Positions 1-34,087 of a DNA stretch of 34,087 nt are shown here, piece after piece. Position 1 is the stretch's first letter, and the number at the start of each line of letters is the position of its first letter. The notes beneath the pieces were generated by a model. That model searched no databases, was not told the DNA's origin, and was given only the letters and a program-made list of their open reading frames with translations. Origin of the DNA: an uncultured Methylibium sp. (GTDB lineage Bacteria; Pseudomonadota; Gammaproteobacteria; Burkholderiales; Burkholderiaceae_C); NCBI RefSeq assembly GCF_902826655.1, contig NZ_CADEFR010000040.1, positions 1-34,087 on the forward strand, read 5' to 3'. A program made the position numbers and the translations under genes.

Positions 1-481
1 AGTTCGGATCCTGGAAGGCGACGCCGCCTGTCTCCCGGATGAGGCGGTTGCCGAACATCAGGCCGTTCTTCTCGTAGCTCAGTTCGCTCGGAAGGGCGCC
101 GACACCCGGGATGACCTGGAAGGCCGTCTCGAACAGGCCCGTGAGCGTGTGCCCGACCGTACTGGTGACACTGCCGAGAAAGGCCACGCCGAACGGGACG
201 TTGGCCACCACCTTCACGGCGGATCCGCCGGTCTTGTCGACGACGCCCACGGTCACCCGCGGCACGATGAGGACGGAGAACACCAGCAGCACCGTGGCCA
301 GCCACTTCCAGCCCTGCAGCTTCTCGGGCGCGAAGGCGTAGGCCACCAGCGCCGCGATGAACCCGCAGAAGGCCACGGCGGCGACCGCCGCCATGTAGTC
401 GCCAGAGCCGTGGATGGTTGCCGCAGCGTTGAAGATGCCGAACAGGCTGTCGGCGTTCTGGTAGGCGTAGATCTCCCACAT
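1..481 (-). CDS. traG: TraG-type conjugal transfer protein, N-terminal part (runs off the window)
   Basis: The minus strand encodes 160 residues starting MWEIYAYQNADSLFGIF and is still open at position 1. The sequence resembles the TraG N-terminal domain of type IV secretion systems of integrative conjugative elements, an inner-membrane mating-pair protein. A hydrophobic stretch (VAFCGFIAALVAYAFAP) and a second one (WLATVLLVFSVLIVPRVTVG) fit membrane segments. The start ATG at 481-479 has a GGAG-like site just upstream. No other transfer gene is visible, because the window ends inside this one. The IS91-like element lies immediately upstream of the start. The first 48 bp of the gene recur at 7626-7673 as part of a long direct repeat. 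The family assignment rests on recognised sequence character, not on a search. Confidence 0.8.
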   Translation of the reverse strand, partial: MWEIYAYQNADSLFGIFNAAATIHGSGDYMAAVAAVAFCGFIAALVAYAFAPEKLQGWKWLATVLLVFSVLIVPRVTVGVVDKTGGSAVKVVANVPFGVAFLGSVTSTVGHTLTGLFETAFQVIPGVGALPSELSYEKNGLMFGNRLIRETGGVAFQDPN

Positions 482-1400
482 GCGTCGCTCCAGGGGGAGC
501 GTGGATCCTGAAGCGATGTGACGATGGCGTCGGCCAGGAACGACCTCAAAAGCACGGGGATATCGGCACTAAGGTGAACGACGGACTCCCGCCGGGGCTG
601 GCCCACCCCAACCGGCTGCACCCGGTGGAGGGCCATCTTCTTGCACCCACAAGCCCGACCGAAGGGCGATGGCGAGTGCAGGGCGATGCTGGGACGGTAG
701 AGGTCCCCATCGAGTCCTCTGCATGCCGTGCACGCCGCCCGCCAGCCCGGTTCCTTACCCGGCTTGGCCAGCCGGCTCCACTACGAACGCCACCGACCGG
801 AGCAGACCACGCTGTACCGCCTGGTCCAGCAGCATGCGGCCAGCTTCATCGCCCACACCGAGGCCAGCACGGACGCCGAGTTGCCGCGGTTCATCAAGGA
901 CGAGTTCGACGCCTTCCTCGAGTGCGGCATCCTGGCGCATGGATTCCTGCGGCTACGCTGCGGCGAGTGCGGCCACGACAAGCTGCTGGCCTTCAGCTGC
1001 AAGCGCCGGGGATTCTGCCCCTCTTGCGGCGCCCGGCGCATGTCGCAGACCGCTGCGCACCTGGTCGACCACGTCATCCCGCACGTGCCGGTGCGGCAAT
1101 GGGTGCTGTCGCTGCCGATCCCGCTGCGCGTGCTGCTGGCCGCGCAGCCGGAACTGGTCACGCCGGTGCTGCAGGTGGTGCAGCGCGTGGTCACGCGACA
1201 TCTGCTGCGGCAGGCGGGGCTCAAGGCTGACGAAGGTCACGGCGGCGCCGTCACGCTGATCCAGCGCTTTGGCTCGGCCGCCAACCTCAACATCCACCTG
1301 CACTGTCTGGTACTGGACGGGGTGTACTGCTGCGACGCCGATGGTTCGCCGGCCTTCATTGAGGCGGATGCGCCCACCGACGACGAATTGCACGCGCTGC
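434..1400. repeat. 967-bp direct repeat, copy 1
   Basis: This segment matches 7626-8592 at a constant offset of 7,192 bp. I found no mismatch in the stretches compared by eye, and the overlapping translations are identical. It contains the first 48 bp of the traG gene, the upstream region, and the first 673 bp of the IS91-like transposase gene. The flanking bases differ at once on both sides (433 against 7625, 1401 against 8593), so the borders are exact. Neither border is an end of the IS element, which points to recombination rather than simple transposition. Confidence 0.95.
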
Positions 1401-2242
1401 TGCAGACCGTCATCGCCCGGCTGATGAAGATGCTCACGCGCCGGGGCGTGCTGGTCGAAGACATGGGCCAGACCTACCTGGCCGAGCCGGATGCCGACGG
1501 CGAGGAGGCGCGCACGCTGCGGCCGCTGCAGGCCGCGGCCATCACCTACCGAATCGCCTTCGGGCCGCGCGCCGGGCAGAAGGTGCTGACCCTGAGAGGC
1601 GCGATGCCGCGCGAGGACTCGGCCCGCCAGCCGCTGTGCGCCGACATCGACGGATTCAGCCTGCACGCCGCGGTGCGGGTCGAAGCCCATGACCGCAAGC
1701 GGCTGGAGCAGCTGTGCCGCTACATCACCCGGCCGGCGCTTTCCGACGAACGGGTGCAGGTCAATGCCGCCGGGCAGGTCGAGCTGAAGCTGAAGACACC
1801 GTGGCGCGACGGCACGACGCATCTGGTCTTGAGCCCGCTGGAGTTCATGCAGCGGCTTGCGGCGCTGGTTCCCCGGCCGCGTCTGCATCTCATCAGGTTC
1901 CACGGCGTGCTGGCGCCCAACGCCAAGCTGCGGTCCCTGGTGGTGCCGCAAGGGCCCGAGGTGGAGGAACGGGCCACCGCAGCCGTTGCCGCCAGCGAAT
2001 GCGTGGTCCAGACCGAGACTAACCCGGACCGGCCGGACCGACCGCACCGAATTGCTTGGGCGCGGCTACTCAAGCGCGTGTTCGACATCGACATGCAGCA
2101 CTGCCCCAACTGCGGCGCCGGGGAGCTCAAGATCATCGCGGCCATCCTGGAGCGACCGGTGATCGAGAAGATCCTGACCCACCTGGGACTGGATCCGCAG
2201 CCGCCGCCCAGAGGCCGAGCGCGCGAGGCGCGGCAAGACTGA
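728..2242 (+). CDS. IS91 family transposase (HUH/Y1 type)
   Basis: This 504-residue protein is the rolling-circle transposase of the IS91/ISCR group. A zinc-binding N-terminal region has Cys78, Cys81, Cys91, Cys97 and Cys100. The HUH metal site is His190-Leu-His192 in NLNIHLHCLVLDGVY. The likely nicking tyrosine is Tyr332 in LCRYITRPALSDERV. A C-terminal CPNCGAGELKI motif is typical of this group. The length is at the usual upper end for the family and the frame is open throughout, so the gene looks functional. The start is GTG at 728 with no strong ribosome-binding site; a nearby alternative start cannot be excluded. The first 673 bp are repeated at 7920-8592. Confidence 0.93.
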   Translation: MHAARQPGSLPGLASRLHYERHRPEQTTLYRLVQQHAASFIAHTEASTDAELPRFIKDEFDAFLECGILAHGFLRLRCGECGHDKLLAFSCKRRGFCPSCGARRMSQTAAHLVDHVIPHVPVRQWVLSLPIPLRVLLAAQPELVTPVLQVVQRVVTRHLLRQAGLKADEGHGGAVTLIQRFGSAANLNIHLHCLVLDGVYCCDADGSPAFIEADAPTDDELHALLQTVIARLMKMLTRRGVLVEDMGQTYLAEPDADGEEARTLRPLQAAAITYRIAFGPRAGQKVLTLRGAMPREDSARQPLCADIDGFSLHAAVRVEAHDRKRLEQLCRYITRPALSDERVQVNAAGQVELKLKTPWRDGTTHLVLSPLEFMQRLAALVPRPRLHLIRFHGVLAPNAKLRSLVVPQGPEVEERATAAVAASECVVQTETNPDRPDRPHRIAWARLLKRVFDIDMQHCPNCGAGELKIIAAILERPVIEKILTHLGLDPQPPPRGRAREARQD

Positions 2243-2511
2243 AGCCGCCTGAGCCGCGTCGACCGTCCCGGACACCGTACACATCACAAAGGGCTGCGCA
2301 GCCTGGCGCCAGTGGCCGGTGGCGCTGCGCCCGCGTGCGGACTGGATGGCGGAAAACACAGGGTCAACCCCGAGATCAAGGCCCAACGAGCGCGAGGCGA
2401 GCCGTCAGGGCGGGCCGAATCCAGACAAGGCAACGGCCCAGGCGCCAGTTCCAAGCCATCCAGGCAGGCATCGGCTGCCCACCCAGGGCTGAGTCGGGCT
2501 TTCCAGGCTTT

Positions 2512-3036
2512 TCACAGACCAGACCGTTTGAAATTCCTATGCGCCTCCTTCATCTCGCCCAGCGCACGCGCGAGGTTGGTCACCATCAGGTAGGGCATGC
2601 TGTCCGCTGCGCCGCTGGCGACCTTGGCGACGGTGGCATTCAGCCCCACGGCGTGGTCCTTCGGCGCGATGACCGCGTGCGCACCGGCGCCGTCGGCCAC
2701 GCGCAGACAGGCTCCGAGGTTGTGCGGATCCGTCACGCCGTCGAGCGCCAGTACGAGCGCTGCGCCTTGCACCGCGTCCAGCACGTCATCGAGCGAATGG
2801 CGCGCCGGCAGCGCGGTCACCCGCGCCACCACGCCTTGGTGGCGCGCACTGCCGGCAAGCTGGCCGAGTCGTTGATCGTCGCTGTCGATCAGCGTCGCGC
2901 CCGCCGCCTGGGCACGCGCGAGCAGGTCGCGCATGCGCGCATCGCGCCGCTGCCGGTCGACATGCACCTCGGTCACGGAGTCCGGAGCGACCTTCAGGCG
3001 CACGGCGACGGCATGAAACCCATAGAGAAGCGCCAT
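2512..3036 (-). pseudogene. rlmB: 3'-truncated 23S rRNA 2'-O-methyltransferase RlmB
   Basis: The reading frame encodes 174 residues, against about 245 for the intact SpoU-family enzyme that methylates G2251 of 23S rRNA. The N-terminal substrate-binding part (MALLYGFHAVAVRLK) and the motif LVLALDGVTDPHNLGACLR, which starts the SPOUT catalytic domain, are present. Homology stops at ALGEMKEA (position 2542). The last nine residues come from the end of the IS91-like element. The missing part holds the C-terminal trefoil-knot and AdoMet-binding motifs, so the product should be inactive. The start ATG at 3036 has an AGGATG site upstream. A functional rlmB is probably elsewhere in the genome; this copy marks where the element joined foreign DNA. 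Confidence 0.85.
2525..2541 (+). other. Candidate oriIS end of the IS91/ISCR-like element
   Basis: The motif CGTTTGAAATTCCTAT (2525-2540) lies about 300 bp downstream of the transposase stop and directly next to truncated rlmB. It closely resembles the origin-end consensus I recall for ISCR elements (GTTTGAACTTCCTATA), with one base difference in the core. Position and sequence together support this as the replication start end. The recalled consensus was not checked against a database. Confidence 0.65.
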
Positions 3037-3088
3037 GCAGCATCCTAGCCGGCTCGGGTAGCCCGGCGGCCAGGCTTGCAGGGCAGAC

Positions 3089-3096
3089 GTCCTACA
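3089..3096 (+). promoter_or_regulatory. GTCCTACA box upstream of the DUF421 gene
   Basis: The 8-mer GTCCTACA ends 63 bp before the start of the DUF421 gene. The same 8-mer, pointing toward the gene, precedes the hemerythrin and catalase genes. It may be a shared promoter or operator element. CTACAC resembles a sigma-S-like -10 box, but no good -35 lies at the right distance. Confidence 0.45.
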
Positions 3097-3159
3097 CCGC
3101 TGCGGCTGCGGCTTTGCTGCAATCGATGCACGCAGCGTGCAGCGGCGTCAGGAGATGTC

Positions 3160-3672
3160 ATGTTCGAACTTTCGATGCCCTGGTGGGAGTTCCCGGTGCG
3201 GGCCGCGCTGATCTACGGCGTGCTGCTGCTGCTGATCCGCGTATCCGGCAAGCGCACGGTGGGGCAGTTCACGCCTTTCGACCTGCTGGTGGTGATGCTG
3301 TTGAGCGAGTCGGTGTCGAACGGGCTGAGCGGGGGAGACGACTCGGTGACGGGCGGCCTGCTGGCCGCAGCCAGCCTGATCCTGCTCAATGTTGTGGTGG
3401 CTGTCGGCACCGCCCGCAGCAGCGGGTTCCAGCAGCTGGTGGAAGGGCGTGCAGTGCTGATCGGCCGCGACGGACAACTCTTCGACGACGTGCTGCGCAA
3501 GTCGAACGTGCCGCGCCTGGACGTGGAACGCGCGCTGCGCGAGGCGGATTGCGACTTGAAGGACATGCAGTGCGCCTTCCTCGAGGCCGATGGAAGGGTG
3601 AGCATCCTGAAGGAGTCCGCGGGTGCCGTCACCGAGGCAAACGGCTTGACGCATGGCGAGCCCAAGCCATAG
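3160..3672 (+). CDS. DUF421 (YetF-like) membrane protein
   Basis: The protein has 170 residues. Three hydrophobic segments (about residues 8-28, 40-60 and 66-86) precede a soluble DUF421 domain with LVEGRAVLIGRDGQLF and LREADCDLKDMQCAFLE, the usual layout of proteobacterial YetF-like proteins. Family members sit in the inner membrane; their biochemical role is not established, though relatives are often found in stress and sporulation contexts. The ATG at 3160 was chosen over an upstream in-frame start because CAGGAGATGTC gives a good ribosome-binding site and the membrane segment begins right after it. It is the first gene of the stress cassette, followed on the same strand by the hemerythrin-like gene 113 bp downstream. 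Confidence 0.85.
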   Translation: MFELSMPWWEFPVRAALIYGVLLLLIRVSGKRTVGQFTPFDLLVVMLLSESVSNGLSGGDDSVTGGLLAAASLILLNVVVAVGTARSSGFQQLVEGRAVLIGRDGQLFDDVLRKSNVPRLDVERALREADCDLKDMQCAFLEADGRVSILKESAGAVTEANGLTHGEPKP

Positions 3673-3677
3673 GTGCG

Positions 3678-3685
3678 GTCCTACA
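3678..3685 (+). promoter_or_regulatory. GTCCTACA box upstream of the hemerythrin-like gene
   Basis: Second exact copy of GTCCTACA, 100 bp before the start at 3786 and just after the stop of the DUF421 gene. The hemerythrin-like gene may therefore have its own promoter. Confidence 0.45.
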
Positions 3686-3785
3686 GGCGCTGTCGCCGCT
3701 GTCCGACGGCAACGGCCTTTGCCAACGCCGAAACTGGCTTTGTCTCCCGCACGGGAGCGCATTCACCCACCTATCGAGGAAACCC

Positions 3786-4316
3786 ATGGCCACCAAATCA
3801 CCCGCCAAGAAAACGACGAGCGCTCGCACGAGCAAGGCCGCTTCGGACGCGAACGACCCCTTCGAGATGCTGAAGTCCGACCATCGTGAGGTCGAGAAGA
3901 TGCACAAGGCTTACGAGAAGCTCGTTGAGAGCGAAGCCGATGCCGAGGAGCGCGGCGAACTCGCGGCGCGCATCTGCGCGGCGCTGACCGTGCATGCGAC
4001 GGTCGAGGAGGAAGTCTTCTACCCGCCGGTGCGCGAAGCCATCGACGACGACGACATCATGGATCACGCCGACGTGGAACACGAAAGCGCGAAGGACCTG
4101 ATCGCGCAGATCGAGTCGATGGGCCCGGACGACAGCCACTACGACGCCAAGGTCACCGTGTTGTGCGAGTACGTCGCCCACCACGTGAAGGAAGAGGAAG
4201 AAGAGATGTTCCCGAAGGCGCGCAAGGCCAAGGGCATCGACTTCGCCGCGTTGGCGCAGGAGATGGCGGCGCGCAAGGCCGAGCTGGAAGCGGAGTACGC
4301 CGAGATGGCGTCCTGA
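3786..4316 (+). CDS. Hemerythrin-like (HHE domain) protein
   Basis: The protein has 176 residues. A basic, Ala/Ser/Thr-rich N-terminal tail (about residues 1-24) precedes a four-helix HHE domain. The non-heme diiron ligands of the family can be seen: DHREVEKMH, VHATVEEEVFYP, DVEHESAKDL and VAHHVKEEEEEMFP. Such proteins bind oxygen or sense oxygen or nitric oxide, and DUF-type HHE proteins are frequent in stress islands; the specific role here is inferred. The start at 3786 follows GAGGAAACCC, a good ribosome-binding site. A clear terminator follows the stop, so transcription ends before the convergent catalase gene. The lysine-rich tail could contact nucleic acid, but that is speculation. Confidence 0.9.
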   Translation: MATKSPAKKTTSARTSKAASDANDPFEMLKSDHREVEKMHKAYEKLVESEADAEERGELAARICAALTVHATVEEEVFYPPVREAIDDDDIMDHADVEHESAKDLIAQIESMGPDDSHYDAKVTVLCEYVAHHVKEEEEEMFPKARKAKGIDFAALAQEMAARKAELEAEYAEMAS

Positions 4317-4336
4317 TCGCCTACCCAAGAATGGAA

Positions 4337-4365
4337 ATGCCGCCGGTGTCCCGGCGGCATTTTTC
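4337..4365 (+). terminator. Rho-independent terminator after the hemerythrin-like gene
   Basis: A perfect 10-bp GC-rich stem, ATGCCGCCGG and CCGGCGGCAT, has a TGTC loop and is followed by a T run. It starts 20 bp after the hemerythrin stop. On the opposite strand the stem is followed by a weaker T tract, so it may also slow catalase transcription. Confidence 0.9.
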
Positions 4366-4385
4366 GTTCGGCGTCGAAGCGGCTC

Positions 4386-6758
4386 TTACACGCGCGGTGG
4401 ATCCGTTTCGCGTTCGAAGCGACGCGGGGCACCGATGGCCTTCACGAACCGTTCGATGCCGCCGTCGAGCTGAACTGCATCGACCACCACCAGCGCAGGG
4501 TCATCGCCCTGCGGGATGCCAGCCTCGCCGAGCACCTGCGCGCCCGTACCCAATGCCAGCATCGGCTTGCAGTGGCGATACACCGTACGCACGCTGTCCA
4601 TCAGGTTCGCATCCCCGACCAGCGCCTGCGCAGCCTTCTCGCCATCGGGCAGCACGATGGCGTCGAACAGGAAACCCGGTTCATTCTCGAACGACGCTTC
4701 GGCGTCGATCGACTGCCCGTCCGCCGCCGGGATGGGGCCGACGTGCGGCCCGACGAAACGCGGCACGGCCCCTTGCTGCAGCAACGCGTCGCGCACCGCA
4801 AGCAGCGAGCGGGCATGCGCGCCCGGCGCAACCATCACGGCGACCTTGCGCGCCTCGATCGAGCCATCACCCGGCCGCGCCATGAGCGACAGTGCGGGGG
4901 AGCTGGACACCTCCGGCCGTGCCGGCGTGTCGATGGCGCGCGGCATCGGTTGCGGCAGCGGGTCGATGCCGAGTTTGGCCGCGACCTGGGCGGCCAGTTC
5001 CTCCGAAGCGTTGCGCAACGAGGCAACCATGCGCTCACGGATCGCCGGCACGGTGACCTTGCTCAGCTCGAAGCGGAAGGCGGCGGCAATGTGGGCCTTC
5101 TCCGCCGGCGTCTGGCTCTCATAGAACAGCGTCGCCTGCGTGTAGTGGTCGGCGAACTTCTCCGGCTTGGCCCGTACTTTGACCTGGGACTCGCTGGCGT
5201 TCAAGCGCGCCGCCACCGACACGAAGCCGTGTGCCGCGCCGGCCTGGAACGGACAGCCGCCGGCCAGCGAGTTGGGCTCGTACGACACGCGGCCGCGATG
5301 GATCGCCTGGCGGTGCATGCCATCGCGTTGGTTGTTGTGCACCTGGGCGATCGGCGCATTGATCGGCAACTCATGGAAGTTCGGCCCGCCGAGCCGGGAC
5401 AGCTGCGTGTCGAAGTAGGAGTGAATCCGCCCGGCCAGCAGCGGATCGTTCGAGAAGTCGATGCCGGGCACCACGTTCGCCGTGCAGAACGCCACCTGCT
5501 CGGTCTCCGCAAAGAAGTTGTCCGGGTTGCGGTTGAGCACCATGCGCCCGATCGGCCGCACCGGCACCATCTCTTCGGGAATCAGCTTGGTCGCGTCCAG
5601 GACGTCGAAGCTGAAAGCCTCGGCTTGCTCCTCGGTGAACACTTGCACCCCGAGCTCCCACTGCGGATAGGCGCCGTTCTCGATCGCTTCCCAGAGGTCG
5701 CGTCGATGGAAGTCCGGGTCCGCCCCGGAGATCTTCACCGCCTCGTCCCAGACGAGCGAGTGTGTGCCGGCCTTCGGGTTCCAGTGGAACTTGACGAAGA
5801 CGGACGCCCCTTCGGCGTTGACGAAGCGGTAGGTGTGAACGCCGAAACCCTGCATCGTGCGCAAGCTGCGCGGAATGGCGCGGTCCGACATCACCCACAT
5901 CAGCATGTGGGTGGATTCGGGCATCAGCGAAACGAAGTCCCAGAACGTGTCGTGCGCACTCGCGGCCTGGGGCATGGCGTGATGGGGCTCGGGCTTCACG
6001 GCGTGCACCAGGTCGGGGAACTTCATCGCGTCCTGGATGAAGAAGACCGGCATGTTGTTGCCGACCAAGTCCCAGTTGCCTTCGTCGGTGTAGAACTTGA
6101 CCGCAAAACCGCGCACGTCGCGCGCGGTGTCCTTCGAGCCACGTTCACCCGCGACGGTGGAAAAGCGGACGAACACGGGCGTGATCTTCCCGGCCTCCTT
6201 GAACGGTGCCGCGCGCGTCAGCTCGGCCAGCGATTCATAGGCCTCGAAGAAGCCGTGTGCCGCCGAACCGCGCGCATGCACGATGCGCTCGGGGATGCGT
6301 TCGTGATCGAAGTGGGTGAGCTTCTCGCGCAGGATGAAGTCTTCCAGCAGCACCGGCCCGCGCAAGCCGTCCTTCAGGGAGTTCTGGTTGTCCGCGATCA
6401 ACACACCCTGGTTGGTGGTGAGCGGGCGCCCCGAGCCGTCAGCGCGTACACGGTCGAGTGTCTCGATCGTCGCGTTCAGGCCTTCCACCGCCATGCTGCC
6501 GGTCTTGTCGCTGCCATTGGCTTCGCTCAGCGTGCTCGCCGTGGGCAGCCGCGAGGGCGCATCGGCGGTGTCGCCCTCCTCAGGGTTCAGCCCCGCCTGC
6601 AGCCCATGTTCGCCCGCCTTGGCGCTGTTGAACGGCATCCGTGCGGCGAGCTGCTCCGTCTGGGCGCGTTGCTGTGCACCCGCATCGTTCGCCGCAGGCA
6701 CCGTAGCGCTGCCGCTGTCGGACACCACGGGGGTTTTCTCTTTCGACTTCTTGGCCAC
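4386..6758 (-). CDS. katE: Large-subunit monofunctional catalase (HPII type)
   Basis: The 790-residue protein converts hydrogen peroxide to water and oxygen with a heme cofactor. Residues about 1-110 form a low-complexity N-terminal arm. The catalase core has the distal His161 in [12 protein letters not shown], Asn234 in [11 protein letters not shown] and the proximal heme ligand Tyr448 in RIHSYFDTQ. Residues from about 630 to the end form the class I glutamine-amidotransferase/DJ-1-like domain that marks large-subunit clade II catalases; [11 protein letters not shown] and [12 protein letters not shown] are visible. The length agrees with the family. The start is GTG at 6758, supported by AGGAGG four bases upstream. 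It converges on the hemerythrin gene and diverges from the broken flavodoxin gene. A GTCCTACA box lies 83 bp upstream. Confidence 0.96.
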
Positions 6759-6841
6759 AGAGCCTCCTGAAATACAAGCTGTTGAGGGGAAATGGAGCGC
6801 GCCTTCAGCGGCTCATTCGACACCCCGCCGGCTCGTTGCCG

Positions 6842-6849
6842 TGTAGGAC
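6842..6849 (-). promoter_or_regulatory. GTCCTACA box upstream of katE
   Basis: Third exact GTCCTACA, on the minus strand, 83 bp before the katE start. All three intact genes of the cassette thus share the box in the same orientation relative to transcription. Confidence 0.45.
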
Positions 6850-6907
6850 AAGAACTCGGCTGCTTGTAGGCGATTTCTCGCAGCGAAGCACCAGCACGGC
6901 TGGGGTC

Positions 6908-6933
6908 ATGTGGAGCGCGCTTGCGCTCCACAT
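6908..6933. repeat. Perfect 11-bp inverted repeat (hairpin)
   Basis: ATGTGGAGCGC and its exact reverse complement are separated by GCTT. No T run follows, so it is not a typical terminator. It sits between katE and the flavodoxin remnant, at the edge of the readable flavodoxin frame. Confidence 0.7.
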
Positions 6934-7377
6934 CGGCATGCTGGCAAGCTCGCGCCGTGCCTGCCATCAAACCCACGCTGCGGCTCGGCCAAGCGGACAA
7001 ACCTGCCCGTCACGCGGGACGCGTTTCGACGCCGTTACCAGCAGCGCTTCTTCGATCCCGTCTATGCCGCCGAGCAGCCGGCCATCGACCGCCTGGAAGC
7101 GCTGGCCTGGCAGGCCTATCAGGACGGCCGCAAGGCGCCGCGCACCGCGCCGGCCGGCAGCGGCTACGCCGACCCTGGCTACGCGCTGTCGAACGAGTGG
7201 CGCACCACCGCCGAGGCGCTGCAACAGGCCCAGGCGCACTGGGCCGCGCCCGGCACGCCGTCGCGGGTGCTCGTTGTCTGCGCCAGCCCGCGCAACGACG
7301 GCAGCTGCCCGGGCGAGATGTCGAAGACGTGGCGCCTCGCCCAACTCGCGCTCGGGGTGATCGAAGACGAGGCCTGA
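6910..7377 (+). pseudogene. 3'-truncated flavodoxin-family NAD(P)H-dependent oxidoreductase
   Basis: The frame holds about 125 residues of recognisable family sequence. It begins around TNLPVTRDAFRRRYQQRFFDP, passes YQDGRKAPRTAPAGSGYADPGY, and reaches the flavin-binding start VLVVCASPRNDGSCPGEMSKTWRLA. The intact proteins continue for well over 100 residues with the rest of the flavodoxin fold; here the homology ends near 7350 and a stop follows at 7377. The apparent GTG start at 6910 lies inside a hairpin and is probably not native. The gene is divergent from katE and is the last recognisable cargo piece before the second repeat copy. The product should not be functional. Confidence 0.7.
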
Positions 7378-7625
7378 ATCTGCTGGCGAGCGTCGCTTGG
7401 TTCGGGCGCAGGTTGTCCCGGTGGAGAAACTGGAAGAGGAGCCTGACGAACCGCGCCCGTCGCTCTTCGATATGTAGCGTCAATGTCCGGCGTGACGCGC
7501 GGGTCGCCACCACAACCGCGCGCTCCGCCCGCGCAGATGCTTCCCTTGCCGACCGCACCGCGTTCTCTGAGCGGCTTGCCGTGGCCAGGGAGAGAGGCGA
7601 TTCGATTTCAATCGACATTGCGCAG
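7378..7625. other. Unassigned remnant between flavodoxin fragment and repeat copy 2
   Basis: No complete gene is seen in this 248-bp stretch. In the plus frame ending with TAG at 7475-7477 there is a plausible protein C-terminus (RRLVRAQVVPVEKL, then an acidic stretch ending RPSLFDM). The end resembles C-terminal tails with an SLFD-type motif, but I do not recognise the protein. A minus-strand frame through the stretch is also open but uninformative. It probably joins two unrelated pieces of DNA. Confidence 0.4.
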
Positions 7626-7673
7626 GATGCCGAACAGGCTGTCGGCGTTCTGGTAGGCGTAGATCTCCCACAT
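7608..7673 (-). pseudogene. First 16 codons of traG, duplicated
   Basis: The frame repeats MWEIYAYQNADSLFGI of the gene at 481, then leaves homology at 7625 and stops five codons later. The start and its ribosome-binding region are identical to the intact copy, so a 21-residue peptide could be made; it has no expected function. It shows that repeat copy 2 derives from the traG-IS91 junction. Confidence 0.85.
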
Positions 7674-8592
7674 GCGTCGCTCCAGGGGGAGCGTGGATCC
7701 TGAAGCGATGTGACGATGGCGTCGGCCAGGAACGACCTCAAAAGCACGGGGATATCGGCACTAAGGTGAACGACGGACTCCCGCCGGGGCTGGCCCACCC
7801 CAACCGGCTGCACCCGGTGGAGGGCCATCTTCTTGCACCCACAAGCCCGACCGAAGGGCGATGGCGAGTGCAGGGCGATGCTGGGACGGTAGAGGTCCCC
7901 ATCGAGTCCTCTGCATGCCGTGCACGCCGCCCGCCAGCCCGGTTCCTTACCCGGCTTGGCCAGCCGGCTCCACTACGAACGCCACCGACCGGAGCAGACC
8001 ACGCTGTACCGCCTGGTCCAGCAGCATGCGGCCAGCTTCATCGCCCACACCGAGGCCAGCACGGACGCCGAGTTGCCGCGGTTCATCAAGGACGAGTTCG
8101 ACGCCTTCCTCGAGTGCGGCATCCTGGCGCATGGATTCCTGCGGCTACGCTGCGGCGAGTGCGGCCACGACAAGCTGCTGGCCTTCAGCTGCAAGCGCCG
8201 GGGATTCTGCCCCTCTTGCGGCGCCCGGCGCATGTCGCAGACCGCTGCGCACCTGGTCGACCACGTCATCCCGCACGTGCCGGTGCGGCAATGGGTGCTG
8301 TCGCTGCCGATCCCGCTGCGCGTGCTGCTGGCCGCGCAGCCGGAACTGGTCACGCCGGTGCTGCAGGTGGTGCAGCGCGTGGTCACGCGACATCTGCTGC
8401 GGCAGGCGGGGCTCAAGGCTGACGAAGGTCACGGCGGCGCCGTCACGCTGATCCAGCGCTTTGGCTCGGCCGCCAACCTCAACATCCACCTGCACTGTCT
8501 GGTACTGGACGGGGTGTACTGCTGCGACGCCGATGGTTCGCCGGCCTTCATTGAGGCGGATGCGCCCACCGACGACGAATTGCACGCGCTGC
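7626..8592. repeat. 967-bp direct repeat, copy 2
   Basis: Identical by eye to 434-1400 and in the same orientation. It carries the traG start, the left part of the IS91-like element and the first 673 bp of the transposase gene. The left neighbour is the 7378-7625 remnant and the right neighbour is a truncated hydrolase gene. Lack of divergence between copies suggests a recent event or ongoing gene conversion. Confidence 0.95.
7920..8592 (+). pseudogene. 3'-truncated IS91 family transposase
   Basis: The first 224 codons match the intact transposase at 728. The zinc-binding cysteines and the HLH metal site are kept, but the nicking tyrosine region (Tyr332 of the full protein) and the C-terminus are lost. 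After 8592 the frame runs into hydrolase DNA in the wrong frame, giving a chimeric reading frame open to 9299 that has no homology after the junction. The origin end is also absent, so this copy cannot start transposition by itself, though its left end could still serve as a termination site. Confidence 0.9.
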
Positions 8593-9174
8593 ACGATTGC
8601 CGTCAGCCGCCCGGGCTATGGGCGCAGCGCCGGGCACGATGGAGACCACAGCCCATGTGCCGCAGCGTCCGAACTGCGAGCGCACCTGCGCCGATCCGGA
8701 TTCGCCCCACCGTACGTACTGGTCGGTCACTCACTCGGCGGGCTCTACCAGTACGCCTATGCGAAGCTCTATCCCAACGACGTCGCGGGCATCGTGCTGC
8801 TGGAGCCGACCCACCCGCAGCATTGGCCGCGCATGCAGCAGGAGGCTCCGGCCATGGCGGTGGTCGTGCGAACGGCACGGCTTGCTGCCTTCTCCCCGAC
8901 GATGCGGCGGGAGTTCGACGACCAGCAGCGCTGCCTGGACAGCCTTGTCTCGTTGCCATCGCCGACAGTGCCGACGCGCGTGCTCGTGCGCGGGCGTTTC
9001 GCCCCGCCCGAAGCCGGCGCGTTCGAGAACATGTCGCGAGACCTATGGCGCGACTGGCCGGCGCTGCTGCACACGAGGGGTGTCGAGTCCGTGGAGGGCG
9101 CCGGCCACTACATCCAGAAGGACAAACCAGCGGCCGTTGCCGACACCATCCGGGCGGTAGCGACGCCCATGTAA
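8593..9174 (+). pseudogene. 5'-truncated alpha/beta hydrolase
   Basis: From 8593 the frame reads TIAVSRPGYGRSAGHDG and then YVLVGHSLGGLYQYAYAKLYP. This is the strand-helix region and nucleophile elbow (GHSLGG, catalytic serine) of alpha/beta hydrolases. GAGHYIQKDKP near the end carries the likely catalytic histidine. The N-terminal part, probably 60-100 residues with the oxyanion-hole strand and the start codon, was removed at the junction with the IS fragment. The IS reading frame is not in phase with it, and the only in-frame starts upstream lie in antisense-like IS sequence. The substrate cannot be told from what remains. Confidence 0.8.
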
Positions 9175-9374
9175 TAGGGTTCACGAAGCGCGGAGAGCTG
9201 ACACCATGTTCTCTTTCGCCGTGCATTTGGGTACCCTGGACCGGGCATTCATCAATGCCCGCTCCTGGCCGCATGCGGACGCTCGCCAGCTGGCTCTGAA
9301 GTGTTCAGTCGTGGTTTATCCACCGAGCGTGTAGTCCGCTGACCTTCGACCGCTCAGGCGGTAGCCTCCACCCC
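9175..9374. other. Intergenic region at the edge of the accessory block
   Basis: No gene is seen. A small hairpin, GGGCATT and AATGCCC with a CATC loop, lies at 9243-9260 without a T run. Base composition shifts to very high GC just to the right, so the boundary with resident chromosome is probably here. No attachment-site repeat was found. Confidence 0.4.
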
Positions 9375-10598
9375 GTGGACTCCCTCACCACCGCCGCCGC
9401 CCGCGCCCTCGCCACCGGCGACGCCGTTGGCGCCCTGAAGCACGTGGCCCTGCGCGACGATCCGCCCGCGCTGGCGCTGCGTGGCATCGCGATGGCCCAG
9501 CTCGGCGAGCTGGTCCGTGCGCGCGATCTGCTGCGCCGCGCCGCGCGCGGCTTCGGTCGGCACGAGGCCGTGGCGCGTGCGCGTTGCGTGGTGGCGGAGG
9601 CCGAGGTGGCGCTGGCCTTGCGCGACCTGGGCGGCTCGCCGCGCGGGCTGGCGGCGGCGATCGCCACGCTGGACGCGCGCGGTGATCGTGCCAACGCGCT
9701 GCACGCGCGGCTGATCGCGCTGCGCCGCTCGCTGCTGATCGGCCGGCTGGCCGATGCGCAGGCGGCGCTGGCCGACCTGGACGGGGCTGCGCTGCCGCCG
9801 GCGCTGCACGCCGTGGCTGCGCTGGCGCAGGCCGAGCTGGCCTTGCGTTCGCTGCGCACCGCGCCCGCGCGCGCCGCGCTGGCCCAGGCGCAGCAGGCCG
9901 CGCTGCAGTCGCGCGTGCCCGCGCTCGCGGCCGAGGTGGCCGAGGCGCGCGCCGCACTCGACCGGCCGGCCGCGCGCCGCATCGGCGGTGGGCACGAGCA
10001 GCCGCTGCGGCTGGACGAGGTCGAGGCGCTCCAGGCCTCGGGCGCGCTGGTGGTCGATGCCTGTCGCCGTGGCGTGAGGGTCGGCGATGCGTGGATCGCG
10101 CTGGCGCGCCGGCCCATCCTCTTCACGCTGGCGCAGGCGCTGGCCGAGGCCTGGCCGGGCGATGCCGATCGCAACGCGCTGATCGCGCGCGCCTTCCGCA
10201 CGCGCCGGCCCGACGAGACGCACCGCGCGCGCCTTCGCGTGGAAGTGGGCCGCCTGCGCGCGCTGCTGGCGCCGCTGGCGCGCGTGGAGGCCACGGCGCC
10301 GGGCTTCGCCTTGCGGCCGATCGGTGAGGCGCCGGTGGTGGTGGTGTTGCTGCCGCCGATCGATGGCGACGCGGCCTCGCTGCTGGCGCTGCTGGCCGAC
10401 GGCGCGGCGTGGTCGACCTCGGCACTCGCGCTGGCGCTGGGCGAGAGCCAGCGCACGGTGCAGCGCGCGCTGGCCGACCTGCAGGCCGCGGGCCGCGTGC
10501 GATCGGTCGGGCGCGCGCGGGCGCAGCGCTGGCTGGCGCCGCCGCTGGCGGGATTCACGACGATCTTGTTACTCCCCGCTGCGCTGCCGCTCACATAG
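9375..10598 (+). CDS. Transcriptional regulator with two DNA-binding-like domains
   Basis: The protein has 407 residues. Residues about 1-205 are Ala/Leu/Arg-rich repeated helices that look like a TPR or similar helical solenoid. Residues about 230-316 resemble an OmpR-type winged helix (RRGVRVGDAWIALARRPILF, then RLRVEVGRLRALL). Residues about 335-397 form a second winged-helix unit (STSALALALGESQRTVQRALADLQAAGRVRSVG). The start is GTG at 9375 with no strong ribosome-binding site; an alternative nearby start is possible. It is followed after 46 bp by a beta-propeller gene on the same strand, and the pair may be one transcription unit. Targets are unknown. I am fairly sure it is a DNA-binding protein, less sure of the domain limits. 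Confidence 0.75.
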   Translation: MDSLTTAAARALATGDAVGALKHVALRDDPPALALRGIAMAQLGELVRARDLLRRAARGFGRHEAVARARCVVAEAEVALALRDLGGSPRGLAAAIATLDARGDRANALHARLIALRRSLLIGRLADAQAALADLDGAALPPALHAVAALAQAELALRSLRTAPARAALAQAQQAALQSRVPALAAEVAEARAALDRPAARRIGGGHEQPLRLDEVEALQASGALVVDACRRGVRVGDAWIALARRPILFTLAQALAEAWPGDADRNALIARAFRTRRPDETHRARLRVEVGRLRALLAPLARVEATAPGFALRPIGEAPVVVVLLPPIDGDAASLLALLADGAAWSTSALALALGESQRTVQRALADLQAAGRVRSVGRARAQRWLAPPLAGFTTILLLPAALPLT

Positions 10599-10644
10599 AT
10601 TGCCTCCATCGGCGCCGCACCGTGCGCCGCAAAAGGAAACCAGG

Positions 10645-11295
10645 ATGAAGCGCAACACCACCCCCGCCGAGATCGTGCGCGAGTACGGTCCCTTCGACGG
10701 CGTCACGCAGATCGGCGGCGTCACGCACGACGGCCAGCGCGTCTGGGCCGCCGCCGGCGCCCAGCTGATCGCCATCGACCCGGCCAGCGGCGAGGTCGCG
10801 GCCACGCTGCCGCGCGCCGCCGATGCCGGCACCGCCTTCGATGGCAAGCACCTCTACCAGATCGCCGAGTCGCGCATCGACAAGATCGACCCCGCCACCG
10901 GCGAGGTGCTGGCCACCATCCCCGCTCCGGGCCAGGGCCGCGACTCGGGCCTGGCCTGGGCCGAGGGCAGCCTGTGGGTCGGCCAGTACCGCGACCGCAA
11001 GATCCTGCAGATCGACCCGCAGACCGGCGCGGTGCTGCGCAGCATCGAGTCCAACCGCTACGTCACCGGCGTCACCTGGGTCGACGGCGAGCTGTGGCAC
11101 GGCACCTGGGAGGGCGAGGAGAGCGAGCTGCGCCGCATCGACCCGCAGACCGGCGCCGTGCTGCAGCAGCTGCAGATGCCGCAGGGCGTCTTCGTCAGCG
11201 GGCTCGAGTCGGATGGAGCCGGGCTCTTCTACTGCGGCGGCGCCACCAGCGGCAAGGTCCGCGCGGTTCGGCGGCCGGCGCGCGCCGCGGCCTGA
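10645..11295 (+). CDS. Glutamine-cyclotransferase-like beta-propeller protein
   Basis: The protein has 216 residues made of repeated blades: IDPASGEVAATL, IDPATGEVLATI, IDPQTGAVLRSI and IDPQTGAVLQQL follow each other at about 45-residue spacing. This pattern matches YncE-like and glutaminyl-peptide cyclotransferase-like propellers (Pfam Glu_cyclase_2 group). No signal peptide is seen, so it is probably cytoplasmic. Enzyme activity is not shown by the sequence; it could be a binding protein. The ATG at 10645 follows AAAAGGAAACCAGG. It lies 46 bp after the two-HTH regulator and converges on the STAND regulator with only 13 bp between stops. Confidence 0.75.
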   Translation: MKRNTTPAEIVREYGPFDGVTQIGGVTHDGQRVWAAAGAQLIAIDPASGEVAATLPRAADAGTAFDGKHLYQIAESRIDKIDPATGEVLATIPAPGQGRDSGLAWAEGSLWVGQYRDRKILQIDPQTGAVLRSIESNRYVTGVTWVDGELWHGTWEGEESELRRIDPQTGAVLQQLQMPQGVFVSGLESDGAGLFYCGGATSGKVRAVRRPARAAA

Positions 11296-11308
11296 AGCCG
11301 GGCCGCCC

Positions 11309-13711
11309 TCAGCCTTCGCGGGCCAGCCACCGCTCCAGCTCGCGCATCACCTCGGAGAAGTCGGCGGCGCGGCCCGCCGCTTCGGCCGCGTCGAAGGCGG
11401 CGTCGCCCAGCGCCTGGCGCGACGCCGCCAGCAGCGGCTCGACATGCTCCATCTCCCCCGGCTCGTGCCGGTAGCCCCAGGCCAGCAGCTGCCGGTCGGC
11501 GGCGCCCCAGAAGCGCGCCGCGGTCGCGTGCTCGCCCCGGCGCGATGCCAGGCCGACCGCGGCTTCCAGCAGGTCGGCGCCGACCTTCTCGTCGCGCGCC
11601 AGCGGCAGGCATTCGGCGGCGTGCTCGCGGGCCCGCTGCAGCTCGCCGCGCGCCACCAGCACGCGGATCAGGTTGTCCAGCAGGACCACCTGGCCGACCC
11701 GGCCGACGTGCCCGCGCGCCCACGCCAGCGCCTCCACGTAGCAGCGCTCGGCGGCCTCGAGCTGCCCGGTGCGATGCCGCACCGAGCCGATGTTGTTGAG
11801 CAGCGTGAACAGCAGGACGCCGTCGTCCAGCTGCCGGGCCAGGGCCAGCGCTTCTTCCTTGGCCTGCAGCGAGGCCTCGTCGCGGCCCAGGCTGCCCAGC
11901 GCCGAGCCGACCGCATTGAGCGCCCAGGCCAGCGGCTGCGGCGCGCCGATCTGCCGGGCGGCGGCCAGCGCCTGCTGCGCATAGGTCAGCGCTTCTTCGT
12001 AGCGGCCGCGGAACTCGCTCATGCGGGTGAGCGCGAGCAACGCGCCCTGGCGCGCCGGCGTGGCGGCGGCCGCGCGGTCGTGGTCCAGCACGGCGCGCGT
12101 CAGGCGGTAGCCCGACTCCACGCTGTTCCAGCCCCAGTAGTAGCCGGTGGCGGCGGCCAGCCGCAGGCCGGGCTGCGGGTCGAGCGCGCCTTCGCAGCAC
12201 CAGCCCAGCGCGACGACCAGGTTCTCGTGCTCCTGCTTGAAGCGGCCCATCCACGCGTCCTGCCCGGGCCCGCGCACCTGCGGCTCGGCCTCTTCGGCCA
12301 TCGCGATGAAGTGCGCCACGTGCCGGCCGCGCGCGGCGTCGGCTTCGCCCAGCTCGGCCAGGCGCTCCAGCGCGTACTGGCGCACGGTCTCGAGCATGCG
12401 GTAGCGCGGGGCGCCGCCGGCCGCGTCGCGGTCGACGGTGAGCAGCGACTTGTCGTGCAGCGCGGTCAGCAGCGCCAGCGCCTCGTAGTCGTCGGCGGTC
12501 TGCGCGACGTCGGCCGCCGCCTGCAGCGTCCAGCCGCCGGCGAACACCGCCACCTGGCGCAGCATGCGCTGCTCGGCCGCCGTCAGCTGCTCGTAGCTCC
12601 ACTGCATGGCCGCGCGCAGGGTCTGGTGGCGCGGCACGGCGCGGTGGCCGCCGGTCAGCAGCCGGAAGCGGTCGTCCAGGCGCTGGGCGATCTCGGCGAT
12701 CGACAGCATCGTGACCCGCGCGGCCGCCAGCTCCAGCGCGAGCGCGATGCCGTCGAGGCGCCGGCAGATCTCGGCCAGCGGCGCGGCGCCGGCGGCGTCG
12801 ACCTCGAAGTCGGGCCGCAGCAGCCGGGCGCGGTCGACGAACACGCGCGCCGACTCGGTGGCCAGCACCGAGCCCAGGTCGTCGGTGGTCGGCAGCGACA
12901 GCGAGCGCACCGGATAGAGCTGCTCGCCGCTGACGCCCAGGGCCTCGCGGCTGGTGGCCAGGATCGTGAGGCGACCCGGCCCGGCCAGCAGCGCCTCGGC
13001 CAGCGCGGCCGCGCCTTCGATCACGTGCTCGCAGTTGTCCAGCACCAGCAGCAGGTGGCGCGCGGCCAGGTGTTCGCGCAGGCGTGTCAGCAGCGGCGCG
13101 TCGCCTTCGTCGGGCAGACCCCACACGGCGGCGCAGGCGGCAGCCACGCGCCCGGCGTGCTGCAGCGGCGCAAGGTCGACGAAGCACACGCCGTCGGCGT
13201 AGGCCGCGGCCTGCTGCTGCGCGAAGCGCAGCGCCAGGCGCGTCTTGCCGCAGCCGCCGATGCCGGTGAGCGTGAGCAGGCGCGTCGCCGGCACCAGGCG
13301 CGCCAGGTCCGCCAGCGCCGCCTCGCGGCCGATGAAGCGGGTGTGCCGATCCGGCAGGGTGGGGCGCGGGCCCGGCGGCGGCGCGTCCGGCGTCGGGGCC
13401 GGCGCCTGGCGCCGCGCGGTGAGGCGGTAGCCGTAGCCGGGCAGGGTGGCGATGGCCTGCGCGCCGAGCAGCTTGCGCAGACTGCCGACCTGGGTGGCGA
13501 TGTTGTGCTCTTCCACCACCAGGCCGGGCCAGACGAGGTCCAGCAGCTCCTGCTTGGTGACCAGGCGCTCGTGGCGCTGCGCCAGCACCAGCAGCAGGTC
13601 GAAGGCACGGCTGCCCAGCGACACCGGCTGCCCGCGCACGCGCAGCTGGCGCTCGGCGGCGTGCAGCTCGAAGTCGTCGAAGCGCAGCGGGTCGTCGGTG
13701 GCCGTGGGCAA
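11309..13711 (-). CDS. STAND-type transcriptional regulator (winged helix, NTPase, TPR)
   Basis: The protein has 800 residues. Residues about 8-100 form an OmpR/PhoB-type winged helix (RFDDFELHAAERQLRV to LPGYGYRL). The ATPase core has a Walker A motif at 150-157 (GIGGCGKT) and Walker B at about 221-225 (LLVLD). The C-terminal half, about 490-790, is a helical TPR-like sensor region. Family members are signal-responsive regulators in which the TPR part senses a ligand and ATP controls DNA binding. The start is TTG at 13711, with GGGAGA upstream; no in-frame ATG fits before the DNA-binding domain. It diverges from the diiron protein gene, and three CTTGAA-type repeats in the shared region are candidate binding sites. 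Confidence 0.88.
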   Translation of the reverse strand: MPTATDDPLRFDDFELHAAERQLRVRGQPVSLGSRAFDLLLVLAQRHERLVTKQELLDLVWPGLVVEEHNIATQVGSLRKLLGAQAIATLPGYGYRLTARRQAPAPTPDAPPPGPRPTLPDRHTRFIGREAALADLARLVPATRLLTLTGIGGCGKTRLALRFAQQQAAAYADGVCFVDLAPLQHAGRVAAACAAVWGLPDEGDAPLLTRLREHLAARHLLLVLDNCEHVIEGAAALAEALLAGPGRLTILATSREALGVSGEQLYPVRSLSLPTTDDLGSVLATESARVFVDRARLLRPDFEVDAAGAAPLAEICRRLDGIALALELAAARVTMLSIAEIAQRLDDRFRLLTGGHRAVPRHQTLRAAMQWSYEQLTAAEQRMLRQVAVFAGGWTLQAAADVAQTADDYEALALLTALHDKSLLTVDRDAAGGAPRYRMLETVRQYALERLAELGEADAARGRHVAHFIAMAEEAEPQVRGPGQDAWMGRFKQEHENLVVALGWCCEGALDPQPGLRLAAATGYYWGWNSVESGYRLTRAVLDHDRAAAATPARQGALLALTRMSEFRGRYEEALTYAQQALAAARQIGAPQPLAWALNAVGSALGSLGRDEASLQAKEEALALARQLDDGVLLFTLLNNIGSVRHRTGQLEAAERCYVEALAWARGHVGRVGQVVLLDNLIRVLVARGELQRAREHAAECLPLARDEKVGADLLEAAVGLASRRGEHATAARFWGAADRQLLAWGYRHEPGEMEHVEPLLAASRQALGDAAFDAAEAAGRAADFSEVMRELERWLAREG

Positions 13712-13754
13712 GGGCGGTCTCCCGTTCGGGCAGTCAGGCGGTCGGTCGACGCCG

Positions 13755-13781
13755 TTTGAAAACGCTTGAACCTGCCTTGAA
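13755..13781. promoter_or_regulatory. Triple TTGAA direct repeat, candidate operator
   Basis: TTTGAA (13755-13760), CTTGAA (13765-13770) and CTTGAA (13776-13781) start 10 and 11 bp apart, one helical turn each. OmpR-type winged helices commonly bind such tandem direct repeats. The site lies between the STAND regulator and the diiron protein gene, 44 bp from the former start. Confidence 0.5.
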
Positions 13782-13875
13782 GACGCCGCGCCGGCCGCTT
13801 GCGCAGAGTGTGCAACAGGCGTCGACCGATGCCGGCACCGCCTGCCCTTCCTCCCACATTCAAGGAGCCACCGCC

Positions 13876-14823
13876 ATGTCGCACGCCACCTCGCACTCGA
13901 CCGATTCCGCCCGCTACGCCAAGTGCGTCGAGGTCTCCAAGCGCATCCGCTGGGACACCGACCGCGACGTGATCCGCGGCCGCGCCTTCGACTTCGGCCG
14001 CAAGTTCCTGCCCGACGGGCTGTCGATGGTGGCGCGGCTGCCGTTCCTGAGCCCCGACGAGCAGCGGCTGTTCTCGCAGGTGCAGGGCCGCACCTACGCC
14101 AACATGTTCGCGCTGGTCGAGCGCTTCATCGGCGCCAAGGTGCTGGAACTGAGCCGCGGCCACTGGCTCGGCGACCAGGTCGCGCTCGAGGCGCTGGTGC
14201 GCCTGACCGACGAGGAGCTCAAGCACCAGGAGATGTTCCGCCGCCTCGAGACGATGATGGCGCCCGGCATGCCCGCCGGCTACCGCTTCCTGCCGCAGCC
14301 CAACGACGTGGCGCAGGCGGTGCTGGCCGCGTCGAGCTGGGCGGTGCTGGCGCTCGTCACCGACATCGAGCTGTTCTCGCAGGCGCACTACCGCAGCAGC
14401 ATCGAGCCCGAGCAGCAGATCGATCCGCTGTGGAAGGACGTGTTCCTGTTCCACTGGAAGGAGGAGTCGCAGCACGCGATCCTCGACGAGATCGAGTGGC
14501 TCAGCGAGAACGCCCGGCTCGACGCGGCGCAGCGCGATCAGGCCGTGAGCGAGCTGATCGGCCTGGTCGCGGCGGTCGACGGCATCGTGCAGATGCAGGC
14601 CCGGGCCGACGCCGACTACTTTGCGCAGGCGGCCGGCCGCTCCTTCGATGCGGCGCAGGCGGCCGCCCTGCACGCCACGATGCTGCGGGCCTACCGCTGG
14701 CAGTACGTCGTGAGCGGGGTGCAGGACCCGCGCTACGGCGAGCTGCTGGGCTCGATGCTGAATGCCGAGCAGGGCGCGCGCATCCAGGCGGCGCTGGCGC
14801 CGATCGTCGGCGCGGTGCACTGA
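13876..14823 (+). CDS. Ferritin-like diiron protein of unknown function
   Basis: The protein has 315 residues, mostly helical. Candidate iron-binding motifs are EELKHQEMFRR and EESQHAILDEIEW (two E-x2-H pairs), with further acidic residues in LVERFIGAKVLEL and VTDIELF. This is the pattern of ferritin-like diiron oxidases or oxygenases such as the AurF group, but I cannot assign a substrate. No signal peptide is seen. The ATG at 13876 follows AAGGAG at the right distance, preferred over the upstream in-frame start at 13756. The divergent STAND regulator with direct repeats between the genes suggests it is the regulated target. Confidence 0.65.
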   Translation: MSHATSHSTDSARYAKCVEVSKRIRWDTDRDVIRGRAFDFGRKFLPDGLSMVARLPFLSPDEQRLFSQVQGRTYANMFALVERFIGAKVLELSRGHWLGDQVALEALVRLTDEELKHQEMFRRLETMMAPGMPAGYRFLPQPNDVAQAVLAASSWAVLALVTDIELFSQAHYRSSIEPEQQIDPLWKDVFLFHWKEESQHAILDEIEWLSENARLDAAQRDQAVSELIGLVAAVDGIVQMQARADADYFAQAAGRSFDAAQAAALHATMLRAYRWQYVVSGVQDPRYGELLGSMLNAEQGARIQAALAPIVGAVH

Positions 14824-14860
14824 GGCCGCACGCACCGACCCGAGCGACCCGAGCGAGCCG

Positions 14861-15481
14861 TCAGGACGACAGCATCCGCCCCAGCTCGGCAAAGCTGTGC
14901 GCGATCTCCGGCACCTCGATGGGCCGGCCGAGCTGGCGCTGGATCTGCGTGCGCGACAGCACGCCGCGCACGCGCGGGCCGGCGGCGCCGTCGGGCTGGT
15001 CGACCACCAGCAGGTGGTTGCGGCCGTGGTGCACCAGCGTCTCGACCACGTGCGCGACGCGCGCCTGGCGCAGGTCGGCCAGCGCGATGGCGTCGATATC
15101 GGCCAGCGGCGTCATCACGTCGGCGGCGGTCAGCTCGTCGTGGCGCAGGCCGCGCTGCTGCACGCGCTGCATCGGGCGGTCGCCGTAGAGGTCGGTGGTG
15201 GTGATCAGGCCCTCGACGACGGGGCTGTCGCCGACGACGAAGAGCATGCGCACGCCGGCCTCGATCATCTGGCGCTCGACGTCGCGCAGGCGCGTGCGCG
15301 GCGCGGTGATGACGGCCTTGACCAGGGTGAGGTCGGTCATCACGTCGAGCGCCGGCGAGTCGGGCGTGACCGGTCCGATGGGGCCGAGGCCGGCCTGGGC
15401 CAGCGCCGCGCCGGCGCCGAGCAGGCGCGTCGGCAGCAGGCCGGCGTTCGAGGAGCGAGACGACGCGAGCGCCATGTCCAT
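14861..15481 (-). CDS. CBS domain protein
   Basis: The protein has 206 residues with two CBS motifs in tandem: about 47-100 (VMTDLTLVKAVITAPRTRL to GLITTTDLYG) and about 120-190 (VMTPLADIDAIALADL to GVLSRTQIQRQL). Paired CBS motifs bind adenosyl nucleotides and regulate partner proteins. No other domain is present, so it is a stand-alone regulator. The ATG at 15481 has AAGGAGG upstream, and MDM gives two possible starts six bases apart. No obvious partner lies next to it; the GNAT gene upstream is on the same strand 107 bp away. Confidence 0.9.
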   Translation of the reverse strand: MDMALASSRSSNAGLLPTRLLGAGAALAQAGLGPIGPVTPDSPALDVMTDLTLVKAVITAPRTRLRDVERQMIEAGVRMLFVVGDSPVVEGLITTTDLYGDRPMQRVQQRGLRHDELTAADVMTPLADIDAIALADLRQARVAHVVETLVHHGRNHLLVVDQPDGAAGPRVRGVLSRTQIQRQLGRPIEVPEIAHSFAELGRMLSS

Positions 15482-15588
15482 GCAAGCCTCCTTGCCGCGC
15501 GAGGCCCACAGACAGCGTGGGGCGGCGGCAGGCGAACCTTACTCCTGCGCCGGCGCGGAGTCACCCTCCGGGCCCAGGGGGCCGAGGG

Positions 15589-16122
15589 CTAGAGGTGCTT
15601 GTAGAAATAGGTCGTGCTGCACAGCGGCCCGTCGGGCATCAGCGCGTAGTGCGGGATCTCGCCCACGCGCTGCCAGCCGGCGCGCTGGTACAGGCGCTCG
15701 GCGTCGCCGCCGGTCACGGTGTCCAGCACCAGCACGGTCTTGCCTGCGCCGCGCGCCGCGTCGTCGGCCGCCGCCATCAGCTGCTGCGCCACGCCGCGGC
15801 GGCGCGCGCTGCGGTGCACCAGCATCTTGGCCACGTCGGCGCGGTGCGGCTGGTTGTCGGGCTGCGCGGTGATCAGCTGCACCGTGCCGACGATGCGGCC
15901 GGCCGCGTCCTCGGCCACCAGCAGCACGCGCTCGCCGCGCGCCACGCCGTCGGCCACGCCGCGCCAGAAGGCCAGTGCCTTGTCGCGCGGCAGCGGCCAC
16001 ATGAAGCTGACCGAGGCGCCGCCCTCGACGCAGTCGAGCAGCACCTCGGCCAGCGGCTCGACGCAGGCCTGGGCGTCGGCGGGCGCGACGCGGCGGACGG
16101 TGACGGGGGAGGTCGTGTTCAT
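15589..16122 (-). CDS. GNAT family N-acetyltransferase
   Basis: The protein has 177 residues from the chosen start (MNTTSPVTVRRVAPADA). The GNAT fold is shown by GTVQLITAQPDNQPHRADVAKMLVHRSARRRGVAQQLM, whose RRRGVAQQL is the acetyl-CoA pyrophosphate loop, and by LYQRAGWQRVGEIPHYAL near the end. It transfers an acetyl group from acetyl-CoA to an amine; the substrate is unknown. Another in-frame ATG at 16140 gives six extra residues; neither has a clear ribosome-binding site. It lies 34 bp downstream of the SDR gene on the same strand and is probably co-transcribed with it. Confidence 0.9.
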   Translation of the reverse strand: MNTTSPVTVRRVAPADAQACVEPLAEVLLDCVEGGASVSFMWPLPRDKALAFWRGVADGVARGERVLLVAEDAAGRIVGTVQLITAQPDNQPHRADVAKMLVHRSARRRGVAQQLMAAADDAARGAGKTVLVLDTVTGGDAERLYQRAGWQRVGEIPHYALMPDGPLCSTTYFYKHL

Positions 16123-16156
16123 GGCCGCAGCTGGAAGCATGGGCGATGCCAGGGGG

Positions 16157-16903
16157 CTACCACTTCTCGCCCCACGGCCGCAGGTCCAGCTCGTGCGTCC
16201 AGGCGTTGCGCGGCTGGCGGTGCAGCTGCCAGTAGTTCTCGGCGATGGCGTCGGGGTCGAGGAGGCCGTCCTCGGGCTTCAGCGCGGCGTAGCGCTCCGG
16301 AAAGTTCTGCGCGGTGAAGGCGGTGTCGATCATGCCGTCGACGACGACGTGGGCGACGTGCAGGCCCTGGGGGCCCAGCTCGCGCGCCATGCTCTGCGCC
16401 AGCGCGCGCAGCGCGTGCTTGGCCCCGGCGAAGGCCGCGAAGCCGGCGCTGCCGCGCATGCTGGCGGTGGCGCCGGTGAAGAGGATCGTGCCGCGGCTGC
16501 GCGGCAGCATCGCCCTGGCGACCTCGCGCCCGACCAGGAAGCCGGCCAGCGCCCCCATCTCCCAGACCTTGCGGTAGACGCGCTCGGTGGTGTCGGCGAT
16601 GCCGAAGCGCACGTTGCCGCCGACGTTGAAGACCGCGACCTCGATGGGGGCGATCTCGCGCTCGATGTGCTCGACCAGCGTGGCGACCTGCTGCTCGTCG
16701 CGCGCGTCGGACCCGAAGGCGTGCGCCGTGCCGCCGTCGGCGCGGATGCGCCGGACCAGCGGCTCCAGCTTGTCGGCGCTGCGACGGGTGACGCAGGCGA
16801 TCAGGCCCTCGCGGGCGAAGCGCCGGGCGATGGCGCCGCCGGTGGCGTCGCCGGCGCCGACCACCAGCACGGCGCCGCGACGGGCGGCCGGGTTCGGGTT
16901 CAT
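16157..16903 (-). CDS. Atypical short-chain dehydrogenase/reductase family protein
   Basis: The protein has 248 residues with a Rossmann fold. The cofactor loop reads VVGAGDATGGAIARRF, a variant of the usual TGxxxGxG, and NVGGN matches the NNAG position. The active-site segment is ATASMRGSAGFAAFAGAKHALR: the lysine is present, but the residue four before it, normally the catalytic tyrosine, is phenylalanine. The same variant sequence occurs in a set of similar proteins I recall, so this is probably a subfamily trait and not a local mutation. Redox activity is therefore doubtful. The start ATG at 16903 is followed by a basic N-terminus; the gene diverges from the hypothetical gene at 17126. 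Confidence 0.85.
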   Translation of the reverse strand: MNPNPAARRGAVLVVGAGDATGGAIARRFAREGLIACVTRRSADKLEPLVRRIRADGGTAHAFGSDARDEQQVATLVEHIEREIAPIEVAVFNVGGNVRFGIADTTERVYRKVWEMGALAGFLVGREVARAMLPRSRGTILFTGATASMRGSAGFAAFAGAKHALRALAQSMARELGPQGLHVAHVVVDGMIDTAFTAQNFPERYAALKPEDGLLDPDAIAENYWQLHRQPRNAWTHELDLRPWGEKW

Positions 16904-17125
16904 CGTCGTGTCTCCAGATCGTTGTTCTGCCGCCCAGGGTAGCAGCGGCGTGGTTTGCCGGACGCGCCTGCAGAAGCCCCACGCCGGGCGGCGGCCCGCC
17001 GCGCCGACAACACTTCTCGCAAATCGTTACGCCTGCGGGCTCCAGCGCGCCAGGGGCGGTTCCGAAAACCGGACATCGAAGCTGAAAGAGCGGCCGATCC
17101 CGGGCCGCCCGAGTGGGAGCCCGTC

Positions 17126-18517
17126 ATGTCGATCCAGTCCCTGTCCTCCGCGTCGTGCAGCGTCTACTCGGCGCCGCGCGCCGAAAACCTGCGCCGCCCG
17201 CAACACGCCGAGCGCGACGAGTCCGGCCGCGGCTGCGGCGAGCCGCCGCGCCCGGAGCGCCGCCACGGCGGCATGGGCGCACTGTTCGACGCGCTGAGCG
17301 AAGAACTGCGCGCGCTGGCCCGGCCTGCGGCAGAACCCAAGCCCGCCGAAGCGGCCGCCGGGACGAAGCCGGTGGCGACCGACGCCAGGCCCGTGGCCGA
17401 CACGCCGGCCGCCGACAAGACCGAGCCCGCGAAGGAGGCCAGGGACTGCGCCTGCGTCGACGAGGCCAAGGAGAAGAAAGAGAAGCAGCCCGACCTGCGC
17501 ACCGCGCTGAAGGACTTCACCGAGGCGCTGTTCGACAGCCTGCGCGAGCTGGCCGGCGACAGCGGTCGCGGTCACGGTTGCCACGGGCGCGGCCATGGCT
17601 GGGGTCGTGGCGGCATGTCCAGCCTTGCCGATCGCATCGAGGCGCTGGCGCAGAAGCTGGCTGCCGGTGCCGCGCCGGCTGCGCCCACGACTCCCGCTCC
17701 GTCTCCGTCCCCGGCTCCGCAACCGCCGGCCGTGACGCCGGCACCGCAGGCCCCGGTCGCGACGACCGAGGTCGCCGCGACTGTCGCTGCGCCCGCCGCC
17801 CAGCCCGTCTCGGACACCATCCAGGTCGATCCGACGCCGCTGGTCGCCAAGGCCGAACCCTCCGACCTGGAGGAGAGCTTCGCGTCGCTGTGGAAGGCGC
17901 TCGATCCGGATCGCCTGAAGAAGGAAGAGGGCGGCAGCCTGAGCGAGCTGCTGGCCTTCCTGCGCCGCATGGCCGATCGCCTGGACGGCGATCACCCGGG
18001 CAAGGGCGGCACCGGTCAGCTGGTCGACACCGTCGCCCGACGATGCCGCAGCGGCCGGGCGAGGCTACATCTCGCCGGCCGCCATCTGCGACAGCACGTC
18101 GAGCTGCAGCAGTTCTTCCATCGCCGGGTCGGGCCGCTGCAGCCACAGGCCCAGCGCCAGCGCGCCGCCGAGCGCCAGCCCGGTCGCACCGATCAGCCAG
18201 GGCCGCAGGCCGGCGCGGCCGACCAGCGCGCGCACGGCGCCGCGGCCTTCGGACTGCGCCGACGCACCGTCGTGACGGCTGCGCCACTGAGACAGCACGC
18301 GCTGGTTCAGCGCCGCGAGTTCGGCGTCGTCGGGCGCCAGTGCGGCGCGCAGCTGTTGCTGCAACAGGGTGTCGTCGGGGTCGTGCTTCGGATTCATGAG
18401 GCGCCTCCTTCGAGGTGCGCGCGCAGCGCCTGCCGCGCGCGGTGCAGCAGTTGGTGTGCGGCGTTGGGATCGAGTTCCAGGCTGCGCGCGATGTCGGCCA
18501 CCGAGGCGTCGGCATAG
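17126..18517 (+). CDS. Hypothetical low-complexity protein, C-terminus doubtful
   Basis: The frame encodes 463 residues from ATG 17126, with GGGAG upstream. The convincing part ends near 18050. It alternates short amphipathic helices (MGALFDALSEELRALA, LKDFTEALFDSLRELAG, MSSLADRIEALAQKLAAG, SFASLWKALDP, LSELLAFLRRMADRLDG) with Ala/Pro/Glu-rich and Gly/His-rich linkers (GRGHGCHGRGHGWGRGG). No domain is recognised and no signal peptide is seen. After 18060 the frame runs antisense through the anti-sigma gene and into the sigma gene, and looks noncoding. A lost stop or a frameshift near 18040 is likely. The helix repeats share a pattern of F/L-x2-L spacing, suggesting multivalent binding. Confidence 0.55.
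   Translation: MSIQSLSSASCSVYSAPRAENLRRPQHAERDESGRGCGEPPRPERRHGGMGALFDALSEELRALARPAAEPKPAEAAAGTKPVATDARPVADTPAADKTEPAKEARDCACVDEAKEKKEKQPDLRTALKDFTEALFDSLRELAGDSGRGHGCHGRGHGWGRGGMSSLADRIEALAQKLAAGAAPAAPTTPAPSPSPAPQPPAVTPAPQAPVATTEVAATVAAPAAQPVSDTIQVDPTPLVAKAEPSDLEESFASLWKALDPDRLKKEEGGSLSELLAFLRRMADRLDGDHPGKGGTGQLVDTVARRCRSGRARLHLAGRHLRQHVELQQFFHRRVGPLQPQAQRQRAAERQPGRTDQPGPQAGAADQRAHGAAAFGLRRRTVVTAAPLRQHALVQRREFGVVGRQCGAQLLLQQGVVGVVLRIHEAPPSRCARSACRARCSSWCAALGSSSRLRAMSATEASA
18065..18397 (-). CDS. Putative anti-sigma factor, single-pass membrane protein
   Basis: The protein has 110 residues. A charged cytoplasmic-type N-terminal part (residues 1-about 65) precedes one membrane segment (LIGATGLALGGALALGLWL) and a short tail with acidic and leucine residues. 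Its ATG overlaps the sigma factor stop in ATGA, indicating translational coupling. Size, topology and position fit an anti-sigma factor or a DUF3619-like partner of Burkholderiales ECF sigma factors. No zinc-binding HxxxCxxC motif is present. The opposite strand carries the questionable C-terminal extension of the 17126 gene. Function is inferred from context. Confidence 0.7.
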   Translation of the reverse strand: MNPKHDPDDTLLQQQLRAALAPDDAELAALNQRVLSQWRSRHDGASAQSEGRGAVRALVGRAGLRPWLIGATGLALGGALALGLWLQRPDPAMEELLQLDVLSQMAAGEM

Positions 18518-19032
18518 GCCCACATCGCGACCGCCATGCGCTGGCGCGCCGGCAGCCGGCCGAGGGCCGCTCGCAGACGGGCCTGGGTCGTGCCGGTGCT
18601 GAGCGCCGCGTCGTCGTGCGGCGCTTCGAGCGCGGACGCGTCGGCATGCGCGGCGTCGTGCAGCTCGGTCAGCGCCTCGTGCTCGGTGGCCTGCTCGCGT
18701 CGGCCGCCCAGCAGGCTGCGGCAGCGGTTGATGACGATGGTGTTGAAGTAGGTCGAGAGCTTCGCGCCCTGGGTGTCGCTGGGCGCGCTGCGCCACAGGC
18801 GCAGGAAGGCGTCCTGCACCGCGTCCTCGGCGTCTTCGCGGCGGCCGACCAGCTGGATCGCCAGGCCGTAGGCCTGCGGGGTCAGCTCGCGCACCAGCCG
18901 CGAGGCGCTGGCCGCCTGGCCGTCGCAGGCCTCGCGCCACAAGCGCCAGTCGTCGCCGGCCACGGGCGCGGCGCGCAGCGCGCGCGCCGCGGCACCGCCC
19001 AGCCAGCCGCTCAGGCGCGACACGCGGTCCAT
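18394..19032 (-). CDS. ECF-type RNA polymerase sigma factor
   Basis: The protein has 212 residues. Region 2 is seen at DAEDAVQDAFLRLWRSAP followed by STYFNTIVINRCRSLL, and region 4 at LPARQRMAVAMWAYADASVADIARSLELDPNAAHQLLHRARQALR. It has the two-domain layout of sigma-70 group 4 factors, with a short N-terminal extension of about 40 residues. The ATG at 19032 was chosen because it begins the frame right after the upstream gene, with AAGGA nearby. It lies 25 bp downstream of the repeat-protein gene and overlaps the anti-sigma gene by four bases. The promoter motif at 22116-22147 upstream of the operon may be its own target. Confidence 0.93.
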   Translation of the reverse strand: MDRVSRLSGWLGGAAARALRAAPVAGDDWRLWREACDGQAASASRLVRELTPQAYGLAIQLVGRREDAEDAVQDAFLRLWRSAPSDTQGAKLSTYFNTIVINRCRSLLGGRREQATEHEALTELHDAAHADASALEAPHDDAALSTGTTQARLRAALGRLPARQRMAVAMWAYADASVADIARSLELDPNAAHQLLHRARQALRAHLEGGAS

Positions 19033-19057
19033 CCTTGCGGGTCCTTGGTCGATGCCA

Positions 19058-19495
19058 TCAGCGTTCGAGTTTTTCGCGCAAGGCGGCGCGCTCTTCCGGC
19101 GTCAGCTTCTCCAGCATCTGCCGGCGTTGCTGCAGCAGCTGGCGACGCTCTTCGGGCGTCATGGCCTGCACGCGGGCGCGGCGTTCGCGCTGCAGGGCGG
19201 CGCGCTCCTCGGGCGTCAGCTGCTGCCAGCGCTCGCGTGCCTGGCCGGCGAGGGCCTGGCGCTCCTCGGGGCTCAGGTTCTCGAGCCGCTCGCGCAGCGC
19301 GCGGCGGAAGGCGGCGCGCTGCTCGGGCGTGGCCTGCTGCAGCTGCTGCTTGAGCTCGGCGCGGCGCGCGGCCTGCTCGGCCGGGCTGAGGCGCGCCCAG
19401 GCCTGAGGGTCGGGCACCTCGACGGCGAGCGCGTGCAGGCCAGGCCAAGCCAGCAGGGAGGCGAGGGCGAGCGGAATGAAGCGTGGAAGCGGCAT
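19058..19495 (-). CDS. Exported protein of 19-residue LTPEER repeats (DUF3106-like)
   Basis: The protein has 145 residues. Residues 1-24 are a signal peptide (MPLPRFIPLALASLLAWPG). From Leu36 the chain is six tandem units of exactly 19 residues (36-54, 55-73, 74-92, 93-111, 112-130, and a 15-residue last unit), each starting (L/A/M)(S/T)P-E-x-R. The units are charged amphipathic helices. The repeat resembles DUF3106 and, loosely, the LTxxQ motif of periplasmic Spy/CpxP proteins, which sense or buffer misfolded protein. It sits 32 bp after the DUF1501 gene and 25 bp before the sigma gene, so a periplasmic sensing or effector role for the sigma system is a reasonable inference. Confidence 0.8.
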   Translation of the reverse strand: MPLPRFIPLALASLLAWPGLHALAVEVPDPQAWARLSPAEQAARRAELKQQLQQATPEQRAAFRRALRERLENLSPEERQALAGQARERWQQLTPEERAALQRERRARVQAMTPEERRQLLQQRRQMLEKLTPEERAALREKLER

Positions 19496-19527
19496 GGTGC
19501 GAGCGTGTCGTGTCGGAGGGCGTGGCG

Positions 19528-20670
19528 TCAAGCGCGCCACAGGTCGGTCAAGGGACGCGGCGTGCCGGGCAGCACGTCTTGCGCGAGTCGCGCGCCCGAC
19601 AGGCCGAACTGGCGTTGCAGCACCGGCCCGATCAGCGCGCGCAGGTCCAGCGTCGGGCGCAGATCGCGGCCGTCGAGCAGCTGGGCCCGCGCGAGGCCGG
19701 GCCAGTCGGCCTGCACGCGGCCGCCGGCGACCTGGCCGCCGGCGACGAAGGCGACGCCGCCGGTGCCGTGGTCGCTGCCCTGGCTGCCGTTGAGCACGGC
19801 CGAGCGTCCGAACTCGGTCATCACCAGCACGGTGGTGGTGGCCCAGCAGCGTTCGCCGAGCGCGGCGCGCAGCGCGGCCAGGCCGTCGTCCAGGCTGCCC
19901 AGCAGGCGCGCCAGCCGCGGCGCCTGCTGCGTGTGGGTGTCCCAGCCGCTGGTGTCGAGCCAGGCGACCGACGGGCCGTCGGGCGCGGCGAGAAAGCGTC
20001 CGGCCTGGGTCGCCAGCGCGACGAAGCCGGCGCCGCCGGCGGCCGGGGCCATGCTGCCGCTGCGCTGTTCCAGCGCCTGGCGGAACATCGGGCCGAGCTG
20101 CGGGTCGGCGTCGTAGAGCTGGCCGACGCGCGCCAGCAGGTCGTCGTCGGCCGGCGCCTCGCGCGTCGGCGCCCAGCTGCTGGCGCCGGACGCGCCGCGC
20201 AGCGCGAGCGGCAGTGCCGGGCTCAGCGCGACGCCGCGACCGCCTGCGGCCTGCAGCGCGCGGCCGAGCCAGCCGGTCGACAGCTCGAAGGGCCGGGTGC
20301 CGCCGCTTTCGAGCAATTGCTGCGCGTCGAAGTGCGAGCGCTCGCGATAGGGGCTGGCGACCGCATGCACGATGCGCAGCGTGCCTTCGCCGTACCAGCG
20401 ATGCAGCTGCGCGAGGCGCGGGTGCAGCGCGAACGGGCCGTCGAGCGGCAGCGGCGACGCGTCGCCCGCAGCGGCCGGACGCAGCGCGGCCCAGGCCGGA
20501 TCGCCGACCGCCGGCACGGCGGCCAGGCCGTCGAGCGCGCCGCGCAGCATCACGACCGCGAGGCGTTGCTCGCCGTGGGCCGGTGCGGCCGCGAAGGCGA
20601 GCCGAGCGCTGCCGAGGCTGGCGGCGGTGAACTGGAGAAGTCGGCGGCGCGACAGGCTCATGCGCGTCAT
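19528..20670 (-). CDS. DUF1501 protein with twin-arginine signal
   Basis: The protein has 380 residues. A Tat-type signal (SLSRRRLLQFTAASLG) directs export in folded form. The DUF1501 domain follows, with LAVVMLRGALDGLAAVP, WLDTSGWDTHTQQ, VLVMTEFGRSAVLNGSQGSDHGTGG, resembling the alkaline phosphatase/sulfatase fold of the family. DUF1501 proteins are nearly always encoded next to DUF1800 proteins; their biochemical role is not established. The ATG at 20670 overlaps the DUF1800 stop (ATGA), giving coupling; GTG at 20676 and ATG at 20661 are alternatives. Here the pair is joined to a sigma factor operon. Confidence 0.92.
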   Translation of the reverse strand: MTRMSLSRRRLLQFTAASLGSARLAFAAAPAHGEQRLAVVMLRGALDGLAAVPAVGDPAWAALRPAAAGDASPLPLDGPFALHPRLAQLHRWYGEGTLRIVHAVASPYRERSHFDAQQLLESGGTRPFELSTGWLGRALQAAGGRGVALSPALPLALRGASGASSWAPTREAPADDDLLARVGQLYDADPQLGPMFRQALEQRSGSMAPAAGGAGFVALATQAGRFLAAPDGPSVAWLDTSGWDTHTQQAPRLARLLGSLDDGLAALRAALGERCWATTTVLVMTEFGRSAVLNGSQGSDHGTGGVAFVAGGQVAGGRVQADWPGLARAQLLDGRDLRPTLDLRALIGPVLQRQFGLSGARLAQDVLPGTPRPLTDLWRA

Positions 20671-22028
20671 CTCCACTGCATCTCGGGGCTCGCCAGCAGC
20701 AGGGCCAGCGCCTGCGTGCCGCTGTCGGCGCGCTCGACCTGGCGGCGCGTGGCGGCGCCGAGGTCATCGCCCCAGGCCAGCGCGGCCAGGGCGCGGGCGT
20801 CGGCACGGTCGGCGTGCTCGGCGGCCAGCGCGGCGGCCCACTCGACGCGCTTGTAGAGCGCGTCCGGCGCCAGCCAGTCCTCGCGGCGATCGGGCCAGCC
20901 CTGGGGCGACGGCGCGCGGCCGGCCGGCTGGCCCATCTGCGCGAGTTCGAGCGCGAGCTTCTCGGTGCGCACGATGGGCAGCTTGAGCAGCCGGTGCGAG
21001 GCGATCAGCAACTCCTCGGGCCGCCGGAACTTGGGCGCCGTGTCGCTGCGCCAGGCCAGGTCGTGGTCGAACAGCGTGCGCGCGACCGCGCCCAGGTCGC
21101 CGTCGCTGGCGACGAAGCGCGCGGCCAGCGCATCGACCAGCGCGGCCGGCGGGTCGTCGGCGACGAAATGTCGCGCCAGCTTGGTGGCGACGAAGCGCGC
21201 GGTGGACGGGTGGCGCGACAGGTCTTCGAACAGCGCGTCGACCGCCTCGGGGCCCTCGCGGTAGACGCGGCCGAGCACGCGCTTGGGGCCGGGCTCGTGC
21301 AGCGCCGGCTGGAACACCGTCTTCATTTCGTCGTCGCGCGTCACGGTCCAGCCGGTCAGCAGGCGCGCCAGCTCGGTGACGTCGGCCTGGGTGTAGCCGC
21401 CATGCACGCCGAGCGTGTGCAGTTCCAGCAGCTCGCGCGCGAGGTTCTCGTTGAGGCCGCGCTCGCGACGCCGGCCGGCGCGCGAGCCGGGGCCGATCGA
21501 CTGCGCGTTGTCCAGGTAGATCAGCATCGCCGGGTGCAGCGTCGCGGCGCGCAGCATCGCCGCGAAACGGCCGGTCGCGTGCGGGCGGATCGCCTCGCGC
21601 TCGTGCGGCCAGACCATGCCGAGCATCGCGCCCTTGGTGGACGCGACGCAGAAGTGGTTGGACCAGAACATCACCCAGCGCTCGAACACCGGCGTGCCGC
21701 TGGCCACGGCGTGCTGCCAGCGGCGCTGCAGCGCGTCGAGGCCGGCACGACGCAGCGCGCGGCGGTCGGGGTCCGCCGGCTCGGGGCGCGCCGGGGTCAT
21801 CGTCCCGGGTGTCGCCGCGACGGCGTCCGGCGCGGCGGCCATCAGCGCCCGGCGCAGCACGCGGCGCGTCAGCGGGCCGACCTCGGCGCTGCCGAGCAGG
21901 CCGCGATCGTCGAGCGGCTCGGGCGCGCCGAACTGCACCTGCACCCAGCCGCGCGGATCGGCGCGCAGGCCGGCGAGGCCGGTCTCGGCGAAGCCGAAGC
22001 GGTGGGCGGCGAGGGTGGCGGCTTGCAT
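20667..22028 (-). CDS. DUF1800 family protein
   Basis: The protein has 453 residues. Family hallmarks are HRFGFAETGLAGLRADPRGWV at the N-terminus, VMFWSNHFCVAS, MLIYLDNAQSIGPGS, GLNENLARELLELHTLGV and YTQADVTELARLLTGWTV. No signal peptide is evident, although partner DUF1501 proteins are exported. The function of the family is unknown. The ATG at 22028 has only a weak ribosome-binding site. It is the first gene of a minus-strand operon of five genes (DUF1800, DUF1501, repeat protein, sigma, anti-sigma) whose gaps are overlaps or at most 32 bp. Confidence 0.93.
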   Translation of the reverse strand: MQAATLAAHRFGFAETGLAGLRADPRGWVQVQFGAPEPLDDRGLLGSAEVGPLTRRVLRRALMAAAPDAVAATPGTMTPARPEPADPDRRALRRAGLDALQRRWQHAVASGTPVFERWVMFWSNHFCVASTKGAMLGMVWPHEREAIRPHATGRFAAMLRAATLHPAMLIYLDNAQSIGPGSRAGRRRERGLNENLARELLELHTLGVHGGYTQADVTELARLLTGWTVTRDDEMKTVFQPALHEPGPKRVLGRVYREGPEAVDALFEDLSRHPSTARFVATKLARHFVADDPPAALVDALAARFVASDGDLGAVARTLFDHDLAWRSDTAPKFRRPEELLIASHRLLKLPIVRTEKLALELAQMGQPAGRAPSPQGWPDRREDWLAPDALYKRVEWAAALAAEHADRADARALAALAWGDDLGAATRRQVERADSGTQALALLLASPEMQWR

Positions 22029-22049
22029 GGCGGGCGGGGGGCGACGCTG

Positions 22050-22080
22050 CTTGAACCACCGGCAGGCCGGGCTCTTACGG
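22050..22080 (+). promoter_or_regulatory. Promoter-like motif for the small exported protein
   Basis: CTTGAACC (22050-22057), 17 bp, TTACGG (22075-22080), pointing toward the gene at 22211. The GAAC-type -35 is typical of ECF sigma targets. The same motif is found on the other strand at 22116-22147. Confidence 0.55.
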
Positions 22081-22084
22081 TCAG

Positions 22085-22101
22085 CCGAGCGAATCGCTCG
22101 G
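22085..22101. repeat. 7-bp hairpin between divergent promoters
   Basis: CCGAGCG and CGCTCGG separated by AAT. It lies close to the centre of the divergent motif pair and could be an operator or a cruciform. Confidence 0.5.
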
Positions 22102-22115
22102 GATTGCGGCGCGGG

Positions 22116-22147
22116 CCGTAAGCGCCGGCGGCCGGCGGCGGTTCAAG
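22116..22147 (-). promoter_or_regulatory. Promoter-like motif for the DUF1800-sigma operon
   Basis: On the minus strand CTTGAACC (22147-22140), 18 bp, TTACGG (22121-22116), about 88 bp before the DUF1800 start. The two half-motifs match those on the plus strand exactly, which suggests one sigma factor reads both; the operon's own ECF factor is the natural candidate. Confidence 0.55.
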
Positions 22148-22210
22148 CGGCACATGGATCCGGCTTCAGGGCCGGCCCGTGCCCCCCGAACGACTACTCA
22201 GGAGTCCCGC

Positions 22211-22570
22211 ATGTCCCCGATGAAGAGCCCCGCTTTCACGCTGATCGTCCTTGGCTTCGCGCTGGCCGCTGCGGCCGGCATGGCGTCGGCCCAGACCACG
22301 CCGGCCCAGGCCGCGGCCGAGCAGCGCGTCGACAACCGCCAGGACCGCCAGGAGCAGCGCATCGAGAACGGCATCCAGTCCGGCGCGCTGACGAAGCCCG
22401 AGACGCGCCGCCTGGGCCGCGAGCAGGCGCGCATCACGCGGGCCGAGGCGCGCGCCGAGGCCGACGGCAAGGTCACCGGCCGCGAGGCGGCGGCGCTGGA
22501 GAAGCGCCAGGACCACGCCAGCCGCCACATCGCGCGCGCCAAGCACGACCGCCAGACGCGCAAGCCGTGA
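22211..22570 (+). CDS. Small exported helical protein
   Basis: The protein has 119 residues. Residues 1-about 27 form a signal peptide ending in ASA-Q. The rest is charged and helical, with NRQDRQEQRIENGI, LTKPETRRLGREQARI and AEADGKVTGREAAALEKRQDHASRHI. The ADGKVTxxE stretch looks like an EF-hand-like loop, and similar short proteins are common in Burkholderiales without a known role. The ATG at 22211 has CAGGAG upstream. The gene is divergent from the DUF1800-sigma operon and shares its promoter-like motif. Its LTxxE pattern resembles the repeat protein of that operon, so both may act in the periplasm. Confidence 0.8.
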   Translation: MSPMKSPAFTLIVLGFALAAAAGMASAQTTPAQAAAEQRVDNRQDRQEQRIENGIQSGALTKPETRRLGREQARITRAEARAEADGKVTGREAAALEKRQDHASRHIARAKHDRQTRKP

Positions 22571-22642
22571 CGCCCGCCTGTTGACCAGCGGCTGCCGCGG
22601 CGCAGGCCCGGACGGCATCGCACCGGGCGCGCCGCCGGCCGC

Positions 22643-24082
22643 TCAGCGTGGGGCGGTGCGCCGGTAGGCCTCCAGGAAGGCCGGCGCCGAAGGCCCGTCC
22701 GGGTCGAACGCCTCGACCGGCTGCTTGGCGGTGGTGAAGCGCCCGGTCACCGCTGCGGGCTGCGAGGCCGCGCGCGCCAGCATGTTCTGGCGCATCACAT
22801 CGATGCGCTCGCTGGCGCACTGGCCGCGCAGGATGCCGTTCATCGAGGCCCGGTGAGCGAACGCCGAGCTCACGACGTTGGCACCGGCGCGGGCGCCGGC
22901 CTCGAACGAGCCGCCGCCGCGCGGCATCTTCGTGATCGCGTTGAACATGTAGGCCGTCGCGCCGTCGTAGTGCCGGTCGTAGGCCCACGCCTGCGTGCGC
23001 TCGACGACGATCGGATCGGTCTCGCTGCGGTCCACGGTGCCGTCGCGCTTGACGCTCGTGAAGCGGATCGCGCGGCCGACCGGTTCGCGGATGAAGGCAC
23101 GGCACTCGTCGGAGAAGGCCTCGAAGTACGAGGCGACGAACAAGGAAAAGAAGCTGTCGTAGCGGTAGAGCACGTCGAAGCGGCCGGCGGCCAGCACCTC
23201 GACCATGTCCTCGAACGTGGCGACCGGGTTGCGCTGCTCGCGCGGGGCGAACTGCGCCATGGAGACGCGCCAGCGCCCGTCGGCGGGAGCGGCCTCCAGG
23301 AAGCAGTCGCCGGCGTCCCTGCAGCGGTAATCGAGCGGCATCCGGCCCAGCGCGAAGCGGATCTGCTTCACCGCGCGGCACTGCTGCGCGTACTGCGCCG
23401 CCACCGTCTCGGCCAGTGCGGTGTAGTTGGTGATGAGCGAGACATCGCTGTCGAGCACGCGCAAGTTCACCGGCTCGATCAGCAGTGTCGGCCTGTCCTC
23501 GCAGCGCCCCTGGTGGTCCAGGCGCACGCGGCTGTAGAGGTCGGTGATCCGGATCGCGACGTTGGCGCCGCGGTCGAACGCGGTGGCCACCGCGCCGTCG
23601 CGCAGCACCCAGCCCTCGGCGCGCTGCATCGCGCCTTCGTAGCCGTACTTGTTGGCGGTGATCGCCGACTCGAACGTCACCCGCAGCACCTGCAGCTGCG
23701 GGCAGCGGCGCTCGAGCACCGGGCGCAGCGCCGCCATCGGCTCGGCGATCGGCAGGTCGCGTCCCGAGCGCGAGCTCGCGTAGGCGTCGAGCCGGTTCTG
23801 CGGCGTGTCGGTGAAGCGGATGTCCACCTGCATCGACTCGGCGCAGATGCCGCGGAAGCTCGCGGTCAGCCCCCATTGGCGGCGCTCGGCGAGGTGGGCG
23901 ATGAAGCTGCCGGGCGGCGCGTTGGCGGCCGGGTTGGCCATCGTCGTCACCTGGTAGTTGCCGACGACCGAACTGCCGTCGCTCGGCACGGGCTGGGCGG
24001 ATGTTCCAGCGGCGGCGAGCAGCGCGGCAGCGCCCGCGCAGGCGGCCGCGGTGCGGCGGAGAAGAACTGCCGGTCTCGACAT
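22643..24082 (-). CDS. Exported protein of unknown function
   Basis: The protein has 479 residues. Residues 1-29 are a signal peptide (RRTAAACAGAAALLAAAGTSAQ), so it is periplasmic or secreted. No domain is recognised. The mature part has several cysteines (ICAESM, RRCPQL, GRCEDRP, QQCRAV, DYRCRDAGDCFLE, SDECRAF, GQCASER), an even spread that suggests disulfides. The GTVDRSETDPIVVERTQAWAYDRHYDGATAYMFNA region and the RGGGSFEAGARAGANV segment are distinctive. The ATG at 24082 has TGGAG upstream. It lies 72 bp from the small exported protein (convergent) and 73 bp downstream of the LysE-type gene on the same strand. Confidence 0.8.
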   Translation of the reverse strand: MSRPAVLLRRTAAACAGAAALLAAAGTSAQPVPSDGSSVVGNYQVTTMANPAANAPPGSFIAHLAERRQWGLTASFRGICAESMQVDIRFTDTPQNRLDAYASSRSGRDLPIAEPMAALRPVLERRCPQLQVLRVTFESAITANKYGYEGAMQRAEGWVLRDGAVATAFDRGANVAIRITDLYSRVRLDHQGRCEDRPTLLIEPVNLRVLDSDVSLITNYTALAETVAAQYAQQCRAVKQIRFALGRMPLDYRCRDAGDCFLEAAPADGRWRVSMAQFAPREQRNPVATFEDMVEVLAAGRFDVLYRYDSFFSLFVASYFEAFSDECRAFIREPVGRAIRFTSVKRDGTVDRSETDPIVVERTQAWAYDRHYDGATAYMFNAITKMPRGGGSFEAGARAGANVVSSAFAHRASMNGILRGQCASERIDVMRQNMLARAASQPAAVTGRFTTAKQPVEAFDPDGPSAPAFLEAYRRTAPR

Positions 24083-24155
24083 GCCACGACTCCACGCAAG
24101 GGGTGGCCGGCAGTGTAGGCGCCCGCCACCTTTCCAGACCGCCCGCAGGCAGCCG

Positions 24156-24788
24156 CTACGGCGGGCTGCGCCGGAATCCCGCCAGCAGGGCGCCGGCCAG
24201 CACGAACAGGCTGCCGAACACGCGGTTGATCCACCGGACCTGGCGCGGATCGCGCAGCGTGCGCAACAGGCGCGCGGCCAGCGCGGTGTAGAAGCCCATC
24301 ACCACCAGGTCGGTGAAGCCCAGCGTCGCGGCGATCACCAGGTACTGCGGCGCGAGCGGCGCCGCCAGGTCAAGGAACTGCGGCACCACCGCCAGCAGGA
24401 AGACCGTGCCCTTGGGGTTGACCGCGTTGATGGCCCAGCCGCGCAGGATCAGCGCGCGCGCCGAGGGCAGGGCGGCGTCGGTCGCGGCCTCGACCAGCGG
24501 CCGGGCCGGCGCCCGCCACTGCTGCACGCCCAGCCACACGAGGTAGGCCACGCCGGCCCACTTGACCAGCGTGAAGGCGGTCGCCGAGGTGGCAATCAGC
24601 GCTCCCAGCCCCAGGCCGACGAACAGCACCTGGGTCCAGATACCCAGCACCAGCCCGATCGTCATCGCGTAGCCGCGCGCGAAGCCGCAGCGCGCGCCCG
24701 CGCTCATGGCCGCCACCGCGCCCGGGCCGGGCGAGAGGCTGATGGCCCAGGCGGCCAGGAAGAAGGGGAGCCAGACGGACAGGTCCAT
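24156..24788 (-). CDS. LysE/RhtB family amino-acid exporter
   Basis: The protein has 210 residues, with about six hydrophobic segments. The family signature SLSPGPGAVAAMSAGARCG lies at the N-terminus, and INAVNPKGTVFLLAVVPQF in the middle. Family members export amino acids such as lysine, homoserine or threonine across the inner membrane using the proton gradient; the substrate here cannot be assigned. The length is normal. The ATG at 24788 has GGGGGAGG-like purines in the divergent leader only weakly placed. It diverges from the HD-GYP gene with 122 bp between the starts. Confidence 0.93.
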   Translation of the reverse strand: MDLSVWLPFFLAAWAISLSPGPGAVAAMSAGARCGFARGYAMTIGLVLGIWTQVLFVGLGLGALIATSATAFTLVKWAGVAYLVWLGVQQWRAPARPLVEAATDAALPSARALILRGWAINAVNPKGTVFLLAVVPQFLDLAAPLAPQYLVIAATLGFTDLVVMGFYTALAARLLRTLRDPRQVRWINRVFGSLFVLAGALLAGFRRSPP

Positions 24789-24910
24789 GGGGGAGGCGCA
24801 AGCGGGGACGGATCGACTGTAGCGGCGCCGCCGTGAGGGCGCTCAAGGACGGCGGCGATCTGCCGAAACAGGGGTGGGGTCAGGGCTAGTCGCCCGGCTC
24901 CACCACAGCC

Positions 24911-26251
24911 ATGCACGACAGCACGACTCACGGTCCTATCGTCGACATCCGGCAGTTGCGGATCGGCCTGCACGTCCACCTGGATCTCGGGTGGATGCAG
25001 CATCCCTTCCCGCTCAACAGCTTCCGGATCGCCAGCGAGGAACAGCTCCAGACCCTGCGCGGACTGGGGCTGGAGCACGTGCGCATCCTGCCGCAGCGCA
25101 GCGACGTCGAGCCGCTGCGCGCGCTGGTCGATGCCGGCGCGCTGGCGGCTGCCGACGCCGGCCCGGCGGCCCAGCCGGTGGTCGTCGCGCCGCCGCCGGC
25201 CGCCCCGGTCGAGACGCCCGAGCAGGCCCAGGCCCGCCGGCGCCGCGAGGCGCTGGAGGCCGAGCTGGCCTGCGCCCACCAGGCCGAGCGGCAGTACGCC
25301 GAGGCCGGGCGTGCGCTCAAGCGCAGCTTCGAGCTCGCGATCAGCCAGCCGGCCGCGGCCCGCGAGCATTGCGAGACCCACATGAACGGGCTGCTCGGCA
25401 AGCTGCTGGGCGCCGACGAGATGGCGATCCGCCTGCTGAGCGAAGGCGCGGGCGACCGCGCCTCGCTGCACGCGGTCAACGTGACGGTGCTGTCGCTGCT
25501 GCTCGGCAAGCAGCTCGGCCTGTCGAAGGAAGACATGTTCGACCTGGGCACGGGCGCGATGCTGCACGACGTGGGCAAGCTCGAGCTGCCCGACCGCGTG
25601 CGCTGGCTGGACCCGATGACGCCGGGCGTGTCGAACGCCGAGCGGCAGTTCTACCAGGACCATGTCTCGCACGGCGTGACCATCGGCCGCAAGATGGGCC
25701 TGATGCCCGGCGCGCTGCTGGTGCTGGCGCAGCACCACGAGCTGGCCGACGGCAGCGGCTTCCCGCTGAAGCTGGCGGGCGAGAAGATCAGCCCGGCCGC
25801 GCGCATCGTCGCGCTGATCAACCGCTACGACAACCTCTGCAATCCGGCCACGCCCTCGCAGGCGCTGACGCCGCACGAGGCACTGGCGCTGATCTACGGC
25901 CAGATGAAGGCGCGCTTCGACAGCGCCGTGTTCGGCGCCTTCATCCGCATGATGGGCGTGTACCCGCCGGGCTCGGTGGTGCAGCTGAGCGACGACCGCT
26001 ACGGCATGGTCGTCACGGTCAACGCCGCGCGTCCGCTGAAGCCCTGCGTGCTGGTGCACGACCCGAAGCAGTCGCGCGACACCGCGCTGCCGCTGGACCT
26101 GGAGCGCACGCCCGAGCTCGGCATCCGCCGCAGCCTCAAGCCGCAGCACCTGCCGCGCGCCACGCTCGACTACCTGTCGCCGCGCACGCGCACCTGCTAC
26201 TTCTTCGAGCCCGCGCGCGAGATGTTCGCGATGGGCGAGGCGGTCGCATGA
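24911..26251 (+). CDS. HD-GYP domain cyclic-di-GMP phosphodiesterase, degenerate GYP
   Basis: The protein has 446 residues. An N-terminal DUF3391 domain (about 8-150) is typical of these enzymes. The HD-GYP domain follows: HD at His219-Asp220 (MLHDVGKLELP) and HHE at 275-277. The GYP motif reads DGSGFP (280-285) in place of the usual DGxGYP, and the first part HHERxDG is HHELADG. Metal ligands appear kept, so hydrolysis of cyclic-di-GMP is plausible but not certain. The stop overlaps the next gene's ATG (ATGA), so it is translationally coupled to a GGDEF-EAL protein. No signal peptide or membrane segment is seen. Confidence 0.9.
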   Translation: MHDSTTHGPIVDIRQLRIGLHVHLDLGWMQHPFPLNSFRIASEEQLQTLRGLGLEHVRILPQRSDVEPLRALVDAGALAAADAGPAAQPVVVAPPPAAPVETPEQAQARRRREALEAELACAHQAERQYAEAGRALKRSFELAISQPAAAREHCETHMNGLLGKLLGADEMAIRLLSEGAGDRASLHAVNVTVLSLLLGKQLGLSKEDMFDLGTGAMLHDVGKLELPDRVRWLDPMTPGVSNAERQFYQDHVSHGVTIGRKMGLMPGALLVLAQHHELADGSGFPLKLAGEKISPAARIVALINRYDNLCNPATPSQALTPHEALALIYGQMKARFDSAVFGAFIRMMGVYPPGSVVQLSDDRYGMVVTVNAARPLKPCVLVHDPKQSRDTALPLDLERTPELGIRRSLKPQHLPRATLDYLSPRTRTCYFFEPAREMFAMGEAVA

Positions 26252-28719
26252 GCCTTCCTCCGCCGGTCTGGCAACCGCTGATCGACAGCCTGCTCGAAGC
26301 CGTCTGTCTGGTCGACCCGCTCGGGCTGCGCGTCGTCGCGGCCAACGAGGCGGCGGCGGCGCTGTTCGGCGAGGCTCCGGGCGCGCTGGTCGGCCGGCCG
26401 GTGGTCGACCTGGTGGCGACGCCGGAAGACGAGTGCTTCTGGGAAGACATGGCCGCGGGCCGCTCGCGCCCCGACGGCCCGCAGATCCACTCCGACAGCT
26501 TCGTGCGCCACGCCGACGGCCGCATGCTGCCGGTCGAGCGCCGCGTCGACCGCGTCTGGATGCGGCCCGGCCAGGCGATCTACGTGCTGGGCCTGCGCGA
26601 CCAGAGCGCCCAGCGCCAGGCCGAGGACGAGCTGGAGAAGCTGGTCGCCGAACTGCGCGCCACGCTGGAGTCGACCGCCGAGGGCATCCTCGTCACCGAC
26701 CTGCACGGCGCGATCCGCGGCTGCAACCAGCTCTTCGCGCGGCTGTGGGACCTGCCCGAGGAGCTGCTGACCCAGCACGACGACAGCGCGATCCTCGAAT
26801 GGATGCGCGGCCAGGTGGTCGACGCCGATCGGTTCAGCGCCAGGCTGCGCGAACTGGACGAGGCGCCGCTGCTGCGCGCCAGCGACGTGCTGCGGCTGCG
26901 CTCGGGCCGCGTGCTGGAACGCGTGACGCTGCCGCAGTACGGCCGCGGCCGGCCGATCGGGCGCGTCTGCTCGTTCCGCGACATCACCGAGCAGCTGGCC
27001 AGCGCCGCGCGCCTGCAGCTGGCGGCGCAGGTCTTCGAGTCCAGCCTGGACGCGATCTTCGTCACCGACGGCGCGCACCGCATCGTCGCGGCCAACGCCA
27101 GCTGCGAGCGCATCACCGGCCTGTCGCGCGAGCGCATCGTCGGCCTGACGACCGAGGCCCTGCTGTGCCACCCCAGCGCCGCGCCGGGCTGGTTCGAGCC
27201 GCTGCGCGCCTGCCTGGAAGAGAAGGGCGTCTGGGAGGGCGAGCTGTGGCACCGCCGGCCCGACGGCAGCACGCTGCCGGGGCAGGTCTCGCTGGTGCGC
27301 ATGGACCCGGCCGGCGCCGAGCCCGCCGAGGTCGGCGCGGGCGTGCGCCACGTCGGCTTCTTCAAGGACCTGACCGAGACGGTGGCCGCGCACAAGCGCA
27401 TCGAGGAGCTGGCCTTCACCGACGCGCTGACCGGCCTGCCGAACCGCGTGATGCTGACCGAGCGGCTCGAGTTCGCGCTGGCGATGTCGCAGCGCCATCG
27501 CATGCCCTTCGCGCTGCTGTTCCTGGACCTGGACCGCTTCAAGCAGATCAACGATTCGCTGGGCCACCTGTTCGGCGACCGCGTGCTGGTCGAGGTGGCC
27601 GAGCGCCTGAAGACCTGCGTGCGCCAGGTCGACATGGTGGCGCGCCTGGGCGGCGACGAGTTCGTGATGCTGCTGAACCAGACCGACGCGCGCGGCGCCG
27701 AGACCACGGCGCGCCGCGTGCTGGAGGTGCTGGGCCAGCCCTTCGTGCTGGAGGGCATGAGCTTCTCGGTCACCGCGAGCATCGGCATCGCGATGTACCC
27801 GAACGACGGCGAGTCGATGAACGACCTCATCAAGAACGCCGACGCCGCGATGTACCGCGTGAAGGAGCGCGGCCGCGCGGGCTTCCGCTTCTACCAGCCG
27901 CAGATGAACGTGGACCTGCTGGCGCGCATGAAGCTCGACCATGCGATGCGCGTCGCGCTCGAGCGCGGCGACTTCCGGCTGCACTACCAGCCGCAGGTCG
28001 AGATCGCGAGCGGCCGCGTCATCGGCGCCGAGGCGCTGCTGCGCTGGCGCGACGCCGACCTGGGCGACATCTCGCCCGGCGAGTTCATCCCGGTGGCCGA
28101 GGAGAGCGGCTTCATCGTCGCGCTGGGCGACTGGGTGCTGGGCGAGGCGGTGCGCCAGGGCGCGCGCTGGCAGGCCGAGGGGAGGCCGGTGGTGGTGTCG
28201 GTCAACGTGTCGGCGCTGCAGTTCCAGCAGGTCGACTTCGTCGAGCGCGTCGCCGCGGTGCTGGCCGCGTCGCAGCTGCCGGCCGCGCTGCTGGAGCTGG
28301 AGCTGACCGAGTCGATCCTGATCCGCGACGCCGACGAGGCGCTGCAGCGCCTGCGTGCGCTCGACCGCCTGGGCGTGCAGATGGCGATCGACGACTTCGG
28401 CACCGGCTACTCCAGCCTGGGCTACCTGAAGCGCTTCCCGATCAAGAAGCTCAAGATCGACCGCAGCTTCATCAAGGGCCTGCCGGGCGACGAGAGCGAC
28501 GCCGGCATCGCGCAGGCGGTGGTGCAGCTGGCGCGCGCGCTGCGACTGCGCGTGATCGCCGAGGGCGTGGAGACGCCGGCGCAGCGCGACTTCCTGCTGC
28601 GCGCCGGCTGCGACGAGTTCCAGGGCTTCCTGTTCGCCGCGGCGCTGTCGGTGCCGGAGTTCGAGGCCCGCACGGCCGGGCTGCTGGGCGCGTCGCAACC
28701 GGAGCGCGCGACCGCCTGA
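26248..28719 (+). CDS. PAS-GGDEF-EAL protein for cyclic-di-GMP turnover
   Basis: The protein has 823 residues and is cytoplasmic. Three PAS-like sensor regions lie at about 8-120, 133-248 and 255-375. The GGDEF domain (about 385-550) has an intact RLGGDEF (active site 468-472) and an inhibitory RxxD site at Arg459-Asp462, five residues before it. The EAL domain (about 560-810) has EALLRW at 595-600, and DDFGTGYSSL, with catalytic residues in place. Both synthesis and hydrolysis of cyclic-di-GMP are therefore possible, chosen by PAS signals. The ATG at 26248 overlaps the HD-GYP stop, and upstream in-frame reading belongs to the HD-GYP gene's strand shadow. Confidence 0.96.
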   Translation: MSLPPPVWQPLIDSLLEAVCLVDPLGLRVVAANEAAAALFGEAPGALVGRPVVDLVATPEDECFWEDMAAGRSRPDGPQIHSDSFVRHADGRMLPVERRVDRVWMRPGQAIYVLGLRDQSAQRQAEDELEKLVAELRATLESTAEGILVTDLHGAIRGCNQLFARLWDLPEELLTQHDDSAILEWMRGQVVDADRFSARLRELDEAPLLRASDVLRLRSGRVLERVTLPQYGRGRPIGRVCSFRDITEQLASAARLQLAAQVFESSLDAIFVTDGAHRIVAANASCERITGLSRERIVGLTTEALLCHPSAAPGWFEPLRACLEEKGVWEGELWHRRPDGSTLPGQVSLVRMDPAGAEPAEVGAGVRHVGFFKDLTETVAAHKRIEELAFTDALTGLPNRVMLTERLEFALAMSQRHRMPFALLFLDLDRFKQINDSLGHLFGDRVLVEVAERLKTCVRQVDMVARLGGDEFVMLLNQTDARGAETTARRVLEVLGQPFVLEGMSFSVTASIGIAMYPNDGESMNDLIKNADAAMYRVKERGRAGFRFYQPQMNVDLLARMKLDHAMRVALERGDFRLHYQPQVEIASGRVIGAEALLRWRDADLGDISPGEFIPVAEESGFIVALGDWVLGEAVRQGARWQAEGRPVVVSVNVSALQFQQVDFVERVAAVLAASQLPAALLELELTESILIRDADEALQRLRALDRLGVQMAIDDFGTGYSSLGYLKRFPIKKLKIDRSFIKGLPGDESDAGIAQAVVQLARALRLRVIAEGVETPAQRDFLLRAGCDEFQGFLFAAALSVPEFEARTAGLLGASQPERATA

Positions 28720-28742
28720 GCGCTGTCGACATCGGCGCGAGA

Positions 28743-28758
28743 CTGTATGAAAATACAG
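28743..28758 (+). promoter_or_regulatory. LexA (SOS) box
   Basis: CTGTATGAAAATACAG is an exact CTGT-N8-ACAG site, 7 bp before the ATG of the radical SAM gene. It occupies the place of the ribosome-binding site, so repression would act at or next to the start of transcription, and the mRNA may have a very short leader. Confidence 0.88.
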
Positions 28759-28765
28759 TATTGCC

Positions 28766-29863
28766 ATGAGCCGAGCCGACGACCCGTCCCGCATCGACCC
28801 GATCAAGGGCCGCGGCACGCCGGTGCGCATCGCGCACCGCTACGAGCGAGACCTGCGCGAGGCCGTCGACGACGGCTGGGAAGCGCCGCCCGGGGAGGGC
28901 GAGCCGCCGCCCCCCGCGACCTTCGTGACCGAGGAGCGGGCGCGCACGGTGATCAGCCGCAACGACTCGCCCGACATTCCCTTCGACATCGCGCTCAACC
29001 CCTACCGCGGCTGCGAGCACGGCTGCATCTACTGCTATGCGCGGCCGACCCACAGCTACCTGGACCTGTCGCCGGGGCTGGACTTCGAGACGCGGCTGGT
29101 GGCCAAGGTCAACGTCGTCGAGCGGCTGCGCGCCGAGCTGTCGGCGCGCGGCCATGTGCCGAGCCCCATCAACATCGGCTCGGCCACCGACGCCTACCAG
29201 CCGATCGAGCGCCGGCTGCGGCTGACGCGCGGCGTGCTGGAGCTGCTGACCGCCTGCGAGCACCCGTTCACGCTGGTCACCAAGTCGGCCGGCATCGAGC
29301 GCGACCTCGACCTCATCGCCCCGGCCGCGCGGCGACGACAGGCGCTGGTCTTCGTCAGCGTCACCACGCTCGACGCCGGGCTCGCGCGTCGCCTGGAGCC
29401 GCGCGCGACGACGCCGCTGCGGCGCCTGCAGGCCGTGCGGCGCCTGGCCGAGGCCGGCGTGCCGGTGGGCGTGAACGTCGCGCCCATCATTCCCTTCGTC
29501 AACGAGCCCGAGATCGAGCGCATCGTCGAGGCCGCGGCGGCGCACGGCGCCCACTCCATCCACTACACGGTGCTGCGCCTGCCCTGGGAGGTGGCGCCGC
29601 TGTTCCGCCAGTGGCTGGACCAGCACCTGCCCGACCGCGCCGGGCGCGTGATGGCGCGCGTGCAGGACATGCGCGGCGGCAAGGACTACGACGCCGACTA
29701 CGCCTCGCGCATGAAGGGCGCGGGCCTGTGGGCCGAGCTGATCCGCCAGCGCGTGCTCAAGGCGGCGGCGCGGCACGGCCTGTCGCGCGAGACACCGGCC
29801 CTCGACCGCAGCCGCTTCCGGCCGCCTGCGGCCGACGCGGCGCAGCACGAGCTGTTCGGCTGA
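28766..29863 (+). CDS. PA0069 family radical SAM protein (SplB-like)
   Basis: The protein has 365 residues. The radical SAM cluster is Cys83-x3-Cys87-x2-Cys90 in RGCEHGCIYCYARP, which holds the [4Fe-4S] cluster that cleaves S-adenosylmethionine. INIGSATDAYQPIERRL and FTLVTKSAGIERDLDLI match the SplB-like family. The family is related to spore photoproduct lyase, which repairs thymine dimers, but its own substrate is unproven. The Pseudomonas homologue PA0069 is, as I recall, part of the LexA regulon, which agrees with the LexA box here. A DNA repair role is inferred. The ATG at 28766 has no clear ribosome-binding site, because the LexA box covers that place. Confidence 0.93.
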   Translation: MSRADDPSRIDPIKGRGTPVRIAHRYERDLREAVDDGWEAPPGEGEPPPPATFVTEERARTVISRNDSPDIPFDIALNPYRGCEHGCIYCYARPTHSYLDLSPGLDFETRLVAKVNVVERLRAELSARGHVPSPINIGSATDAYQPIERRLRLTRGVLELLTACEHPFTLVTKSAGIERDLDLIAPAARRRQALVFVSVTTLDAGLARRLEPRATTPLRRLQAVRRLAEAGVPVGVNVAPIIPFVNEPEIERIVEAAAAHGAHSIHYTVLRLPWEVAPLFRQWLDQHLPDRAGRVMARVQDMRGGKDYDADYASRMKGAGLWAELIRQRVLKAAARHGLSRETPALDRSRFRPPAADAAQHELFG

Positions 29864-29867
29864 GGCC

Positions 29868-30536
29868 TCAGGTCTCGTCGAGCTGCCGCAGCGCGGCGGC
29901 CCGGGCCTCCGACCGCAGCCGGCCGCAGACCACGAAGGACCCGATCACGCACACGATCACCAGCAGCTTGAAGCCGACCAGCAGCCAGCCGGCCAGCGCA
30001 CCGGTGTAGCTGTACTTCTGGGCCCAGCCGACGGTCTCGGTGAAGCGGATGCCGGGGATCGCGTCGAACAGGTGCCAGAGGTAGAGGTCGGCGTAGCGTG
30101 TCGCGCAGCCCTCGGCATGGGGCACGGCGGGCTGCATCGAGATCCAGTCCAGGCGCTCGCAGGCGCAGCTCAGCGCACCGAAGACGACGACCGCGAACGC
30201 GGCCAGGGCCACCGACAGCGAGGTCGGGAAGGCGATGCCCTGCTGGGGCAGGGCGCGCAGGACGTCCTCGTTGGTCATCAAGGCCGCGTAGACCAGCAGG
30301 GCCACCGCGGCGACGACCACCGCAGCGATCCCAATCCACGGCGCCGGCCGGGCGAGCGCCCAGTTGAGGGCCTGGCCGACCCAGGCGATGGGCCACAGCA
30401 CCAGCAGGGTGGCCAGCGCATAGGCCAGCGCGACCGCCAGGCGGCTGGCCCGAAGCACCTGTCGCAGGGCCGCGACCAGCCCGGCGGCGACCCGCCGCAG
30501 GCCGCTGGCCGTCGCCGTCGGGCCGGACTCTTCCAT
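29868..30536 (-). CDS. Four-segment membrane protein of unknown function
   Basis: The protein has 222 residues from the chosen start MEESGPTATASG. Hydrophobic segments are at about 30-55 (LAVALAYALATLLVLWPIAWV), 68-88, 106-127 and 185-212 (WLLVGFKLLVIVCVIGSFVVCG). Cysteines occur in ALSCACERLDW and in EGCATRY, which could be exposed on one face. No family is recognised. Upstream ATGs at 30608 and 30602 in frame would extend it into the leader of corA and look less likely. It converges on the radical SAM gene with a gap of four bases and diverges from corA. Confidence 0.75.
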   Translation of the reverse strand: MEESGPTATASGLRRVAAGLVAALRQVLRASRLAVALAYALATLLVLWPIAWVGQALNWALARPAPWIGIAAVVVAAVALLVYAALMTNEDVLRALPQQGIAFPTSLSVALAAFAVVVFGALSCACERLDWISMQPAVPHAEGCATRYADLYLWHLFDAIPGIRFTETVGWAQKYSYTGALAGWLLVGFKLLVIVCVIGSFVVCGRLRSEARAAALRQLDET

Positions 30537-30597
30537 GGCGGCGATTGTGCGGTCGGGGCGGGCTTTGCGGGCGCCGACGCCGAACGCACAATCGCCC

Positions 30598-31563
30598 ATG
30601 CTCATCAACTGCGTGGCCTACCAGGACGGCAGCAAGCTGGCCGACCTGACGGTCGACCAGGTCAGCGACTACATCTCGCGACCGGACTGCTTCGTCTGGG
30701 TCGCGCTGCAGGACGCGAGCGCGGCCGAACTCGAGGTGATGCGCCGCGAGTTCGGCCTGCACGAACTGGCGGTCGAGGACGCGGCGCACGGCCACCAGCG
30801 CCCGAAGATCGAGGAGTACGGCGACTCGATCTTCGCCGTGCTCCACCTGGTCGAGGCGAACGAGCACGAGCTCAACGTCGGCGAGGTCGACGTCTTCGTC
30901 GGCCGCAACTACGTGCTGTCGGTGCGCAACCGCAGCACCCAGGGCTTCCTCGGCGTGCGCGACCGCTGCGAGCGCGAACCGCATCTGCTGAGGCACGGCG
31001 CCGGCTTCGTGCTCTACGCGCTGATGGACGCGGTGGTCGACCGCTACTTCCCGATCATCGACACGCTGGAGTCGCAGCTCGAGACGATCGAGGAGCAGAT
31101 CTTCGTCAAGGGCACGGCCAAGAGCAACATCGAGCGGCTCTACGACCTGAAGCGCCGCGTGATGGTGCTCAAGCATGCGGTCGCGCCGCTGCTCGAGGCC
31201 GCCGGCAAGCTGCACGGCGGGCGGGTGCCGCACATGTGCGCCGGGACGCAGGAGTACTTCCGCGACGTGGTCGATCACCTGACGCGCATCAACAGCTCGA
31301 TCGAGTCGATCCGCGACACGGTGGGCACCGCGATCCACGTGAACCTGTCGATGGTGGCTATCGAGGAGAGCGAGATCACCAAGCGCCTGGCGGCCTGGGC
31401 CGGCATCTTCGCCGTGGCCACCGCCTTCGCCGGCATCTGGGGCATGAACTTCGAGTTCATGCCCGAGCTGAAGTGGCGCTGGGGCTACCCGCTGGCGCTG
31501 GCCGCGATCACCGCGGCCTGCGGCCTGGTGGCCTGGCGGTTCCGGCGCGCCGGCTGGCTCTGA
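30598..31563 (+). CDS. corA: CorA family magnesium/cobalt transporter
   Basis: The protein has 321 residues. A long soluble N-terminal domain (to about 255) is followed by two membrane helices at about 263-285 and 296-314. The GMN signature at 282-284 (IWGMNFEFMPEL) marks the pore entrance and selects hydrated magnesium. Family members form pentameric channels in the inner membrane, gated by cytoplasmic magnesium. The length is normal. The ATG at 30598 gives MLINCVAYQDG, the usual family start; no strong ribosome-binding site is visible. It diverges from a small membrane protein with 61 bp between starts and ends 18 bp from the dnaJ stop (convergent). Confidence 0.95.
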   Translation: MLINCVAYQDGSKLADLTVDQVSDYISRPDCFVWVALQDASAAELEVMRREFGLHELAVEDAAHGHQRPKIEEYGDSIFAVLHLVEANEHELNVGEVDVFVGRNYVLSVRNRSTQGFLGVRDRCEREPHLLRHGAGFVLYALMDAVVDRYFPIIDTLESQLETIEEQIFVKGTAKSNIERLYDLKRRVMVLKHAVAPLLEAAGKLHGGRVPHMCAGTQEYFRDVVDHLTRINSSIESIRDTVGTAIHVNLSMVAIEESEITKRLAAWAGIFAVATAFAGIWGMNFEFMPELKWRWGYPLALAAITAACGLVAWRFRRAGWL

Positions 31564-31581
31564 GCCCGGCGCGCCGCGGCG

Positions 31582-32727
31582 CTACTTGAACAGGTCCTTG
31601 ACCCGGTCGGTCCAGCTCTTGGCGTTGGGCGAGTGGCGGTCGCCGCCCTTCTTGAAGCTCTCGTCGAGTTCCTTCAGCAGCTTGCGCTGGTGCTCGGTGA
31701 GCTTGATCGGCGTCTCGACGGCGACGTGGCAGTAGAGGTCGCCGGGGTAGCTGGAGCGCACGCCCTTGATGCCCTTGCCGCGCAGGCGGAAGGTCTTGCC
31801 GTGCTGGGTGCCCTCGGGCAGCTCGATCTCGGCCTTGCCGCCGAGCGTGGGCACCTCGATCTGGCCGCCGAGCGCCGCGGTCGCGATGCCGACCGGGATC
31901 GTGCAGTGCAGGTCGTCGCCGTCGCGCTCGAAGATGTCGTGCTGCTTGATGCGGATCTCGATGTACAGGTCACCCGGCGGGCCGCCGTTGGTGCCCGGCT
32001 CGCCGTTGCCGGCCGAGCGGATGCGCATGCCTTCGTTGATGCCGGCGGGGATCTTGACCTCGAGCGTCTTGTTGCTCTTGATGCGACCGGCGCCATTGCA
32101 GGCCGTGCAGGGGTCGGGAATGATCTTGCCGCTGCCGTGGCAGTTGGGGCAGGTCTGCTGGATGCTGAAGAAGCCCTGGCGCAGGTGGACCTGGCCCGAG
32201 CCGTTGCAGGTCGGGCAGGTCTTGGCGCTGGTGCCGGGCTTGGCGCCGCTGCCGTCGCAGGCCTTGCAGTCGTCCCAGCTGGGGATGCGGATCTGCGAGT
32301 CCTTGCCGCGCGCGGCTTCCTCGAGCGTGATCTCCATCGCGTAGCTCAGGTCGCTGCCGCGATAGACCTGCTGGCCGCCGCCGGCGCCGCGGCGGGCGCC
32401 ACCGGCACCGCCGAAGATGTCGCCGAAGATGTCGCCGAAGGCCTCGGCGAAGCCGCCGTAGGCCTCGGCACCGGGTCGCCCGCCGCCCATGGCGGGGTCG
32501 ACGCCGGCGTGGCCGAAGCGGTCATAGGCGGCGCGCTTCTGCCCGTCGGACAGCATCTCGTAGGCTTCCTTCACCTCCTTGAAGGACTCCTCGGCCTTCT
32601 TCGCCCCGTCGCCCTGGTTGCGGTCGGGGTGGTACTTCATGGCCAGCTTGCGATAGGCCTTCTTGATGTCGTCGTCGCTGGCGTTCTTGGGGACGCCGAG
32701 GACTTCGTAGTAGTCGCGTTTGGCCAT
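31582..32727 (-). CDS. dnaJ: Chaperone protein DnaJ
   Basis: The protein has 381 residues. The J domain (1-70) has the HPD motif at 33-35, which triggers ATP hydrolysis by DnaK. A Gly/Phe-rich region follows, then four zinc-finger motifs: [24 protein letters not shown] and CTACNGAG. The C-terminal substrate-binding domains end in a basic tail. It delivers unfolded proteins to DnaK. The length and order are those of type I DnaJ. The ATG at 32727 has GAAGGA upstream. It lies 44 bp downstream of dnaK on the same strand, the usual operon order, and is expected to be heat-inducible from a promoter outside the window. Confidence 0.98.
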
Positions 32728-32771
32728 GCAGGTCCTTCAGGGGCGATCGACCAGGCAGCAACGGGGGCAGG

Positions 32772-34087
<1,316 letters not shown>

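Follow-up and report, generated by a model that had tools for sequence, protein, structure and literature searches.

Direct repeats of an ISCR-like element flank a katE, hemerythrin and DUF421 gene cluster in an uncultured Methylibium sp.

Analysis of 34,087 nucleotides of DNA from an uncultured Methylibium sp. (the window; contig NZ_CADEFR010000040.1) showed that a catalase, a hemerythrin and a DUF421 gene lie between two identical copies of the left part of an ISCR/IS91-like element, and that the same plan occurs with other cargo in relatives. We consider it probable (roughly 70%) that this arrangement reflects ISCR-type cargo capture, with circles composed of a traG piece, the ISCR, and the cargo being exchanged by homologous recombination. 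Recurrence of the plan with other cargo suggests, short of proof, that such cargo can be cut out as circles and moved.

Comparison of the window with itself showed that positions 434-1400 and 7626-8592 are identical at 967 of 967 bp, with no mismatches and on the same strand, bearing out a preliminary description in which this direct repeat had been judged identical by eye. The pair is the sole exact run of at least 20 bp at an offset of 7,192, the flanks are unrelated, and divergence is immediate at both edges of each copy. Both rest on a single draft contig (C40, i.e., the entire window), and they are the only full-length copies in the genome (4.22 Mb, 142 contigs), which also holds partial matches of 49 bp and 79 bp. 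The repeat combines the left part of the element with a 63-bp piece, mainly traG start, of the conjugation region that houses the element in relatives. As previously proposed, its borders are not IS ends, since the left one lies inside traG and the right one falls within the transposase gene (tnp), at codon 224. Copy 1 (434-1400, + strand) comprises the traG start, the left part of the ISCR, and the first 224 tnp codons, and belongs to a complete element. Copy 2 (7626-8592, + strand) holds the same 63 bp followed by the first 904 bp of the element; its tnp breaks off at codon 224, and scrambled conjugation-region debris precedes the copy. With the 3' remainder of tnp and the right end missing from copy 2, the pair does not form a compound IS, i.e., two complete IS copies around cargo.

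The complete ISCR-like element occupies 497..2543 (+ strand), its left end (~497) having been set by element-free sites in four relatives (G5, G6, G8, and G9) and its right, oriIS-side end lying at 2543/2544. Its tnp (rcr) gene (728..2242, + strand) is open throughout and encodes a full-length, 504-aa HUH transposase of IS91/ISCR type, with matches to NF052416 (ISCR_clade_Ia), Y2_Tnp, and Zn_Tnp_IS91, and with an HLH motif at 190-192. Tyr 332, within RYITRP, is presumably the catalytic residue. The NF052416 score was 487.4 bits against a cut-off of 925 (model positions 17-487 of 509), and identity to an ISPps1-family transposase was 36%; judged by profile, the protein is related to NCBIfam clade Ia, yet outside that clade. 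The element was found at ≥99% in 11 other genomes (G1 to G11), two of the copies being partial owing to contig ends. Its oriIS-side end is constant, with the window and 12 loci all ending in TATGCGC (TATGCG in L012, which is cut by a contig end). Flanking DNA beyond this end was visible at 11 of the 12 loci: L015 and L016 have one flank in common, that of L090 is like the window for ~12 more bases, and the remaining flanks differ. The four end stretches (terIS/oriIS) folded no more stably than shuffled sequences (z -0.13 to 0.91), and the window gave no Rfam or tRNA matches. Upstream of tnp, no LexA-type box was found within one mismatch; three matches lie elsewhere in the window, fewer than the 8.4 expected.

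To the left of the element, the window begins with a 5' fragment of traG (1..481, - strand, start codon at 481; 160 codons; TraG_N 7.3e-29) from a type-F conjugation region. Full-size traG in L110 encodes 924 aa. The first 55 bp of C40 are shared with contig C3, which before the overlap is not conjugation-region DNA; if C3 adjoins C40, traG would be a 481-bp 5' fragment. The earlier statement that the cassette lies next to a conjugation gene holds in that traG adjoins, but this traG is truncated. On the other side, the right end of the element cuts off the 3' end of rlmB (2512..3036, - strand; RlmB profile 4-167 of 244), while another rlmB of the host, on contig C14, spans profile positions 4-243. 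Profile searches confirmed that katE, HHE, and DUF421 genes lie between the repeats: a DUF421 (YetF C-terminal domain) gene at 3160..3672 (+ strand, ATG at 3160; PF04239, 3.9e-8), a PA2171-like hemerythrin HHE gene at 3786..4316 (+ strand; PF01814, 3.9e-15; NF053874 at 76 bits, below its cut-off of 190), and katE at 4386..6758 (- strand), encoding a 790-aa HPII-type large-subunit catalase with catalase, catalase-rel, and C-terminal domains (PRK11249 at 1018.7 bits, just under its cut-off of 1102). These are followed by the N-terminal part of a flavodoxin-family-like gene (6910..7377, + strand), cut at ~7366, which gave no Pfam match and is 67.4% identical in DNA to an H43 gene annotated as a flavodoxin family protein. 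Rearranged conjugation-region DNA then occupies 7366..7631 (7366-7508 in + and 7504-7631 in - orientation) and is 92.9-98.4% similar to L011, L015, and L045. Since this debris ahead of copy 2 is scrambled, at least one unrelated rearrangement must have occurred. Beyond copy 2, an alpha/beta hydrolase gene without its N-terminus (8593..9174, + strand; PF12697 29-216 of 217) is joined to the truncated tnp.

Host chromosome occupies 9371..34087, where similarity to two genomes of the same genus begins at 9371 and 9373 and was followed to ~11277; its G+C content is 73.2%, compared with 65.0-68.5% before 9371. The cargo is foreign: its G+C content is 66.9% and the truncated rlmB is nearer in DNA identity to genes of the 11 relatives (up to 79%) than to the host's own (74%). 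An exact donor was not found, the best rlmB matches being the 79% among these relatives and 75% among 399 same-order genomes (own included). Similarly, no native katE-HHE-DUF421 block was evident in three plasmid catalase regions, whose incomplete gene tables list no such neighbours. Contig C79 of G8 carries katE-like (79%) and HHE-like (68%) stretches ~2.5 kb apart. The host encodes one more protein with a catalase domain, so catalase activity would not necessarily disappear with katE.

The far side of the cargo could be assessed in eight relatives (G1, G4, G5, G6, G7, G8, G9, and G11, with G9 across two contigs) and was lost to contig ends in the other three (G2, G3, and G10). A second traG-5' or ISCR segment was present beyond the cargo in all eight, with differing start points. 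In G5, G6, G8, and G9 this segment leads into an element-free conjugation-region site, beyond which G5 has TraH, TraF, and TraN; the other three have 95.8-98.9% similar DNA at the position of that stretch. A junction between cargo and traG at window-equivalent position 127 continues into the element-free site in G5 and into the ISCR in G7, and G7 agrees with the right copy of G5 at 21 of 21 variable columns (161 to 425). In G7, another sequence, IS-like by reading, occupies the place at which the far end of a read-through would be sought. The left ends vary (window-equivalents 127, ~256, 317, 434, and 480, along with 519 and 966 inside the element). In G11, a single cargo block lies between the two halves of one ISCR interrupted by a transposon, and this locus (L025) would therefore be circular or tandem. 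An empty chromosomal site, i.e., the C3 end next to the right side of the window, was not seen among the matches listed for 60 genomes, nor in four regions compared.

Circle-type exchange is plausible because relatives have this same plan of element, cargo, and second traG or ISCR segment. Under this model, cargo would be picked up beside the element, whose oriIS-side end abuts foreign cargo, and would pass through circular molecules that undergo homologous recombination with the traG of conjugative elements or with further copies of the element. Here, a 7,192-bp circle would result from recombination between the 967-bp copies, with deletion of katE, HHE, and DUF421; the arithmetic of the circle given in the preliminary description is correct, and the circle would carry one complete transposase gene and the right end of the element. 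However, excision in this strain, and the accompanying proposal that oxidative-stress tolerance is thereby reversible and transferable, found no support. The traG gene is truncated, and the ORFs annotated in 1-8592 included no noticeable integrase. The model is weakened by three relatives. The right-hand segment of G8 has just 17 bp in common with the traG side, a length insufficient for homologous recombination of the ordinary kind; the cargo junction at 127 is present in G9 too, but with other traG alleles in the right copy; and G5 needs a conversion tract. A broader version, advanced tentatively, is that the traG start might serve as the homology arm of an environmental Burkholderiales ISCR lineage, whose circles would shuttle cargo, heat and stress islands and catalase clusters among it, between chromosomal arrays like the one in this window and element-lacking conjugative elements, making one traG site an exchangeable cargo bay of that family of conjugative elements.

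Other routes to the repeats were also weighed. Local duplication (tandem or segmental) of a single element copy, subsequently broken and involving no mobility, would account for the identity of the copies and agrees with the rearranged conjugation-region DNA flanking copy 2. However, the same 967 bp are 100% identical in 7 of the 11 other genomes, so identity is not proof of local duplication and local copying is unneeded; the plan is also found elsewhere with other cargo and other left ends, and we regard this origin as improbable. The identity of the two window copies instead reflects, as the comparison indicates, a recently spread element. A search of 399 same-order genomes (own included) gave no match to the 967 bp in any other genome above 88% on a piece >100 bp. 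It is likewise unlikely that one-ended rolling-circle transposition acted alone, with the left ends marking failed terIS termination inside traG. The constant right end and variable left ends would be expected of such a process, and IS801 recruits 290-1431 nt of upstream DNA likewise, according to the available text of PMC3189936, in which most natural IS801 fragments are judged to be rearrangements. Yet no common tetranucleotide of the IS91/IS801 kind (GAAC, CAAG, or similar) was seen by eye at the variable left-end boundaries; GAAC is found inside the 127 and 434 junctions, at 4 bp and 6 bp respectively, and GTTC 1 bp inside window position 1. Furthermore, two left ends lie inside the element, and the traG-5' segments to the right of the cargo enter element-free sites (G5, G6, G8, and G9), unlike simple insertion. 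Site-specific integration, in which the repeats would be integrase attachment sites, has direct repeats flanking cargo in its favor, together with a related CR2-sul2 unit that moves by an integrase (PMC9376610, accessible portion). This reading was rejected because the repeats start at different points and vary in length from lineage to lineage (370, 320, and 17 bp, the remainder being cut by contig ends), and a 967-bp repeat extending into tnp, with no integrase noticed among the annotated ORFs of 1-8592, makes it very improbable.

A more serious concern, which we hold to be a minority prospect, is that the two copies do not occur in one molecule, i.e., that a one-copy chromosome joined to the hydrolase gene coexists with a 7,192-bp circle whose loop was opened by the assembler or, in a variant, that the cargo sits in another organism of the sample rather than in a circle. 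For window positions 1-9300, k-mer content at k = 55, 127, 251, 967, and 968 is identical between the contig and the excised chromosome plus circle, and therefore sequence of up to 968 bp cannot separate them. The C3/C40 overlap is exactly 55 bp, as left by k-mer assemblers, the element is near-identical in many bacteria, and a 16S gene was not found, as in many metagenome bins, although this last point is weak since the search missed 5 of 14 control genomes. Conversely, longer-range information may have been available to the assembler, since the contig continues through the repeat, and relatives with a second segment past the cargo include genomes not labelled as MAGs (G5 and G6 on one contig, G9 on two). 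Assembly ambiguity of this kind is compatible with the circle-exchange explanation.

Among known systems, ISCR1, ISCR2, and ISCR8 (we take ISPps1 to be ISCR8) have in common with the window element the transposase family, a constant right end, varied neighbouring cargo, and conjugative regions. The window element differs from them (36% identity to an ISPps1-family transposase; 487 vs. the 925-bit cut-off for clade Ia), has stress and other cargo, and carries traG sequence; moreover, the LexA-type box described upstream of tnp in ISCR1/2/8, in the available part of PMC13393415, is missing here within one mismatch. The one-ended transposition of IS801 and IS91 is alike in carrying upstream DNA, in its constant right end, and in generating fragments that act as recombination repeats, but has a tetranucleotide signature for which no counterpart was seen at the left ends here. 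In E. coli, recombination between partial IS91 copies deletes the intervening hly operon, helped by RecA, although RecA is not required (PMC3214074, as far as its accessible text goes); that evidence is experimental, whereas ours is drawn from sequence. Rolling-circle movement and circle formation are widely assumed for ISCR elements but had not been demonstrated for a CR transposase as of 2022, according to the available portion of PMC9376610. Among the literature matches listed, titles and abstract openings gave no evident description of the present arrangement. Eleven further genomes, varied cargo, and one cargo junction in both element-bearing and element-free states constitute a natural test series for the ISCR circle model, in which ISCR capture is linked to stress-tolerance genes, not antibiotic resistance. 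By profile, the relatives' cargo includes cardiolipin synthase, FtsH, and PsiE-, HtpX-, and DegP-like proteins, along with a ClpG/ClpK-like ORF recognized by reading only. The window cargo (katE, HHE, and DUF421) includes none of the genes of the tLST, or locus of heat resistance, named in the accessible text of PMC8290217, and no gene of the dna-hsp20-clpG core was found among the cargo ORFs scanned, whereas tLST-like genes lie next to this element or its traG segment in G5, G6, G7, and G9.

Alignment bore out the 967-bp identical direct repeat of the preliminary description: the copies at 434-1400 and 7626-8592 were equal at 967/967 bases, on the same strand and at an offset of 7,192, with unrelated flanks on both sides. 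No further full copy was found in the host genome (4.22 Mb, 142 contigs), whose contig C40 is the whole window. Since the first 160 codons of traG occupy 481-2 on the minus strand (TraG_N, 7.3e-29) and an open IS91/ISCR-type transposase gene, tnp, occupies 728-2242 on the plus strand (NF052416 ISCR_clade_Ia, Zn_Tnp_IS91, and Y2_Tnp profiles), the repeat has its left border within traG and its right border at tnp codon 224. Comparison with relatives placed the element at about 497-2543. Its right end, ...TATGCG(C), was common to the window and 12 loci, with mostly unlike flanks beyond, and its left end was defined by element-free conjugation-region sites, which track the window up to 496 and diverge afterwards; one base, 492, departs from the window in those of Piscinibacter defluvii SH-1, Caldimonas caldifontis, and Leptothrix sp. 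C29. Copy 2 (7626-8592, plus strand) begins with 63 bp from the conjugation region, continues with the element's first 904 bp, and is bordered on its right by an alpha/beta hydrolase gene without its N-terminus. The score of tnp against NF052416 ISCR_clade_Ia (487 bits) is under the clade's cut-off, and the repeat exemplifies ISCR-type cargo capture by an element that falls outside that named clade. It has an unusual traG companion, and the cargo consists of stress genes.

Between the copies lie rlmB', which the right end of the element truncates (it covers profile positions 4-167 of 244; a second rlmB is on host contig C14), a DUF421 gene, an HHE protein gene, an HPII-type catalase gene (790 aa), and a flavodoxin-family-like gene of which only the start, up to about 7366, is present. 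Debris of the conjugation region comes next, 7366-7508 in one orientation and 7504-7631 in the other. The host encodes one further catalase-domain protein, on contig C3 (94.8 bits). G+C was 65.0-68.5% in segments of 1-9370 vs. 73.2% from 9371 onward, where same-genus similarity starts. The last 55 bp of C3 are the first 55 bp of C40, an overlap such as k-mer assemblies leave, and C3 upstream of it is not conjugation-region DNA; if the two contigs adjoin, traG here would be a 481-bp 5' fragment. A related conjugation region on host contig C2 (C2:172000-191999), with a traG start 84% identical and no ISCR at the site, is a possible recipient. Elsewhere in the window, a perfect CTGT-N8-ACAG palindrome (LexA-box-like) at 28743-28758 stands just ahead of an ORF at 28766, and the right end (31582-34061) carries dnaJ- and dnaK-like genes (by reading), which are ordinary chromosomal genes.

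Scanning genome contigs with the transposase yielded 131 relatives; the best 80 were retained (79 loci), and among these the element was present at ≥99% DNA identity in 11 genomes, two of which (loci L045 and L046) hold it only in part owing to contig ends. The 967-bp comparison took in these 11 genomes. Three loci stayed outside it: L073, matching at 96% across 734 bp; L090, where a Piscinibacter plasmid carries a 493-bp 3' fragment; and L024, from the Aquabacterium bin already represented by another locus. The repeat was 100% identical over its full length in 7/11, and the remaining four had one mismatch and/or partial coverage; a near-identical copy was absent from all others of 399 same-order genomes (own included). 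Therefore, the identity of the window copies reflects a recently spread element and is uninformative on local duplication.

The order traG, element, cargo, second traG start was read in P. defluvii and C. caldifontis. In the former, traG encodes 924 aa (its completeness was read there only) and the second start is 370 bp (127-496, in window-equivalent coordinates, as for all relatives); in the latter it is 320 bp, because both copies share a 50-bp gap. Leptothrix sp. C29 has the same plan over two contigs, joined through cargo similarity to P. defluvii. In all three, the second copy continues into the element-free site, and past it P. defluvii encodes TraH, TraF, and TraN, with similar DNA at that place in C. 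caldifontis, Leptothrix, and a Rubrivivax bin whose second copy is only 17 bp (480-496). The full plan, including the element-free far site, was thus read in these four genomes. Two further carriers have a second segment whose far junction is not reached: in G1 it begins near 256, with 103 bp matching at 96% beside a contig end, and in G4 it begins at 317 and is stopped by a contig end. A separate G4 contig, holding traG up to its start codon, fits ahead of the second segment. An Aquabacterium bin has 8.9 kb between two element copies and a further cargo block left of its traG (from 127)-ISCR unit. At its locus L121, the direct ISCR copies are 99.9% identical over 1,519 bp, and the ~8.9 kb between them holds an RND-type efflux system by reading. 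In Variovorax JS1663, a transposon bordered by the 5-bp duplication GCGAA has split one element, whose two halves flank a single 4.7-kb cargo, and the unit is therefore circular or tandem. The contig breaks there fall within the interrupting transposon (L025:1-474 and 7190-7272), whose ends we take to be Tn3-like. Contig ends cut off the far side of the cargo in three carriers (G2, G3, and G10), and a second segment lay beyond the cargo in 8/8 assessable genomes.

The anatomy and the comparative junctions are observed, and from them we infer circles and their direction. Most likely, an ISCR with a traG piece sits beside cargo, circles of traG piece, ISCR, and cargo would arise via recombination between direct copies or, alternatively, through rolling-circle replication running past the left end, and homology to traG would let the circles join conjugative elements. 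The window resembles a chromosomal array of such units. The cargo-traG junction at 127 is followed by the element-free site in P. defluvii and by ISCR in the Aquabacterium bin, which equals the P. defluvii right-hand copy at 21/21 variable columns (161-425), six of which differ between the left- and right-hand copies of P. defluvii. This pattern is compatible with homologous recombination between traG starts, and the other alleles of the Leptothrix right-hand copy are expected of a different recipient. GGG at 161-179 is common to both P. defluvii copies, which would require a conversion tract if the common allele is the incoming one. The 17-bp Rubrivivax copy does not fit ordinary recombination. 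The classical one-ended transposition signature, as outlined in PMC3189936, was looked for at the junctions and not found. In E. coli, loss of the DNA between partial IS91 copies has been demonstrated by experiment (PMC3214074); RecA helps and is not required.

Mobility of the window cassette is a plausible prediction. The k-mer sets of the contig (1-9300) and of a chromosome without 1401-8592 plus a 7,192-bp circle did not differ at k = 55, 127, 251, 967, and 968. Short reads cannot tell here whether the cassette is integrated or excised. A 16S search of the host genome gave no match; since it also missed 5/14 control genomes, it adds little.

The cargo of P. defluvii, C. caldifontis, the Aquabacterium bin, and Leptothrix resembles the stress tolerance island tLST (locus of heat resistance), with DNA matches of 96.7% in Leptothrix and 99.96% in Aquabacterium. 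Among the proteins profiled (one from C. caldifontis, the others from P. defluvii), cardiolipin synthase and FtsH each scored above an NCBIfam cut-off and PsiE-, HtpX-, and DegP-like proteins were recognized by profile; a ClpG/ClpK-like AAA+ protein was identified by reading of the sequence, not profile search. The tLST-like island lies between traG and traH of a conjugative region, beside the same ISCR element (L110:15193-20000 and L111:1-6164 in P. defluvii; L112-L113 in C. caldifontis). Published tLST flanks are IS5, IS3, and Tn7 elements, with IS91 or ISCR unmentioned in the available portion of that account (PMC8290217). In L110, by reading, a tyrosine-integrase-like ORF (8590-9942) stands beside an isocitrate-dehydrogenase-like gene (7220-8479), and this may mark an end of the conjugative element.
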